A stretch of 64,000 bases of DNA, taken from assembly GCF_028368935.1 (NCBI RefSeq), contig NZ_JAQNDK010000006.1, positions 277,001-341,000 on the forward strand, given 5' to 3'. Source of the stretch: Sorangium aterium. Lineage in GTDB: Bacteria > Myxococcota_A > Polyangia > Polyangiales > Polyangiaceae. This document shows positions 1-64,000 of the stretch, one piece after another (positions within the stretch are counted from its first letter, which is position 1; the number at the start of each line of letters is the position of its first letter). The notes below the pieces were generated by a model. The model was given only the letters and a program-made list of their open reading frames with translations, did not search any database and was not told the origin of the DNA. Both the position numbers and the translations under genes were made by a program.

Positions 1-2436
1 CCTGTCCTCGGCGGAGATGATCCGGGCTGACAGCTTGCTCGCGTGGACGGCGCCGAGCGCGGTCCAGTCGTCGCCGAGGCGCTGCGAGTACTCGATCTCG
101 GCCGAAGCGATGGACTCCGGCTTGAGCACGAGGCCCCGGGCGGGGTCGACGGCGGGCACCTGCGTCTTGCCGTCGGTGTAGAACTGCTCGGAGATGCTCG
201 GGGCGCGGAAGGCACGCCCGGCCATGATCTTCAGGACGCCTCCCGGCGCGGGCCGGAGGATGATCGCGGCGCGCGGCACGACGATCGGCGCGAACGTGCT
301 GTAGACGTCGAGGCGCGCGCCCCACGAGAGGCGGACCCACGGGGCGGGCGAGCTGTCGAGGATGAGGTAACCGGCGCCGAAGCGGTACGGCTCGGGCTTC
401 GTGGTCACGCGGCCGTCCCCGAGAACGCTGCCCAGCGTCGCCTCGGGATGCGCCTGCACCTCGCCGCCGCCGGTGACCCTCAGCCAGGGGAGCGGCGTCC
501 ACGCCGCCCTGAGCTCGCCGCCCAGCCAGGTGCCGTGCTGCTGCTCGAAGATCGTCTCCTCCTCGAACGCGTAGACGCCGCGCCAGACGAAGCGGTTCAC
601 GTGGGCGCGCGCCATGAGCTGCAGGTCGGGCGCGAGCCGCGGCTCGAAGCGCAGCTCGGCCATCATGTGCGCGTCCTCGTAGCTCGTCCCGAGGTCGTTG
701 AGCCGCGTGCCCACGTAGCCGGTCGGGACGAGCTGCTCGCGCGTGTGGTACATCCACTGCGCCGTGAACGGCCCGTACCAGGCGCGCCCGGACGTGCCGC
801 CGGCCCGGAACGTCTCGGCGCGCTCGGCGATCTGCGCGCGCGGCCCCTCGCCGGGGTCCCGCAGCGACACCGGGACGTCGAACCCGTCGGAGCGCGCCCC
901 GGTGACGCTCGCCCGCACGCCCGCGTCCTTGCGGGCGTTGTAGTGGAACCCGGCGCGCGCGTGGCCCACGCCGTCGTAGTAGGTGCCGGCCGCCACGTGC
1001 GCGGCCGTGGGCTCGTCGCGCCCGCGCGGGACGAGGTTGACGATGCCGGAGAGCGCGCCCGTGCCGTAGAGCAGCGAGCCAGGGCCGCGGACGACCTCGA
1101 TGTGATCCACGTCGTGGAGGTCGTCGCGCGCGTCGGAGCCCACGAACGAGGCGTTCAGCACGTTGTCGTTCGTCGAGTGGCCGTCGGAGAGGACGAGCAG
1201 CCGGTTGCCGTAGTCGAGCGGCTCGCCGAGCCCGCGGATCCCGGCCGAGTAGACCACGTGATCGTTCGAGAGGTAGACGCCGCGCGTGCCGCGCAGCGCC
1301 TCGGCGATGGTCGGGTACCCGAAGGCGCGCAGCTCCTGCTGGTCGATGACGCTGATGGATGCGGGCGCGTCCTCCAGGCGCTCGAGGACGCGTGAGGCCG
1401 ACGACACCTCCCGGAGCGGCGCCAGCGTGACGTCGCGCAGCTCCGCCTGCTGGCCGGCCGCCACCTCGATCGTCCGCTCGACGGGCGTGAAGCCCCGCAG
1501 GCTGACGCGGACGCGGCGCCGGCCCACGGGGACGCCCTGGATCACCGACGGCGTGAAGCCCATGGGGCGGCCGTCGATCTCGACGAGGGCGGCGGGCTCG
1601 TCGGCGCGCACGAGGATCGAGCCGGTGAGCGGGCTGAGCGTCGCCGTGATCGGCACCGTCTCGTGCGCGGCGAGCGTCAGCGGCTGCGGCGCCGCCTCGA
1701 AGCCCGGGCGCGAGAAATGGAGCACGTGGCGGCCCGGCGGCAGATCGAGATCGCACGGGGCGGTGCAGGCGGGCGGCGCGCCCTCGTGGTCGACGTGCAC
1801 CGTGGCCTCGCTCGCGCCGCGCACGTCCACCCGCACGGTGCCGACGATGCGGCGGAGCACGATGAGGACCTCCTTGCTCTGCCCGAGCTTCACCGGGACG
1901 TCGTCCACGGCCACGGGCTCGTAGCCCGCGAGCTCGACGAGGATCCGGTAGCGCCCCTCGGACATGGCGAGCCGGCGCGGCGCCGTGCCGCGCGCGCCGA
2001 GGTCCTTGCGATCGACGTAGATCCTGGCGCCCGGCGGCGACGTGACGATCTGGAGCACGGCCACGCGCGGCGCGATCCGCTGGAGCGCGGCCTGGAGCTC
2101 GGCGACGACCTCCGGATCGGTCTCGCCCTCGAGCGCGTCGTCGTAGTACCGGTGCGCGTCGGCGAAGCGGCCCAGCTCCTCGTAGGTGAGCGCGATGTTG
2201 AAGACCACGTTGCGGTTCGGCACGAGCCGGTTCGACGCGAGGAAGTGCTCGAGGGCGGCCTGGAACCGCCCCTGCTTGTAGAGATCGCGGCCCAGGTCGA
2301 AGTGGAGGTCGGCCTCGTCGGCCTGGCCCTCGCCGTCGGCGCGGGCGGCGGGGGCCTGGAGCAGGGCGCCCGCGAGGAGGGGCACCGCGGCGAGCCTCCA
2401 CCGGCGAGCGCGCGTGCTCGAGGGCGCTCGACGCAT
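1..2436 (-). CDS. TonB-dependent receptor with N-terminal TPR and PEGA domains (3' end outside window)
   Basis: Outer-membrane receptor, probably for active uptake of a chelate or other large solute through TonB; the substrate is not evident. About 812 residues lie in the window and the C-terminus is cut off. A signal peptide (about 1-33) precedes two TPR-like helices pairs (about 40-110, with motifs such as LGRDLYKQGRFQAALEHF). Two or three PEGA-type beta modules follow (about 125-335; motifs GARIYVDRKDLG and LVEIDGRPMGFTP). A TonB plug begins near 350 (APASISVIDQQELRAFGYPT, then VVRGPGSLLYGTGALSGIVN), followed by barrel strands. PEGA/TPR modules ahead of a plug are unusual; they may sense or bind peptidoglycan. 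The ATG lies 4 nt after the stop of the upstream kinase gene, suggesting co-transcription. The start was chosen because it gives a signal peptide. Confidence 0.88.
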   Translation of the reverse strand, partial: MRRAPSSTRARRWRLAAVPLLAGALLQAPAARADGEGQADEADLHFDLGRDLYKQGRFQAALEHFLASNRLVPNRNVVFNIALTYEELGRFADAHRYYDDALEGETDPEVVAELQAALQRIAPRVAVLQIVTSPPGARIYVDRKDLGARGTAPRRLAMSEGRYRILVELAGYEPVAVDDVPVKLGQSKEVLIVLRRIVGTVRVDVRGASEATVHVDHEGAPPACTAPCDLDLPPGRHVLHFSRPGFEAAPQPLTLAAHETVPITATLSPLTGSILVRADEPAALVEIDGRPMGFTPSVIQGVPVGRRRVRVSLRGFTPVERTIEVAAGQQAELRDVTLAPLREVSSASRVLERLEDAPASISVIDQQELRAFGYPTIAEALRGTRGVYLSNDHVVYSAGIRGLGEPLDYGNRLLVLSDGHSTNDNVLNASFVGSDARDDLHDVDHIEVVRGPGSLLYGTGALSGIVNLVPRGRDEPTAAHVAAGTYYDGVGHARAGFHYNARKDAGVRASVTGARSDGFDVPVSLRDPGEGPRAQIAERAETFRAGGTSGRAWYGPFTAQWMYHTREQLVPTGYVGTRLNDLGTSYEDAHMMAELRFEPRLAPDLQLMARAHVNRFVWRGVYAFEEETIFEQQHGTWLGGELRAAWTPLPWLRVTGGGEVQAHPEATLGSVLGDGRVTTKPEPYRFGAGYLILDSSPAPWVRLSWGARLDVYSTFAPIVVPRAAIILRPAPGGVLKIMAGRAFRAPSISEQFYTDGKTQVPAVDPARGLVLKPESIASAEIEYSQRLGDDWTALGAVHASKLSARIISAEDR

Positions 2437-2440
2437 GCCG

Positions 2441-4246
2441 CTAGCGGTGCTCGCGCAGGCGCGTCGCCTTCGTCGGCGCCGGCTCGCTGCTGGCCGGGTA
2501 CGGCGACGAGGGCGCGAGCACCGCGCGCGGGCGGCCCGCCCTCGCCGAGCCGAGCGGCGTGAGCGCGGCCCCGGCCGTGGCGAACCCGCTCGCCGCGGCG
2601 GCCGCCGCGGCCGTGGGCGGCGAGGCGGCCTCGGACGGCGGGAGGGACGAGGGCCCGGGATCCTCGCTCGAGGGCGCAGAAGGCTCGCCCTGCGCCGGCG
2701 CGACCTGCGAGGCCGCCTCGCCGGCAGGCGGCGCGCCCGCGGCCGGCGCCGCGCCGCGCCCGAGCCACGCGGTCGCCGCCATGCCCCCGAGGAGCGCGAC
2801 GAGCGCCGCCGCCGCGATGGGCGCGACCATGCTTCGCCGGCGCCGCTCCTGTGGATCCCCTGCGGCGACGCGCTCGCCCCGCCTGGACGGCGCCGCCGTC
2901 GGCGCCAGCGACTCGTCCGGGGGCAACGCGTGCACGGAGGGAGGTCCGGCAGCCGACGTCTGCGCCGGCGGCACCGACGGCGAGGCCGCCGCCGTGAGCG
3001 TGAGAGGAGCGACGGACGCCCGCGCGGGCGTCACCGACGGCGAGGCCGTCGCGGTGAGCGTGAGAGGAACGACGGACACCCGCGCAGGCGGCATCGAGGG
3101 CGAGGCCGCCATCGCGAGGGCGGGTGGAGCGACGGACGCCTGCGTGGGCGGCATCGAGGGGGCGCGCTCCTTCGCCTGCTCGCTCAAGCTGTGCCGGGAC
3201 CCACGCGTGGGGCCGATCGGCCCGGTCAGGGTCTCGGCTTCCTCGTCGATGGCCCGCGGGCGATCCGGCGGAGGCGGCGCGTCGACGGCCTCGTTCCCCA
3301 TCGCCCTGCGCAGGATGCGCGCCACCGTCTGGCGCGCGTACTCCGACCCGAGCGGCTCGAGCAGCGTGGCCAGCTCGGCGATCGTCTGGGGACGGCGCGC
3401 CGGATCCTTCTCGAGGCACATCAGGATGATCCACTCGAGCGCGAGCGGGATCTCCGGCCGGTGGCTGCGCGGCGGCACGGGCACGTCGGTCACGATGCTG
3501 ACGAACAGCGCCGAGACGGACTCGGTCTCGAACGGCAGCCGCCCTGTCAGGAGCTGATAGAGCGTCATGCCGAGCGCCCAGATGTCGCTGCGGGCGTCCA
3601 CCGTCCGGGTGCTGCGGATGTGCTCCGGCGACATGTAGCGGGGAGAGCCGAGCACCACGGCGGATGCGGTCAGCTGGGCGTTCAAGCCGAGCACGCCCTC
3701 CTCGGACGCCTTCGAGATGCCGAAGTCGAGCACCTTGATCAGGGTCGAGCCGTCCTTGCGGCTCGCGAGGAAGAGGTTGCCCGGCTTGAGGTCGCGGTGG
3801 ACGATCCCGAGCGAGTGCGCCTCGGCGAGCGCCTCGCAGGCCTCGATCACGTAGCTGACCGCGTGCTCTACGGGCAGCGGGCCCCGCGATTCGAGCAGCG
3901 CCTCCAGATCGATGCCATTCAGGTACTCCATCACGAAATAGGGCAGATCGTCGTCGGTCTGCCCCACGTCGATGACGCGGGCGATGTGCTCGCTGGCGAT
4001 CGCCGCCGCGGCCTGCGCCTCTCGGAAGAATCGCTCCGTGGCGCCGGGCGTTGTGCGCCCCTCGGGCAGCAGGAACTTCAGCGCGACGCGATGGCGCAGC
4101 GAGAGGTGGTGCGCCGCGACGACGATCCCCATGCCGCCGCGTCCGAGCACCCGCTCGACGCGGTACTTGCCGCCGACGACATCCCCGACGCGCGGAATCC
4201 TGCGCCATGAAGCCGGTTCCGCCGCGTCCGAGCCTGCGTGGGCCAT
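2441..4246 (-). CDS. Membrane-anchored Ser/Thr protein kinase (Hanks type)
   Basis: A 601-residue eukaryotic-like kinase that should phosphorylate Ser/Thr residues at the inner membrane. The catalytic domain spans about residues 25-290: glycine loop LGRGGMGIVV, ATP lysine in VALKFL, catalytic loop IVHRDLKPGNLF, metal-binding DFGIS and the SPRYMSPEHIRS activation segment. All key residues are intact. A Pro/Ala/Ser-rich linker containing a 60-bp minisatellite follows, then one hydrophobic segment near residues 465-490 (IAAAALVALLGGMAATAWLG). The short outer region ends in a basic tail. It is the first gene of a tight pair with the TonB receptor, so it may regulate that uptake system (inference). 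Confidence 0.93.
   Translation of the reverse strand: MAHAGSDAAEPASWRRIPRVGDVVGGKYRVERVLGRGGMGIVVAAHHLSLRHRVALKFLLPEGRTTPGATERFFREAQAAAAIASEHIARVIDVGQTDDDLPYFVMEYLNGIDLEALLESRGPLPVEHAVSYVIEACEALAEAHSLGIVHRDLKPGNLFLASRKDGSTLIKVLDFGISKASEEGVLGLNAQLTASAVVLGSPRYMSPEHIRSTRTVDARSDIWALGMTLYQLLTGRLPFETESVSALFVSIVTDVPVPPRSHRPEIPLALEWIILMCLEKDPARRPQTIAELATLLEPLGSEYARQTVARILRRAMGNEAVDAPPPPDRPRAIDEEAETLTGPIGPTRGSRHSLSEQAKERAPSMPPTQASVAPPALAMAASPSMPPARVSVVPLTLTATASPSVTPARASVAPLTLTAAASPSVPPAQTSAAGPPSVHALPPDESLAPTAAPSRRGERVAAGDPQERRRRSMVAPIAAAALVALLGGMAATAWLGRGAAPAAGAPPAGEAASQVAPAQGEPSAPSSEDPGPSSLPPSEAASPPTAAAAAAASGFATAGAALTPLGSARAGRPRAVLAPSSPYPASSEPAPTKATRLREHR
2961..3160. repeat. 60-bp minisatellite inside kinase linker (about 3.3 copies)
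   Basis: Three full 60-bp units (2961-3020, 3021-3080, 3081-3140) plus a 20-bp partial unit align without gaps. The unit length is divisible by three, so copy-number change keeps the kinase frame. It encodes a repeated Pro/Ser/Thr/Val motif (for example ASPSVTPARASVAPLTL) between the catalytic domain and the membrane segment. Confidence 0.85.
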
Positions 4247-4558
4247 CGGCCGTCAGTATACACCAGCACCTCTGGGACCCGGCAGAATCTCGGCCGCCTG
4301 CCGGCGCCGTGTGCGATACGCCCGCTTCCAGCCCCACCCGCTCTGTCGGGCGGCGATCGTGGCGGGGTGTGGCGCCGCGCGCTGGCAGCAGCGGCTGCGC
4401 GGCGAGCGGCGGTGGACGGGGGCGAGGGGCGCGCGAGCCGGCGGGGCCGGTCGACACACGCCGAGCGGGCTCCGGCATTGCGCACCGCGTGGTGGTTCGT
4501 CTTCCGTGGATGACGCGCATTGCTATGCTGGCCACCGGTTCCTCAGCGAGGTCTCATC
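4247..4558. other. Divergent intergenic region between kinase and YeeE-like gene
   Basis: About 310 bases separate the divergent starts. No frame here has a recognisable product. The kinase and transporter promoters should both lie here. No clear palindrome or riboswitch was seen. Confidence 0.5.
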
Positions 4559-5002
4559 GTGAATGAATTCACTGCGATAGGCGCGATAGGCCCGCTCCTC
4601 GGCGGCGTCCTCATCGGCCTGGGCGCGTCTCTCCTCCTGCTCTTCAACGGGAGGGTCGCTGGCATCAGCGGCGTCTTCGGAGGGCTCCTCTTCCGGAAGC
4701 CTGGTGATACCGCCTGGCGTGCGGCGTTCGTCGGGGGCCTCCTCCTCGGCGGTCTCGCGCTCGTCGCCGCGCACCCGCGCGCCTTCCCTCCGGCGGGGGG
4801 CGGCGGCTCGCTCGGCCTCGTGATCGTCGCCGGCTTGCTCGTCGGGTGCGGCGCGCGGCTCGGCAGCGGGTGCACGAGCGGCCATGGAGTCTGCGGCCTT
4901 AGCCGCCTTTCGGTCCGGTCTCTCGTCGCCACGGTGACGTTCATGGCGACCGCGGCCATCACGGTGTACCTCAGCCGGCACCTGCTCGGGGCGGCGCGAT
5001 GA
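4559..5002 (+). CDS. YeeE/YedE-family sulfur-compound transporter, first subunit
   Basis: A small membrane protein of about 147 residues with four hydrophobic segments. It carries the family signature [18 protein letters not shown] near residue 100, whose cysteines in the YeeE/TsuA family form the thiosulfate relay. In many proteobacteria this family is split into two half-size proteins, as here, and imports or retains reduced sulfur. GTG at 4559 was chosen because the frame upstream of it is not membrane-like and the GTG opens directly on the first transmembrane helix. It overlaps the next gene by four bases (ATGA), so translation is probably coupled. Confidence 0.88.
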
Positions 5003-5490
5003 GGCAGGGCGCGGCCGCATTCCTGGCCGGCTTGCTGTTCGCCGTGGGGCTCGGCGTCTCCGGCATGACGCAGCCGTCCAGGGTCATCGCCTTCCTCGAC
5101 GTGGCCGGCGACTGGGACCCGAGCCTCGCGTTCGTGATGGCCGGCGCGGTCTCCGTCCACTTCCTGGCCTACCGCGTCCTTCGCCGGCGGCGGCGCGGGG
5201 GCGGCTCCGATGCGCCCGGCCTTGCTCGCGCGCCGAGGTTTCCCCTCCTGGCCGATCGGGCGGTCGTCCCGACGCGCGCCGACATCGACGCGCGCCTCGT
5301 CGCCGGTGCCGGGCTCTTCGGTGTCGGCTGGGGTCTCGCCGGGTACTGCCCGGGGCCGGCGCTCGTCTCGCTGGCGACCGGATCGAGCGCCGTCCTCGCG
5401 TTCGTCGCGGCGATGGCCGCCGGCATGGCGATCGAGCGTTTCGCCACGGCCAGGGGGAGGGGCGAAACGAGCGAGCAGACGATGGAATGA
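4999..5490 (+). CDS. YeeE/YedE-family sulfur-compound transporter, second subunit (DUF6691-like)
   Basis: A 163-residue partner of the preceding half-transporter. It has a hydrophobic start with the motif [19 protein letters not shown], followed by [12 protein letters not shown] conserved C-terminal motif, [21 protein letters not shown], contains the single Cys typical of this half. A basic Arg/Gly-rich loop lies in the middle (about residues 63-75). Start and stop overlap with the upstream gene imply a two-gene operon. Whether the cargo is thiosulfate, sulfide or another compound cannot be told from the sequence. Confidence 0.87.
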
Positions 5491-5519
5491 ACGGGAGGTG
5501 AAACAACGCGTGTGACGGG

Positions 5520-5592
5520 CGGAACGAGGCACACCGCGCGGAACGCCGGACGGAACATCGCGTGTCGCGCCGGACGGAACATCGTATGTTGC
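5520..5592. repeat. Short imperfect direct repeats between convergent genes
   Basis: The word GCCGGACGGAACATCG occurs twice 25 bases apart (5544 and 5569), each copy followed by a related tail. Weaker copies with GCGGAACG precede them. The repeats fill most of the gap between the transporter stop and the amidohydrolase stop. They may act in termination or be a remnant repeat; function unknown. Confidence 0.55.
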
Positions 5593-5607
5593 GCCCGGCG
5601 CCGAGCA

Positions 5608-6741
5608 TCACGGGCGTGCCGCGGGCCGATCGGCCTCTGCGGGCCAGAGCAGGCGACGGGCGTTGTCGCGGTAGATCTTCCGCAGCGCGGGCGCGGGCAA
5701 CTGGATGCCGTAGATCCTCCAGAACCCCTGGCGGCCGTTCGCTGCCTCGGTGTCGAAGTAGTCGTCCTCGGTCTCGAGGAAGCGCGCGTAGACCTCGTAG
5801 CCTGCGGTCTTTGCGCTCTTGAGGTCGGTGCCGAAGAGCACGCGGTCCTGGTAGCGGACGAAGAAGCGGTGTGCCGCGCGCGGCTGCCGGCCCAGCTCGC
5901 TGATGCTGGCCGACATGTCGACGTTGAAATTGGGGAAGCGATCGAGCCAGCCCGCGAGCTGCTTCAGGTCTTCGGACGAGCTGCCCATGTGCGCGCCCAC
6001 GAACGTGACGTCGGGGTGGCGTTCGAGGACGCGGTTGCGCTCCTCGAAGAGCTGCGCGCGCGTGGGAAAGCGCGTCCGGTCTGCGAACGACCAGCCCGGG
6101 AACTCGCGCAGCTCGTGCCAGCGCTCGTTCTTCGCGTCCAGCGGGACGAAGAACGCCGCCGGGTCGGCCACGTGCCAGAGCACGGGCCGGCGGTAGCGCG
6201 CGCACGTGCGCCAGACCGGCTCGAGCTCCGGGCTGTCGAGCGCGACGCGCCGGCCCTCGGGCGTGCGCACCGTGAGCCCGAGCTCCTTGAAGATCTTGAG
6301 CCCCTTGGCCCCGGCCTCGAAGTCGGTCGCGAGCTGAGCGGCCACGCGCTCGCCCCACCCCGGCGCGCCCACGAGCGTGAGGTCGAGGTTGGCAAAGGTC
6401 AGGAAGCGCCCTGGATATGCGCGGTCGAAGCGCTCGAGCTCGCGCGCCAGGCGCTTGCCCGAGAAGCCATCGAGGTTGACGATGGTCTCGACGTGAAACG
6501 CGTCCATGCGCGCGACCTCGGCGGCCACGTCCACGACCCGGCGCAGGTGCGTGTGGACATCGATGGCGGGCACGGCCAGGTGGGTGATCGCGGTGCGCTC
6601 GAGCGCCACAAGCGGTGTGGGCTGCCAGTCCGCGAGCCGCAGCGCCGCGATGTCGGCGGGCTGCGACGGCGCCGGGCCGTGAGCGCACGCGGCTGGCAGG
6701 AGGAGAACGAGGAGGACCGCTGCGATATGCGCGCGGGACAT
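5608..6741 (-). CDS. Amidohydrolase-family lipoprotein (ACMSD-like TIM barrel)
   Basis: A 377-residue predicted metal-dependent hydrolase or decarboxylase attached to the envelope. The N-terminus has a lipoprotein signal with lipobox LPAAC (Cys about residue 19). The barrel opens with AIDVHTHLRR (HxH metal motif), continues with GAKGLKIFKELG, then VLWHVADPAAFF and FVGAHMGSSSEDL, and ends with the conserved Asp in VLFGTDLK. This order fits the amidohydrolase_2 superfamily. ATG at 6741 was preferred over an upstream in-frame start because it places the basic n-region directly before the hydrophobic core. The substrate is unknown. Confidence 0.85.
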   Translation of the reverse strand: MSRAHIAAVLLVLLLPAACAHGPAPSQPADIAALRLADWQPTPLVALERTAITHLAVPAIDVHTHLRRVVDVAAEVARMDAFHVETIVNLDGFSGKRLARELERFDRAYPGRFLTFANLDLTLVGAPGWGERVAAQLATDFEAGAKGLKIFKELGLTVRTPEGRRVALDSPELEPVWRTCARYRRPVLWHVADPAAFFVPLDAKNERWHELREFPGWSFADRTRFPTRAQLFEERNRVLERHPDVTFVGAHMGSSSEDLKQLAGWLDRFPNFNVDMSASISELGRQPRAAHRFFVRYQDRVLFGTDLKSAKTAGYEVYARFLETEDDYFDTEAANGRQGFWRIYGIQLPAPALRKIYRDNARRLLWPAEADRPAARP

Positions 6742-6873
6742 GAGGTGACCTCTGGACGCGAGCATGACCGAGCATAGCGCGCAGGAGGCCGCGCTCGGCG
6801 AGGAACGCCTCGGGGCAGATCACCGAATTGGCATGATAGGCTGCGGGGCGCAGGCGGAACGGAAGGAGGCAAT

Positions 6874-7548
6874 GTGTTTCGACTTCACCTGGCCCTTGGT
6901 TGCGCGGTTTTCATGGTTGCAGCGTGCGGCAACGATGTGCCCGAGGCGGACGCGCCGGGTGGTGCTGCCGGCAATGGCTCTGGCGCCACCGGTGGCGGCG
7001 GCGGCGCCGGCGGATCCGTCGCGAACAGCGGCGAAGGCGGCGCCGTCGGCTCGGCGGGAACGGCCGGCGCCGAGGGCGGCCACGGGGGCACCGGCGCCGG
7101 CGGCGACCCGGGCGGCGCCGGGGGCGGTGTCGCGGGCGGGGGCGGGGATGGGGCGGTCGACCCGTGTGGGGGAGCGTTACCGATCACGTGTGGCGATCGT
7201 TTGAATCACAGCACGACGAGCCAGGGGCGCGCGAATGTGTGGACGGGCTACGGCCGGACCGCCCGTGCCGAGTCCGGGCGTGAGACGGTCTATGCCTTCT
7301 CCTCGACGACCGAGTGCATGGTGGTCGCAAAGCTCGAGAACCTCGCGACGGACCTGGACCTGCTGCTGCTTTCCGCCTGCGACCCCATCCGGTCGAACGA
7401 GATGGCGTCCTCGACCCCGCTGGATCTACAGACCGTCGAGACCGTGAGCTGGACGAGCGCGCCAGGCCAGACATCCTACCTGGTGGTGGACGGCTACGCC
7501 GGGGCCGAAGGCAGCTACACCATCTCGGTCGACTGCACGTGTCGATGA
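6874..7548 (+). CDS. Gly/Ala-rich lipoprotein with PPC-like C-terminal domain
   Basis: A 224-residue secreted lipoprotein. GTG at 6874 sits five bases after a strong GGAAGGAGG ribosome site. Lipobox VAAC ends the signal peptide (Cys at about 18). A roughly 75-residue Gly/Ala/Ser-rich spacer follows. The C-terminal 130 residues contain ETVYAFSSTTECMVVAKLEN, LDLLLLSACDP and a final GAEGSYTISVDCTCR; this resembles bacterial pre-peptidase C-terminal (PPC) beta-sandwich domains. Such glycine-spaced lipoproteins are frequent in Sorangium-type genomes. No catalytic residues are visible. Confidence 0.8.
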   Translation: MFRLHLALGCAVFMVAACGNDVPEADAPGGAAGNGSGATGGGGGAGGSVANSGEGGAVGSAGTAGAEGGHGGTGAGGDPGGAGGGVAGGGGDGAVDPCGGALPITCGDRLNHSTTSQGRANVWTGYGRTARAESGRETVYAFSSTTECMVVAKLENLATDLDLLLLSACDPIRSNEMASSTPLDLQTVETVSWTSAPGQTSYLVVDGYAGAEGSYTISVDCTCR

Positions 7549-7803
7549 GTTGACCGCTCCAATCGCGCCGGAGCCAAGCCGCAGTTGTTCGGGTCGTGGG
7601 CCGATCCGCCGCGCATCCCGTCCTCCGAGGGCACGCCGGCGCGCCGATCGCTGCCTGTCGTCGGCGAGCGATAGGGCGTCGCGGGGGCAACGCGGCGTCG
7701 GGAGCGACCGGCCCATGGCGAGGCCGACCGAGGGCGTCTCGGCGATTTCGAGGGTCGCGTCGAGCCCGCTCGGTCAGCTATAGATGTCCCGGAGGAGGAG
7801 CGC

Positions 7804-9834
7804 ATGGTCGGGATGGGGAGGGAAATCTGCGGCGACCTGGGGATCGCCGAAGAGCGCGAGTGGCTCGTCACCAACGGCATCGGCGGCTATGGCTCCGGGA
7901 CGGTGGCCGGCTCGCTCACGCGCGGCTACCACGGGCTCCTCGTCGCTGCCCTCCGGCCGCCCGTCGATCGGCGGCTGATGCTGGTCAAGCTCGACGAGAC
8001 CGTCACGTACCGCGGCGCGGCCTGGGACCTCGCGACCAACCGCTGGGCGAGCGGCGCCGTCGCGCCGGGCGGCTTCGTCAACATCGAGCACTTCGCGCTC
8101 GACGGCTCGATCCCTTGCTGGCGCTACGCCTGCGCCGACGCGCTGCTCGAAAAGCGCATCTGGATGGAGCACGGCCAGAACACCACCTACATCGCTTACA
8201 CCGCGCTCCGGGCCCGCGAGCCGTTGCGCTTCACCGCGCGCGCCATCGCCAACAACCGCGTCTTCCACAACACCGGCACCGTCGCGTGGCCGGCCGGGGT
8301 CAGCGCCGCTTCGGGCGGCGTCCGCGTCGTCACGGCCGGCGACGCGCTGCCGCTGTTCCTCAAGCTGGAAGGCAGCGCGGCCACCCCCGCGACGGAGCTC
8401 TACCGCGGCTTCGCGCTCCCGGCCGAGACGGCGCGCGGCCTCCTCGATCGCGACGACCACATCCACGTCGCGACCTTCGAGACGACGCTCCTGCCCGGCG
8501 AGACGGTGGTGTTCCTCGCCGCCGCCGGAGACGGCACCACCGCTGTCGAGCCGGAGGCCCTCGCGCGCCGCCGCGCGCGCGATCGGGCCCTCCTCTCGGC
8601 GTGGAGCGGGGCGAGGCCGTCGGGCGCGGCCGCCGCCCCCGGCTGGGTCGCACAGCTCGTCCTCGCCGCCGACCAGTTCGTCGTGGACCGCGCGCAGAGC
8701 CCCGGCGGCAGCCCCGGTAAGAGCCCCGGCGGTAGCCCCGGTAAGAGCATCATCGCCGGGTATCCCTGGTTCGAGGACTGGGGCCGCGACACGATGATCA
8801 GCCTCCCCGGGCTCGCGCTCTCGACAGGACAGGCGAGCATCGCCGCGCCGATCCTCCGCACGTTCGCCGCCTTCGTGGATCAGGGGATGCTGCCCAACCG
8901 GTTCCCCGACGGTGCCACGGTCCCTGAATACAACACGATGGACGCCACCCTCTGGTACTTCCAGGCCATCCGCGCCTGTCACGAGGCGACCGGCGACGAC
9001 GGGCTCCTGCGCGATCTGTTCCCGGTGCTGCAGGACATCATCGACTGGCATATCAAGGGCACGCGTTACGGGATCCATGTCGACCCGGGCGATGGTCTGC
9101 TCCGCGGCGGGCAGGAAGGCGTCCAGCTCACCTGGATGGATGCCAAGGTCGGTGATCGCGTGATCACGCCGCGTATCGGCAAGCCGGTCGAGATCAACGC
9201 CCTCTGGTACAACGCGCTGCGGGCGATGGTCGCCTTCGCCGCCCGCCTCGGCGAGCCCGCCGAGCCGTATCAGGGGATGGCGGCGAGGGCCCTCGCGTCC
9301 TTCGATCGCTTCTGGAACGCCGCCGCGGACTACTGCTACGACGTCCTCGACGGGCCCTCCGGCGCCGAGGCGGCGCTCCGGCCGAACCAGCTCTTCGCCG
9401 TGTCGCTCCCCGAGAGCCCGCTCTCCCCCGAGCGACAGCGCGCCGTTGTCGACGCGTGCGCCCGGGCGCTCCTGACGTCGCACGGGCTGCGCTCGCTCGC
9501 CCCGTCGGAGCCGGCCTATCAGGGGGTCTGCGTCGGCGATCAGGAGCGCCGCGACGCTTCTTACCACCAGGGCACTGTATGGGCGTGGCTCATCGGCCCG
9601 TTCATCGAGGCGCACCTCCGCGTCTACCGCGATCCCGACGCAGCCCGCCGGCTGCTCGCGCCGATGGGTGATCACATCAACGCCGCCGGCCTCGGCTCGA
9701 TCAGCGAGATCTTCGATGGTGACGCCCCCTTCGTGCCGCGCGGCTGCATCGCCCAGGCGTGGAGCGTCGGCGAGGCGCTCCGCGCCTTCACGCTCCTCGA
9801 CCAGGCGGCGTCGCCCGTCCAGGCGCCCGCTTGA
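7804..9834 (+). CDS. Glycogen debranching enzyme (amylo-alpha-1,6-glucosidase, GDE family)
   Basis: A 676-residue enzyme that removes alpha-1,6 branches from glycogen or related glucans in the cytoplasm. The N-terminal domain contains WLVTNGIGGYGSGTVAGSLTRGYHGLLVAAL, the GDE_N signature. The (alpha/alpha)6 catalytic domain contains IIAGYPWFEDWGRDTMISLPGL, then NRFPDGATVPEYNTMDATLW, the glycan-binding LTWMDAKVGD and PNQLFAVSLPESPL. Length and motif order match bacterial GH133-type proteins. The ATG follows GGAGGAGGAGCGC. A short Ser/Pro/Gly repeat (8698-8745) is inserted between the two domains. No other glycogen genes are adjacent. Confidence 0.93.
   Translation: MVGMGREICGDLGIAEEREWLVTNGIGGYGSGTVAGSLTRGYHGLLVAALRPPVDRRLMLVKLDETVTYRGAAWDLATNRWASGAVAPGGFVNIEHFALDGSIPCWRYACADALLEKRIWMEHGQNTTYIAYTALRAREPLRFTARAIANNRVFHNTGTVAWPAGVSAASGGVRVVTAGDALPLFLKLEGSAATPATELYRGFALPAETARGLLDRDDHIHVATFETTLLPGETVVFLAAAGDGTTAVEPEALARRRARDRALLSAWSGARPSGAAAAPGWVAQLVLAADQFVVDRAQSPGGSPGKSPGGSPGKSIIAGYPWFEDWGRDTMISLPGLALSTGQASIAAPILRTFAAFVDQGMLPNRFPDGATVPEYNTMDATLWYFQAIRACHEATGDDGLLRDLFPVLQDIIDWHIKGTRYGIHVDPGDGLLRGGQEGVQLTWMDAKVGDRVITPRIGKPVEINALWYNALRAMVAFAARLGEPAEPYQGMAARALASFDRFWNAAADYCYDVLDGPSGAEAALRPNQLFAVSLPESPLSPERQRAVVDACARALLTSHGLRSLAPSEPAYQGVCVGDQERRDASYHQGTVWAWLIGPFIEAHLRVYRDPDAARRLLAPMGDHINAAGLGSISEIFDGDAPFVPRGCIAQAWSVGEALRAFTLLDQAASPVQAPA
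8698..8745. repeat. Tandem 24-bp repeat (two copies, each built of two 12-bp halves)
   Basis: Two 24-bp units differ by one base and encode SPGGSPGK twice. They form a flexible linker between the N-terminal and catalytic domains of the debranching enzyme. The length keeps the frame. Confidence 0.85.
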
Positions 9835-9877
9835 CGCGACGACGCCGGCGCGGAGCTCGACGCCGGTGAGATCCAGA

Positions 9878-10753
9878 TCAGCCGCCCTTGCACACGTCGG
9901 CGCAGGTGCCCGTCGCATCAGCACACGCGAAGGACGCGCAGTCCGAATCGGCGGAGCAGGGCGCGCCGGCGGCGCCGAGCGGCGTGCACGTGGCGCCATC
10001 GCACGCCGCGCCGGCCGCGCAGTCTTCGTCCGACGCGCATGCACCACCCGCCTGCTCGCGCGCCTGGCACGTCCCGTCCTCGCCGCAGCGAAGCTCGTCC
10101 TGGCAGTCGAGGCTTCCCTTGCACGATTCGCCCATGGCGAGCCGTGGCGCGCACGTCCCCGCGTCGGGCGCCGAGGGCTGGTCGCACCGGAGCCCGTCGT
10201 CGCAGTCGAACCTCGACGAGCATGGCTCTCCGGCCACCGCCCTCGCTCTGCACGCCGACGTCGACTGCCCGCTCGCGTCGACGGTGTGCAAGCAGCGGTC
10301 CCGGGCGCAGTCCCAGTTGTTGCCGCACGTCCCGCCCTCGGGCACGGAGCCGTCCCACGCACCGGGGCAGGACGGCGTGAACTTGGCGTTCACCCCCAAG
10401 AGCACGCTCACGATTTGAATTTCGGCGCAGGGGGCCGCGTCCACCTCGGCGAGGCACGCCTCCGCCTTCTCCGGGACGAAGGTGCCCTTCACCTCGCCTC
10501 CGTCGCTGACGGCAACGAGGATCGCCTCGAGCTCCGAGGCGCACGCGTCGGCGGAGCTCGCGTCCAGGTCGTGCGCAGCGCGGGTCGCCGCGTCGCAGCA
10601 CGCGAAGGTGCGTTCGCAGAGGGCCTTCGCATAGCTGGAGAGGAAATCGCTGCCTGCCCGCGCCTCGTCATCCCCGCATCCGGGCACGGCGGACATCGCG
10701 ACGGCGACGGCCGATAGGAGCGTCGCAAACAAGACAGGTCGCTGTGTGCGCAT
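9878..10753 (-). CDS. Cysteine-rich lipoprotein
   Basis: A 291-residue secreted protein starting at an ATG preceded by GAGGAGG. The signal peptide ends at a Cys in SAVPGC (about residue 26). A helical segment with paired cysteines (CERTFACCDAA) comes first. The C-terminal half is a run of short disulfide-rich repeats of the type C-(x)n-DC-(x)n-GLRC-(x)n-C, such as GEPCSSRFDCDDGLRCDQP, GESCKGSLDCQDELRCGEDGTC and GACASDEDCAAGAACDGATC. This pattern is common in myxobacterial lipoproteins and resembles Dickkopf/EGF-like cysteine modules. Role unknown; probably surface-exposed. Confidence 0.85.
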   Translation of the reverse strand: MRTQRPVLFATLLSAVAVAMSAVPGCGDDEARAGSDFLSSYAKALCERTFACCDAATRAAHDLDASSADACASELEAILVAVSDGGEVKGTFVPEKAEACLAEVDAAPCAEIQIVSVLLGVNAKFTPSCPGAWDGSVPEGGTCGNNWDCARDRCLHTVDASGQSTSACRARAVAGEPCSSRFDCDDGLRCDQPSAPDAGTCAPRLAMGESCKGSLDCQDELRCGEDGTCQAREQAGGACASDEDCAAGAACDGATCTPLGAAGAPCSADSDCASFACADATGTCADVCKGG

Positions 10754-10914
10754 GAGAACCTCCTCGGTTCGATCGTAGATGGATCGCCGGAGCCAAACCA
10801 CCGTGAGCACCAGGACGAGCTTCGGGATCTCCTCGCCGGTGGAGGTCGAGACGGCTGGCCGTTCCACGAGACCGAGCTGAGCCAGCGCCGGGCGAGCTGG
10901 GCTGTCGCGCCCCT

Positions 10915-12435
10915 TCAGTCGTCGTCCGCTCCTCCGTGCCGATCGCTTCCGCGCGCGGGCGAAAGCCGCCCATCTCGGAGCTCTTCCAGCACTTCCGCAA
11001 GGCTCGTCGCGACGTCGGCGAGCGCCGCGTTCACGCGGTCCGCGTGTGTCCTGAAGCTCAGGATGCACATCCGCAGCAGAAACCGCCCCCCGGCCACCAC
11101 CCCCGTGAGCAGCACCCGCTGCTTCGCGTTCACCCGCGCGAGGAGGCGCCGATTCAGCGCGTCGAGCGCCGGCCCGTCGTCGACGCCGGGCGGCCGCGCC
11201 CTGAACGCGAGGAGCGACAGCTCGGGCTCCGCCACGACCTCGATGTGCGCCATCTGCCGGAGCGCGTCGGCCGCGCCGCAGGCGAGCGTGAGCTTCTCGT
11301 CGAGCTCGGCCCGGAAGACGGAGGCCCCATGCATCTTGAGCGGCAGCCACACCCGCAGCCCGCGCGCGTCGCGCGACAGCTCGGGGCTGATCGCGCAGAA
11401 ATCCACGAGATCGTCCTCCGCCTGCATCGGCGGCATGTACGAGGCGGAGAGCGCGTGCGCGCGCCGCAGCGCCTCGCGATCGCGCACCGCGAGGCAGCCT
11501 GTCCCATACGGCAAGAAGAGGCTCTTGTGCGGGTCCAGCGTCACCGAGTCGGCGCGCTCGATCCCCCGCATCGCCGCGCGCCCTCGCTCGGTGAGCGCGA
11601 AGAAGCCGCCGTACGCCGCGTCGACGTGCAGCCAGAGGCGCTCGGTCTGGGCGAGGTCGGCGAGGGCGGGCAGTTCGTCGATCGCGCCGGTGCCCGTCGT
11701 GCCCGCGGAGGCGACGAGGAGGAAAGGGGAGAGGCCGCGCGCCCGGTCGCGCGCGACAGCCTCCGCCGCCGCGCCGAGCCGCATGCGAAAGCGCCCGTCC
11801 ACCGGGATCTCGCGCACGGCCTCCGGCGGAAAGCCGGCGAGGAGCGCGGCCTTCGTCACCGAGTGGTGCGCTTCCTCCGAGGCATAGAGGGTCCCTCGCA
11901 GGAAGTCCGGCGGGAGGCGCTCGCGGCGCGCGGTGATCACCGCGACGAGGTTCGCGAGCGAGCCGCCCGTCGTGAGGATCCCCCCCGAACCCTCGGGCAG
12001 GCCGAGCATGGCGCAGAACCAGGCGATCACGTTCGCCTCGATCTGCACGAGCAGGGGGGCGGCCTGGAAGACGCCCACATACCTGTTCACCGCGTCCGCG
12101 ATCAGATCGGCCACGGCCGCGTGAAAGAGCCCGCCGCCCGGGATGTACCCCATGTAACCGGGGGACGCCGTGTTCAGGCTCATCGGGATGAGCTTGCCGA
12201 AGAGCTTCCGGAGGAGCTTTTCATAAGGCACGCCGCGCTCCGGCAGCGGCTCGCGGAGCGAGCGCGCGACCCGCTTGCCTCCCCGCGTCGCGTGCATCGG
12301 CTGCTCCGGCAGGCTCTCGATGTGCTGGACGATGCGGTCCATCGCGAGCTCGACCATCTCGCGCATGGCGTCGCCCGGCAGCTCGAGCGGGTGGGGGCCT
12401 GACGGCGGGCGTTTCGGGCGGGCCAACGCGGGCAT
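10915..12435 (-). CDS. Group II pyridoxal-phosphate-dependent decarboxylase
   Basis: A 506-residue PLP enzyme of the aromatic-L-amino-acid/glutamate decarboxylase family. Visible family marks: SPGYMGYIPGGGLFHAAVADLI near residue 90, GILTTGGSLANLVAV (phosphate and substrate loop), the conserved His in ASEEAHHSVTKAALLAG, the Asp in LWLHVDAAYGGF, and the PLP-binding Lys in DSVTLDPHKSLFLPYG at about residue 310. The PLP lysine, ring-stacking His and Asp are all present. Substrate preference (tyrosine, DOPA, tryptophan, glutamate or other) cannot be assigned. It stands alone, oriented like the smpB gene upstream. Confidence 0.9.
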   Translation of the reverse strand: MPALARPKRPPSGPHPLELPGDAMREMVELAMDRIVQHIESLPEQPMHATRGGKRVARSLREPLPERGVPYEKLLRKLFGKLIPMSLNTASPGYMGYIPGGGLFHAAVADLIADAVNRYVGVFQAAPLLVQIEANVIAWFCAMLGLPEGSGGILTTGGSLANLVAVITARRERLPPDFLRGTLYASEEAHHSVTKAALLAGFPPEAVREIPVDGRFRMRLGAAAEAVARDRARGLSPFLLVASAGTTGTGAIDELPALADLAQTERLWLHVDAAYGGFFALTERGRAAMRGIERADSVTLDPHKSLFLPYGTGCLAVRDREALRRAHALSASYMPPMQAEDDLVDFCAISPELSRDARGLRVWLPLKMHGASVFRAELDEKLTLACGAADALRQMAHIEVVAEPELSLLAFRARPPGVDDGPALDALNRRLLARVNAKQRVLLTGVVAGGRFLLRMCILSFRTHADRVNAALADVATSLAEVLEELRDGRLSPARGSDRHGGADDD

Positions 12436-12598
12436 CCTACTTCACCGCGCGCTCCACGGCGCGCGGCGTTCCGGGCGAAGGCGTCGCGAGGACGTCGCGA
12501 AGACGTTTAGAGACGTCCAGCGAGACGAGCCGCCTCGTCACGGGGACGCCGGCCTGCGATCGACGCCGAGCCGGGTCCTCCGCGAGCTCGCCGGAGCG

Positions 12599-13087
12599 TC
12601 ACGCGCGTCCGTACCCTCGCTGTCCGTGCACCACCACGGCGCGCATCTCGCGCTCGGCGTCTTGCTCCTTGATGGTCTCGCGCTTGTCGTGGCTCTTCTT
12701 CCCCCGCGCCAGCGCGATCTCGACCTTGGCAAGACCGCTCTTGAAGTAGAGCCGGGTGGCGACGGCGGTCATGCCCTCGCGGGCGATCGAGAGATCGATG
12801 CGCTCGATCTCGCGCCGGTGGAGGAGGAGCTTGCGCGCGCCCTTCGGCACGTGGCCGAAGGCGGCGCTTGCCATCGCGGCGATGCTCACGCCGTGCAGGA
12901 ACACCTCGCCCCGGAGGACCGTGCAGAACGAGTCGGTCAAGTCGGCCTTGCCGGCGCGAAGCATCTTCACCTCGCTCCCCTTGAGGACGATCCCCGCCTC
13001 GAACCGGTCGCCGAGGTCGTAATTGAAGCCCGCGCGCTTGTTGCGCGCGATGAGCGTCTCGCCCGGCCTGGCCTTCTCCTTCGGCAT
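12599..13087 (-). CDS. smpB: SsrA-binding protein SmpB
   Basis: A 162-residue RNA-binding protein that carries tmRNA to stalled ribosomes during trans-translation. Diagnostic segments are IARNKRAGFNYDLGDRFEAGI, VLKGSEVKMLRAGKADLTDSF and VATRLYFKSGLAKVEIALARGKK, with the basic C-terminal tail KKSHDKRETIKEQDAEREMR. The tail normally becomes helical in the ribosomal mRNA channel. Length matches the family. Its start lies 9 bases after the stop of the giant kinase gene on the same strand, so they may be co-transcribed. No tmRNA gene was recognised next to it. Confidence 0.96.
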   Translation of the reverse strand: MPKEKARPGETLIARNKRAGFNYDLGDRFEAGIVLKGSEVKMLRAGKADLTDSFCTVLRGEVFLHGVSIAAMASAAFGHVPKGARKLLLHRREIERIDLSIAREGMTAVATRLYFKSGLAKVEIALARGKKSHDKRETIKEQDAEREMRAVVVHGQRGYGRA

Positions 13088-13096
13088 CAGGGGATC

Positions 13097-17095
<3,999 letters not shown>

Positions 17096-17214
17096 AGGAC
17101 CTCTCGGGCGGCGGCGTCCGGTGCGGCGAGGGCGAGGGGCTGAGTACGAGAAGCTGAGATCCGGAGCGCCCCCGGCGGCGCTCCGCGCGCCCCGCATGCT
17201 ACGCTGTATGTCTT

Positions 17215-18678
17215 GTGAAGTGCGACGCGACCGACCCTGTGCCGCTCACCACGGTCGTGGCGCGGGGATGCTCCTCCGGGGACCGGCGCGTGCTCTCGCC
17301 CGGGGATCGCGTCGGCGACTACGTCGTCGCATCGCTGCTCGGCCACGGCGGCGCGGGCGCCGTGTACCGCGTGGTCCCCGCGGAGGGGGGCGGCGCCGCG
17401 CGCGCGCTCAAGGTGCTCCACGCCGATCTCGTCTCGAGCCACGAGGCGGCGCTCCGCTTCGCGCGCGAGGTGCGCGCGATCGGCCGCATCCGGCACCCCA
17501 ACGTCATCGCCGTCCACGACGTCGGCGAGCTTCCGGACGGGAACCCGTACTTCGCGATGGAGCTGCTCGACGGCGTGGATCTCCGGGCGCACCTCGCGGC
17601 GGCCGGGCGCCTGTCGCTCGACGAGACGCTCTCGATCCTCGATCCGCTCGCGTCAGCGCTCTCGGCCGCGCACGCTCAGGCGATCGTGCACCGCGACATC
17701 AAGCCCTCGAACGTCTTCCTGGCGGACGAAGGCGGCGCGCGGCGCGTCGTGCTCCTCGACTTCGGCGTGGCCAAGCTGCTCGACGACTCGGGGCCGGCGA
17801 TCACCGGCTCGCGGCAGATGGTCGGCACGCCGGCGTTCATGGCGCCCGAGCAGATCCGCGGCCTGCCGACGGATCAGCGCACCGACGTCTACGCGCTCGG
17901 CGCGCTCCTCTATGCCCTGCTCACCGGCGAGCCGCCCTTCCCGGCGACGTCGGCGCTGCTCCCGCAGCTGCACCTCCACGCCCGCCCGCCGCGCCCGAGC
18001 GCGCGCGCGCCGGTCGAGCCTGCGATCGACGAGGTGGTGCTGCGGGCGCTCAGCAAGGACCCGGGGCGCCGCCAGCAGGGCGCGGCGGCGCTGCTCGCCG
18101 AGCTCCGGGAGGCGGCGGGCCGCGCTGGCCTCCCGTCCGGCGCCGAGCGGCTCGCGGTCGCCCTCCACGTCGAGGCGCGCGCCGACGCGGCGGCGCTGGA
18201 GGACGCGGAGCCGGGCCTGCTCGACGACCTGGAGGCGATCCTGCCCGCCGCGCAGGCGTGGCTCGCCGAGCGCGGCTTCCGCGCCGCGGTCGAGGCCGGC
18301 CACGCCGCGCTCTACGTCGTCGATCCGGGCGGGTTCCCCGGCGGCGAGCGCGCCGCGCGGCGGTCGGCGATCGACGCGGCGCGCGCGCTCCTCGGCGCGC
18401 TCGAGGCGCGTCCCGCGCGCGATCCGCGGGTGCACGTCGCGCTGTGCCTCCACGCCGCCCCGGCGCGCTTCGACGGCGGCGCGCCGGCAGGGGGCCCGCT
18501 GCTCGACGTCGCGGCGTGGCTCCCGGAGGGCCTGCCCGCCGGCCTCTTCGCGACGGCGGCGCTGCTCGACCTCGCGACGGCGGCGCTGCTCGACGGGCTC
18601 GGGATCGAGGCGGCGCCGGCCGGGGCCGTGGCGCGGCTCTACGCGCGCGCCCTCCCGGCGATCACCAGATCCCGGTGA
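17215..18678 (+). CDS. Ser/Thr protein kinase with C-terminal cyclase-like domain
   Basis: A 487-residue soluble kinase. GTG at 17215 is used because no better start precedes the domain. Catalytic marks are LLGHGGAGAVYRVV, ALKVLHAD, IVHRDIKPSNVFL, LLDFGVAK and GTPAFMAPEQIRG; all key residues are present. After about residue 300 comes a 180-residue tail (ILPAAQAWLAERGFRAAVEAG, ALYVVDPGGFPGGERAARR, HVALCLHAAPARF). It resembles the degenerate cyclase-like domain of the neighbouring giant kinase and lacks obvious catalytic acids. No transmembrane segment is visible. The last 17 bases overlap the convergent gene at 18662. Confidence 0.9.
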   Translation: MKCDATDPVPLTTVVARGCSSGDRRVLSPGDRVGDYVVASLLGHGGAGAVYRVVPAEGGGAARALKVLHADLVSSHEAALRFAREVRAIGRIRHPNVIAVHDVGELPDGNPYFAMELLDGVDLRAHLAAAGRLSLDETLSILDPLASALSAAHAQAIVHRDIKPSNVFLADEGGARRVVLLDFGVAKLLDDSGPAITGSRQMVGTPAFMAPEQIRGLPTDQRTDVYALGALLYALLTGEPPFPATSALLPQLHLHARPPRPSARAPVEPAIDEVVLRALSKDPGRRQQGAAALLAELREAAGRAGLPSGAERLAVALHVEARADAAALEDAEPGLLDDLEAILPAAQAWLAERGFRAAVEAGHAALYVVDPGGFPGGERAARRSAIDAARALLGALEARPARDPRVHVALCLHAAPARFDGGAPAGGPLLDVAAWLPEGLPAGLFATAALLDLATAALLDGLGIEAAPAGAVARLYARALPAITRSR

Positions 18679-19476
18679 TGGGGACGTCGCCGGGGAGGCC
18701 GAACTGGAGGGCGCGGTCTGCGCCGTCCCAGCCGTTGCCGTTCATGTCGAGGAGCCATGTCCCGGTCGGCGGCCGCCAGACGCCGACGAGGCTCCGGGGG
18801 GTGCCGCTCCAGCGCCCCACGACGGGGATATCGCCCGCTTGGCCGAGCAGGATGGGCAGCTCGCCGTCGTACCCATTGCCGTTGAGATCGAGGTGGAATT
18901 CCCCGTTCCGGAAGACGCCGACGCGCGTCTGGCCGGTACCGGTCCAGTCTCCGACGAGGGGCACATCGCCGCGCAGGCCGAACTGGAGCACGCGGTAAGA
19001 GCCGTCCAGCCCGTCGCTGCTCATGTCGAGGAACCAGTACATCATGCCATCGGGCAGCACGCGGACGACGCCGGGGCGCGTCTTGCCGCTGCCGTCCCAG
19101 CTCCCGACGACCGGGGTGTCCCCCGGACTGCCCCAGTGGAGGACGCGATCGGACGTGTCGTAGCCGTCGCCGTCGAGATCGAAGTACCAGACGCCGGCCC
19201 GGAAGACGCCGACGCGCGTCTGGCCTTCGCCGGTCCAGTCGCCGACCACGGGCACGTCGCCGGGGAGCCCGAACTGGATCTGCCGATCGACGCGGGGCGA
19301 CCAGCCCTCGCCGTCGAGATCGAGGAACCACATCCCGTCGGCGTCGCGGAACACGCCGGGCTTCGAGTGACCGTCTCCGGTCCAGTCGCCCACGACAGGC
19401 GTGTTGCCGGCGACGGAGAAGCTGATCCCGGCGTCGCCGTCCCACCCGTTGCGGTTGCGATCGAGCACGAAGGTGC
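18662..19476. repeat. Segmental duplication, copy 1 (815 bp)
   Basis: Aligns without any gap to 20004-20818 at a constant offset of 1,342 bases. By eye only about a dozen substitutions occur. The match starts at the stop codon and ends abruptly at GAAGGTGC, inside the first propeller repeat. Confidence 0.95.
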
Positions 19477-19717
19477 TCAGCCCACGGAAGACCCCGACGC
19501 CGGTCCGAACGCGCGAGATGGGCGGCAAGATCGGGCTGTCGCTGCCGTCATCGCTCTCGCCATCGAGCGCGCCGTCCGCCTCGCCGAGGGAGTCCTCGAG
19601 CGCGTCGGCGCCGTCGAGCGGCGCTTCCCCGCAGCCCGCCGCGGCGGTGACAGCGGCGATCAGAAGAAGCAGCGTAGTGGACTTTGTCGACATCGAATTC
19701 ATAGATTTCATCCTCAT
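18662..19717 (-). CDS. Lipoprotein of FG-GAP-like Asp/Gly/Trp repeats (copy 1, short N-terminus)
   Basis: A 351-residue predicted secreted lipoprotein with lipobox AAAGC at about residue 29. An Asp/Glu-rich spacer follows. The body consists of six or so repeats of roughly 45 residues with the pattern GDxPVVGDWTGxGxTRVGVFRxGxWxxDLDGDG. These acidic loops resemble calcium-binding FG-GAP/VCBS propeller blades. The 815-bp 3' part is almost identical to the gene at 20004-21737, whereas the N-terminus is different. Its 3' end overlaps the convergent kinase gene. Function unknown; probably a surface propeller. Confidence 0.85.
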   Translation of the reverse strand: MRMKSMNSMSTKSTTLLLLIAAVTAAAGCGEAPLDGADALEDSLGEADGALDGESDDGSDSPILPPISRVRTGVGVFRGLSTFVLDRNRNGWDGDAGISFSVAGNTPVVGDWTGDGHSKPGVFRDADGMWFLDLDGEGWSPRVDRQIQFGLPGDVPVVGDWTGEGQTRVGVFRAGVWYFDLDGDGYDTSDRVLHWGSPGDTPVVGSWDGSGKTRPGVVRVLPDGMMYWFLDMSSDGLDGSYRVLQFGLRGDVPLVGDWTGTGQTRVGVFRNGEFHLDLNGNGYDGELPILLGQAGDIPVVGRWSGTPRSLVGVWRPPTGTWLLDMNGNGWDGADRALQFGLPGDVPITGIW

Positions 19718-20003
19718 CTTCTAGGATCCATCGGTCATGGCGCGGATCGCCGGCATGACGACACACGCCTATCTGCGAACAGCGATCGCCCCGCGTCAGC
19801 GCGGCCCGAGATCAGCTGTCCCGAATCGGTTGTTCTAAAGCGTCTACCTCTCCGCCCAGGCACCCTGCGTCACAGAGCGGCGGTCACCCGCACAGGAGAC
19901 GGGTCCAGAACGGCGTTTTCGGCGCGCAGGCGCACTCCGGTGCGCCGAGCACCGAAAACGTCGAGATGGGCCCGTATCCGAAGCGGGTGCCCGCCGCTCT
20001 CGC
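19718..20003. other. Intergenic region between the duplicated lipoprotein genes
   Basis: Contains the promoter side of the gene ending at 18662 and the 3' flank of the gene at 20004. Besides the inverted repeat at 19914-19960 nothing recognisable is seen. Confidence 0.5.
19914..19960 (-). terminator. Nested inverted repeat downstream of copy 2 lipoprotein
   Basis: Outer arms CGTTTTCGG (19914-19922) and CCGAAAACG (19952-19960) are perfectly complementary. Inside them GGCGCA (19929-19934) pairs with TGCGCC (19941-19946). It lies 43 bases after the stop at 20004 on the minus strand. No U-run follows, so it may be a Rho-assisted terminator or a mRNA-stabilising hairpin. Confidence 0.5.
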
Positions 20004-20818
20004 TCACCAGGAGCCGGTGAGGGGGACGTCGCCGGGGAGGCCGAACTGGACGGCGCGGTCTGCGCCGTCCCAGCCGTTGCCGTTCATGTCGAGGAGCCAT
20101 GTCCCGGTCGGCGGCCGCCATGCGCCGACGAGGCTCCGGGCGGTGCCGCTCCAGCGCCCCACGACGGGGATATCGCCCGCTTGGCCGAGCAGGATGGGCA
20201 GCTCGCCGTCGTACCCATTGCCGTTGAAATCGAGGTGGAACTCCCCGTTCCGGAAGACGCCGACGCGCGTCTGGCCGGTACCGGTCCAGTCTCCGACGAG
20301 GGGCACATCGCCGCGCAGGCCGAACTGGAGCACGCGGTAAGAGCCGTCCAGCCCGTCGCTGCTCATGTCGAGGAACCAGTACATCATGCCATCGGGCAGC
20401 ACGCGGACGACGCCGGGGCGCGTCTTGCCGCTGCCGTCCCAGCTCCCGACGACCGGGGTGTCCCCCGGACTGCCCCAGTGGAGGACGCGATCGGACGTGT
20501 CGTAGCCGTCGCCGTCGAGATCGAAGTACCAGACGCCGGCCCGGAAGACGCCGACGCGCGTCTGGCCTTCGCCGGTCCAGTCGCCGACCACGGGCACGTC
20601 GCCGGGGAGCCCGAACTGGATCTGCCGATCGACGCGGGGCGACCAGCCCTCGCCGTCGAGATCGAGGAACCACATCCCGTCGGCGTCGCGGAACACGCCG
20701 GGCTTCGAGTGACCGTCTCCGGTCCAGTCGCCCACGACAGGCGTGTTGCCGGTGACGGAGAAGCTGATCCCGGCGTCGCCGTCCCACCCGTTGCGGTTGC
20801 GATCGAGCACGAAGGTGC
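20004..20818. repeat. Segmental duplication, copy 2 (815 bp)
   Basis: Partner of 18662-19476, ungapped. Differences include A/T in SVAGN versus SVTGN, L/F in HLDLNG versus HLDFNG, and the last residues ITGIW versus LTGSW. Confidence 0.95.
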
Positions 20819-21737
20819 CTGCACGAAAGACTCCGACGCCGGTTGCCCCAGGCGTGGTCGGCGCGAGATCGTTGCTCGATCGGTTGTAGACCGTGACGAC
20901 CTCCCGGTACGTGACGCCGCCGTCCCCGCACTGCCCGAAGATGTCCCCGTCTCTGGAGCAATGTGCGGCGCAGGGACCGAGGACCTGGAACTCGCACTCC
21001 TCGCCGGACTCGTGGCAAGTCCGCCCTCCCTCTATCGCCGCCTGGTTGCTCGTCGCGCCGATGCACGCGAACGTCTTTGGCTCCCGGAGGAAGAGGTCGC
21101 CGAAGTACGTGGCTTCCTGGGCCGTGTAGTCCATCGCTTCCTCGGGGGTGATGGTCAGGCGCGGCGCGCGCAGCGAGAAGCGGACCGGATTGCCCCTCTT
21201 GTTGGCGTGCGCGAGCAGGCACGCGCTCACCCAGCGCTGCTCTTGCTCGGTGAGCCCGCGCTGGTCGCTCCAGGACGGGGCAAGGCCGTGGAGACCGTCG
21301 AACTGATAGAAAGCTGTCGGTTGCGGATTCTTTACGAGGAGCCGTTGCCCCTGGCTCAGGGCGCAAGATATCATGTACGCCATCGCTGTGCGGAGCAGCT
21401 TGTTCTTTTCGCCGGTCACGCTCGTGGAGATCAACTTGGACGCGCTGGCGAGGGGGGCAGACTTGAGGTTGAAGAGAAGGTCTAGGACGCGGACGTCCCG
21501 CGTGAAATTGGCTTTGATGCCGTTCAACGAGATGACCTCAGGCCTCGGAGAGCTGTTGTCCGGCTCCGGATCAGGCGCCGGCGCCGGCGCCGGCGGCTCA
21601 TCGCCGCTGAGCACGGCTTGCGCCGCTTCGCCGAGCGCGGCGGGGGCTTCGTCCGCCGCCACGGCGCAGCCAAGCGCAGCGGGGCTCGATCCGAGGAGTG
21701 CCAGGAGCAGGTACCGGGGCGTGCCTTGCATTGTCAT
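20004..21737 (-). CDS. Lipoprotein of FG-GAP-like repeats (copy 2, long N-terminal region)
   Basis: A 577-residue secreted lipoprotein with lipobox AALGC (about residue 23) followed by an Ala/Pro/Asp spacer. A unique N-terminal region of about 250 residues (LLFNLKSAPLASASKLISTS, AYMISCALSQGQRLLVK, then a Cys-rich CIGATSN...CEFQVLGPCAAHCSRDG) is joined to the same propeller-like repeat block as the gene at 18662. The N-terminal part is reminiscent of other myxobacterial surface lipoproteins but has no named domain that I recognise. ATG at 21737 was chosen (an ATG at 21731 is equally possible) because both open directly on the signal peptide. Confidence 0.83.
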   Translation of the reverse strand: MTMQGTPRYLLLALLGSSPAALGCAVAADEAPAALGEAAQAVLSGDEPPAPAPAPDPEPDNSSPRPEVISLNGIKANFTRDVRVLDLLFNLKSAPLASASKLISTSVTGEKNKLLRTAMAYMISCALSQGQRLLVKNPQPTAFYQFDGLHGLAPSWSDQRGLTEQEQRWVSACLLAHANKRGNPVRFSLRAPRLTITPEEAMDYTAQEATYFGDLFLREPKTFACIGATSNQAAIEGGRTCHESGEECEFQVLGPCAAHCSRDGDIFGQCGDGGVTYREVVTVYNRSSNDLAPTTPGATGVGVFRAGTFVLDRNRNGWDGDAGISFSVTGNTPVVGDWTGDGHSKPGVFRDADGMWFLDLDGEGWSPRVDRQIQFGLPGDVPVVGDWTGEGQTRVGVFRAGVWYFDLDGDGYDTSDRVLHWGSPGDTPVVGSWDGSGKTRPGVVRVLPDGMMYWFLDMSSDGLDGSYRVLQFGLRGDVPLVGDWTGTGQTRVGVFRNGEFHLDFNGNGYDGELPILLGQAGDIPVVGRWSGTARSLVGAWRPPTGTWLLDMNGNGWDGADRAVQFGLPGDVPLTGSW

Positions 21738-21756
21738 GGTGTCGCGGATCTCTATT

Positions 21757-21801
21757 GCAGCGCTTGTGCCTGCAGCGCTTGTGCCTGCAGCGCTTGTGCC
21801 T
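21757..21801. repeat. Three tandem 15-bp repeats in lipoprotein leader
   Basis: The unit GCAGCGCTTGTGCCT is repeated exactly three times, with a diverged fourth unit to 21816. It lies 20 bases upstream of the lipoprotein ATG at 21737, in the probable promoter or 5' leader. Confidence 0.85.
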
Positions 21802-21933
21802 GCAGCACCCGTGCCGGGCGCTGTGCGCCGGTGCCGGGCGGCGGATCTCGCGGATCGCCGGCGCTGCCGTCCTCCTTCCGGCGGCGCTTTCCGCGCCGCG
21901 CGCCCCTGTCCCCGTAGGCGGGCGCCCACAGGT

Positions 21934-21949
21934 GTAGGCGCGCGCCTAC
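21934..21949. promoter_or_regulatory. Perfect 16-bp palindrome GTAGGCGCGCGCCTAC
   Basis: Lies five bases after the stop of the sigma-54 activator gene and about 200 bases upstream of the next gene on the same strand. A related GTAGGCGGGCGCC lies just before it. It could be a terminator stem or an operator; no T-run is present. Confidence 0.5.
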
Positions 21950-21953
21950 GCGG

Positions 21954-23324
<1,371 letters not shown>

Positions 23325-23369
23325 CGGGTCGAGGCTACCACGGCGCCGAGCGGCGGCTCTCCGCGGCGG

Positions 23370-23429
23370 ACCCGCCTTGTACGCCGCGACCACCCGCTCG
23401 CGGAGATCGTTCGAGATCGGCGCCGCCGT
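23370..23429 (-). pseudogene. Relic of an IS630-type transposase N-terminus
   Basis: On the minus strand, 20 codons read TAAPISNDLRERVVAAYKAG. This closely matches the opening of IS630-family transposases (usually MAAPISNDLRERVV... followed by a helix-turn-helix). The sequence then loses similarity. It lies just upstream of the sigma-54 activator start. Confidence 0.6.
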
Positions 23430-23475
23430 CTCCCGGCCTGGACGAGCGCGAAGGAGAGGAACGAATACCCGTCGG

Positions 23476-24417
23476 TCAGGGCGCCTCGGAGAGCTGCGGT
23501 TTACACCTGCCCTCCGAGCACACCGCCGCCATTCCTTCCGGATACACGGGCGCGCAGGGAGGGCACGCGACGATCTCTTCGGGGCAGACGAGGGCGCCGA
23601 GATCCGCGCTCTGGTTGAGGGCGACGATGCCTTTCCCATCGCACGACTCGCAGCACCCGACGCCGTCGCGCAGGGCGCAGTCCGCGTCTTTCGTGCATTC
23701 CGTCAGCGGGGATTCGCGCACGTCGACGACGACGCAGCGCCCGCTCTCGCATGTGGCGGCGAAGTACTGGGACGTGCGCTCGGCCTCGCCGACCTCCGGG
23801 CATGGCGCGCATTGCGTGTCCCCGCATCCGCTGGCATTCCAGAAATCCGCCAGCGCGTCGCGGTGGAGGGCGACGAACGCGCTGGCATCGACCGGGTCGC
23901 AGGAGGCGCAGCAGCGCGGCGGCGCGAGGACGCAATCCCCCGGCGCCGCGCATGCATCCATGTCCGTCGTGGTGCCCTGACAGGCCTCCAGGCACGCCGC
24001 GAGCGACTCGAAGCGGTTCTCGTTGCCCTCGCAGCCACCATAGATGAACGGAACGCACTCGCCGGTGCCGGGGTCGTGCCAGTAGCTCGGGATCGACGCG
24101 TCGCACGGCCCGGTCTCCTGCGGCAGCGTACAACGGTCCGGCGATTCGCCGCCGGCGCCGCTGCTCGCGACCGAGCCGCCGCCGCTGCCGGCGACCGGTC
24201 CGCCGCCGCTGCCAGCGACCGGGCCGACGCCGCTGCCAGCGACCGAGCCGCTGCCGCCCGATCCACCGTCGTTCCCCGCGCCGCTGCAGCCCGCCGCGAG
24301 CAGGAGAGAGGTGAGCAAGCCCAGACCGAGGGACAAGCTCCGGTATATTTCAAATACGTTGCAATCGGCGCACGTCCGGTTACCTGAGGATAAGACAATC
24401 GATCGTAGGATATGCAT
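23476..24417 (-). CDS. Lipoprotein with a complete Kunitz/BPTI domain
   Basis: About 313 residues from ATG 24417. A TTG at 24336 would give a more conventional signal peptide and is the main alternative. Lipobox LAAGC is at about residue 44. A Gly/Ser/Val/Ala spacer follows (about 45-92). Residues 96-146 form a Kunitz-type inhibitor domain: cysteines at 96, 105, 121, 129, 142 and 146 have exactly the BPTI spacing, with core FIYGGCEGNENRFES. The residue in the P1 position is Asp (TGPCDAS), not Lys or Arg. The remainder is two further Cys-rich modules (CAAPGDCVLAPPRCCASC and CTKDADCALRDGVGCCESC). Possibly a surface protease inhibitor or binding protein. Confidence 0.85.
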   Translation of the reverse strand: MHILRSIVLSSGNRTCADCNVFEIYRSLSLGLGLLTSLLLAAGCSGAGNDGGSGGSGSVAGSGVGPVAGSGGGPVAGSGGGSVASSGAGGESPDRCTLPQETGPCDASIPSYWHDPGTGECVPFIYGGCEGNENRFESLAACLEACQGTTTDMDACAAPGDCVLAPPRCCASCDPVDASAFVALHRDALADFWNASGCGDTQCAPCPEVGEAERTSQYFAATCESGRCVVVDVRESPLTECTKDADCALRDGVGCCESCDGKGIVALNQSADLGALVCPEEIVACPPCAPVYPEGMAAVCSEGRCKPQLSEAP

Positions 24418-24603
24418 CCGTCTTCGATGGCATGTCAGGCGGTGGTGTGCCAGGCGACGCTGCATGCCGTGACGACGTGCTCGAGGTGCGGCGCGTCGGT
24501 CACGGCGTGCTGCCTACGTGGAGGCACCGCGTCCCACCTGTCGACCGATCCGCCAGCCGGAGGGCTCGCTCGCGGCGACTCAGGGAGCGCTCCCGTCTGC
24601 TGC

Positions 24604-24975
24604 TCACTTCCTCGGCGCGACGGCGATGGTGCCCTTGATCATCCCCATGCCGCACTCGAATTTGAGCTCCCCTGCCTTCAGCTCGGGGAGGTCGATGGTC
24701 ACCGGCTGTCCGGTCGGCAGCTCCTTGCGGATGCCGAGGCTCGGGAAGACGACCTCCTTGGTGCAGTCGCCGCTGTCGTGGCGGACGAGCCTGAGCTCCA
24801 GCCGCTCCCCCTCGACCGCGGCGATCTTGTCGGGCACGAAGGCGCCGTGGATCATGATCTCGACCACGCGCGGCGCCTTCTGCGGCTCGGCGCTCGCGGG
24901 CTGCGAGCAGCCGAGCGCGGAGGCGACCGTGGTGATGCCGAGCGCGATCGAGAAGATTGCGTGTCTGATCTTCAT
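24604..24975 (-). CDS. Cupredoxin-like lipoprotein
   Basis: A 123-residue protein with a signal peptide and lipobox ALGC (about residue 23). The rest is one beta-sandwich domain: VVEIMIHGAFVPDKIAAVEGE, LRLVRHDSGDCTKEVVFPSLGI, then AGELKFECGMGMIKGTIAV. The Cys in DSGDC and the CGMGM motif are candidate copper ligands, as in cupredoxin_1 domains found with copper efflux pumps. No copper pump or sensor gene is adjacent. A role in copper binding or delivery in the periplasm is likely but unproven. Confidence 0.85.
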   Translation of the reverse strand: MKIRHAIFSIALGITTVASALGCSQPASAEPQKAPRVVEIMIHGAFVPDKIAAVEGERLELRLVRHDSGDCTKEVVFPSLGIRKELPTGQPVTIDLPELKAGELKFECGMGMIKGTIAVAPRK

Positions 24976-25080
24976 GCGAGAATCTCCTTGAGGTTCTGGG
25001 TGGAAGACGCGCGGGCCTCCGCCGCATTACGGTCGAACGCGGATTTCAGCCCGCGCGCCGGAACGGCGGAGCCGGCGGGG

Positions 25081-25200
25081 GCCAGAGCCCCTATCTCGCC
25101 CGGCTCCAGCGCGATGCGTCGCGCCGCCCAGCTTTCTTCCAGGTGCGCGAGCGAGCTCGCCCCCGGGATGGGCAGCAGGAGCAGGTGGACGAGCTCCTGG
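25081..25200 (-). pseudogene. C-terminal relic of an aldo/keto reductase
   Basis: On the minus strand the frame reads LLLPIPGASSLAHLEESWAA followed by RRIALEPGEIGALA. This matches the conserved C-terminal segment of aldo/keto reductases (PIPGTSSLAHLEEN...). The reading frame continues to a stop at 24972, but no upstream catalytic part exists, because the GST gene and its leader begin at once. It is therefore a truncated gene, probably left by replacement or insertion of the GST gene cluster. Confidence 0.7.
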
Positions 25201-25244
25201 CCCGACTGGGCGCGGGCGCTTCGGCCGGCCGCGGTTGAAAAAAC

Positions 25245-25259
25245 TTCGGGGCCCCCGAA
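25245..25259. promoter_or_regulatory. Palindrome TTCGGGGCCCCCGAA upstream of GST gene
   Basis: A 15-base palindrome, seven-base arms around a central C, 48 bases before the GST start. It could be an operator for the GST-sigma factor cluster or a hairpin in its leader. Confidence 0.4.
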
Positions 25260-25307
25260 CAGTTTCGGCCCCGGCGGCAGTCTTGGAGAGGAGAGGCCAA
25301 AACTGCC

Positions 25308-25949
25308 ATGAAACTCTATGATTTTGCGTTTTCTCCCAATTGCCGCAAGGTCCGTGCCGTCGCCTACGAGCTCGGCGTCTCGTTCGAGCCGGTCCACGTC
25401 GACCTCTTTCAACGAGCTTCCCGCGCGCCCGAGTTTCTCGAGCTGAACCCGAACGGGCGCGTCCCGGTGCTGGTGGACGACGACCTGGTGCTCTGGGAGT
25501 CGACAGCCATCATGCGCTACCTGGCCGCAAAATGCGGCGGCGGACTGGTGCCGGCCACGGCGCGCGCCCAGGCCGAGCTGGATCGCTGGCTGGCCTGGCA
25601 GCTCGCGCACCTGGGACCGGCCATGACCGCGGTCGCGTTCGAGCGCATCGTGAAGCGCCTGACCGGCCAGGGGGCGCCCAACGAGGCGGTCATCGCCATC
25701 AGCAGCGCCGACTTCGCGCAGCTCAGCAAGGTGCTCGATGCGGCGCTGTCCGGGCGCGACTACTTGGCCGGATCGCTCTCGCTCGCCGACTTCGCGCTCG
25801 CGTCGCACTACAGCCTGGCGCCCCTGTGCGGGCTTTCGCTGGCCGAATTTCCGCGCCTCGAGTCGTGGCTCACGCGCGTGCTCGGCCGCGATAGCATGCG
25901 CCGCGCCCTCGCCGACGCCCAAGCCGCCATGAGGCCCCATGCCGCCTAA
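25308..25949 (+). CDS. Glutathione S-transferase family protein
   Basis: A 213-residue cytosolic protein. The N-terminal thioredoxin fold has MKLYDFAFSPNCRKVRAVAYELGV, the cis-Pro segment NPNGRVPVLVDDD and the glutathione gamma-glutamyl-binding ES motif in LWESTAIMRYLA. The C-terminal helical domain has YLAGSLSLADFALASHYSLAP, the usual SxADF folding motif. It should conjugate glutathione to electrophiles or reduce peroxides; the substrate is not known. A GAGAGGAGAGG ribosome site precedes the ATG. It overlaps the sigma factor gene by 11 bases. Confidence 0.93.
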   Translation: MKLYDFAFSPNCRKVRAVAYELGVSFEPVHVDLFQRASRAPEFLELNPNGRVPVLVDDDLVLWESTAIMRYLAAKCGGGLVPATARAQAELDRWLAWQLAHLGPAMTAVAFERIVKRLTGQGAPNEAVIAISSADFAQLSKVLDAALSGRDYLAGSLSLADFALASHYSLAPLCGLSLAEFPRLESWLTRVLGRDSMRRALADAQAAMRPHAA

Positions 25950-26925
25950 AGACGACGCCACGTTCCTGCGATCGGTCGAGCCCCTGCGGGGCGCGATCCG
26001 CCTGCACTGCTACCGCATGCTCGGCTCCGCGCACGACGGCGACGACGTGGTGCAGGAGACCTGGCTGCGCGCCTGGCGCGCCAAGGATTCGTTGGAGGAC
26101 GAGGCGCTCGTCAAGCCGTGGCTCTTCCGCATCGCGACCAACGTCTGTCTGGACGAGCTGAAGCGCCGGCCGCGGCGCTTGTTTCCGACGGACGCGTTCC
26201 CCGCGACGGAGGACGCCAGGCCCCCGCTGCCGCGCGTCGAAGAGCCCGTCTGGCTGGAGCCGATGCCCGGCGCCTGGCTGGAAGGCGTCGAGGAGCGCGA
26301 CCCCCAGGCGCGCTACGCGCTCAAGGAGAGCGTCGCCTTGGCCTTCGTGGCGGCCCTACAATGCCTGTCCCCGCTGCAGCGCGCGACGCTGCTGCTCCGC
26401 GACGTGGTCGGACTGTCGGCGGCGGAGACGGCGCAAGCGCTCGCCACGAGCGTGGAGGCCGCGAACAGCGCGTTGTTCCGCGCCCGCACCGCGATCGGCG
26501 GCAAGCTCGGCGGGGCGGAGCCGGTCGATATCGCGACGACCACGCAAGTGGATCCGCGTTTGCTCGAACAGTACGTGCGCGCCTTCGAGGAGGCGAACCT
26601 CGACGCCCTGGTCGCGCTATTCCACGAAGACATGCGCACCACCATGCCGCCGGCGCCAACCTGGGTCTCCGGGCGCGCCGCCAACGAGCGCTTCTACCGG
26701 CGGATGTTCGGCAGCATCGTCCCTGGGCAATTCCTGCACTTGCGCATCGCCGCGAACGGACAACCGGCATTGGCCTTCTATCGTCCCCGAGCCGCTGGCG
26801 CGCCACACACCCTGTCGGCGATTCAGCTCGTCACCACGCGCGACGGCGCTATCGCGACCGTCGACCATTTCATGCTGCCCGAGGTGTACCCCCTGTTCGG
26901 CGTGCCGTCGGAGCTGCCCACCTGA
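25939..26925 (+). CDS. ECF sigma factor with C-terminal SnoaL-like domain (SigG-like)
   Basis: A 328-residue sigma-70 family member. Region 2 (about 10-85) contains LHCYRMLGSAHDGDDVVQETWLRAWRA and WLFRIATNVCLDELKRR. A spacer with VWLEPMPGAWLEG precedes region 4 (LAFVAALQCLSPLQRATLLL, DVVGLSAAETAQALATSVEAANSALFRARTAI). Residues about 205-328 form a SnoaL-like domain (ALVALFHEDMRTTMPPAPTWVSGR). ECF factors with such tails usually lack a separate anti-sigma factor, and the tail controls activity. Here too no anti-sigma gene is adjacent. Its translational overlap with the GST gene and the co-directional monooxygenase suggest a stress or detoxification regulon. Confidence 0.92.
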   Translation: MPPKDDATFLRSVEPLRGAIRLHCYRMLGSAHDGDDVVQETWLRAWRAKDSLEDEALVKPWLFRIATNVCLDELKRRPRRLFPTDAFPATEDARPPLPRVEEPVWLEPMPGAWLEGVEERDPQARYALKESVALAFVAALQCLSPLQRATLLLRDVVGLSAAETAQALATSVEAANSALFRARTAIGGKLGGAEPVDIATTTQVDPRLLEQYVRAFEEANLDALVALFHEDMRTTMPPAPTWVSGRAANERFYRRMFGSIVPGQFLHLRIAANGQPALAFYRPRAAGAPHTLSAIQLVTTRDGAIATVDHFMLPEVYPLFGVPSELPT

Positions 26926-27079
26926 TGAGCGAGTGCATTGGGGGGGCCGTCGCCACGATCCCCCACGAACGCCGCACGATCGGAAAATTCGGCGCGCCGC
27001 CGTGTGCCGCGAGGCGCGCGTGCGGCGAGGAAACGAGCGCGCCCCCCGTCCGTCTCCAGCCCCAGCGTATACCAGACAT

Positions 27080-27100
27080 GGGGGCTTGCCGGAAGCCCCC
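27080..27100. terminator. Hairpin between sigma factor and monooxygenase genes
   Basis: GGGGGCTT (27080-27087) and AAGCCCCC (27093-27100) form a perfect eight-base stem with a five-base loop. It lies 155 bases after the sigma factor stop and 24 bases before the monooxygenase ATG. There is no U-run, so it could end the first transcript or shape the leader of the next. Confidence 0.45.
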
Positions 27101-27124
27101 GGGCATGCCGCACCATGCTGCACC

Positions 27125-28609
27125 ATGAAGATGCCGAAGCACGCCGTGGTGATCGCTGGTGGAGGTCCGACGGGACTCATGTTGGCGGCCGAGCTGGCGC
27201 TGGCGCGGATCGACGTGGCCATCGTCGAGCGGCGCGAAAACCAGGACCTCGCCGGCTCGCGCGCGGGCGGTCTGCACGCGCGCACGATCGAGGTCTTCGA
27301 TCAGCGTGGCGTCGCGGAGCGCTTCCTCTCACAAGGGCAGGCGATGCAGGTCGCCGGCTTCTCGTTCATCCCTCTCGACATCAGCGACTTCCCCGTTCGC
27401 CACAACTACGGGCTCGCGCTCCGCCAGAACCGGATCGAGCGCATCCTGGCCGACTGGGTCTCCGAGCTGCCGGTGAAGCTCTATCGCGGGCGTGACGTGA
27501 CGGGGTTTGCGCAGGACGACACGGGCGTCGACGTCGAGCTGTCTGACGGCGTGACGCTACGAGCGAAGTACCTCGTCGGGTGCGACGGCGGCCGCAGCCT
27601 GGTCCGCAAGAAGGCGGGCATCGACTTCGCCGGGTGGGACGCGTCGACGAGCTACCTGATCGCGGAGGTGGACATGGTGGACGAGCCCGCGTGGGGCGTC
27701 CGCCGCGGCGAGAAGGGCGTCAACGCGCTGGGTAGGCTGGAGGACGGAAAGCGTGTCGGCGTCGTGCTCGTGGAGCCGCACGTCGGCAAAGCCGACAAGC
27801 CGACGCTACAGGACCTGCGCGACGCGCTCGTCGCGGTCTACGGCACCGACTTCGGTGTTCGTAACCCGACCTGGCTATCCCGATTCAGCGACATGGCTCG
27901 GCAAGCGGCGTCCTACCGAGACCGGCGTGTCCTCCTGGCGGGCGACGCGGCGCACGTGCACGCGCCGGCAGGTGGACAGGGGCTCAACATCGGCGTCCAG
28001 GACGCCGTGAACCTGGGATGGAAGCTCGCCCAGGTGGTGAGCGGCACATCGCCCGACAGCCTGCTCGATACCTATCACGCCGAGCGGCACCCCATCGCTG
28101 CCCGCGTGCTGCGCCTGACCATGGCACAAACCGCGCTCGGTCGCGGCGACGATCGAACGGAGGCCCTGCGCGAGACCGTGACGGAGCTGCTCAAGATCGA
28201 CGAGCCGCGCAAGCGCTACGCCGCGATGATGTCTGGTCTCGACATTCGCTACGACCTCGGTGAAGGACACCCGCTGCTCGGACGTCGGATGCCCGATCTC
28301 GACCTCGTCACCGAGAGCGGACCGCTGCGCGCATTCACGCTGCTGCACGAGGCAAGGCCGGTCTTGCTCAACCTCGGTGAGCCGGGGGCCTTCGACATCA
28401 CTCCCTGGGCCGCTCGTGTTCGGCTGCTCGAAGCCCGCCCCGCTGGTGTGTGGGAGCTCCCGGTGCTCGGCGCGGTAGCTGCGCCGACTGCTGTCTTGAT
28501 CCGACCCGACGGACACGTCGCGTGGGTCGGAGAGGGGACGGACCACGGCCTTCGTGACGCCCTCACCACCTGGTTCGGACCGCCCACGCAGCGGAGCGCC
28601 ACCGCGTAG
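27125..28609 (+). CDS. FAD-dependent aromatic monooxygenase (class A flavoprotein hydroxylase family)
   Basis: A 494-residue oxidoreductase. The N-terminus carries the Rossmann GxGxxG motif (VVIAGGGPTGLMLAAELAL). The middle has the YLVGCDGGRSLVRKKAGI segment (DG motif for FAD/NAD(P)H). The second FAD motif is VLLAGDAAHVHAPAGGQGLNIGVQDAVNLGWKLA. The C-terminal thioredoxin-like tail (LRAFTLLHEARPVLLNLGEPG, then APTAVLIRPDGHVAWVG) is typical of PheA/TetX-like and polyketide-tailoring hydroxylases. It should hydroxylate an aromatic or polyketide substrate with NAD(P)H and O2. It may also confer antibiotic resistance (inference from relatives such as rifampicin monooxygenase). Confidence 0.92.
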   Translation: MKMPKHAVVIAGGGPTGLMLAAELALARIDVAIVERRENQDLAGSRAGGLHARTIEVFDQRGVAERFLSQGQAMQVAGFSFIPLDISDFPVRHNYGLALRQNRIERILADWVSELPVKLYRGRDVTGFAQDDTGVDVELSDGVTLRAKYLVGCDGGRSLVRKKAGIDFAGWDASTSYLIAEVDMVDEPAWGVRRGEKGVNALGRLEDGKRVGVVLVEPHVGKADKPTLQDLRDALVAVYGTDFGVRNPTWLSRFSDMARQAASYRDRRVLLAGDAAHVHAPAGGQGLNIGVQDAVNLGWKLAQVVSGTSPDSLLDTYHAERHPIAARVLRLTMAQTALGRGDDRTEALRETVTELLKIDEPRKRYAAMMSGLDIRYDLGEGHPLLGRRMPDLDLVTESGPLRAFTLLHEARPVLLNLGEPGAFDITPWAARVRLLEARPAGVWELPVLGAVAAPTAVLIRPDGHVAWVGEGTDHGLRDALTTWFGPPTQRSATA

Positions 28610-28687
28610 ATTGCCCCGGCAGCGAAGCGCGCGAATGCGCTCGACGCCGACAGCGAGCCGTATCTAGAGTCCCACGACGAGGAGCAC

Positions 28688-29170
28688 ATGACCATGCAGC
28701 CCAAGAACACCATCTGCCTGTGGTTCGACAAAGACGCGGAGGAGGCCGCTCGCTTCTACGCCGCTACCTTTCCGGATAGCAAAGTGAACGCCGTCCATAA
28801 GGCGCCTGGCGATTTTCCAGGAGGCAAGGAGGGTGATGTCCTCACGGTGGACTTCACGGTTTGCGGCGTTCCCTGCATCGGCCTCAATGGCGGGCCAGTG
28901 TTCAAGCACAACGAAGCCTTTTCCTTCCAGATTGCCACAGACAATCAGGAGGAGACGGACCGGTACTGGAATGCGATCGTGAACAACGGAGGCCAGGAAA
29001 GCGCCTGCGGCTGGTGCAAGGACCGCTGGGGCCTATCCTGGCAGATCACCCCACGCACGCTCACCGACGCTCTAGCCGCTGGTGGCGCCGAGGCCAAGCG
29101 CGCCTTCGAGGCGATGATGTCGATGACGAAGATCGACGTCGCCACCATCGAAAAAGCCCGCCGCGGTTGA
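28688..29170 (+). CDS. VOC-superfamily protein (PhnB / 3-demethylubiquinone-9 methyltransferase-like fold)
   Basis: A 160-residue glyoxalase-fold protein. Motifs are NTICLWFDKDAEEAARFYAATFPDS, GDVLTVDFTVCGVPCIGLNGGP, FKHNEAFSFQIATDNQEETDRYW and CGWCKDRWGLSWQITPRTL. These fit the 3-dmu-9_3-mt branch of the VOC family. Proteins of this branch often bind small molecules without known catalysis. A GAGGAG ribosome site precedes the ATG. It follows the monooxygenase by 78 bases on the same strand and may belong to the same detoxification unit. Confidence 0.9.
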   Translation: MTMQPKNTICLWFDKDAEEAARFYAATFPDSKVNAVHKAPGDFPGGKEGDVLTVDFTVCGVPCIGLNGGPVFKHNEAFSFQIATDNQEETDRYWNAIVNNGGQESACGWCKDRWGLSWQITPRTLTDALAAGGAEAKRAFEAMMSMTKIDVATIEKARRG

Positions 29171-29353
29171 TCACTCCACGACGATGAAGAGCTCGTCTTC
29201 CACCAAGGAGACGTCGTCGTGGAAGAACCGTGGGGCGTAGCTGCCGCGATCCGCGGGCGCGCGCAGGGGAACGCTGCCGCCTGCGACGACGTTCGCGGGC
29301 GCGACCATGTCGTCGTTCAGGTAGCGCCAGACCGACGCGGTGCGAACGTTCCC
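29171..29353 (-). pseudogene. Probable C-terminal relic of an unidentified gene
   Basis: The minus-strand frame ending at 29171 reads NVRTASVWRYLNDDMVAPAN, then a Gly/Val/Pro stretch, and ends SLVEDELFIVVE-stop. Codon third positions are strongly G/C as in real genes, and the residue mix is normal. No start or domain is present. It follows the histidine kinase stop at 29390 directly. It may be the tail of a deleted gene or a short unrecognised gene. Confidence 0.4.
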
Positions 29354-29389
29354 GCGCGGCGTCGGCCCGGTGCGGGCGCGAGGTGCGCT

Positions 29390-31306
29390 TCAGCGATCGG
29401 CGAGCGGCAAGGTAAACGAGAAGGTGCTCCCGTCGCCAACCCGGCTCTCCACCCAGATTCGCCCACCGTGCGCCTGGACGATCCCCCGCGCAATGGCCAG
29501 ACCGAGGCCAGTGCCGCGCTGCCCGTTGTTCGGGCGCGTCCAGTACGGGTCGAAGATGAGTGGGAGGTGTTCGGCCGCGATTCCGACACCGGAATCCCGG
29601 ACGTGGATCCCCACCTCGCCGTCGAGCGCCTCGGCACGCACGCAGATCGCCCCGCCGTCGGGCGTGAACTTGTGGGCATTCCTGAGCAGGTTGGAGAGGA
29701 CCTGGACGATCCGGTCGCGATCGGCGAGCACCGGCGGCAGATCCGTCGGAACCTTCACGTGCACCGACAACGAGCGGCCGGCCTCGCCGAAGCGCGCTGT
29801 TTCCGTCGCATCCGCCACGAGGTCGGAGACCTCGTGGGGGGCGGGCAGGATCGACAATCGGCGAGCGTCGATGCTCGCCACGTCGAGCAGGTCGGCGATG
29901 AGGCGGTTGCTGTGGCGCGCTGCGCGCTCGATCGTCCGTACGCCGTCCCGCAACTTCTCCTCGTCGACGCGGGACGCCAGCTCCCGCTTCAGCAGGGCCG
30001 CCCGGAGCATGATCGCGCTGAGGGGGTTGCGGAGATCGTGGGCCACGATGCCGAGCATCTGCTCGCGCTTCCGGACCGCATCCTGTGCCTCGGCGCGGGC
30101 GCGCATCTCCGACTCGAAGAGGGCATTGCGCTCGACCGCCTGAGCGCACTGATCCGCCATCGTGGCGACCAGCTTACGCATCGCCGGATCGAGGCGGCAC
30201 GAACCCTCGATGATGAACACCAGGCCGCCGAGATCCCGACCGTGGATCCGGAGCGGCAGCGCCACGAGGCGTGGCGAGGCCATGGCGGACATGGTGGGGC
30301 GCGGGGCGAAGCGCGTGGCGGTCCCCTCGACCTCGTTGGGGTCCGGCAGGATGACCAGCTCGCCGCGGCACAGGGCCAGGACGACCGGCTGCTCCGGATC
30401 GGACGGGATCGACGGGAAGGGCGACGTCCCGTTGTCGCCGGTCGAGGCCACGAGGCGCAGCCCTCGTGGGTCGTCCGTTCGCAGGTAGGCCCGCGCGCCC
30501 TGGGCCTGAAGGATCGCGCCGATCGCGCGGATCGCGACGCCGGCGGACTCTCCGGCGCTGCATGTGCGGGCGAGCGCGGCCGTGACGGCCTGCAGGCGGG
30601 CGAGCTGCTCGCGCGCCTCTTCTGCCTGGATCCGGCCCGCCTCCTCGGCCTCGCGGCGGCGGCTTTCCCATGACGCCTGCAGCTCGCGCTCGATCGTGTA
30701 GGCGATGTGCGCCACCAGCGCGAGCCGCTCGGGGCTGCCGGTCGCGGCGGACGTGCTGACGTCGATCGCGCCGATGATCGTACCGTCGGGCGCGTGGATC
30801 GGCGCGCCGGTGCACGTGCAATCGTCGAATGCGCTCGCGAAATGCTCCGGCCCGATGATCGCGACCGGGCGATTGGCTGCAATGGCGGTGCCGGCGCCGT
30901 TGGTCCCCATCGTCCGCTCCGACCAGTCGAATCCGGGCAGGAGGCCGAATGTCTCCATCATCGGACGAGACGTGCCGACCGAGTGAAGGACGATGCCGTC
31001 CCCATCGACGAGGTAGACGGCCGGCTCCGACGCCCGTAGCAGCGCGGCGGCCCAGTGCAGGTGAGGGATGGCGGCCCGGACCAGGTCGGCGCTCCGTTCC
31101 AGCCTTCTCGCGAGCTCCTCGTCGTCGATCCGCCGGAAGGGCGGACGAACGGGGTCGACCGCCGCCGCCCGACTGCGCTCCCATGAGTCGAGCACGAGAC
31201 GGCACAGCGGGTCGGCGAGATCCAGCTCGCGGACGAAATCGTTCCACTTGCGGAACCGTTCTTTCGCGACCGTGGCGCCCGGCGTTCCAGCATCCCCCAT
31301 GGACAT
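29390..31306 (-). CDS. Sensor histidine kinase with two GAF-type domains
   Basis: About 638 residues, no transmembrane helix. The first sensor (about 50-200) resembles the GAF region of AcoR-type activators (ERTMGTNGAGTAIAANRPVAI, DDCTCTGAPIHAPDGTIIGAIDVS). A coiled coil (about 215-250) leads to a second GAF domain (about 260-400). The HisKA domain has the phospho-acceptor in GIVAHDLRNPLSAIMLRAAL. The ATPase domain has N-box LSNLLRNAHKFTPDGG, G1 VRDSGVGIA and G2 GTGLGLAIARGIVQAHGGRIWVES. No response regulator is adjacent. ATG 31306 was chosen; 31300 is possible. Confidence 0.92.
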   Translation of the reverse strand: MSMGDAGTPGATVAKERFRKWNDFVRELDLADPLCRLVLDSWERSRAAAVDPVRPPFRRIDDEELARRLERSADLVRAAIPHLHWAAALLRASEPAVYLVDGDGIVLHSVGTSRPMMETFGLLPGFDWSERTMGTNGAGTAIAANRPVAIIGPEHFASAFDDCTCTGAPIHAPDGTIIGAIDVSTSAATGSPERLALVAHIAYTIERELQASWESRRREAEEAGRIQAEEAREQLARLQAVTAALARTCSAGESAGVAIRAIGAILQAQGARAYLRTDDPRGLRLVASTGDNGTSPFPSIPSDPEQPVVLALCRGELVILPDPNEVEGTATRFAPRPTMSAMASPRLVALPLRIHGRDLGGLVFIIEGSCRLDPAMRKLVATMADQCAQAVERNALFESEMRARAEAQDAVRKREQMLGIVAHDLRNPLSAIMLRAALLKRELASRVDEEKLRDGVRTIERAARHSNRLIADLLDVASIDARRLSILPAPHEVSDLVADATETARFGEAGRSLSVHVKVPTDLPPVLADRDRIVQVLSNLLRNAHKFTPDGGAICVRAEALDGEVGIHVRDSGVGIAAEHLPLIFDPYWTRPNNGQRGTGLGLAIARGIVQAHGGRIWVESRVGDGSTFSFTLPLADR

Positions 31307-32135
31307 CAACTTCGTAACACGAGAGCTGCGCCAGAGCACGAGCCTGCTGACCCGGCAACTCGCCGTTCACGTCACCATGCTGCGGAGCGTGGTCGGCGTC
31401 GTGCGGTTGCTTGGCCGCATGGTTGTGTTCTCTCGCATGGCTGCCGGGGCGAGGGCCCTGTACGTCAGGGAAGAGGGAAGATATCGTCTCTGCAGCCCGG
31501 CAGTCCGATCTGTAGAGCTCAGGAAATCGCGACCAGGGCGAGGTCGGAGAATTCGCCTGAGACTGGCGTATTCGAAGCTTTTTGAGAGACGATGGTCCAG
31601 CGGTCAGCGGATGGTCGGGCCCGACGTAACCGCCCCGCCGCCGTCATCCACCGGACGCTGCTCCCGGAGCCTTCGTCGGGCATACCCGTCGCGGGACGAC
31701 ATCGGCGTGCGAGCCCGTCGGCAGCGCGGGCGGCTGCAGTGGTCGCCTCGTTTGCCAGCACCCTGAGCCGCGCCGTCGCCCTCGGGGATGAGGTAGCGGC
31801 CCGGGTCGTTCACGAGGCGATCGGCCGGCTGCTCGGGCTGCCGCTGGCACCGGAGAGGTGAGCAAGCTTGGGCCGAACGTCGAGCCCGCCGCTCGCGTGA
31901 TCGAGCGCGCCCCGGTCAACGAGCGCGAGGAGGACGGCGCGCGAGGCTGGATGACGTGCGCGGCGACAGACGACGACCAGCTCGGCGGGGCGCGACGCTG
32001 CGCGGATCTTCCACGCGGCGAACTCCAGGTCGAGCGAGGAGCAGCGAACAAGCACGGCGCCGCTCTTCGCCGCAACGGTCCGGAGCGCGCGACGGCGGGG
32101 TGTTCCTCGGCGCGAGCGAGGTGTAGGATGCCCTC
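31307..32135. other. Gene-poor region between histidine kinase and recQ
   Basis: About 830 bases. The first 280 bases are relatively AT-rich and should hold the histidine kinase promoter. Two short frames with coding-like third positions overlap in the rest (31592-31861 plus, 31810-32154 minus). Neither has a known domain. Confidence 0.5.
31592..31861 (+). CDS. Small hypothetical protein or remnant
   Basis: An 89-residue frame. The N-terminal half is basic and low in structure. The C-terminal half (AAVVASFASTLSRAVALGDE, then ARVVHEAIGRLLGLP) looks like a normal helical protein. I do not recognise a family. It may be the surviving 3' end of a longer gene. No convincing ribosome site is seen. 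Confidence 0.35.
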   Translation: MVQRSADGRARRNRPAAVIHRTLLPEPSSGIPVAGRHRRASPSAARAAAVVASFASTLSRAVALGDEVAARVVHEAIGRLLGLPLAPER

Positions 32136-32154
32136 TTGAATCAGCCCACACCAT
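31810..32154 (-). CDS. Small hypothetical protein or remnant
   Basis: A 114-codon frame whose last 75 codons show high GC at third positions and a plausible residue mix (GAVLVRCSSLDLEFAAWKIR, AELVVVCRRARHPASRAVLL). The first ATG would overlap the start of recQ on the other strand, so the true start, if any, is further in. It overlaps the small plus-strand frame by 52 bases. No family recognised. Confidence 0.3.
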   Translation of the reverse strand: MVWADSRGHPTPRSRRGTPRRRALRTVAAKSGAVLVRCSSLDLEFAAWKIRAASRPAELVVVCRRARHPASRAVLLALVDRGALDHASGGLDVRPKLAHLSGASGSPSSRPIAS

Positions 32155-34103
32155 CCGGCCCCGATCTGCTCGACGTCCTCGAGGCGCGGTTCAACTTCCG
32201 CGAGCTCCGCCCAGGCCAGCGCGCGGTCATGGATGCCTTGCTCTCGGGCCACAGCGCGCTCGCGGTCTTCCCGACAGGCGGCGGCAAATCGCTCTGCTAC
32301 CAGCTCCCCGCGCTCCTGCTCGACGGGGTCACGATCGTCATCTCTCCGCTGATCGCGCTGATGAAGGATCAGATCGATTTCCTCAGCGCGCGCGGCATCG
32401 CCGCGGTCCGGCTCGATTCGTCGCTGTCAGCCGACGGCGCGGCGGAGGCGCACAGGGATCTGCGCTCGGGCAAGACGAAGCTGCTCTATGTCGCCCCCGA
32501 GCGGTTCGTGAGCGAGCGGTTCATGTCGCTGCTGAAAGAGCTCAAGATCGCCATCTTCGCGGTGGACGAGGCCCACTGCATCTCCGAGTGGGGACACAAC
32601 TTCCGCCCCGACTACCTGAGGCTCGCGGACACCGCCCGGGCGCTCGGTGTGCCACGCGTGCTCGCGTTGACGGCCACCGCGACGCCCGGGGTCGTGCGCG
32701 ACGTCTGCGCCACATTCGGCATCCGCGAGGAGCACACGGTCATCACCGGCTTCTACCGACCGAACCTCGAGCTCCGCGCGACGGCGGTGAGCGCGACCGC
32801 GCGCGACCGGGTCCTGATTGAGCGCCTGCGATCCCGGCCGCCCGGCTCCACCATCGTCTATGTCACGCTCCAGAAGACCGCCGAGCACGTGGCCGAGAAG
32901 CTCGCTTCTGCGGGGCTGCCGGCGCGCGCGTACCACGCCGGGATGGAGGCGGCGGAGCGCGCGCGCGTGCAGGACGACTGGATGCAGAGCGACCGCGGCA
33001 TCGTGGTCGCCACCATTGCGTTCGGGATGGGGATCGACAAGCCCGACGTGCGTTATGTCGACCATTACAATCTCCCGAAGAGCCTCGAGAGTTATAGTCA
33101 GGAGATCGGCCGCGCCGGCAGGGACCAGGCGCACTCGGTGGTCGAGGTCTTCGTGTGCGGCGACGATCTGCCGGTCCTCGAGAACTTCGCCTACGGCGAC
33201 ACGCCGACCGAGGACGCGCTCCACGGGGTGGTCGGCGCCGTGCTCGCCGCGCCCCAGGTGGAGCTCGGCCTGCACGCGCTGGGGACGCGCCACGACGTCC
33301 GGCCGCTCGTGCTCCGCACCGCGCTGACCTACCTCGAGCTGATGGGCGCGGTCCGGCAGCTCACGCCGCACTACGCCGGCTACGAGGTGCGGCTCCACCG
33401 CAGGCTCGAGGAGGTCATCGCGTCGGTGAAGGGCGAGCCGGCGCGGTTCCTCGAGGCGCTCTTCGGCCATGCGAGGAAGGGGCGAGTCCTGTACGCGGTC
33501 GACCCGGCCGCCGCCGCCGCCGCGCTGGAGCAGCCGCGCGAGCGGGTGGTGCGCGCGCTCGAGTACCTCGAGCGGCAGGGGCTCGCGGAGCTCAAGGCGT
33601 CGGACATCCGGCACCGCTTCGTGCGCGTCGCCTCGACGGACGACGCGGGCGCCCTCGTCGGCGAGCTCCTCGCGCGCTTCGCGAGGCGCGAGGACGCCGA
33701 GATCGGGCGCGTGCGGCAGGTGATCGAGCTGCTCACCTCGGAGCGCTGTCACGCCGCCGCGCTCGCCGCGTACTTCGGCGAACGCCTCGACGCCGCGTGC
33801 GGGCGCTGCACCTTCTGCCGCGCCGGCGTCGCCGTGACGCTGCCGGAGCCGGCGCACGCGCCGCCGATGCCGGTGGGGCTCGACGTCGCCGCGTTCACGG
33901 CGCTGCGCGCGGCGCACGCGGGCGCCCTGGGCCATCCTCGCCAGGCGGCGCGTTTCCTCTGCGGCCTCTCGAGCCCGGCGACCACCCAGGCCAAGCTCGC
34001 GCGCGATCCGCTCTTCGGCGTACTCATCACGCGCCGGTTCGCCGAGGTGCTCGACTGGTGCGCCGGGCTTCCCCGCCTCACCGGCGCCGCAGCAGCGACC
34101 TGA
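32136..34103 (+). CDS. recQ: ATP-dependent DNA helicase RecQ
   Basis: A 655-residue 3'-5' superfamily II helicase acting in recombination and fork repair. Motifs in order: FRELRPGQRAVMDALLSG (motif 0), FPTGGGKSLCYQLPALLL (I), VISPLIALMKDQIDFL (Ia), AVDEAHCISEWGHNFRPDY (II plus the RecQ aromatic loop), LALTATATPGV (III), and IAFGMGIDKPDVRYVDHYN with YSQEIGRAGRD (V/VI). The zinc-binding cysteines are present (about residue 538 onward: CHAAALAAYFGERLDAACGRCTFC). The C-terminal HRDC-like region is short and divergent. TTG at 32136 was chosen because no ATG or GTG precedes motif 0. Confidence 0.95.
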   Translation: MNQPTPSGPDLLDVLEARFNFRELRPGQRAVMDALLSGHSALAVFPTGGGKSLCYQLPALLLDGVTIVISPLIALMKDQIDFLSARGIAAVRLDSSLSADGAAEAHRDLRSGKTKLLYVAPERFVSERFMSLLKELKIAIFAVDEAHCISEWGHNFRPDYLRLADTARALGVPRVLALTATATPGVVRDVCATFGIREEHTVITGFYRPNLELRATAVSATARDRVLIERLRSRPPGSTIVYVTLQKTAEHVAEKLASAGLPARAYHAGMEAAERARVQDDWMQSDRGIVVATIAFGMGIDKPDVRYVDHYNLPKSLESYSQEIGRAGRDQAHSVVEVFVCGDDLPVLENFAYGDTPTEDALHGVVGAVLAAPQVELGLHALGTRHDVRPLVLRTALTYLELMGAVRQLTPHYAGYEVRLHRRLEEVIASVKGEPARFLEALFGHARKGRVLYAVDPAAAAAALEQPRERVVRALEYLERQGLAELKASDIRHRFVRVASTDDAGALVGELLARFARREDAEIGRVRQVIELLTSERCHAAALAAYFGERLDAACGRCTFCRAGVAVTLPEPAHAPPMPVGLDVAAFTALRAAHAGALGHPRQAARFLCGLSSPATTQAKLARDPLFGVLITRRFAEVLDWCAGLPRLTGAAAAT

Positions 34104-34634
34104 CCAAGGCCGGCTCCGCCTCGGCCTGCTCGGCGCTCCCGGCGGGAAGTGAGGATCCCAGGGCTCCTCAGGTCGGACGCACGACCCCGTAAACACCGAG
34201 CGCCGCGAGGGCCATTCCCTCGTGCAGGAGCGCGACGGACGCAGTCGTTCTGGACGAGCGACGACCTGGTAATCTGGTCGACGCCCGCCTACCTCGAGTT
34301 CTGCGTGTCCCCCTGTATCCTCTATGCGGACGAACCTGCGGTGATCGAGCAGGCGCTCGCGTGGATCCAGGCGAACCATCCTGAGCTGAGCATCGAGCGG
34401 AGCGAGGTTACGCGCTGATCGAGCGCCGGCACCGGCGGCTCACCCTGTTCCTGCCGCCGCAGACCGTGGAGTGAGCGCGGCCCCTTTGACGACGCGGCGG
34501 CGGAGGGCGCTCCGTTGGGCCACACCGGAGCCGCCCTCGGCGGCGAAACAGGCGGAAGCTATGAAAATCGCTACCATTTCCGGCGGCCGCTCGCCATCGG
34601 CGGCTTTCTCTGGCGGGGTTTCTGTCCCGCGGTG
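34104..34634. other. Intergenic region with a frameshifted coding remnant
   Basis: About 530 bases between recQ and the convergent low-complexity gene. The only coding-like content is the two-frame remnant at 34236-34474. The remaining 160 bases before 34635 show nothing recognisable. Confidence 0.5.
34236..34474 (+). pseudogene. Frameshifted remnant of an unidentified gene
   Basis: Frame A reads SFWTSDDLVIWSTPAYLEFC, continues AVIEQALAWIQANHPELSIE and stops at 34418. The next frame continues with ERGYALIERRHRRLTLFLPP and QTVE-stop at 34474. Both parts have high GC third positions, so a one-base indel near 34405 probably broke a single gene. The upstream part in frame A looks non-coding, so the 5' end is also missing. 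No family recognised. Confidence 0.45.
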
Positions 34635-35738
34635 CTAGCCGGATCGCCGGAACAGGCTCATCAATCGCCTGAGCAGCCCCGGTTTCGCGGTCGGCGCGGC
34701 CGCTGCCGGCTCCGCCTGGTCGCGGCGTGCTGACCTTGGCGCCGCATCGCGGGGCTTTGCCACAGCGGCGTCACGGGGCTTTGCTGCAGCAGGAGGCGCT
34801 CCGGGCTCCTCACGGGCGGCCTCTACGCTCTGGTCCGCGGTGCGCTCGGCCGCGCGGCTCGGTGCCTGCTTCCCTGCCTTCCTTTCGGCCCGCGCCTGGA
34901 CTCTGGCCTTCATTGCCTCCTTCGCGGTGAGCGCGGGCTTCTTCTTCCGCGGGAATGCGGCGCTGGGGGGAGGCACCCACGCGGCGTCCCGGCGCGGCTC
35001 GGGAGTCGCCGTCGTCTCTGGCGCCGGAGCCGGCGCCACGCCGCGCGTCTCGGCGGGCTGCGACTGCCGCGACGCCTTGCGGGAAGCGTTGGCCTCTCCG
35101 GCGGCGGGCGCGCGCTTCGCGTCGGCGAGCGCGGCGCGCTCCGCCTCGTTCTGCGCGGGATCCGCGGCGGCAGCCGCGCGCTGCTCTCGCGTGGCGGCGC
35201 CCTGTGCTGGAGGGGCCGCGGGCGCGTGGGTCTGGGTAGCACCCCCGGCGCCTGTCCGGCCGCGCGGCGTCGCCCCATCCCGCGTCCACCTGGCCTTGTC
35301 CGGCGAGCGGCGCTCGGCCGCGTTGCCCTCGCGCGCTCCGCGCTCGGCCGGGCCGCCGTCGCGTCCTGCGCGCTCCGCCGGCCCGCGCTCGCGCGCTCCA
35401 CGGTCGGCAGGTCCACGCTCCGCCGGCCGCGCCGAGCGCCGCGGCGGCGGCTCCTGCGCGGGCGCTGGCGTGCGCGGTCGGCGCATGTCGATGACCCGCG
35501 GCGGCCGCGATCGAGCGGGCGCAGCGGCGGAGGGTGCAGCGGGCGCAGCGTCGGCCGGCACGACCACGGCGTCTGCTGCGCTCGCTGCGCCCGCCGTCGT
35601 GGTCGTCGCCGTGCCGCCGGAAGAGGCCTCCACGCTCGCTTCCGCCGCCCCTCCGGCGGCTTCCGTCGCGCGCTCCTCGACGGGCCCCGCGCTCTCCGGT
35701 TGCCCCTCCCCGTTTTCCGCTGTGCTTTGCTCGACCAT
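34635..35738 (-). CDS. Low-complexity, charged, probably disordered protein
   Basis: A 367-residue protein. ATG at 35738 is preceded by GGAGG. It has an acidic opening (MVEQSTAENGEGQPE), then Ala/Thr/Val-rich and Pro/Arg stretches. A series of heptad-like RGPAERG-type repeats spans about residues 110-170. A Lys/Arg-rich segment (FPRKKKPALTAKEAMKARVQARAERKAGKQ) and a basic amphipathic tail (LLRRLMSLFRRSG) close the protein. No enzyme domain is present. The charge pattern suggests nucleic-acid or membrane-surface binding; function unknown. Confidence 0.7.
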   Translation of the reverse strand: MVEQSTAENGEGQPESAGPVEERATEAAGGAAEASVEASSGGTATTTTAGAASAADAVVVPADAAPAAPSAAAPARSRPPRVIDMRRPRTPAPAQEPPPRRSARPAERGPADRGARERGPAERAGRDGGPAERGAREGNAAERRSPDKARWTRDGATPRGRTGAGGATQTHAPAAPPAQGAATREQRAAAAADPAQNEAERAALADAKRAPAAGEANASRKASRQSQPAETRGVAPAPAPETTATPEPRRDAAWVPPPSAAFPRKKKPALTAKEAMKARVQARAERKAGKQAPSRAAERTADQSVEAAREEPGAPPAAAKPRDAAVAKPRDAAPRSARRDQAEPAAAAPTAKPGLLRRLMSLFRRSG

Positions 35739-36119
35739 GGGGCTCCTCCATAGCGTTGTCGGGCGCTCCGCGAAACCGGATCTCACCGCCTCGTACGCGT
35801 GGCGGGGGCGCGGCCCGCTGCCCTGCGTGTGCCGCGGACCGCGCGAGCCCATCGATGGTCGGCGCGCGAAACCACGAGCGCGCGCCCGTGACGGCCCGTC
35901 GACCTCTCGCGGCGCGTGGCCGGCGCGGTGCGAGGCGTTCGTTCCAGGCGCAAGCCGACGCCGGAGCAGGTCGGCAGGGCCGCGGCGCGTAGCCTGCGCG
36001 ATGCGTGCCGTTCGAAGAGCGAAGAGAGGGATGAAGCGGCCGCGCCGTGCGGAGCTGCGCGCCGTCGCGGCAAGCCGGCCCGGGGCGCTCGGCCCCGGCC
36101 GGCTTGCCTTGCGGCCCGG
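35739..36119. other. Intergenic region upstream of low-complexity gene
   Basis: About 380 bases. It carries the promoter of the gene at 34635-35738 and, next to 36120, a strong hairpin. No coding-like frame is seen. Confidence 0.5.
36069..36108 (-). terminator. Strong GC-rich hairpin after beta-propeller gene
   Basis: GGCAAGCCGG (36069-36078) pairs with CCGGCTTGCC (36099-36108). An inner CCGGGG (36080-36085) pairs with CCCCGG (36093-36098). It starts 12 bases after the stop on the minus strand. No U-run follows. Confidence 0.6.
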
Positions 36120-39100
36120 CTACTCGCCCAGGTAGGGGACGAGGTTGACGGTCTCGCGGTCGAGCTGGTGAATCCCGAATCGGCCGGCGGCGAACAGGAC
36201 CTCCTCGCCGCTGGTCACGAACCTCTCGGGCCAGCCCCACGTGGGGAAGAACGCCTGTGCCTTCGGCGCCTCCGGCTCCTCGAGCGAGATCGCCAGGGCG
36301 CCGCCGGGCACCTCGAAGAGCGCCCGCATGTCGGCCGTGTGGCGCAGCGACGCCCACGAGGCGAGTCGGACGGTGGAGAGCACGTCGAACTCGGGGATCG
36401 CGGGGTTCTCGTTCTCCGGCTCGGGCGGCGGCGCCTCACCTGTCGGCGAGAGCGTGGTCAGCTTCTGGTTCGGATCCCATCCGCCGTACCACCCGTTGCC
36501 CGGACGCCAGATCAGGCTGTGGGACAGGACGGGCAGCCCGCGGCCGTCGATGGAGATCGCGTTGACCTGGCGGTCCGGGAACTTCTGGTACTCCTGCAGG
36601 TACGCGAGCCCCTCGTGCACCTCGAGCCGCGCGATCGCCGTCTCGATGAACTGCTGGCCCCACACCCTGTCCCTCGCGTAGATCGACGCCCCCTGGATCG
36701 CGAGCACCTCGCCGGGCACGTTGATCCCCGGATCGAGCGCGGGCTGCGACGGGTTGGTCAGATCGAGGTGCGTGAGGAAGTACTGCGTGCGCGGGCGCGG
36801 ATCGTCCGGCGCGAGCCCGCTCATCGAGCGCTTGATATTGAAGTAGAGCTCCCCGTTGTCGTTGAGGACATTCACGGTCTCGTTGTCGTCCGGCAGCGCG
36901 ACGGCCGGCGCCACCGTCGGGTGGTCCGGGTCGGAGAGGTCGACCACGTGGACCTCGATTTGCGCCCAGCTGCGGCGCGGGACGTACTCATAACAATACG
37001 TCGACGTGATCCCCACGATGTCGTTCCGGTCGACCTCGACCGGCGCGCAGCTCGTGTCCGCGCCGGGGTGGTCCGTGCACTCCGCGAACCCGCCGTTGCA
37101 GTACTCCTCGCCGCCGATGTTGCGGCACGTGCGCTCTCCGGCCATGTACGTGCAGCCTTCCTGCCCGAAGCAGCCCGGATCCTCGACCGAGTTGGTCCGG
37201 CACGCCCAGCCGACCCCGAGGTCCTCGGAGTGGCCGATGACGCGCAGGAAGGCGAGGGCATCGCGCCCGGGGTGCACGGTCGAGAACGAGCTCGCCCCGC
37301 CGTAGTAGCCGCCCGTGGCGGGGAGATCGCTCGTGTCGAGCGTGCCCGCCCGCCGCGGCGCGGTCGGATCGGACAGGTCGATCACCTCGAGGTGGGTCAC
37401 CTTGCCCACCCAGTTCTCGAAGGTGGTGGTCAGCGACACGAGCAGGTCGCCCACCTGATGCAGCTGCGCGTCGGCCGGCAGATCGAAGGTGGCGATCGGC
37501 TGCGCGAGCTGGGTGAGCCCGGCGCTCGGCACGACCTCCGCCTTGATCTTCCGGTTCTCGGCGGGGGTCCAGTAGAGATCGTAAGGCATCTTCACGCGGA
37601 CGCGGTGCTCGCCGAACGCGAAGACCTTCACATAATCCGGGGCGAGATCGAGGTGTCCGAGCTTCTCGGGCGTGTCGAGCTTGTCCTGCGCATAGAGGGT
37701 GAGCTCCTCATCGGAGACGTTCGCGGTGGCGATGTCCTCGGCGCGGAACGTGCGGCGCGCGGGCGTCCCGTGCTCCATCACGCCGCGGCGGGTCAGCGTG
37801 GTGTCCGAGAAGGTGAAGATCTGCACGCCGGAGAACGGCCGCCGGTAGTTGTCCACGGTCCTGCTCGCGGAGAACGGGAGCAGCACGAGGCCCGTCTCGG
37901 GCTCCCCGCTCGGCGCCACGGCGTCCACCGCGTCGTCGAGCACGGTGAACGCGCGGTGGTCCCAGTCGGCCTCGGACCAGCTCCAGCCCTGGGCGCCGCC
38001 GTCGATCTCGGCGCGCGCCACCAGCGGATCCTGGCTGGTCAGATCGGTGATGTCATAGAGGCTGGCGGCGAGCTTCCGGCCGTTCTGATCGTTCACGCCG
38101 ATGCCGATCAGGCGGGTCGCGCCGAAGACCGGGCGGAAGAAGTTGTTCCACCCGGACACGATGAACTCGCTCTCCTCGGTGATGTTCCCGCTCGGATCGA
38201 TGGAGAAGGCGTGGAAAGGATCCTGGCGCCGGTAGGTGACCGCGAACGCCCTGTCGTCCAGGAAGATGGCGCCGTAGAGCGACTGTTCGGCGCCGAAATC
38301 CTCGCTGTCGATCGGCACGATGTTGTCGGGATCGGCCGCGTTCCACGTCTCGAGGTAGCTGGGCGACCCGTCGGCCCACTGCGGACCGGAGAAGACCCGC
38401 AGCATGTTGTCGCGGAAGTCCATGTGGAACTGGGAGCGCACGTAGCCGGCCGCGCTCACGCTGTCGCGCAGCACCATGGACCCGTCGCGGTTCGAGATGT
38501 CGATGATCGAGATCTCGCTGGGATCCTGCGACCAGCTGCCGCTGTTGCGCGCCACGAGGAGCACGTCCGCCTCCGCGTGGATGGCGGTCACGGTGTCGCC
38601 GAGCTCGATAGCGCTCCTCTCGACGAGCGCGTCGACGCCGACATCGAAGCTCCGGACGAGGGTCTTGTTGACCCACTGGAACTGCCCGGGGTTGATCTCC
38701 TCGAGCTCCGAGCCGTTCGAGGCGATGTAGAGCGAGCTCGCGCTCTCGCCGCGCGCGAGGCGGCTCGTCATGATGGCGCCCGTGACCGGGTACTGCGACA
38801 GGAGCTTCGGCGCGGCGCGGTCGGCGATGTCGATGAACAGCACCGTCCCGCCGGTCCGCCGCTCCACGGTGAGGCCATCGGCCTTGAGCTGGTAGCCGGC
38901 CCAGTCGTTCAGGAGCACGACCGCGCGGTCGCCGACGACGTACATCTCGACAGGGGTGCCGGCGATCTGCATCTGGCCCAGGAACTTCGGGTCCGACGGG
39001 TCCTGGATGTCGATGACCTGCAGGCCGCGGAAGGTGTTGAGGTTGAGGAGCTGCCCGCCGCCGAGGACGCGGTAGATGTCGCCTTCCTCGAGCTCGCGGC

Positions 39101-39440
39101 TCTCTTCCTCTTCTTCCTCCTCCTCCTCTTCCTCTTCTTCCTCCTCGCCGAGGTACCCCTCGGTGAACGGATCATCGGCCGACACGAAATCGGTGGGCCC
39201 CTGTGGGGTCTCGGGCTCTGGCTCCTCGGGCTCTTCCTTGGGAGGATCGGGATCAGGCTCCTCCTCTTCGGGCGGAGGGTTCTCGTTCTCTTCTTCGTCC
39301 GGCTCCGGCGGGGTCTGCTCCTGGGGTACGGGCTTGGTGTCGTCGCGCCCGCATCCCTGTCCGAGCATCAAGAGGAGCGCGGCCATCACGCTGGCCTGCG
39401 CCGACAGCACGCCTCTGAACAGTGCTCTTCTCATCACCAC
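36120..39440 (-). CDS. Large beta-propeller lipoprotein (Beta_propel family) with poly-Glu tract
   Basis: A 1,106-residue envelope protein. The lipobox is MLGQGC (Cys about 30). An extremely acidic Pro/Glu/Asp spacer follows (about 35-118) with fifteen consecutive Glu. Repeated blades then run through the whole protein: GLQVIDIQDPSDPKFLGQMQ, VLFIDIADRAAPKLLSQYP, ISIIDISNRDGSMVLRDSVS, THLEVIDLSDPTAPRRAGTL, VHVVDLSDPDHPTVAPAVAL. These match the secreted Beta_propel (PF09826-like) family. A Cys-rich insertion (about 755-815) interrupts one blade. GTG 39440 was chosen because GGAGGAG lies at the right distance. Role unknown; probably a surface scaffold. Confidence 0.86.
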   Translation of the reverse strand: MVMRRALFRGVLSAQASVMAALLLMLGQGCGRDDTKPVPQEQTPPEPDEEENENPPPEEEEPDPDPPKEEPEEPEPETPQGPTDFVSADDPFTEGYLGEEEEEEEEEEEEEEESRELEEGDIYRVLGGGQLLNLNTFRGLQVIDIQDPSDPKFLGQMQIAGTPVEMYVVGDRAVVLLNDWAGYQLKADGLTVERRTGGTVLFIDIADRAAPKLLSQYPVTGAIMTSRLARGESASSLYIASNGSELEEINPGQFQWVNKTLVRSFDVGVDALVERSAIELGDTVTAIHAEADVLLVARNSGSWSQDPSEISIIDISNRDGSMVLRDSVSAAGYVRSQFHMDFRDNMLRVFSGPQWADGSPSYLETWNAADPDNIVPIDSEDFGAEQSLYGAIFLDDRAFAVTYRRQDPFHAFSIDPSGNITEESEFIVSGWNNFFRPVFGATRLIGIGVNDQNGRKLAASLYDITDLTSQDPLVARAEIDGGAQGWSWSEADWDHRAFTVLDDAVDAVAPSGEPETGLVLLPFSASRTVDNYRRPFSGVQIFTFSDTTLTRRGVMEHGTPARRTFRAEDIATANVSDEELTLYAQDKLDTPEKLGHLDLAPDYVKVFAFGEHRVRVKMPYDLYWTPAENRKIKAEVVPSAGLTQLAQPIATFDLPADAQLHQVGDLLVSLTTTFENWVGKVTHLEVIDLSDPTAPRRAGTLDTSDLPATGGYYGGASSFSTVHPGRDALAFLRVIGHSEDLGVGWACRTNSVEDPGCFGQEGCTYMAGERTCRNIGGEEYCNGGFAECTDHPGADTSCAPVEVDRNDIVGITSTYCYEYVPRRSWAQIEVHVVDLSDPDHPTVAPAVALPDDNETVNVLNDNGELYFNIKRSMSGLAPDDPRPRTQYFLTHLDLTNPSQPALDPGINVPGEVLAIQGASIYARDRVWGQQFIETAIARLEVHEGLAYLQEYQKFPDRQVNAISIDGRGLPVLSHSLIWRPGNGWYGGWDPNQKLTTLSPTGEAPPPEPENENPAIPEFDVLSTVRLASWASLRHTADMRALFEVPGGALAISLEEPEAPKAQAFFPTWGWPERFVTSGEEVLFAAGRFGIHQLDRETVNLVPYLGE

Positions 39441-39456
39441 GGCTCACTCCTCCCTG

Positions 39457-39474
39457 GTACCTCGCTCGAGGTAC
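39457..39474. promoter_or_regulatory. Palindrome GTACCTCGCTCGAGGTAC upstream of propeller gene
   Basis: Perfect eight-base arms around CT, 17 bases upstream of the propeller start and just outside its ribosome site. It could be an operator or a leader hairpin controlling translation. Confidence 0.45.
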
Positions 39475-39868
39475 GGAGACTGCACACATCGATGGCTCGA
39501 CCACGGTTCAACGTGGTCGGAACGTCGCGGCCCGAGGGCGGCGGTGCGGCGAGTCCCGGCGAGCGGTCGAGGGCGCGTCCGGCACGGCGCTGCCCGCAAT
39601 CGAGCCGGTCTTCGCGCCTTCGTGCTACGGCGGACCGTAAGCTTGCATCCAGCGGAGTATCCACCTTCTGGAGGAGCCGCTCAACGTGGAATGCTGCGAC
39701 GGAACGGCGGCAGAGCGGATCGCTCGGCGTGTCGCAGCAGGGTGTCTTGGGTGGAGTGGAGCGCCGAACGCTTACATGTGGCGGCGTCTGCCCACGCGAC
39801 GCGGCGCTGGTCGACCTCGGCTCGTGCCGGTCTGTGGGGCGCTCGACGCCCTCTATCGTGACGTCGAG

Positions 39869-39898
39869 CGGGGCGGGACTCGCGCTCGTCGCGCCCCG
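39869..39898 (-). terminator. Hairpin directly after hybrid histidine kinase stop
   Basis: CGGGGCG (39869-39875) pairs with CGCCCCG (39892-39898). A second inverted repeat, CGCTCGACG/CGTCGAGCG (39840-39848, 39862-39870), follows. No U-run. Confidence 0.45.
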
Positions 39899-41143
39899 TC
39901 AGGCCGCCTCTTCCTTCTCTTCCAATCGCGCCACCGGCAGCGCCACGAAGAACGTCGACCCCTTGGAGACCACGCTCTCCACCCAGATACGCCCGCCATG
40001 GCCCTCGACGACCCGCTGCGCGATCGCGAGCCCCAGCCCCGTCGAGCGCTCGCCGCCGGTGCTGACCGTCCTCGCCCGCCCGAACGGCCGGAAGAGCTTC
40101 CCGAGGTCCTCCGCCGCGATCCCGGGCCCCTCGTCCCTCACCGACAGAATCACCTCGGCCCCTCCGCCGGCGTCACCCCCGCGGCCCCCCTCGACCCGGA
40201 CGCGGATGGTCGTGCCCGGAGGCGAGTAGTGGATGGCGTTGCTGATGAGGTTGTTGAGCACCTGCTCCAGCTTGTGGACGTCGACCTCGACCCGCGGGAC
40301 GCCCTCGTCGCTCTCGACGACGAGCTTCATGTTCTTCTGCCCCGCCAGCACCATGTTGAGCGCCACGTTCGACTCGACGAGCTGGACGATATCCGTGCTC
40401 TTCCTGTCGAGGTTCAGCTTGCCGAGCTCGATCATCGACACGTCGAGCAGATCGTTGATGAGCGAGAGCATGAATTTGCTCGAGCTCCTGATCATGTTGA
40501 CGATCTCGACGCCACCCTCCTTGAGCAGCGACGACGGCTCCCCGCGCCGGTGGCTCATCAGCATGAAATCGCTGTAGCCCAGGATGACGCCGAGCGGGTT
40601 CCTGAGGTCGTGGGCCGCCATGCCGACGAAGCGGTTCTTCTCCTCGTTCAGCCGGACCAGCTCCGCGTTCTTCGCCGCGAGCTCCTCGTGCATCTGGACG
40701 AGCTGCCGGTTGCTCTCCTCCAGCGTGTCGGCGTACTGCTTGAGCTTGAGCTGGCTCCGCTTGTGCTCGATGGCATAGCGGATCGTGCGCTCGAGGATCT
40801 GCGCGTCGAACCTCCCCTTCACCAGGTAATCCGCGACGCCCGCGCTCATCGCGGCCATGTCGATCTCGTCGTCGCCGACCCCCGTCAGCATGATGATGGG
40901 GATCGCGCAGCCGAGGTGGTTGGCCTCGCGCACGACGTCGAGGCCCGTCCGAGCGTCGAGCCGGAAGTCGAGGAGGCAGACGTCGTAGCCGCCGGCGCGC
41001 AGCGCCCGGATCGCCTCGTCCGAGCTGCTCAGCCACGTCACGTCGTACCGGGTGCGGGGAGCGTCGCGGAGGAGCCTCCGCGTGACGAGGTGGTCGACCT
41101 CGTCGTCATCCACAAGCAGGACCTTCATCTCGCTGTCGTTCAT
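39899..41143 (-). CDS. Response-regulator / histidine kinase hybrid
   Basis: A 414-residue cytoplasmic protein with an N-terminal receiver domain (about 5-125): acidic DDDE, phospho-acceptor Asp in VCLLDFRLDARTG, Thr in IIMLTGVGDD and Lys in YLVKGRF. A coiled coil (about 130-165) leads to HisKA (FVGMAAHDLRNPLGVILGYSDF). The ATPase domain has LNNLISNAIHYSPPG, VRDEGPGIA, and GLGLAIAQRVVEGHGGRIWVES. Receiver-first kinases of this type are phosphorylated by an upstream kinase and pass the signal on. It follows the kinase-receiver gene on the same strand after 109 bases, suggesting joint function. Confidence 0.92.
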   Translation of the reverse strand: MNDSEMKVLLVDDDEVDHLVTRRLLRDAPRTRYDVTWLSSSDEAIRALRAGGYDVCLLDFRLDARTGLDVVREANHLGCAIPIIMLTGVGDDEIDMAAMSAGVADYLVKGRFDAQILERTIRYAIEHKRSQLKLKQYADTLEESNRQLVQMHEELAAKNAELVRLNEEKNRFVGMAAHDLRNPLGVILGYSDFMLMSHRRGEPSSLLKEGGVEIVNMIRSSSKFMLSLINDLLDVSMIELGKLNLDRKSTDIVQLVESNVALNMVLAGQKNMKLVVESDEGVPRVEVDVHKLEQVLNNLISNAIHYSPPGTTIRVRVEGGRGGDAGGGAEVILSVRDEGPGIAAEDLGKLFRPFGRARTVSTGGERSTGLGLAIAQRVVEGHGGRIWVESVVSKGSTFFVALPVARLEEKEEAA

Positions 41144-41252
41144 CGGGGGCCTCGCCCACGCCGGACATCGGCGATCTCCCGCCGGCAAGCTTCGCGCCAC
41201 GCCGCCTGCTCCACCCCCACCGTGGCGGGGGCCAGGGTCTTCGCCCCGACCT

Positions 41253-42746
41253 TCATTGCCGGCGCTTCTGCTCTTCGGCGACGCCCACGAGCGCGCGCGC
41301 CAGGGTGATGAGCTGCCCCGCGTCGAACGGCTTGACGAGGAACGCCGACGCGCCGAGGCGCGACAGGCACTGCCAGTCGGCCGCGCCCCCGGTCCCCGTC
41401 GCCACGATGATCGGAAAATCCCCTTGTGGGAGCTTGCGCACCGCCGCCGTGAGCGCGATCCCATCCAGGCCGGGCATGTCGAGGTCGAACACGCCGAGGG
41501 AAGGGCGGTTCGCCTCGATGGCCGCGAGCGCCGCGGCGCCGTCGGGCGCCGTCTCGATGGCCGCGCCGGGCAGCGCCTCCGCGAGGACGCTGGTGAGGAA
41601 GCTGCGGAACGACGGGCTGTCGTCGGCGACCATGACGCGCGTCGTGCGCGCGTACGCCGGCATGGCGCCGCGCGCGTCGAGCAGCGCCTCGCGCAGCGCC
41701 TCCGCGCTCGCCGTGCGCTGGTCGGGCTCCTTGGCCAGCGCCGCGAGCACCGGCGCGTCGAACGACGCCGGCAGCTCCGTGCAGAGCTCGCTCGGCGGGA
41801 TCGGGGGCTGATACGCGTGCTGCATGACCAGATCGACGGTGCTCGTGCTCTGGAACGGCAGGCGGCCGGCGAGCAGGTAGTACGCGACCACCCCGAGCGC
41901 GTAGACGTCGATGCGCGGCAGCAGCGCGGGATCGAGCTGCCGGCCCAGCGCCACCTCCGGCGCCAGGTACGCCGGGGTGCCGGAGAAGGCGAGCTCGATC
42001 CGATCGCCGCGGGGGATCCGCTTCGCGAGCCCGAGATCGGCCACCACCACGCGGAGGGCCTGGCCGACGAGGATGTTGCTCGGCTTGACGTCGCGGTGGG
42101 CGATGCCCGAGGCGTGGATCGCCGAGACGCCGAGGCAGGCCTGGTCGAGGACGCTCAGGGCCTCGTCGAGGCCGAGCCGGCCTCCCTTGCTGTGGACATG
42201 CGTGTCGAGCGTGACCCCGGGCACGTACTGCATGACGAAATACGGCGCGTTCTCGTACTCGCCGAACGCATAGATCTCGACGACGTTCGGGTGGTGGACG
42301 CGCGCCATCGCCCGCGCCTCCGCCAGCAGGCGGGCCTGCATCTGCGCGTTGTCGAGCTGCTCGGGCCGGAGCAGCTTGATGGCGACGTCCCGCTGGAGCT
42401 GCTCGTCGCGCGCCAGGAGGATGACGCCCATCGCCCCTTCTCCAAGGCGACCGAGGACGCGGTAGACCCCTCCAAGCAAGGTGCCCTCGGGCGGCACCTG
42501 AACCGCGCTGCCTCCCTCGTGCATGCTCGAGCGCGCCGCGGCCTTCCAGAGGTCCTCGTCGCTCAGCGTGGAGCCGTCGCCGTCCCGCTCGGCCGGCGGC
42601 TCCGCCCGCCCGGGAGGACGGTCGCGTACCACGGTGTCGACGCCCTGCAGCGTATCCGCGACGTCGGGCACGAGCGGCGCGGGGGGATCGCCGCCGTTCG
42701 CGCTTCCAGTGCTGAAGCCGGGCGAGCCGTCCGCCGCGTCTGCCAT
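41253..42746 (-). CDS. Ser/Thr kinase fused to a response-regulator receiver domain
   Basis: About 497 residues. After a disordered N-terminus (about 1-90) comes a kinase domain with LGRLGEGAMGVILLARD, VAIKLLRP, IAHRDVKPSNILV and GTPAYLAPEVALG. The Mg-binding motif is DLG (VADLGLAKR) instead of DFG, a variation tolerated in some active kinases. The C-terminal 130 residues form a receiver: DDSPSFRSF, the phospho-acceptor in LGVFDLDMPGLDG, Thr in IIVATGTGG and Lys in AFLVKPFDAGQL. It joins Ser/Thr and two-component signalling. ATG 42746 was chosen; 42755 is possible. Confidence 0.92.
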   Translation of the reverse strand: MADAADGSPGFSTGSANGGDPPAPLVPDVADTLQGVDTVVRDRPPGRAEPPAERDGDGSTLSDEDLWKAAARSSMHEGGSAVQVPPEGTLLGGVYRVLGRLGEGAMGVILLARDEQLQRDVAIKLLRPEQLDNAQMQARLLAEARAMARVHHPNVVEIYAFGEYENAPYFVMQYVPGVTLDTHVHSKGGRLGLDEALSVLDQACLGVSAIHASGIAHRDVKPSNILVGQALRVVVADLGLAKRIPRGDRIELAFSGTPAYLAPEVALGRQLDPALLPRIDVYALGVVAYYLLAGRLPFQSTSTVDLVMQHAYQPPIPPSELCTELPASFDAPVLAALAKEPDQRTASAEALREALLDARGAMPAYARTTRVMVADDSPSFRSFLTSVLAEALPGAAIETAPDGAAALAAIEANRPSLGVFDLDMPGLDGIALTAAVRKLPQGDFPIIVATGTGGAADWQCLSRLGASAFLVKPFDAGQLITLARALVGVAEEQKRRQ

Positions 42747-42956
42747 GGTGCGCATGATACGTGCCCTGCGCATGCCTATCAACGGAGAGCGTCATGCGCT
42801 GCAGCTGCGAACCGCGGTGCACGCGGCGGTCTGGCGGCGTGTCGCGGGCGCGTCACGGTCAAGCGGGGTGTCGCTGCTGTGGCAGGATGCCACGCTGCGC
42901 GGCGAGCGTGGCTTTGCGCCGCGCTCGCCAGCCGGCCAGGCCAGGCCGTCGCGCGC

Positions 42957-43778
42957 TCAGAGGACGCCGATCCCGGCGAGGTACGCCCTGGCGAGGTGGA
43001 GATTGTCGTTCTGGGAGGGGTGGAAATCGCGTCGCACGTACTCGCGGGCGCCGCGGAGGAACACGCGCCTCACGATGAACCTGCGCCGCACGGGCGGGAT
43101 GCGCTCCGTCGATTTTTCGCGCTCGCGCTCGCCGCGGCGGGGGAGCTCCTGGACGAGCAGCACGAGCAGGGCGGCGAGCCAGAACATCGCGAGCGTGGAC
43201 GTGGCGAGCGCGAAGCCGCGCATGCGCAGGCGATAGCTCGGGTCGATCGCTTTCAGCACGTCGAAGGCGACGGCCTTGTGCTCGATCTCCTCGGCGGCGT
43301 GCCAGAGCAGGAGCGCCCTCGCGGTCGGGTGCGCGAGGTCGAGCGTCCCCTCCTGGAGCGCCTCCTCGGCCAGGATCGCGGTGTAGTGCTCGAGCGCCGC
43401 GGTGGCCGACAGCCGCAGCTCGGGAGAGCAGAGGCGCTCGATACCGTCGTAGGCGATCCGCTCGTAGGCGCGGAGGAACCGGTCGATCTCGTAGCCCTGC
43501 TCGCGGAGCAGGTCGAAGAACCGCTCGTGCGCCTTCGCGTGGTGGCCCTCCTGCCCGAAGAACGCCCTCACCTGGGCGCGCAGCGCCGGGTCCTCCACGC
43601 GGTCGGCATAACGCGCGACGCTCCGGATGAAGAAGCGCTCGCCCGCGGGGAACAGCAGGTTGACGGCGTTGGCGATGTGGGTCGGCAGCGCCTGGCCCCC
43701 GAGCCAGTGGCGGGTGAGGCCCTGCTCGAAGGCCACGGGCGGCTGGCGCGGTCTGAGGGGCGACGGGTCGGCGATCAT
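42957..43778 (-). CDS. Predicted metal-dependent hydrolase (PF10118-like)
   Basis: A 273-residue alpha-helical protein. The family core is visible: HIANAVNLLFPAGERFFIRSVARYAD, FFGQEGHHAKAHERFFD, EHYTAILAEEAL and LLLWHAAEEIEHKAVAFDVL. The conserved Glu and His residues resemble a di-iron ferritin-like carboxylate cluster. A hydrophobic segment near residues 188-212 (ALATSTLAMFWLAALLVLLV) may anchor it to the membrane. The family is called a hydrolase by annotation, but chemistry is not established. It is separated from neighbours and probably monocistronic. Confidence 0.85.
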   Translation of the reverse strand: MIADPSPLRPRQPPVAFEQGLTRHWLGGQALPTHIANAVNLLFPAGERFFIRSVARYADRVEDPALRAQVRAFFGQEGHHAKAHERFFDLLREQGYEIDRFLRAYERIAYDGIERLCSPELRLSATAALEHYTAILAEEALQEGTLDLAHPTARALLLWHAAEEIEHKAVAFDVLKAIDPSYRLRMRGFALATSTLAMFWLAALLVLLVQELPRRGEREREKSTERIPPVRRRFIVRRVFLRGAREYVRRDFHPSQNDNLHLARAYLAGIGVL

Positions 43779-44086
43779 CGAGCTCTCCTCCTCCCCATGA
43801 ACGTGAATCGCATCGTGTCGGGCACCAGCTCATCGCATGGATCCTCCGCAAGCTCAATGGAGAGGACCCTCCTGCTGGGCTCGGGTAGAGGCATTGGGCG
43901 GTGCCAGGCGTGCGCTGCGCCATCGGGTCGAGCCATGTCGACGGTTCGACGGTTCGCTCGCCGAGGTCCGGGCGAACACATAAAAAGATCTCATGGTTTC
44001 TTTGGGCTCGGGATCCGGTGCAGCCGCATCCATGAGCGCGCGTTCCCGCCGCCTGTGCGGGGCCGTCCAGCGCACGGCGGACGGGA
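43779..44086. other. Intergenic region upstream of metal-dependent hydrolase gene
   Basis: About 310 bases with a slightly AT-rich stretch near 43975-44000. It should contain the hydrolase promoter. No coding-like frame or clear palindrome is seen. Confidence 0.45.
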
Positions 44087-44524
44087 TCAGGGATTGTAGC
44101 GGCGGCCGCTGCGGTAGCTCGCGATGGCCAGCTCCACCGGCCGGAACAGCGGGCTGGGCAGCGCGTCGAGCGGGTACCAGCCCCAGCCGGCGATCTTGTG
44201 GGGCTCGCGCTCCTCGAGCTCGCCGTCGAACTCCTCCGCGAGGAGCTGGATGTCCACGTAGTGCTTGCCGTAGGCGAGGATGTTGCTCAGGCAAAGGAAG
44301 GAGAGCTTCCTGACGAGGAGGCCGCTCTCCTCGCGCACCTCGCGGATGGCGCAGTCCTCGAACGACTCGCCGAGCTCGAGGTGGCCGCCGCACCACGAGT
44401 AGCTGCCGTCGCCGTGGCTGCCGCGCCGCCGCGCGAGCAGCACGCGCCCGTCGCGCACCATCATGACGCCCACGCCGACCAGCGGCCGCTCCGCGGCGTT
44501 CCCTCCGACGATCGCCTCTCCCAA
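44087..44524 (-). CDS. Nudix hydrolase
   Basis: A 145-residue pyrophosphohydrolase. The full Nudix box is present: GHLELGESFEDCAIREVREE followed by SGL, fitting Gx5Ex7REUxEExGU. The preceding RRRGSHGDGSYSWCGGHL and the following SNILAYGKHYVDIQLLAEEF are typical of the MutT/8-oxo-dGTP or CTP-type branch. The substrate could be an oxidised nucleotide or a nucleoside diphosphate derivative. TTG at 44524 was chosen: it follows GGGAGGTG, and the GTG inside that site is the alternative. Confidence 0.9.
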   Translation of the reverse strand: MGEAIVGGNAAERPLVGVGVMMVRDGRVLLARRRGSHGDGSYSWCGGHLELGESFEDCAIREVREESGLLVRKLSFLCLSNILAYGKHYVDIQLLAEEFDGELEEREPHKIAGWGWYPLDALPSPLFRPVELAIASYRSGRRYNP

Positions 44525-44744
44525 GGACACCTCCCGCGCGCGACACCCGTCGTGCGTGGCGCGCGCTCTAGCACGGCGCGCTCTGGCAAGGCGCGCAGCG
44601 GCGCCGCTCGAAAGGCGTCCGGTCGACCCGCCGCCCCCGCTGCGCGAGCCGCGCCGCCCGCGCGGCGCACGGAGCCACCTCGCGCACGTGCAAGCGCCGG
44701 TACCGATTGACTTTTCAGTGAACACGCGTACCGTGCCAGACCCG

Positions 44745-45434
44745 ATGGATGCGTCCTTGCCCTGGGAGCTGAACCCCGTCCTCCAGCAGAGTCGGCTCGT
44801 CCTCCTGGCGCAGACGGCGGTCGATGTCCGCAACAAGGCGTTCAGCGAGGCGAACCGCGAGGAGGGCGATACCAGCTGGGGCATCGGCTGCAAGGCGCAC
44901 GAGCGGTTCGGTCATTCCCTCTGCAAGCTGGAAGAGAGCGGGAAACACCCCTGGCTCTCCGTCCATCGAGATGGGCTGTACTTCATGCCGCACATCGAGG
45001 GCGTTGCGGTGCGCGTGTACCGCGGTCCGGCCGACAAACCCTCGCAGCGGCACCTCGAGGCCGCGCGCAGCGAGCACGGTCGCCGCGCGGAGTCGCGACA
45101 GATGGCCTTCTCGTTCATGGGGGGAGAAACCGAGCCGGATGGCCCGTGGTTCTGGATGATGGCCGTCGAGACGGACGTCGAGGGGAGGGCGCTCCGCGCC
45201 GTGTTCTTCCAGGCCAACGAGGCCGGCGGGACCCGGCACGCATGGGAGGCCCCGGTCGAGAGCGTGTCCGCTGCGCCTGCGCCTGCGCCAGAGCCTGGAG
45301 ACAAGCCGGCGCGCCCGGCGCGCCCGCGCCCGGCCCAGGGCCAGCAGGCGAAGGACGCGCCCGCGTCGCGCGACGGACGGCCGTTGTTCCGCGCGCAGAC
45401 CATGACCCTTCCGCTCGTGTCGCAGCCGAGCTGA
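44745..45434 (+). CDS. Hypothetical protein, family not recognised
   Basis: A 229-residue soluble protein with normal amino-acid mix. The core (about 10-155) has RLVLLAQTAVDVRNKAFSEA, WGIGCKAHERFGHSLCKLEE, HPWLSVHRDGLYFMPHIEGV, and MAFSFMGGETEPDGPWFWMM. The tail is Ala/Pro-rich and likely disordered. No signal peptide or membrane segment. ATG 44745 is used, but a GTG at 44718 is also possible; neither has a good ribosome site. It is divergent from the Nudix gene. I cannot assign a function. Confidence 0.72.
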   Translation: MDASLPWELNPVLQQSRLVLLAQTAVDVRNKAFSEANREEGDTSWGIGCKAHERFGHSLCKLEESGKHPWLSVHRDGLYFMPHIEGVAVRVYRGPADKPSQRHLEAARSEHGRRAESRQMAFSFMGGETEPDGPWFWMMAVETDVEGRALRAVFFQANEAGGTRHAWEAPVESVSAAPAPAPEPGDKPARPARPRPAQGQQAKDAPASRDGRPLFRAQTMTLPLVSQPS

Positions 45435-45534
45435 CCGCCGCCGAAAGAGGCGGATCTGCCGGTGCGGATCTGCCGGTAATGAGTGCTGTCCAACAGCGGT
45501 GAGCCACCGGCGCGACACCCGCGCAGGAGCCCGG

Positions 45535-46416
45535 CTACACCGGCATTCCCATCGTCCGGCGGAGCGCGTCGAACTCCTCGGTGAAGCGCCCGTTCCGGCC
45601 TCGCAGAACGAGCGGCGGCTCGTCGTGGCACGACGTCACGGCCTCGGCGCGGCGCAGGGCATAGACCGAGAACAGGGCCACCTTGCCGTCCTTGGGGACG
45701 ACGTCGCGCCACGCCTCGAGCGCGAGCCCCGCCGCAGCCGCCGCCGCCTCGACGCGAGGCCGCTGCCGCGCCGCCGCGCAGGCCACGAACGGCGCGCCGG
45801 GAGCGAGCAGCCGCGCGGCCGCGAGGCAGTAGTCCTCCACGCCGCCGCGGTGCTCGAAGCGGCACGGCCCGCACTGGACCCGACCGGATTCGATGCCGGT
45901 GCCGACCGGCAGGTACGGCGGCGTCCCCGTCACGAGGTCCGCAGGCGCGAGCCCGTCGAGCACCGCCGGATCGCGCAGGTCCCCCCACCGGACCTCGCCG
46001 CGTGCGTCGACGCCGTTCCACGCGACCGAGCGCCGCGCCATCGAGGCGCTCACCTCCTGCGCCTCCACGCCCGCGCAGCGCGCGTCCGGGAAGCGCCACG
46101 CGGTGAACAGGAGCACCGTGCCGATGCCGCAGCCCAGGTCGACCGTGCGGAGCGGGGGCGCGTGCGCCACCCGCTCGGCCGCGAACCAGGCGGTCACGAG
46201 GTCGTCGGCCGACCAGCGGTGCCCGTCGAGCCGCTGCAGGATCCGGAAGTCGCCCGACAGATAGCAGAGGTCCTCGCCGGGGCCGGGCCAGACGTCCGGG
46301 CGATCCGGCGTCGCCGGCTGCGGCCCGGGGACGACCCACCCGGGCGGCCGGCGCGCAGGGCGCACGACCCCGCCGCGCGGCGCGAGGGACGGCTGGACAT
46401 CAGGGGGAGCGATCAT
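45535..46416 (-). CDS. TrmN6-like N6-adenine methyltransferase
   Basis: A 293-residue SAM-dependent methyltransferase. Motif I is VDLGCGIGTVLLFTAWRFP, motif II contains CAGVEAQEVSASMARRSVAWNG, and motif IV is DLVTGTPPYLPVG. The usual NPPY of adenine/glutamine methylases is TPPY here. The region just after (SGRVQCGPCRFEHRGGVEDYCLAAARLL) matches TrmN6/YfiC-like enzymes that methylate A37 of tRNA(Val). The N-terminal 60 residues are Pro/Arg-rich and not part of the fold. ATG 46416 was chosen; ATG 46425 is equally possible. It could also modify another RNA or protein. Confidence 0.85.
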   Translation of the reverse strand: MIAPPDVQPSLAPRGGVVRPARRPPGWVVPGPQPATPDRPDVWPGPGEDLCYLSGDFRILQRLDGHRWSADDLVTAWFAAERVAHAPPLRTVDLGCGIGTVLLFTAWRFPDARCAGVEAQEVSASMARRSVAWNGVDARGEVRWGDLRDPAVLDGLAPADLVTGTPPYLPVGTGIESGRVQCGPCRFEHRGGVEDYCLAAARLLAPGAPFVACAAARQRPRVEAAAAAAGLALEAWRDVVPKDGKVALFSVYALRRAEAVTSCHDEPPLVLRGRNGRFTEEFDALRRTMGMPV

Positions 46417-46508
46417 CGACCCCATGTACCACGCCCCTGCGGCGCCAGGGGCGCGCGCCATCCCCCTCGAACGCGCGGCCCCGCGTGGAGCGCGGCGGCC
46501 CCGCGGCT

Positions 46509-47207
46509 TCAGCGGTTCGCGCAGCGATCCTCGAGCGAGGGATCATCGCAGAAGAGGCACGGGATGGTCTCGCAGTCCAGCGGAGGGCACGACTTGGGGC
46601 ATGTCGGCTCGCTCGGGTCACAGTCGATGATCTGCCAGGTGAGCAAGCCCATGTCGTCCGGGTTGTCCGGACAATTGCACTTGTTCGCGTTCAAGGCGTG
46701 TGTTGCCACCATGGTGACGGTATGGCACTCCCGCACCGGCGTCGCTCCGTCGTTCGGGAAAGCCACGAGGCCGAAGTTCAACGTGGCCGTGATGACGCGC
46801 TGTCCGTCGGCGATGGCCCCGGCCGGGAACGAGGGCAATTCCGCGAACCTCCGGTACGGATACGGGTAGTCTTCCGATGTGCGGCTCCCGTAGTCGACGT
46901 ACAGGGCGATCCGCACGGGATCACCGCTGTCCTCGGACAGCACCGTCGCGACGAAATCCTTCGATCTGTAGTTGGATTTGTCCTCCGGAGTGACGTGTAT
47001 GGGCCTGTGCGGGAGAGGGGAGACCGCCGTGAGCACCGGTGCGGTCTGCTCGGGATGCTCGTACACCGGCGGCGAGACCACGAGGCAGCCCGTGGTCGAG
47101 ACGGCGAGCGCTGCCGCCGCGAGCGAGCGAACGAGCGCGGCGGGGCAGCGCGAGCGCGCCGCGAAGGCGGCAGCGCGGCGAGGGAAAGGGCGGGACGGAG
47201 CGATCAT
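46509..47207 (-). CDS. Lipoprotein of unknown function with Cys-rich C-terminus
   Basis: A 232-residue secreted protein. The signal region is long and basic, with lipobox STTGC at about residue 41. The middle part (DFVATVLSEDSGDPVRIALYVDYGSRTSEDYPYPYRRF, then ITATLNFGLVAF) is beta-rich. The C-terminal 60 residues have eleven or so cysteines (CNCPDNPDD, CDPSEPTCPKSCPPLDCETIPCLFCDD). No family recognised. Similar proteins of this size are common in myxobacterial envelopes. Confidence 0.78.
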   Translation of the reverse strand: MIAPSRPFPRRAAAFAARSRCPAALVRSLAAAALAVSTTGCLVVSPPVYEHPEQTAPVLTAVSPLPHRPIHVTPEDKSNYRSKDFVATVLSEDSGDPVRIALYVDYGSRTSEDYPYPYRRFAELPSFPAGAIADGQRVITATLNFGLVAFPNDGATPVRECHTVTMVATHALNANKCNCPDNPDDMGLLTWQIIDCDPSEPTCPKSCPPLDCETIPCLFCDDPSLEDRCANR

Positions 47208-47317
47208 GGTGGCGCTGTGCAGGGACCGATGGGGTTGGGGCCGTGCTGGATTCTGGGACTCTACCTGCTGGGGCGATGTGCGGTTGATCTAGCTGGAATC
47301 TGGCGGCCGCCGCGCAG

Positions 47318-47340
47318 GGCGGGGCCCACGCGGCCCCGCC
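47318..47340 (-). terminator. GC hairpin after SIMPL-domain gene
   Basis: GGCGGGGC (47318-47325) and GCCCCGCC (47333-47340) form a perfect eight-base stem with a seven-base loop, 15 bases after the stop on the minus strand. No U-run follows. Confidence 0.55.
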
Positions 47341-47355
47341 ACTTGCGCCGCGAGG

Positions 47356-48273
47356 TCACTTGCGCGGGGTCGCCGGCGCGCTCTCCAGCGCGTAGACGAC
47401 CTTCACCTGCGTGCCGAACGGGACCTCGCCGGACGACACGGGCGTACCGATGTCCGCGGAGTACCCGCCGGAGGCGGCCATGGGGCGGGGGGCGTAGATC
47501 GGGCCCTGCTCGACGACCTCGCTGATCGAGACGACGTGGCCGAGCGAGACGCCCTGGAGCCTGGCGAGCGCCTCGGCGCGAGCCCGCGCGTCCGCGATCG
47601 CCTTCTCCCGCGCGCGCGCCTCGAGCGGGTCGGTCTCGTCGAGGCCGAACGAGACGCCCCAGACGTTGTTCGCGCCGGCGGCCACGGCCGCGTCGAGCAC
47701 CGCCCCGACCTGATCGAGCTTGCGGATCACGACCATCACCGTGTTGCTCACCTGATAGAAGTGCGTCGGCGGAGGCGGCGCTGCCGGCGCCAGGTCGGCA
47801 GGCGGCGGCTTCGGCGCGGGCGTCGGCGTCGGCTTCGGTCCGCGCCCCGCGGGCGCCGCGGGCGCCGCGGCCGGCGCCGCCGGCGCGGGCGCGGGCGCCG
47901 GCGGCGCGTAGCCCATGGCCATCCAGGGCGGCACGTCGGACTGCCGCACGAGCTGGATGGAGTAGTTGCTGGTCTGGATGTCCTTCTCGGCCAGGCCGGC
48001 GTTCTTGAGCGCGGCGAGGATCTCGGTCATGCGCGCCGCGGCCAGCTTCGTCGCCTCGTGCACCGTCGGCGCCATCACCTCGATGCCCATCTGGGCCCGG
48101 GCGACGTCAGGCCTCGCGCTGACGTCGCCGCGGCCGACGACCGTGATGGTGTTGACCTCCGGAGCGTTGGCCAGGGGCGGCGACGCCTGCGCCGCGCACG
48201 CGGCGAGGAGCGGTGTGACCGAGAGCAGGAGCCCGGCGAGGCACGTGCGGGACAGGGAGCGCTGGTTCTTCAT
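47356..48273 (-). CDS. SIMPL (DUF541) domain lipoprotein
   Basis: A 305-residue periplasmic or outer-membrane lipoprotein with lipobox LLAAC (about residue 26). The SIMPL domain is in two halves: ITVVGRGDVSARPDVARAQMGIE with LAEKDIQTSNYSIQLVRQ, and VSNTVMVVIRKLDQVGAVLDAAV with NNVWGVSFGLDETDPLEARAREKAIADARARAEALA. Between them sits an Ala/Pro spacer (about 125-170) not found in typical 230-residue homologues. SIMPL proteins such as E. coli YggE and Brucella BP26 are linked to oxidative stress, but no activity is fixed. Confidence 0.9.
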   Translation of the reverse strand: MKNQRSLSRTCLAGLLLSVTPLLAACAAQASPPLANAPEVNTITVVGRGDVSARPDVARAQMGIEVMAPTVHEATKLAAARMTEILAALKNAGLAEKDIQTSNYSIQLVRQSDVPPWMAMGYAPPAPAPAPAAPAAAPAAPAGRGPKPTPTPAPKPPPADLAPAAPPPPTHFYQVSNTVMVVIRKLDQVGAVLDAAVAAGANNVWGVSFGLDETDPLEARAREKAIADARARAEALARLQGVSLGHVVSISEVVEQGPIYAPRPMAASGGYSADIGTPVSSGEVPFGTQVKVVYALESAPATPRK

Positions 48274-48438
48274 GCCCGTGCAACGCGCGCCGCCCACGGC
48301 GGCTTACAGGGGGGCGCCCCCTCGGCGCTCGCCGCCGCGAGCAGACCGACGGGCCGCTCCCCGAGGCGCTCCGGCGATGCCCGAGGCGGCGGCGTTGCTC
48401 CCCCTCGGCAAGTTGTTCCACGCCGCGCCGGGTGCGCT

Positions 48439-50619
48439 ATGGTCGTTCACGTGCTCACAATACCCAGCGATGAAGAGGCCCTCGGAGGTCTGCAGGGTGC
48501 CACGATCGCCAGCGACCTCTCGTCAAGCATCGGCTACCGCATCGTGTCGCGCGCCGGGGCCGGGGCGATGTTCGTCTCGTTCTACGCGGTCCGCACCGCG
48601 CCCGAAGGCGAGACGCCCGTGGTCGTCAAGATCCTCCGGCCGTCGCTCTTCAGGCAGATGGGTCCGTCAGCGGCCGTCATCGTGAAGAAAGAGGCGGTGT
48701 CCCTCGGCCGCCTCAACGAGCAGGTCCCTCCGACCCCCTTCGTGGTCCGGCTCATCGACACCGGCACGTTCGAGGTCCGCCGCGGCACGAAGGCGCTCAA
48801 TCTTCCCTGGATCACCATCGAGTACGTGCACGGCGGCGTGCAGGGCGTGACGCTCCGGCAGCGGGTGCAGGGGACCATCCAGGCCACGGGCCACGCGTTC
48901 GATCCTGCGCGCGCGACGCGCGCCATCGAGTGCATCACGAGCGGGCTGTCGGCGGTGCACGACGTCGGCGTCGTCCATCGGCAGCTCACGCCGGAGAGCA
49001 TCCTCTGCTGCGGCTCCGGCGACGACGAGCTGTTCAAGATCAGCGACTTCGGCATGGCGCGGCCGCGCGGCATCCGCGAGACGATCATGGCCGGCGTCGT
49101 CGGCAACGCCGGGGTCGCGCCGCCGGAGATGCTGTCCGCGGATCCGAGCACGATCGGCCCGTGGACCGACATCTTCAACCTCGCGTCCGTCATCTTCTTC
49201 CTGCTCACGGGCGAGGAGTACATCATCGCGGAGTCGCAGGCGCAGGCGCTCATGGCCGCCATGGCGCGCGCGCGCCGGAGCATCGTCGAGACGCGGTGGC
49301 TCCACCCCGCGCTGCGCGCCAACGAGCAGGCGTGCAAGTCGATCGACTTCGCGCTCCGCTGGGCGTCCACCGGCGAGGCGCAGGAGCGCCTCCAGGAGGC
49401 GGTGGCCGTGGCCGCGATGCTCTCGCCGTACCTCCGCCCCGCCTCGCCGATCTCCGCGCTGGAGCAGCGGATCGTGGCGAGCGCCGGCGAGCAGCGCGTG
49501 CGCGCCGCCGAGGAGGTCGGTCCGATGACCGTCCCGTCCACGCACCTGAAGGCGCCGGTGCTGCTCAAGGGGGAGCTCGGCCAGACGCTGCTGTCGCCGC
49601 GAAACGCCAAGGCCGCCGAGCGCCCGAGCCAGGACCGCCCGATCGAGGCCGAGATCATCACTGTGCCCCCGCGCGCCTCGCGGGAGCCCGCGCCGCGCCT
49701 GTCGGCGGTCGTCGAGCGCTGGACGTGGAGCGTGCTCCACCACCCGAGCCTCGATTCGGTCATCCGGAGCGTGGCCTGGGACGGCTATGGCCGGTGCCTC
49801 GCCGCGGCCACGGGGGGGCTGCTCTTCTGGAACGGGACGAGCTGGAGCGAGGCGTCGTCCGGCGGACTCCCGAGCCCGCAGGGCGTGCGCTTCGTGCACC
49901 GGATCGGGCCCGGCCGGTGGCTGATCGGCGGCGACGCCTCGACGCTCGCTGTGTACACGACGGGCGGCGTGACGGGCGTCTTCCAGCTGCCGGGAGAGCC
50001 GCAGAGCCACGTCGCGCTGAGCGGCGACCTCGAGGACATGGGCATCCTCGTCTCGACGACGCCGAACGATCCGCGGCCGCTCCTCCACGCGTTCATCGCC
50101 AAGCGCTGGCTGCGGCCGATGCCGGCCGACGGCGTCGCGCTCCTCGCCGCGGTCGCGCGCGTCGAGGACGAGCGGTGGCTCGTCGTCGGCCGATCGAGCA
50201 AGGGCGAGGGGCTCGTCGCGCTCTACGCGCCGCTCGACTGGCACCTGGAGCGCATCCCGGCGCCGCCCGCGCGGGCGTTCGTCGCGTGCGCCGGGCGGCC
50301 CGATCTCGGCGTGGGCATCGCCGTCGGCGCGGAGGGGAGCGTCGTCTGGCGGTACGGGCAGAGCATCTTCACGGAGAACATCGAGCCGCGGCGCGCCCTG
50401 TCGGCCGCGACGATCGACGCGGAGGGGCGCGCCTGGGCGGGCAGCGCGGGGCGCATCTGGGTGCGGCGCGGCGGCATCCCGCCCATGGCGGGGGTGTGGG
50501 AGTGCGTCTGGGAGAACGACGCGTGGGTCGGCCCGGTCGTGTCGCTGTTCGTCGACGGCGAGGTGGTCGTCGCCATCACCGCGGACGGCGGCATCATCGA
50601 GGGCCGCGTCACGGGCTGA
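48439..50619 (+). CDS. Pseudokinase (HRQ) with C-terminal propeller-like region
   Basis: A 726-residue protein. The kinase-like domain (about 20-330) keeps the ATP lysine (VVVKILRP), the DFG motif (KISDFGMARP) and an APPEML segment. However, the catalytic loop reads VVHRQLTPESIL, so the catalytic Asp is Gln; the glycine loop (SRAGAGAMFVSF) is also loose. It is therefore probably a pseudokinase. After a linker (about 355-430) the C-terminal 300 residues repeat short beta units such as DGYGRCLAAATGGLLFWNGTSWSEAS and GRAWAGSAGRIWVRRG, like sensor propellers of the two-component-regulator type. It converges on the SpoIIE operon with 19 bases between stops. Confidence 0.87.
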   Translation: MVVHVLTIPSDEEALGGLQGATIASDLSSSIGYRIVSRAGAGAMFVSFYAVRTAPEGETPVVVKILRPSLFRQMGPSAAVIVKKEAVSLGRLNEQVPPTPFVVRLIDTGTFEVRRGTKALNLPWITIEYVHGGVQGVTLRQRVQGTIQATGHAFDPARATRAIECITSGLSAVHDVGVVHRQLTPESILCCGSGDDELFKISDFGMARPRGIRETIMAGVVGNAGVAPPEMLSADPSTIGPWTDIFNLASVIFFLLTGEEYIIAESQAQALMAAMARARRSIVETRWLHPALRANEQACKSIDFALRWASTGEAQERLQEAVAVAAMLSPYLRPASPISALEQRIVASAGEQRVRAAEEVGPMTVPSTHLKAPVLLKGELGQTLLSPRNAKAAERPSQDRPIEAEIITVPPRASREPAPRLSAVVERWTWSVLHHPSLDSVIRSVAWDGYGRCLAAATGGLLFWNGTSWSEASSGGLPSPQGVRFVHRIGPGRWLIGGDASTLAVYTTGGVTGVFQLPGEPQSHVALSGDLEDMGILVSTTPNDPRPLLHAFIAKRWLRPMPADGVALLAAVARVEDERWLVVGRSSKGEGLVALYAPLDWHLERIPAPPARAFVACAGRPDLGVGIAVGAEGSVVWRYGQSIFTENIEPRRALSAATIDAEGRAWAGSAGRIWVRRGGIPPMAGVWECVWENDAWVGPVVSLFVDGEVVVAITADGGIIEGRVTG

Positions 50620-50638
50620 CGAGCCCGGCGAGCCGCCA

Positions 50639-53098
50639 TCACCGCGGCGCGCGGTACCTGGCCACGACGAGCGTGATGTCGTCGTCCGGGCTCGGGCACC
50701 AGCCGTCGACCTCCCGCAGGATCCGGTCGCGGATGTCGTCGACAGGCGTGTCCTGGGCGGCTTCGACGGTGGAGCAGAGCCGCGAGAGCCCGAACTGCTC
50801 CCGGTGCGCGTTGCGCGCCTCCGTCACCCCGTCGCTGTAGAGCACGAGCAGGTCGCCGTCCTCGAGGAGGAGCTCGGCGTCCCTGGTCATCGCGTCGATG
50901 GACGGCAGGACGCCGACCCACACGCCGGAGCTCGGGATGCACTCGCTCCTCCGCGTCCTCGCGCGGCACACGATGATGTCGTCGTGCGCGCCCGCGAACG
51001 TCACCCGCCCGCCGCGCTCGTAGCGCAGCAGCAGCAGGGTCGCGTGCTCGTCGCGCTTCAGCCGGTCGCGGATGTTGTCGTAGATCGCCCGGTTGAGCGC
51101 CGAGACGACCTCGCTCGGGCGGGCGCTCGGATCCCTGCGGGTCATGGCCGCGACCATGCTCTGGATCATCAACATGACGAGGCCCGCCACGAGCCCGTGC
51201 CCCGCGACGTCGCCGATCCCGAGCCACCCGCCATCCCGCGTCGGGAGCACGTCGTAGTAGTCGCCGCCGACCTCCGCGGCCGGCCGCATCATCGCGGAGA
51301 GCTCGAGCCCGTCCACCAAGAGGTGCGCCGGGACGAGCGTGGTCTGGATGTGCTTCGCGACGAGGGTCTCCTGATCGACCCTCTCCTGCTCCAGCCGCTC
51401 GCGGATCTCCACGTGCCGGACGATCTCCCGGTGCATCGACACCGCCTTCATCGCGGAGCCGATCTGGAGGCGCACCGCGTCGTAGACCGTCTCGTTCGCG
51501 CCGCTGTTGACGAGCGCGATGCCGTAGTGCTCCGTCTCCCCGAACGTGAGCGGCATCGCGACGACGCTCCAGCGCTCCGACGAGCTCAGGAATCCGGGCG
51601 GCGCGAGGCACGCGGACGCGAAGGTCCCGGGCGGCGGCTCCACCTCGCGGCTGTTCTCCATCAGAAAGAGCGACTGCAAGGTGGCGCGCTGGGGGTCGTC
51701 GAAGAGCGATATGGCGACGTGCGTGAGATCCAGCTTCGGCAGCTCCGCCGCGAGCGTGCGCCGGAGGGTGGGCATGCCCAGGCAGGTCGAGAAGAACATG
51801 CCGGTCCAGCTGAGGTTGACCGACGCGCGCTCCAGGTACAGCCGCTTCTCGCCCTCGGCGCGCACGGAGGCGTTGCTGATCAGGACGCGGCACGTGTGCC
51901 AGAGCCGCTCGAGGCGGTCGTCGGAGGCGCGGCCGGGCGCCCGGCCGATCTTCGCGCGGAGCAGCGTGATCGCGCCCTGGAACTGGTCGAGGGCGACGCC
52001 CTCGCGCGCCGCCGCGTCGAGGACGTCCTGGAGCGCCGTCAGGAAGCGGTCCTCCCGCCCCGTCAGCTCCTCCTCGAGCGCCGACAGCAGCTCTCGGGGC
52101 CAGGCCTGAAGCGACGCCGCCGGGACCGTCACGCACCGCGCGAGCGCGCGCTCCAGGGGCTCCTGCTGCGCGGCGACGGAGAGCGGCTCGCGGCGCGGAG
52201 GCGCCCCGGTCGGGCGCGGGAGGGCAGAATAGTAGCCGCAGCCGCACGACTCGCGCCGCGTGAGCTCGACGGGAAGGAGGCTGCACTCCGGCACACGCTC
52301 GCCGCGGAGCTGGCGCACGACGGTCTCGACGGCGAGCGCCCCGAGCTCCTTGATCGGATGGCGGACGGTCGTCAACGACGGCCTGGTGACGCGCGAGACG
52401 GCGACGTCGTCGAACCCGCACACGAGGACGTCGCCAGGGATGTCGACGCCGTGCGCCTTCAGCGTGTCCATCGCGCCGAGGGCCATGTTGTCGTTGCCGG
52501 CGACGACGGCATCGAACTCGACCCTGCGCCCGAGGAGCTCGCGCATCGCGCGGCGGCCGCCGTCGATCAGAAAATCGCCGTACACGAAGAGGCGCTCGTC
52601 ATAGGGGAGCGCGCGCGCCTCGAGGGCCCTCCGGTACGCCCCGGCGCGCAGCTTCGCCTCCTCGTTGTTGGCCGGCCCGCTGATGTAGGCGACGCGCTTG
52701 CACGCGTGATCGTCGAGCACGTGCGCGACCGCCGCCTCCCCCCCGACCGCGTTGTCGACGATGACGCTCGGGATGCCGTCCAGCGCGAGCCCCACGCTGC
52801 ACACGGGCAAGGGCGCGAACGCTCGGCAGAACTCGTGCGCTCCCTCGGAGCCGACGTAGTTGGTGAGCGCCGACGACATGATCACCGCCCCATCGACCGT
52901 CGTCGCGCCGATGAGCGAATAGATCCCGCCCCGGGCGTCCAGCGTGTAGCCCTGGCGGGCGCGCGTCTCGCCGAAGGCCACGATGAGGTTGACGCCGTGC
53001 GCCTCGGCCGCGCGCTCGACCCCGAAGCGCGCCTCGGACTGGTACTCGCCGCAAAGATAGTCGGTCAGGAGGGCGATCGTGTGGCGCTTCGCCGCCAT
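50639..53098 (-). CDS. LacI-type sugar-binding domain fused to SpoIIE-type PP2C phosphatase
   Basis: An 819-residue protein. Residues 7-270 form a periplasmic-binding-protein-like domain as in LacI repressors (TIALLTDYLCGEYQSEARFG, GPANNEEAKLRAGAYRRALE, AVVAGNDNMALGAMDTLKAHG, VCGFDDVAVSRVTRPSLTTVR). There is no DNA-binding headpiece and no signal peptide. A helical and GAF-like middle (about 290-590) follows. The C-terminal 220 residues are a SpoIIE/RsbU phosphatase with all metal motifs (AEVGGDYYDV, GIGDVAGHGLVAG, LLVLYSDGVTEARN, SPDDDITLVV). It should dephosphorylate a partner STAS protein in response to a small ligand. ATG at 53098 follows GGGGAG. Last gene of a three-gene operon. Confidence 0.92.
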   Translation of the reverse strand: MAAKRHTIALLTDYLCGEYQSEARFGVERAAEAHGVNLIVAFGETRARQGYTLDARGGIYSLIGATTVDGAVIMSSALTNYVGSEGAHEFCRAFAPLPVCSVGLALDGIPSVIVDNAVGGEAAVAHVLDDHACKRVAYISGPANNEEAKLRAGAYRRALEARALPYDERLFVYGDFLIDGGRRAMRELLGRRVEFDAVVAGNDNMALGAMDTLKAHGVDIPGDVLVCGFDDVAVSRVTRPSLTTVRHPIKELGALAVETVVRQLRGERVPECSLLPVELTRRESCGCGYYSALPRPTGAPPRREPLSVAAQQEPLERALARCVTVPAASLQAWPRELLSALEEELTGREDRFLTALQDVLDAAAREGVALDQFQGAITLLRAKIGRAPGRASDDRLERLWHTCRVLISNASVRAEGEKRLYLERASVNLSWTGMFFSTCLGMPTLRRTLAAELPKLDLTHVAISLFDDPQRATLQSLFLMENSREVEPPPGTFASACLAPPGFLSSSERWSVVAMPLTFGETEHYGIALVNSGANETVYDAVRLQIGSAMKAVSMHREIVRHVEIRERLEQERVDQETLVAKHIQTTLVPAHLLVDGLELSAMMRPAAEVGGDYYDVLPTRDGGWLGIGDVAGHGLVAGLVMLMIQSMVAAMTRRDPSARPSEVVSALNRAIYDNIRDRLKRDEHATLLLLRYERGGRVTFAGAHDDIIVCRARTRRSECIPSSGVWVGVLPSIDAMTRDAELLLEDGDLLVLYSDGVTEARNAHREQFGLSRLCSTVEAAQDTPVDDIRDRILREVDGWCPSPDDDITLVVARYRAPR

Positions 53099-53115
53099 GA
53101 TCTATCGCTCCCCGT

Positions 53116-53493
53116 TCACTTGTCGTGGATGGAGACGAGGCCGGGGGACATGCGCTCCAGGGCCGCCAGGCTCCGCCGCTGCCACCCGAGCCTCGCGTCC
53201 GTGATGAACCGAACCTTGCACTTGGGGCCATCGCCGGTGACGCCGGCGATGAAGGCGATGAACGCCTTCAGGCAGCTCGAGTTCAGGAAGTACAGCGCGC
53301 GTATGTCGAACTCCACGGCTGCGAGCGAGAGGCGCCGCACCTCGTGCTGGACCTCCTTGCAATAGGCGCCGAGCGGCGCGGCCGCCGCCATGTCGCCCGT
53401 CCCGGTGAGCTTGATACTCAGGCGATCGCCGAGCAGCGCCGGCTCGATGCCGAAGCTGTCCGTGGTGACGCGATCAACCCTTAGGCTGTCCAT
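53116..53493 (-). CDS. STAS-like (anti-anti-sigma type) protein
   Basis: A 125-residue protein whose fold fits an STAS domain: a beta start (RLSIKLTGTGDMAAAAPLGAYC), VQHEVRRLSLAAVEFDIRALYFLNSSCLKAFIAFIAGV, and a final LAALERMSPGLVSIHD. The NSSCLKAF segment is where SpoIIAA/RsbV carry the phosphorylatable Ser. It is divergent from classical family members. It lies between an RsbW-like ATPase gene (20-base overlap) and a SpoIIE phosphatase gene (17-base gap), which strongly supports a partner-switching role. Confidence 0.82.
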   Translation of the reverse strand: MDSLRVDRVTTDSFGIEPALLGDRLSIKLTGTGDMAAAAPLGAYCKEVQHEVRRLSLAAVEFDIRALYFLNSSCLKAFIAFIAGVTGDGPKCKVRFITDARLGWQRRSLAALERMSPGLVSIHDK

Positions 53494-53998
53494 TCATCCT
53501 CCACCGCTCGAGCGGCGCGTGCGCGATGATCGTGAGCTCGTTGCCCTCGATCTTGTAGTCGACGTCGAGCCCTCCCTCGGCGCGGACGCGCGCGAGGCCC
53601 AGGCCGGAGACGCCCTCGACCATCGCTGTCTCCGTGATGAGGTCGTCGTAGTGCTTCAGCGGGTCGCTCGCCGTCTTCAGGTCGAGCAGCCGCTTCTCGA
53701 CCTCTCGCAGCCGCTCCGGCGACGCCTCGTTGCGCGCGCGGATCTTCATGATGTGCGACCTCTCGTCCTCCTCCAGCGCGAGCTCGAGGCTGACGCGAGG
53801 GCCGGTGGAGTATTTCGTGATGTTCTCGGCGAGCTCGTGCGCGGCCATGTAGAACCGCGAGCTCACATTCGCGTCGTCCAGCACGGCGCCGCAGAAGCTG
53901 GACACCAGCCGCAGCACCGCCGTCGCCAGGCGCTCGCTCGGAAAGAAGGTGATGCAGAGGAATAGCGAGGCGCTCTGCGTCGGTTCGGGGGATGACAC
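53474..53998 (-). CDS. RsbW-like ATP-binding protein (GHKL fold)
   Basis: A 174-residue protein. The N-box is visible in FYMAAHELAENITKYSTGP (E..N) and a weak G motif occurs in AMVEGVSGLGLARVRAEGG. An insert of about 40 residues between them (ARNEASPERLREVEKRLLDL) is helical. It may act as kinase or sequestering partner for the STAS protein encoded next. GTG at 53998 is the longest start, but no clear ribosome site precedes it. First gene of the operon. Confidence 0.78.
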   Translation of the reverse strand: MSSPEPTQSASLFLCITFFPSERLATAVLRLVSSFCGAVLDDANVSSRFYMAAHELAENITKYSTGPRVSLELALEEDERSHIMKIRARNEASPERLREVEKRLLDLKTASDPLKHYDDLITETAMVEGVSGLGLARVRAEGGLDVDYKIEGNELTIIAHAPLERWRMNGQPKG

Positions 53999-54410
53999 AA
54001 TCTGTTATGTTACGCCGCCCTGGCGCAGGATCCAACCACTAGTTCCGCGGGCGGCGCGGCTTCTCTCGTGGCTCTCGTGATTCCCGTGAGGGCGAGCGCG
54101 GAACGGAGAGGGCGCCCGGAGCGAGCTCCGCCTTCGCCATTGAGCTTCCGATGTGATGCGGTTCTCACCTCGGAATGTGATGCGCTTCGCAGTTCGAGCG
54201 GCGGCGCACTTCGCACCAGGGCATAACGCGACGCGTTGTCCGCGGCGGAGTGGCATGCTCGTTGATCCTGCTCGTCGATGACGAACGTGGCGTCCATCGG
54301 CGCCCAGGTGTGTCCATGGATCCGGTGCGGCCACCGCGCCCCTCGCGCACATACGCCTTCACCTGAGGGAAAGATCCCGCCGGGCGACCCTGCAAGGAGG
54401 GTATTGCTGA
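53999..54410. other. Divergent promoter region
   Basis: About 410 bases between the partner-switching operon and the DNRLRE-cytochrome-dehydrogenase gene. It should hold both promoters. Nothing else was recognised. Confidence 0.45.
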
Positions 54411-57400
54411 ATGAAACAACGACGCTTCTCGCTCGGGCCGCCCTGGCCACTCGGGCTGTCGCGCCGCCGCCCGCATCGCTTGGCGGCGATGACGGGCCTC
54501 CCTTTTCTCGTGGTGCGCGGCGTCCTGGCCGGCGCCGCCGCGGCGGCAGCGGCCATCGGCTGCAGCACCGCGCCCGGGACGGAGGGCGAGCCCGGGCGCC
54601 CCGCCGGCGCGAGTCACGGTGTCGGAGAGGGCGATTCGGTGGCGCTCGGAGCGGCCCCAGCAGCGCTCTCGAGCGATGGTGCGGTGTGCGTCACCATCCA
54701 GCGTGGAGCTCTCGGCACGGTGAGAGATGCGACACTGTGGCAAAACGCTCCGGGGTGGAACGACTCCGCATCTCCGAACCTCTCGACGGGGTGGGCCGCG
54801 GGCGCCGGCCGCCGCCGGTCTGTCGTGTACTTCGGGCTCTCTCCCGTGCCGGTCGGCGCGACGGTCCTCTCTGCCTCGCTGGTCTTCCATCAGACGTACG
54901 CGGTGGAGAGCAGCGCTGTGAGCGTACACCGCGTCACGATCCCGTGGGACGAGCGCACCGTCACCTGGTCGAGCCTCGGGGACAGCGGCTTTGAAGGCGA
55001 GAGCGCGGCGACCATCGCGGCCGAGGCGGGCGTCGGCGCTCGGGCGGCGGACGTGTCGGCGCTCGTGCAGTCGTGGGCGCTCGGGACGGCGCGGAACGAC
55101 GGCGTGCTGCTCGCCGAGGGCGACGAGGAGCGCGCCCACACGACCTACCTGAGGAGCAGCGAGATCGGCAGCGCGCAGGAGCGCCCCAGGCTCGACGTCT
55201 GTTACGTGACCTGCTCGGACGGGGTGATGAACGGCCTCGAGGTGGGCCTCGACTGCGGAGGGCCGCGCTGCGCTCCCTGCACGGGCGCGACGGTCGGCAC
55301 GTCGAGCGCCGCCGTGTCGAGCGCCGCCGCGTCGAGCGCCGCCGTGTCGAGCGCCGCCGTGTCGAGCGCCGCCGCGTCGAGCTCGACGGGCGCGTCGAGC
55401 GCGGCGGGCGATCCGTGCGCCGGCGCGGCCGCGCTGCCGCCCGATCCGCTGCCGCCCGCGCGGCTCTCCGAGACCGGGCTCTACGCCGACATCACGACCC
55501 GATCGCGGGCGGCGGGCACGCGCGAGTTTCGTCCTGCTTACGAGCTCTGGTCGGACGGGGCCGCGAAGCGGCGCTTCGTGTACCTGCCGCCCTGCTCCAC
55601 CGTCGACACGAGCGACATGGATCACTGGTCGCTGCCCGTCGGCGCGCGCTTCTGGAAGGAGTTCCGCGCGGAGGGCGTGGCCGTGGAGACGCGGTTCATC
55701 CACCGGTTCGGGCCGGGCATCGATGACTGGCTGTTCGCCGCGTACGCGTGGGATCCTGCGAGGAACGACGCGTTCCTCGTCGAGGAGGGCGTCGAGGACG
55801 CGCGCGGGACCGCGCACGACATCCCCCGGACCGCGGACTGCTGGGAGTGCCACGGCAAGCTCCCGGAGCGCGTCCTCGGCTTCAGCGCGCTGCAGCTGAG
55901 CCACGATGGACCGGGCGAGACGATCGCGTCCCTGAGCGACGCCGGGTGGCTCACCGTCCCGATGCGGGGAGGGGTGCGCCCGCCGGGCGACGCCCGGGCG
56001 GCCGCCGCGCTCGGCTATCTCCATGCGAACTGCGGCAATTGCCACAACAGCACAGGCGTCGCGACCCTGCGGACACGCCTCCTCGCGGCGAACACCACGG
56101 TGGAGAGCACCGATACGTACACGACCGGCGTGCGCGTGACGCCCAGCTTCTGGGAGCCCGGCGCGCTCTACCGGATCACGCCGGGAGATCCCGAGTCGAG
56201 CGCCGTCGTGCGCCGGATGGAGAACCGCGGCTCCAGGGCCCAGATGCCCCCGATCGCGTCGGACGCCGCCGACGCGGCGGGCCTCGCGGCTGTCCGCTCC
56301 TGGATCGAGGACCTCGGGCCGCCGCCCGAGGCAGGGAGCGGCGGCGGCAGCGCAGGCAGCGGCGCAGGCGGCGCGAGCGTTGGCGTCAGCAGCACGAGCG
56401 CGAGCTCCGGCTCCGGCGCCAGCAGCGGCGGCTCCGGCGCCAGCAGCGGCGGCTCCGGCGCCAGCAGCGGCGGCTCCGGCGCCAGCAGCGGCGGCTCCGG
56501 CGCCGCGTGCGCCGGGGTGCCGCGCCTGAAGCTCACGCAGGTCGCGGCCGGCCTGGCGACCCCCGTCTTCCTCGCCAGCCCGCCGGGCGACCGATCGAGG
56601 ATGTTCGTCCTCGAAAAGGACGGCATCGTCCGCCTGATCAAGGACGGTGTCCTCCGGTCCACCCCGTTCCTCGAACTCCGGGGCGGCGCCTCGTGCCCGC
56701 CGGCGCGGCCGGCGAGCGCGAACCCGCTCGTGTGCGCGCCCAGCCCGACCGCGGAAGGCGGGCTGCTCGGGATGGCGTTTCACCCGGGCTACGCGAGCAA
56801 CGGCAGGTTCTGGCTCTTCTACACCGCCGCGCCGAGGGGCAACGTCACGATCGCCGAGTTCCGCCGCTCGGCCTCGAACCCCGATGTCGCGGACACGTCG
56901 GCGGGGAGCGTGCCTGTCCGGACGCTCCTTGACGCGAATCACGGCGGCTGGAACCACGTGGGCGGCACGCTCGCGTTCGGCCCCGACGGCTACCTCTACG
57001 CGTCCGTGGGCGACTCGGCTGTCACGCCGTATTCGGCCTCTCCGGCCAAGGACCTCTCGTCTCCGCTCGGCAAGATCCTGCGGATCGACGTGGACAGCGG
57101 GCTCGGCCCTTCAGGCAACCTCTCCGGCGCGGGCGTGAACCCGCTCGTCTGGGACTACGGCCTGCGCAATCCATGGCGCATCAGCTTCGACCGGAGCACC
57201 GGGGATCTCTACATCGCCGACGTGGGACAGAACGCGTGGGAAGAGCTCGACATCGAGCCCGCGCGCACCGGGCGGCGCAATTACGGGTGGCCGGCGATGG
57301 AGGGTGACCACTGCGTCGCCGCCGGGTGCTCCCGCGTCGGCGTCGCGCCCGCCGTGGAGCACAGCCACTCGAGCGGGGAGGGCGGCTCGATCACGGGCGG

Positions 57401-57635
57401 CTACGTCTACCGCGGGTCAGCGATCCCGTGCCTCCGGGGAAGGTACGTTTACGGCGACTACGGGACGCACCGCTTCTGGACGCTGCGGTGGGACGGCTCG
57501 CGGGTGCGGGATCACGTCGAGATCACGGCGGACCTCGAGTCGCGCCTGCCCGCGGCCTCGTTCGGCGAGGACGCCGCCGGCGAGCTCTATGTCGTCATGC
57601 TGACCGGCGAGGTGTTCCGCGTCGATCCGAGGTGA
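54411..57635 (+). CDS. Secreted DNRLRE / di-heme cytochrome c / PQQ-type sugar dehydrogenase fusion
   Basis: A 1,074-residue exported protein with a lipobox-like AAIGC near residue 51. Residues about 85-275 form a DNRLRE beta-sandwich ([36 protein letters not shown]). A Ser/Ala linker with a 15-bp repeat follows. Residues about 350-640 match SO2930-type di-heme proteins ([40 protein letters not shown]) with heme motifs CWECH (477) and CGNCH (541). A Gly/Ser linker with a 21-bp repeat leads to a soluble glucose/sorbosone dehydrogenase domain (about 700-1074; [64 protein letters not shown]). Electrons from sugar oxidation could pass to the hemes. ATG follows AAGGAGGG. Confidence 0.88.
   Translation: [1074 protein letters not shown]
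55302..55376. repeat. 15-bp tandem repeat (five units) in Ser/Ala linker
   Basis: Unit TCGAGCGCCGCCGTG, five copies with G/T or G/C variation in one position. It encodes [10 protein letters not shown] and links the DNRLRE domain to the cytochrome domain in frame. Confidence 0.85.
56409..56504. repeat. 21-bp tandem repeat (4.6 units) in Gly/Ser linker
   Basis: Four exact 21-bp units (from 56409, 56430, 56451, 56472) plus 12 bases encode GSGASSG repeated. They join the cytochrome and dehydrogenase domains. Confidence 0.88.
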
Positions 57636-57656
57636 AGGCCCCGCGCCCGAGCGGCG

Positions 57657-60600
57657 CTATCCCGCGAGCTGCCCGTCGCCCGCCCGGAGCTTCGCGAAGC
57701 GCGGGCGCCAGGCCCGGCTCTCGGCGAGCAGCGGCGCGGTGCGCGCGAGGAGCAGCGCCAGATCCTCGGGGCGGCCGGCGTCGAGCAGGGCGCGCGCCCG
57801 CCAGTAGAGGAGCTCGACCCGCTGATCGGCGCTGAGGCCGCCGCCCAGCTCGCCGGGCGGCTCCCCCTCCTCGCGCACCGTCGCCCGCGTGCGCGGGCTC
57901 TCCATGCCGGACCTCGGATCCTTCACGGCGAGCTGCATGACGCCGAGGAGGGCCTGGGCGTACGGCGGCAGATCCGCGATCGCCCCCTGCGCCCTCAGCC
58001 ACCGGAGCTGCCGGCTCGCGTCCGCGTGCTCGTCGCGCATCGCATGGATCCGCGCGAGCAGGAGCGCGCTCCTGTAGGCCGGCCTGTCCTTGAGCTGCTC
58101 GTCGAGCGAGCGCGCCTGCCGCACCAGGGGCAGCGCCTCGTCCTCGTGCCCCCAGAGGTAGAGCAGCTCCGCGAGCTTGATCGTCGCGTCGCGCTCCGCC
58201 AGGGTGCTCGCCTCCTCGCGGGCCAGCTGGACCGCGCGCCGGAGGTCCGCCATCGCGCGATCCGGGGCGTCGAGCGCCGGCCAGAGCTCCGCGCGGCGGA
58301 CGAGCGCCGCGCAGAGGTGGCCCCGGTCGCCGCGCTCCTCACAGCTGCGCACGGCGTCGTCGAAGCGCCGCTCCGCCTCCTCGAGCTGGCCGGACCGTGC
58401 GAGCACGCAGGCCAGCAGCGTGAGCCCCGTCACGTGCGTGTCGTGATCGGCCTCGCGGACGCGCTCCACGCCCTGCGTGAGCCGCTCGAGCGCGTCGTCC
58501 AGGTTGCCCTTGCGGAACGCCGAGCGGCCTGCCGCGACCTCGAAGCGCGCGGCGAGCGCGGCGTCGGCGCGGCCCTCGCGGACGTCGAGCAGCGGGATCA
58601 CCTCCTCGACGCGCGCCGCCGACTCTTCCCAGGAGCCGGCCCAGTCGAGCGCGGTCGCCTCCTCGAGCAGCGCCTCCGCGATCATCCGCGGGTCCTTCAT
58701 CGTCCGGGCGAGCGCCCCCGCGGAGCGGAGATCGTCGAGCGCCTCGCCGGTGCGCAGGACGCGGTAGCGCACGCGCGCGCGGCCGAGGAGCGCGAGGTAC
58801 CGCTGGCGCTGATCGTCGCCGTCGGCCCAGAGGAGCGCGGACGCGTAATGGCTCTCTGCCACCGCGTTGTTGTGCCGGTCGCGCTGGAGATCGCCGAGGA
58901 GCAGGTACGCGTGCGCCGCGCGCGCGCGCGCCCCGGCGGCCGCGGCGTGGCGCGCGATCGGCTCGAGCAGCTCCGGCGCCCTCGGCCGGGCCTCGGCCCT
59001 GAGCTCCCAGACGGCGAGCGCGTGCCGGTGCATCGCCGCGCGCTCCTCCTCCGGGAGCAGCGCGTAGATGGCCTCCTGCAAGAGCGCGCTCCGGAAGGCG
59101 TAGCTGGCGCCGCCGCAGAGGGCGCCCTCGCGCGGCGCGGCGTCGTGCGCGCCGCGGGGCACGAGGAGCCCTCGCGCCACCAGCGCGCGCAGGGCGCTCG
59201 AGACGTCGACGTGGTCGACGTACGCCGGCGCGCCCTCGCGTTCGAACGCGCGTTGCACGCTCGCCGCCACGTCCTCCGAGACCTCGAAGCCGAGCACCGC
59301 GCAGAGCCTCGCGCAGGCGGCGAGCTCCGGCGGGAGCGCCTCGAGCTGCCGCGCGGCGAACCACTGCCACGCGGGCGACGGCGGGAGCCTCTCCAGCTCG
59401 GCGGTCGCGAGCTGGTGGCCGCTCGATCTCGCCCGCAGCCGCACGAGGCCCGCCCGCTTGATCGCCCGGGTGAGCTCCACGAGGCCGCGCGGGTTGTAGC
59501 CGGCCCACGCGCAGATGCGCCGGAGCGTCGCGCTCGGCGGAGGCTCCGCGGGCCGGAGGAGCTCCGCGCAGAGCAGGAGCCCGGCGGCGTCGTCGAGCGG
59601 CGGGAGCGCGACGTGATCGCGCGCGTGGCCGCGGGCGCTCAGCGCGTGGCGCCGCGGCGTCGGCGAGCAGCGCGCCGGCGCGCCGGCGAGCAGCACCCAG
59701 AGCGCGACCGACGCCTCGCGCCGCGTCGCGAGGTCGAGCGCGTCGAGCGTGGCGCCGTCGGCGAGGTGCGCGTCGTCGACGATCACGACGACGGGCCGCT
59801 CCATCCCCCGGCGGCGGAGCGCCTCTGCGAGCGCCCGGATCACGCTCCCGCGGCGCGGCGGCGGCTGGCCTGCGGAGCCGCCCGTCCAGCCGAGGATCGC
59901 GGCCACGGCCGGCCACACCTCGCCGCCGAGCGGCTCTCCGAGCCGCTCGACGCAGAACGCGCGCGGGTCGTCGGGCGCCGCGGGGGCGCCGTCCCTCGCG
60001 CCGAGCACCTCGGCGAGCAAGGCGGCCGCGGTCTGGCCGAAGCCGCCCCCGGGCCGCGCGCCGAGCTCCGGCTCGGCGCGCAGCGAGATCACGAGCGCGC
60101 CCGGGTGGGCGCGGCGGCTGCTCTCGGCGATCTCCTCGGCGAGCCGCGACTTGCCGACGCCGCGCTCGCCGATCAGCGCGCACAGGCCGGGCCCGAGGCC
60201 CGCGAGCGCGCGCTCGCGGCTCTCCTCGACGGCGCCCTGAACGTCGCCGCGCCCGACGAGCGGCGGCGCGGCGCGCGCGGCGCCGCGATGGCCCGAGGGC
60301 GGGGGCGCGTCCGGGGCGAAGAAGTAGCGGCCGTCCTCGCTCGCCGCGACGACATCGAACCCGGGATGCGCGGTGACGAGCTCGGCGCTGAGCGCGATGC
60401 CCCGCCACGAATCCGCGGGGAGCCACGACTCGGGCCGCTCCACGGCGATCCCGGCGGCGTGCACGCTCTCGGCGTCACGGCGGAGCTTCAACGGCGCGAT
60501 GTGGATCGCGAGGGGCGCGCCGACCGAAGCGACGATCTCCCGCCCCGCGAGGAGCGCGCGCTCCGCGGCCGCCTCTTTCGGGCCGGGGAAGATCGCGACG

Positions 60601-61715
60601 AAGCGGTAGCCGCGCTGCCGCGCGAGGTGCCCGTCGTGGCGGGCCACGGCGGCGCGGACCTCGGCCTCGGCGCCGCGGGCCTCCAGGGCGAGCACCACCG
60701 TGTCGTGCCGGTCCGTGGAGCCCGTGGCGACATCGTCTCCCGCGGTCGCCGCGGCGCCGGCGGCGCCGCCGGCCAGGGCGAGCGCCTCGGCGCCCGCCGA
60801 CGCGAGCGCGGCCCGCAGGCCCGCGGCGTCCGCCGGGCGGAGCGCGCGCTCCTTGGCGAGGCAGGCGAGGACGAGGGCCTCGATGGACGGAGGGACCGGG
60901 GCGATCTCGCTCGGCCTCGGGGGGAGCCGGCCGAGGTGCCCCTGCGTGACGTTCGCGCGATCGCCCGCGAACGGAGGGCGCAGCGTGAGCAGCTCGAAGA
61001 GGAGCGCGCCGAAGGCGTAGAGGTCCGCGCGCGCGTCGAGCGGCTCGCCCCGGAGCCGCTCGGGCGCGGCGTACTCGGGCGTCCCGAGCATGGCGCCCAG
61101 CGTGGTGAGCGCGCTGTCCGCCGGGTGGCAGACGACGCCGCGCACGCGCTGCGTGAGGCCGAAGTCGAGGAGCCGCACGCCGCCGTCGGGCTCGAGGAAG
61201 ACGTTCTCGGGCGCGAGATCCAGGTGGACCAGGCCGCGCTCGTGCACCACCTGGAGGCAGCTCAGCACGCCGAGCGCGACGTCGAGGGCGGAGCGCAGGT
61301 CGGGCGCGGCGGGCAGGCCCTCGAGGTGGGCCGCCAGCGTCTCGCCGCGGAGGCGCTCCATCGCGATGTACGCGCGGCCGTCCTCGAGCACGCCGTTCTG
61401 GAGCAGGCGAGGCGAGGCCGGGGGGCCGAGCTGCTCGAGCGCCCACGCCTCGCTGCGGAACCGCTCGCGCGCGAGCAGCGAGTGGGCCGTGCTGACCTTG
61501 AGCACGGCGGGGGCGCCGTCCTCCGCGCGCGTCGCGGCCCAGATGACCGAGAAGGCGCCTGCCGCGAGCGGCGGGCCGACGAGGAAGCCCGCGACGGACG
61601 GCGGCGTCTCGGCGCCGAGATCGACCGGCGCTGGGCGGGACGGCGCCGTGGCTCCGTCCGTCGGGCAGGAGGTGAGCACTGCGAGTCGGCGATGGCAGGA
61701 AGGGCAACGCGGCAA
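57657..61715 (-). CDS. Zn-ribbon / Ser/Thr kinase / cyclase-like / AAA-type ATPase / TPR giant signalling protein (copy B)
   Basis: A 1,352-residue paralogue of the gene at 13097-17095, with the same domains in the same order. It opens with MPRCPSCHRRL...CPTDG (zinc ribbon). The kinase domain has AVLKVSTAHS, a catalytic loop LVHLDLAPENVFL (HLD in place of HRD, catalytic Asp kept), LLDFGLTQ and GTPEYAAPERLRG. A degenerate cyclase-like domain follows (YRFVAIFPGPKEAAAERALL, LAIHIAPLKLRR). The ATPase has Walker A LIGERGVGKSRLA and Walker B VVVIVDDAHLAD. The C-terminal half is TPR-like. It converges with the preceding fusion gene with 21 bases between stops. Confidence 0.9.
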   Translation of the reverse strand: MPRCPSCHRRLAVLTSCPTDGATAPSRPAPVDLGAETPPSVAGFLVGPPLAAGAFSVIWAATRAEDGAPAVLKVSTAHSLLARERFRSEAWALEQLGPPASPRLLQNGVLEDGRAYIAMERLRGETLAAHLEGLPAAPDLRSALDVALGVLSCLQVVHERGLVHLDLAPENVFLEPDGGVRLLDFGLTQRVRGVVCHPADSALTTLGAMLGTPEYAAPERLRGEPLDARADLYAFGALLFELLTLRPPFAGDRANVTQGHLGRLPPRPSEIAPVPPSIEALVLACLAKERALRPADAAGLRAALASAGAEALALAGGAAGAAATAGDDVATGSTDRHDTVVLALEARGAEAEVRAAVARHDGHLARQRGYRFVAIFPGPKEAAAERALLAGREIVASVGAPLAIHIAPLKLRRDAESVHAAGIAVERPESWLPADSWRGIALSAELVTAHPGFDVVAASEDGRYFFAPDAPPPSGHRGAARAAPPLVGRGDVQGAVEESRERALAGLGPGLCALIGERGVGKSRLAEEIAESSRRAHPGALVISLRAEPELGARPGGGFGQTAAALLAEVLGARDGAPAAPDDPRAFCVERLGEPLGGEVWPAVAAILGWTGGSAGQPPPRRGSVIRALAEALRRRGMERPVVVIVDDAHLADGATLDALDLATRREASVALWVLLAGAPARCSPTPRRHALSARGHARDHVALPPLDDAAGLLLCAELLRPAEPPPSATLRRICAWAGYNPRGLVELTRAIKRAGLVRLRARSSGHQLATAELERLPPSPAWQWFAARQLEALPPELAACARLCAVLGFEVSEDVAASVQRAFEREGAPAYVDHVDVSSALRALVARGLLVPRGAHDAAPREGALCGGASYAFRSALLQEAIYALLPEEERAAMHRHALAVWELRAEARPRAPELLEPIARHAAAAGARARAAHAYLLLGDLQRDRHNNAVAESHYASALLWADGDDQRQRYLALLGRARVRYRVLRTGEALDDLRSAGALARTMKDPRMIAEALLEEATALDWAGSWEESAARVEEVIPLLDVREGRADAALAARFEVAAGRSAFRKGNLDDALERLTQGVERVREADHDTHVTGLTLLACVLARSGQLEEAERRFDDAVRSCEERGDRGHLCAALVRRAELWPALDAPDRAMADLRRAVQLAREEASTLAERDATIKLAELLYLWGHEDEALPLVRQARSLDEQLKDRPAYRSALLLARIHAMRDEHADASRQLRWLRAQGAIADLPPYAQALLGVMQLAVKDPRSGMESPRTRATVREEGEPPGELGGGLSADQRVELLYWRARALLDAGRPEDLALLLARTAPLLAESRAWRPRFAKLRAGDGQLAG

Positions 61716-62148
61716 GAAGACCTCGGATGACCTCGGGTGGGGCCCGGCGCGATCCGTGACCGATATTACCGGTTATCGGGGTTGCCACGAGCAGGAAAAC
61801 CGCATTGCGCCACACCGCCTTATGCCCATAGCGAAAGTGCGTGCTCGGTCTGCTCGGTTTGCTCTGTCTTCTCGGTTTGCTCGGTCACCCGCGACATCGT
61901 GGGCGTCGTGTCGACACTGGAGGACAGCGGCGGCCTCCGTCGCGCTCCGTGGGAGGGACCGCGGCTCTTGTCCTCCGAGAAGCCGCGCGCGCGAACGGCA
62001 GGGGGTGAATCTCCGTCGAACACCCACCTTCGGAGACGTGGTATCGGGTCTTCGCGTGACTGTCGCGCGCGGACGTCGGCGGGGCTCGGCTGAGCCGCGC
62101 CGATCCGCGAGCCGTGGTGTATGCTGCTCCGAGCGGTCGGAGGGCTGG
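61716..62148. other. Intergenic region with a 9-bp repeat array
   Basis: About 430 bases between the giant kinase and the small frameshifted gene. It holds the kinase promoter and a five-unit degenerate 9-bp repeat (61852-61896). No coding-like frame is seen. Confidence 0.5.
61852..61896. repeat. Five imperfect 9-bp direct repeats (TGCTCGGTY)
   Basis: Units TGCTCGGTC, TGCTCGGTT, TGCTCTGTC, TTCTCGGTT and TGCTCGGTC follow without spacers, about 140 bases upstream of the giant kinase start. Confidence 0.8.
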
Positions 62149-62567
62149 ATGATCCATCGACAGACGGGCGAGATCGAGCTCACATCCGGGCTTCGCATCG
62201 GACCCTCGTACTCGGAAGCGCAGTTCTTGTCGTCGCCGCTCGCGCGGATGGCCAACGCCCTGAGCGAGACGCAGCCGTGGAGCGGATACCGGACGTCGCG
62301 CCAGCGCATCGGCTTCCGGACCTTCCGCATCACGCTGCACTTCTGCAGCGGCAAGATCGCGTGGGTCGAGCTGTTCGAGGTCGGCGCCGAGTCGAAGGCG
62401 TTCTGGAACGACTGGTCCGAGAAGGAGGAGGCGGAGCGCAAGGCAAGCCACGACGCCTGGCTGGCGTCGATCCCGGCGCGCCGCCGTACGAGTATCCCTG
62501 GGGAAAGATCACCTCCCAGTACGACCCGCGGGGCGGCTACAGCAGCATCGTCGTGCGCTTCGGCTAG
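62149..62567 (+). pseudogene. Small unknown protein gene with an apparent one-base frameshift
   Basis: ATG at 62149 follows CGGAGGG. The first frame gives a normal protein for about 108 codons (MIHRQTGEIELTSGLRIGPS, IGFRTFRITLHFCSGKIAWV, FWNDWSEKEEAERKASHDAW). Near 62474-62476, after ATCCCGG, coding character moves to another frame, which reads GAPPYEYPWGKITSQYDPRG and ends GYSSIVVRFG at 62567. One extra G would restore a single frame of about 140 residues. Either a real frameshift mutation or a sequence error. The product resembles small uncharacterised proteins ending in YDPRGGYSSI-like motifs; function unknown. Confidence 0.6.
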
Positions 62568-62655
62568 CGCCGGCGCGCTGGGGCCCAGGGCGTCGCTGGT
62601 CGCTGGTCCGCGCGCCGGCGCCGCCCTCGGCGTGGCATCCGGCATCCGGGGCGCG

Positions 62656-63189
62656 CTACAGCGCTCGCCGGTAGCGGATCTCCGGGAGGCTGCCGGCGCC
62701 GACCCGCGCCCACCGCCGCGCGCCGTCGCGGGTGAAGCCGGAGAGCTCGTAGAAGTGGCGCGCGCGGGTGTTCCCCTCGAGGACCCAGATCGTCATGGTC
62801 CTGTGGCGGCGCCGGGCCAGGTCGGCCTGCGTCGTGTCGAGCAGCGCGGCGCCGAGCCCGCGCCCCCACGCGGCGGGCAGGAGGTAGATCGTGTAGAGCT
62901 CGCCGACGTCACCTGGGCCGTCGTCGTCGCGCGTCGGCCCGGCGCTCGCGAAGCCGAGCCCGGCGCCCTCGGCGCAGAGCATCCAGGTCCGCGTCCCGGT
63001 CGCGGGGTCGCGGCTGAGGATGCGCTGCCAGCTCGCCTCGCGCGCCGGCACGGAGAGGGCGTTGAGATCGGCCGCCGGGATCAGGCCCAGGTAGGCCGCC
63101 TGCCAGGAGTCGACCTCGATGCGCGCGATGACGGCCGCGTCTGCCGGCTGCGCCCGGCGGATGACCGCCCCTGTGATCCGCTCTGACAT
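62656..63189 (-). CDS. GNAT-family N-acetyltransferase
   Basis: A 177-residue acetyl-CoA-dependent transferase. It starts VIRRAQPADAAVIARIEVDSW. The acetyl-CoA-binding motif A is ELYTIYLLPAAWGRGLGAALLD (Q/RxxGxG/A form RGLGAA), and motif B is TIWVLEGNTRARHFYELSGF with the typical NxxAxxFYxxxGF pattern. Substrate unknown. ATG 63189 was chosen because GAGGTG lies about nine bases upstream; a GTG at 63201 is possible. Confidence 0.92.
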   Translation of the reverse strand: MSERITGAVIRRAQPADAAVIARIEVDSWQAAYLGLIPAADLNALSVPAREASWQRILSRDPATGTRTWMLCAEGAGLGFASAGPTRDDDGPGDVGELYTIYLLPAAWGRGLGAALLDTTQADLARRRHRTMTIWVLEGNTRARHFYELSGFTRDGARRWARVGAGSLPEIRYRRAL

Positions 63190-63393
63190 GGTGTCTCGCA
63201 CCTCAGCTTGGCTGGCGCCGCGGCGCTCCGCCAGGGCGCCGCCCGGCGCGCTCGCCGGCCGGAGGCGCGATCAAGCGGTGCCCGACGCCGCATTCATCAT
63301 GATGCTCCATCCCTCGCCGGCGATGGTCCCCTAAGGTCCTTTTGTGCGCTGTGACGCTACCGGGCGCTGCAAAAGGAACCGAAGGAGGGAACC

Positions 63394-63834
63394 ATGCTGT
63401 GCAAGGAGATCATGAAGCAAGACATCCAGAGCGTCCTGGCCGACGACACCATCCAGACGGCCGCGTGCAAGATGCGCGACGCGAACGTCGGCTTCCTTCC
63501 TGTCTGCGACAGCGCCGGGAGGGTGCTGGGGGCGCTGACGGACCGCGACCTCGCCATCCGGGTGCTGGCCCACAGCAGACCGCTGAGCACGAAGGCGGGC
63601 GACGTCATGACGCGCGGGGTGGTCGCGTGCCGGCCCGACGACGACGTGCAGCGCGCGGAGCAGCTGATGGGGCAGCACCACAAGTCGCGCGTCCTGTGCA
63701 CCGAGGCGGACGGCCGCCTGGTCGGCATCATCAGCCTGTCGGACATCGCGCAGAGCGAGGATGACAGGCACACCGCGCAGACCGTCCGCCGGGTGACCGA
63801 GCGGGAGGCGGTGCAGCACGAGAGCACGCGATAG
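63394..63834 (+). CDS. Two-CBS-domain protein
   Basis: A 146-residue soluble protein made only of a CBS pair. CBS1 (about 8-60): SVLADDTIQTAACKMRDANVGFLPVCDSAGRVLGALTDRDLAIRV. CBS2 (about 72-125): VACRPDDDVQRAEQLMGQHHKSRVLCTEADGRLVGIISLSDIA. Stand-alone CBS pairs bind adenine nucleotides and regulate partners by energy state. The ATG follows a strong GAAGGAGG site. It is transcribed alone, divergent from the acetyltransferase. Confidence 0.93.
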   Translation: MLCKEIMKQDIQSVLADDTIQTAACKMRDANVGFLPVCDSAGRVLGALTDRDLAIRVLAHSRPLSTKAGDVMTRGVVACRPDDDVQRAEQLMGQHHKSRVLCTEADGRLVGIISLSDIAQSEDDRHTAQTVRRVTEREAVQHESTR

Positions 63835-64000
63835 GCTCGCCGGGCGATGGTCCGAGCTTCGCGGCGGCGCGCGGCGCGGGCGACGAACCCGCGACGTTCG
63901 CCCTCGCCCCGCGCATCGCCCGCCGCGGCGGCCGCGCGCGCCGCGGCGACCGAGCGTGTCGCGGCGCCGGCGCGCCTCGCGGCGCCTTCACCCCGGCGCT

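Follow-up and report, generated by a model that had tools for sequence, protein, structure and literature searches.

The minus strand of the window (i.e. the whole stretch of 64,000 nucleotides that was analysed) encodes three adjacent proteins, R, S and W, that probably form a cytoplasmic partner-switching module gated by a ligand. W joins a LacI-type sensor to a SpoIIE phosphatase, and its gene is preceded by those of the kinase-like protein R and the switch protein S (Table 1). The tight three-gene operon proposed in the initial annotation is present, with R and S overlapping by 20 bases (53474-53493) and S and W separated by 17 bases (53099-53115). Scans for promoters and terminators found nothing.

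Table 1. The R-S-W module and its parts. Coordinates are positions in the 64,000-nt window.
Feature	Coordinates	Strand	Description or basis
R	53474..53998	-	174 aa; GHKL-type kinase-like protein, SiaB / slr1658-like
S	53116..53493	-	125 aa; STAS-like switch protein
S Ser73, presumed phosphorylation site	53275..53277	-	alignment with SpoIIAA
W	50639..53098	-	819 aa; LacI-type sensor / helical bundle / GAF / SpoIIE phosphatase (Pfam, PDB search, AF2 of 289-583)
LacI-type periplasmic-binding fold without HTH, W residues 4-288	52235..53089	-	Peripla_BP_3, 9nt3, conservation
H-x4-H half of candidate metal site, W residues 126-131	52706..52723	-	His pair in CxC-bearing proteins
C-x-C half of candidate metal site, W residues 282-287 (RESCGC), sensor-domain exit	52238..52255	-	conservation
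Helical bundle ending in long helix, W residues 308-437	51788..52177	-	AF2, helices at model residues 20-149
GAF fold, W residues about 438-535	51494..51787	-	VIA, Foldseek, Pfam matches of relatives
Long helix/linker to phosphatase, W residues 536-600	51299..51493	-	AF2 helix at model residues 248-294
SpoIIE (PPM) phosphatase domain, W residues 601-815	50654..51298	-	PF07228, conserved Asp

In the mechanism that we propose, R would be the kinase, using ATP to phosphorylate Ser73 of S, and W the phosphatase that acts against it. The ligand would be a small molecule of the cytoplasm, most likely a sugar or sugar-like metabolite; it would close the LacI-type domain of a W dimer, and the closure would be relayed through an exit marked by His and Cys residues to the helical bundle, the GAF domain, the long helix and finally the switch helices of the PPM domain, turning W either on or off. 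The state of S would then decide which partner it binds, and that partner is probably encoded elsewhere. Regulatory domains do act through the switch helices of PPM phosphatases, according to the available text of PMC5468089.

The N-terminal part of W has the LacI/periplasmic-binding fold that the initial annotation had read there. Peripla_BP_3 (PF13377) is matched at residues 131-285 (E 2.4e-28; 99.7 bits against a cut-off of 26.5), and in a PDB search residues 4-285 match the LacI-family core 9nt3 (E 8.1e-35), with CcpA, PurR and LacI also found. W lacks the N-terminal HTH headpiece of a LacI-family transcription factor, again as first described: no HTH family was matched in Pfam, the PDB alignments start at residue 4, where the repressor core begins past the headpiece, and the S gene lies only 17 bases before W. 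The residues conserved across the class in this domain are R151, N202, D203 and D230. R151 is kept in all 28 W stretches and D230 in 27, and a set of 32 diverse sensors shows no change at R151, D203 or D230. That invariance argues against the domain being a dimerisation scaffold with no part in sensing, a reading that would suit the one replacement of D230 and the fact that no ligand is known, and that we consider very unlikely.

The complete SpoIIE phosphatase claimed for W holds. PF07228 is matched at residues 625-815 (E 2.6e-38; 132.3 bits against a cut-off of 25), and the aspartates that we take, from the familiar PPM motifs, to be the metal-binding positions are kept in every W stretch that covers them (D613, D630 and D756 in 27/27, D806 and D807 in 28/28). 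The six most hydrophobic 19-residue windows of W all start at 626-636, within the SpoIIE domain, and the protein is therefore probably cytoplasmic.

Between sensor and phosphatase, residues 289-583 contain a helical bundle and a GAF fold that had no place in the initial annotation (AF2 model, pLDDT 91.7). The GAF assignment is made from a VIA match to the GAF structure 3trc (Z 12.1 over 131 residues, rmsd 3.0) taken together with the predicted secondary structure and with Pfam matches of two relatives, GAF_2 being found at the corresponding place in L091 (E 4.4e-5) and, weakly, in L094. Pfam gave no GAF match in W itself. The top Foldseek matches of the region are GAF-containing structures, the best at E 4.6e-3, with none below E 0.001. 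The fold of the helical bundle is not firmly assigned; a likeness to 3zta (titled as a stressosome structure; Z 10.7) was set aside, as helical bundles can score so by chance. Residues 561-600 of the linker have a mean identity of 74.5% among the paralogues within the genome.

The roles of R and S as kinase and substrate are predicted from fold, motif and position. Neither protein has a Pfam match at E≤0.1, and this includes STAS for S, while among 22 aligned relatives of S STAS is matched by 10 and STAS_2 by 11 at the same threshold. Their NCBIfam scores are far below the curated cut-offs: R matches slr1658_superfam (NF047703) at E 2.3e-7 and 30.4 bits, and S matches slr1659_superfam (NF047705) at E 5.5e-9 and 36.3 bits, each against a cut-off of 100. 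The SiaB family NF038262 is absent from the NCBIfam matches of R at E≤0.1. Elsewhere in the genome a true slr1658-slr1659 fusion (L011) lies between SpoIIE genes.

The resemblance of R to the SiaB kinase is seen both in its profile (6kko, E 4.5e-4) and in its predicted fold (AF2, pLDDT 87.1), for which VIA gives Z 16.2 to SiaB and 13.8 to SpoIIAB. R has an N-box (E55 and N59) and a G2-like GLGL at 132-135, and E55, N59 and N90 are invariant in a 24-row alignment. A point against the kinase role is that classical RsbW/SpoIIAB kinases have the Asp of the G1 motif where R has Asn90, although the aligned position of SiaB is also Asn. In S, N71 and S72 are invariant and S73 nearly so among the 22 aligned relatives, and Ser73 aligns with what we take to be the phosphorylated serine of SpoIIAA. 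The profile of S is nearer SpoIIAA (1auz, E 8.5e-6) than SiaC (E 0.39-0.5).

These likenesses bear on the target of S. In classical sigma control R would be an anti-sigma factor and S its antagonist, and W would free a sigma factor upon ligand binding. The fold of R also matches SpoIIAB, UsfX and RsbW (Z 12.7-13.8), Foldseek alone ranks SpoIIAB first, and SpoIIAA is the best profile match of S; moreover the expansion of SpoIIE proteins in Sorangium has been tied to partner-switching proteins of COG1366/COG2172, in the text available of PMC2887360. However, SiaB is better than SpoIIAB for R by both profile and VIA, and no sigma-factor family was found in the 22 neighbouring open reading frames scanned with Pfam, which are a minority of all neighbours and include the SpoIIE of L252. 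The sigma or anti-sigma switch of the initial annotation is thus not favoured, and we consider it unlikely.

It is somewhat more likely that an enzyme of the SiaABCD kind, such as a nucleotide cyclase encoded elsewhere, is controlled directly by S in one of its states, although even this is to be taken as a possibility. R is closest to SiaB, and W weakly matches SiaA (NF038263, E 1.5e-9), at 37 bits against a cut-off of 700. SiaC, the switch protein of SiaB, activates the diguanylate cyclase SiaD (PMC7647112, in the text available). At L258, in the distant Myxococcota relative G174, a class III cyclase gene (Guanylate_cyc, E 3.4e-48) comes after SpoIIE, R and S in a same-strand series, and this raised our estimate for an enzyme output a little and lowered that for sigma control; yet it is a single locus with remote R and S. 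The SpoIIAA-like profile of S also speaks against an enzyme target, as does the lack of any cyclase among the scanned open reading frames beside LacI-type modules.

The gene families common to the loci of LacI-type modules are almost all explained by local synteny. Beside the module of the window are a Pkinase, a GSDH/CBM96 and a Pkinase/AAA/TPR open reading frame, and beside a tandem array of such modules in the same genome are an nSTAND1 open reading frame and pyruvate kinase. One shared family, a lactonase-type propeller, is found next to W in two different settings (L069/L072 and L070). R-S pairs that serve SpoIIE proteins of other sensor type have a same-strand gene of histidine-kinase type adjoining in L252, L254 and L256.

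W has four paralogues in its own genome, three of them in that array of complete R-S-W modules, a repetition beyond what was first noted. Conservation of the three genes together was also borne out: R and S lie directly upstream of 15 of the 27 W genes of this and related genomes for which the upstream side is readable. The remaining 12 of the 27 have no intact R-S pair (R remnants beside S in 4, S without R in 3, R without S in 1 and neither gene in 4), and the modules therefore need not be self-contained. The 27 do not include L078 from Fibrobacter, the W genes cut by contig ends (L259 and the first piece of L065) or some further W matches (second W of G309, G337). Among the five paralogues of the genome the parts on the output side have diverged less than the sensor, with mean pairwise identities of 80.8% for SpoIIE and 71.8% for S, compared with 62.3% for LacI, 60.9% for the GAF region and 52.1% for the helical part; R has 78.4% over its four copies.

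R and S are not confined to LacI-type phosphatases. Of 16 R matches in a sample of the phylum, most of which contributed to the models (L027 was not used for that of S), 14 have an adjoining match to the S model, and 15 with a broader model. R-S pairs also adjoin SpoIIE proteins with membrane sensors (HAMP or 4HB_MCP), which makes R-S-SpoIIE the core of the system and the sensor a part that can be exchanged. In other phyla the LacI-GAF cassette drives kinases, cyclases and a chemoreceptor, and it looks as if the cassette was swapped onto a SpoIIE already served by R and S. In the SpoIIE tree 10 LacI-SpoIIE proteins of the window's family are grouped (support 99/98), and they lie inside a larger group of 15 rows (85/95; drawn open) that also holds four R-S-linked SpoIIE domains of other sensor type. 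L034 is within the larger group but not the smaller, and L075 is outside both. The LacI label as a whole does not form one clade (4 changes, with shuffles as low in 82/500). The sensor tree places 14 LacI-SpoIIE rows beside two LacI-histidine kinases of Myxococcota (100/100), and the SpoIIE label requires at least 3 changes. The protein L078, from a Fibrobacter MAG, does not group with the window's family in the SpoIIE tree, so a second, separate fusion is likely, with the caution that its branch is long and joined to another long branch.

W carries both halves of a proposed Cys2His2 mark, i.e. H-x3/4-H and C-x-C at fixed places (H126, H131, C285 and C287). This was followed in 109 of 166 PF13377 rows (19/19 from the own genome, including its five W genes, and 90/147 from others, the seven outside genomes having been chosen for holding such fusions). 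All 65 LacI-type proteins with C-x-C also have HX3-4H, whereas among the 44 without it H131 is found in 2 and H126 in 15; the Fisher value of 4e-24 counts related sequences as if they were independent, and serves to describe the pattern rather than to test it. C-x-C is present in 62/64 proteins extended C-terminally and 3/45 unextended ones. H126 alone is common in repressors (the 15/44 above, and 28/35 among loci found by pattern, a sample that overlaps the first), so only H131 and the two cysteines are specific to the class. C285, G286 and C287 are invariant in the 32 sensors, whose mean column identity is 24%; row L009 of this alignment (A7) runs past the LacI domain, with all invariant columns falling inside that domain, and the PDB search was the sole use made of its profile.

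There are exceptions. L142 (which has CGSGC) and L171 are extended without C-x-C, as are L114, L119 and L120 (twice) among the pattern-found loci, where the LacI domain of a fifth, L133, is C-terminal. A single Bacillota genome has three short-tailed HTH proteins with SCGC, and L123 likewise looks to be an HTH protein with SCGC; HTH was called by a rough pattern, and some proteins classed as having no HTH and a short tail are repressors.

The strict company of HX3-4H and C-x-C suggests that a metal or redox clamp may sit where the sensor meets the output, a feature that appears to be unreported. Might the metal or redox state at H126/H131/C285/C287 be the primary signal and the sugar pocket a secondary one? 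The co-occurrence of the His pair with C-x-C is strict across outputs and phyla, but the pocket residues R151, D203 and D230 are conserved equally, a structural Zn site would yield the identical pattern, and among the 60 listed of 74 solved relatives there is no structure with an alignment through CGC; we think it improbable. The own genome also has six LacI-RsbR (STAS) fusions, five of them with C-x-C. It is quite possible, if short of probable, that these proteins belong to a wide class of LacI-type receptors in the cytoplasm that has gone unrecognised, defined by a Cys2His2 metal/redox clamp at the exit that would couple closure to any output (SpoIIE, RsbR-type STAS, histidine kinase, GGDEF or MCP). 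Sorangium would then use the class to sense metabolites on both arms of its partner-switching network, with five LacI-GAF-SpoIIE and six LacI-RsbR proteins in one genome. We found no description of the His/Cys signature in the open-access literature, as represented by the available text of PMC12589917, PMC7555055, PMC8846402, PMC7647112, PMC2887360 and PMC5468089.

The phosphatases of partner-switching systems are usually thought to sense envelope, stress or protein inputs. If W is a phosphatase that receives a soluble metabolite directly, its input could be tested by simple ligand screening. The His/Cys signature offers a falsifiable handle on how the LacI-type core relays closure to diverse outputs, and marks sensors in several phyla that could otherwise be mistaken for LacI repressors or periplasmic proteins. 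In Sorangium, arrays of three consecutive modules, together with the remnants of kinases found in sister strains, provide a natural experiment on network duplication and kinase sharing.

The systems SpoIIE-SpoIIAB-SpoIIAA and RsbU-RsbW-RsbV have the same three enzyme types and switch logic as R-S-W. In contrast to these, R is closer to SiaB, the sensor is unrelated, and there is no sigma factor among the scanned neighbours. SiaA-SiaB-SiaC(-SiaD) of Pseudomonas aeruginosa likewise comprises a PPM phosphatase, a GHKL kinase and a STAS-fold switch protein, with SiaC phosphorylated on Thr68 (PMC7647112, as far as its available text goes); the presumed site of S is Ser73. The module differs in the LacI-GAF sensor of W (a difference stated from the side of W alone), in the more SpoIIAA-like S, and in having no cyclase beside it in the window. 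The PBP-like domain of LacI regulators has been counted among putative c-di-GMP sensors, fused to GGDEF (PMC8846402), but the available text of that paper describes PBP-clan domains as periplasmic and has no mention of SpoIIE, STAS or the signature. The system is not the undescribed one that had been suggested, since the same fusion was published from the same genus in 2010. In the accessible part of that account (PMC2887360), Sorangium cellulosum has one clade of eight proteins, most with pfam00532, that is attributed to gene duplication. Kinase genes of the COG2172 (anti-sigma kinase) type are also placed there in the vicinity of a few SpoIIE-like genes, so that an R neighbour may already have been noticed for some. 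The same text does not mention the R-S-W unit, the GAF domain, tandem modules, LacI-STAS proteins or the His/Cys signature. Compared with that account, the repeated three-gene modules and the strictly conserved His/Cys signature appear to be new.

The genes encoding R (a GHKL kinase-like protein), S (a STAS-like protein) and W (a LacI-type sensor, helical bundle, GAF and SpoIIE protein) form a tight operon, in which R overlaps S by 20 bases and a gap of 17 bases separates S from W; the ORF coordinates bear out the initial annotation on this point. W matches Peripla_BP_3 (i.e. a LacI-type binding domain; E 2.4e-28) and SpoIIE phosphatase (E 2.6e-38) in Pfam, and in a PDB profile search the solved LacI-family cores align to residues 4-285. 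This supports a LacI-type domain without HTH fused to a SpoIIE phosphatase, as had been proposed. No HTH family was matched in W in the Pfam scan, and the six most hydrophobic 19-residue windows all lie within the SpoIIE domain, so that W should be cytoplasmic. AF2 models residues 289-583 (pLDDT 91.7), which lie between the LacI and SpoIIE domains, as a helical bundle followed by a GAF fold and then by a long helix. This middle region superimposes on a GAF structure with Z 12.1 over 131 residues (rmsd 3.0, VIA); the best E by Foldseek is only 4.6e-3.

Coordinates of the operon, of the ORFs flanking it (Pfam) and of the LacI-STAS (RsbR-like) loci elsewhere in the genome (contig:position)
Feature	Location	Strand	Remarks
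R	window 53474-53998	minus	174 aa, first in operon order
S	window 53116-53493	minus	125 aa, second in operon order
W	window 50639-53098	minus	819 aa, third in operon order
Protein-kinase ORF	window 47536-50619	plus	flanks module
Glucose/sorbosone-dehydrogenase-type ORF with CBM96	window 54411-57635	plus	flanks module
Protein-kinase ORF with AAA_16 and TPR matches	window 57657-61715	minus	flanks module
L141	C4:887065		LacI-STAS
L142	C4:902757		LacI-STAS
L144	C2:814195		LacI-STAS
L145	C2:816626		LacI-STAS
L147	C5:695170		LacI-STAS
L148	C6:393184		LacI-STAS

Neither R nor S itself has a Pfam match at E ≤ 0.1. In NCBIfam R weakly matches slr1658 and S slr1659, both under the curated cut-offs. When relatives are included in the profile, the solved structure matched best is SiaB for R (6kko, E 4.5e-4) and SpoIIAA for S (1auz, E 8.5e-6), SiaC being matched by S only at E 0.39-0.5. 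The model of R (AF2, pLDDT 87.1) fits SiaB best by VIA (Z 16.2, 147 residues, rmsd 2.9), with SpoIIAB second (Z 13.8, 127 residues, rmsd 2.5); Foldseek reverses the order, placing SpoIIAB (E 1.9e-6) narrowly before SiaB (4.7e-6). The N-box residues E55 and N59 do not vary in a 24-row alignment of R, nor do N71 and S72 in a 22-row alignment of S. The adjacent S73, which falls at the position of the SpoIIAA phospho-serine, is kept in all rows but one (L026), which has Ala. Elsewhere in the genome a true slr1658-slr1659 fusion (151 and 141 bits, against a cut-off of 100) lies between two SpoIIE genes (L011, at C4:1371k; 8062-8979 and 9939-10508), accompanied by a further slr1658-like gene (47.9 bits). 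In Synechocystis, slr1658 is linked to recovery from iron limitation (PMC7555055).

In the mechanism that we propose, S would be phosphorylated by R and the phosphate taken off by W. Ligand would close the LacI domain of dimeric W, and the activity of W would be set via the GAF domain, the linker helix and the switch helices of the PPM domain; a general switch-helix model for PPM regulation is set out in the text of PMC5468089. One of the two states of S would then bind a target. A sigma or anti-sigma switch had been suggested as the output. This was not supported, since no sigma-factor family was matched by Pfam among the 22 neighbouring ORFs scanned (a minority of the neighbours), and the R model is nearest to SiaB by VIA. 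Overall the observation in the initial annotation is confirmed, and its interpretation is supported only in part.

The genome (13.47 Mb, Sorangium-like) contains five W genes. One is that in the window, three belong to complete R-S-W modules arrayed in tandem (L009), and the fifth is in an S-W pair without R (L010). The sensor is less conserved than the output parts among these paralogues; mean pairwise identities between the copies are 80.8% for SpoIIE, 78.4% for R (four copies), 71.8% for S, 62.3% for LacI, 60.9% for the GAF region and 52.1% for the helical bundle. Taking this genome and its relatives together, the upstream side was readable for 27 W genes, and carries both R and S in 15, S with a remnant of R in four, S only in three, R only in one and neither in four. 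R was detected in 12 of 377 genomes of the phylum sample (E ≤ 1e-6). Synteny of the window module extends to S. cellulosum So0157-2 (L062) and So0008-312 (L064), where relatives of all three flanking ORFs also border the module, and one flank is common with So ceGT47 (L063). In So ceGT47 (L063, 5440-8463) W directly follows R, with no S between. At four further loci (L065, L066, L067 and L068, the W genes of L066 and L068 being truncated where the stretch ends) only remnants of R, comprising ~30 N-terminal and/or ~25-37 C-terminal residues, precede S and the last W in view; by contrast, R is intact in all three modules of the tandem array.

An S match adjoins 14 of the 16 R matches in the phylum sample (15 by a broader model), and R-S pairs also adjoin SpoIIE proteins carrying HAMP or 4HB_MCP sensors. 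Ten LacI-SpoIIE proteins of the window's family group together in the SpoIIE tree (support 99/98); L034 and four SpoIIE domains that are linked to R-S but have another type of sensor join them in a group of 15 rows (85/95, drawn open). In the sensor tree, the nearest neighbours of the sensor half (LacI with helical/GAF region) are those of two Myxococcota LacI-histidine kinases (100/100); at least three changes are required for the SpoIIE label. This LacI-GAF cassette is found with histidine kinases in Chloroflexota, Spirochaetota and Bacillota, with GGDEF in Spirochaetota and Pseudomonadota, and with an MCP domain in one Spirochaetales MAG. The simplest reading of these sequence comparisons is a sensor swap, in which an R-S-SpoIIE switch acquired a cytoplasmic LacI-GAF cassette. 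A LacI-SpoIIE protein, on a long branch, is also present in a Fibrobacter MAG; this fusion looks independent. We note that a Bacillota MAG (L087) has four consecutive LacI-cassette genes, of which at least one (5938-8403) encodes a histidine kinase according to Pfam, and that histidine-kinase-type genes directly adjoin three R-S pairs with other-sensor SpoIIE (L252, 6469-8004; L254, 5906-7786; L256, 9633-11309).

The sensor carries a His/Cys signature. Across 32 diverse LacI-type sensors (24% mean column identity) the columns H126, H131, R151, D196, D203, G228, D230, S284, C285, G286 and C287 (W numbering) are invariant. Of 166 LacI-type proteins found, 109, from eight genomes, were examined for the signature. 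C-x-C stands at the domain end in 62 of 64 proteins that continue well past the domain, compared with 3 of 45 that do not. In all 65 C-x-C proteins, which come from several phyla and have several outputs, the residues at H126 and H131 are both His (spaced HX4H in 53 and HX3H in 12); without C-x-C, H131 is present in 2/44 and H126 in 15/44. In a second set, which overlaps the first, both His are present in 65/65 with C-x-C and H131 in 0/35 without. W-type proteins follow the signature in all 28 stretches covering those positions. None of the 60 solved structures listed, of 74 solved relatives, aligns through CGC. Both halves of the signature presumably sit in one lobe of LacI. We regard the signature as a candidate Cys2His2 metal site or thiol switch, which would tie the sensor exit strand to the C-terminal lobe; if a role in metal binding or redox sensing is borne out, its interest would reach beyond that of the operon. 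LacI-GGDEF fusions in an Actinomycetales MAG (L114, L120) lack C-x-C and H131, and therefore the signature is not required for every fusion. One Bacillota genome (G378) encodes three LacI-type proteins with HTH in which SCGC is followed by 144-146 residues beyond the domain (L202, L209, L221), and three further HTH proteins with SCGC at or near the end (L175, L191, L200).

Six other LacI-type proteins of the genome have a C-terminal STAS domain (E 2.8e-10 to 6.2e-14). It is of the RsbR type, a profile of the six matching RsbR structures at E about 1e-31. Two of the genes stand in tandem, and no R or S match was found within the surrounding stretches of 14-15 kb. Five of the six proteins carry the C-x-C signature, and L142 has CGSGC instead. 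Among 140 Myxococcota genomes only 10 have PF13377 above its cut-off, of which this is one, with 19 matches; LacI-type sensing is therefore expanded here, apparently feeding phosphatases and STAS proteins alike.

The module is a triad of the partner-switching kind, unusual in its soluble sensor. It had been put forward as a candidate for an undescribed system. That description falls for the fusion, which is already known because the text of PMC2887360 reports a clade of eight SpoIIE-like phosphatases in S. cellulosum, mostly with a periplasmic binding domain. According to that text the organisation is unique to S. cellulosum within the genome set studied, the clade seemingly originated by duplication, and kinase genes of COG2172 are found close to a few SpoIIE genes. 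The same text, figures and supplements aside, describes no R-S-W unit, GAF domain, tandem modules, LacI-STAS proteins or His/Cys signature. LacI-like domains are listed among putative c-di-GMP sensors in the text of PMC8846402, and the SiaABC system is treated in that of PMC7647112. In a distant Myxococcota relative (G174; L258, 8699 to 5635) SpoIIE-like, R-like, S-like and class III adenylate/guanylate cyclase genes are consecutive on one strand. This order is reminiscent of SiaABCD, whose switch protein controls a cyclase, and the L258 cyclase may be under partner-switching control.
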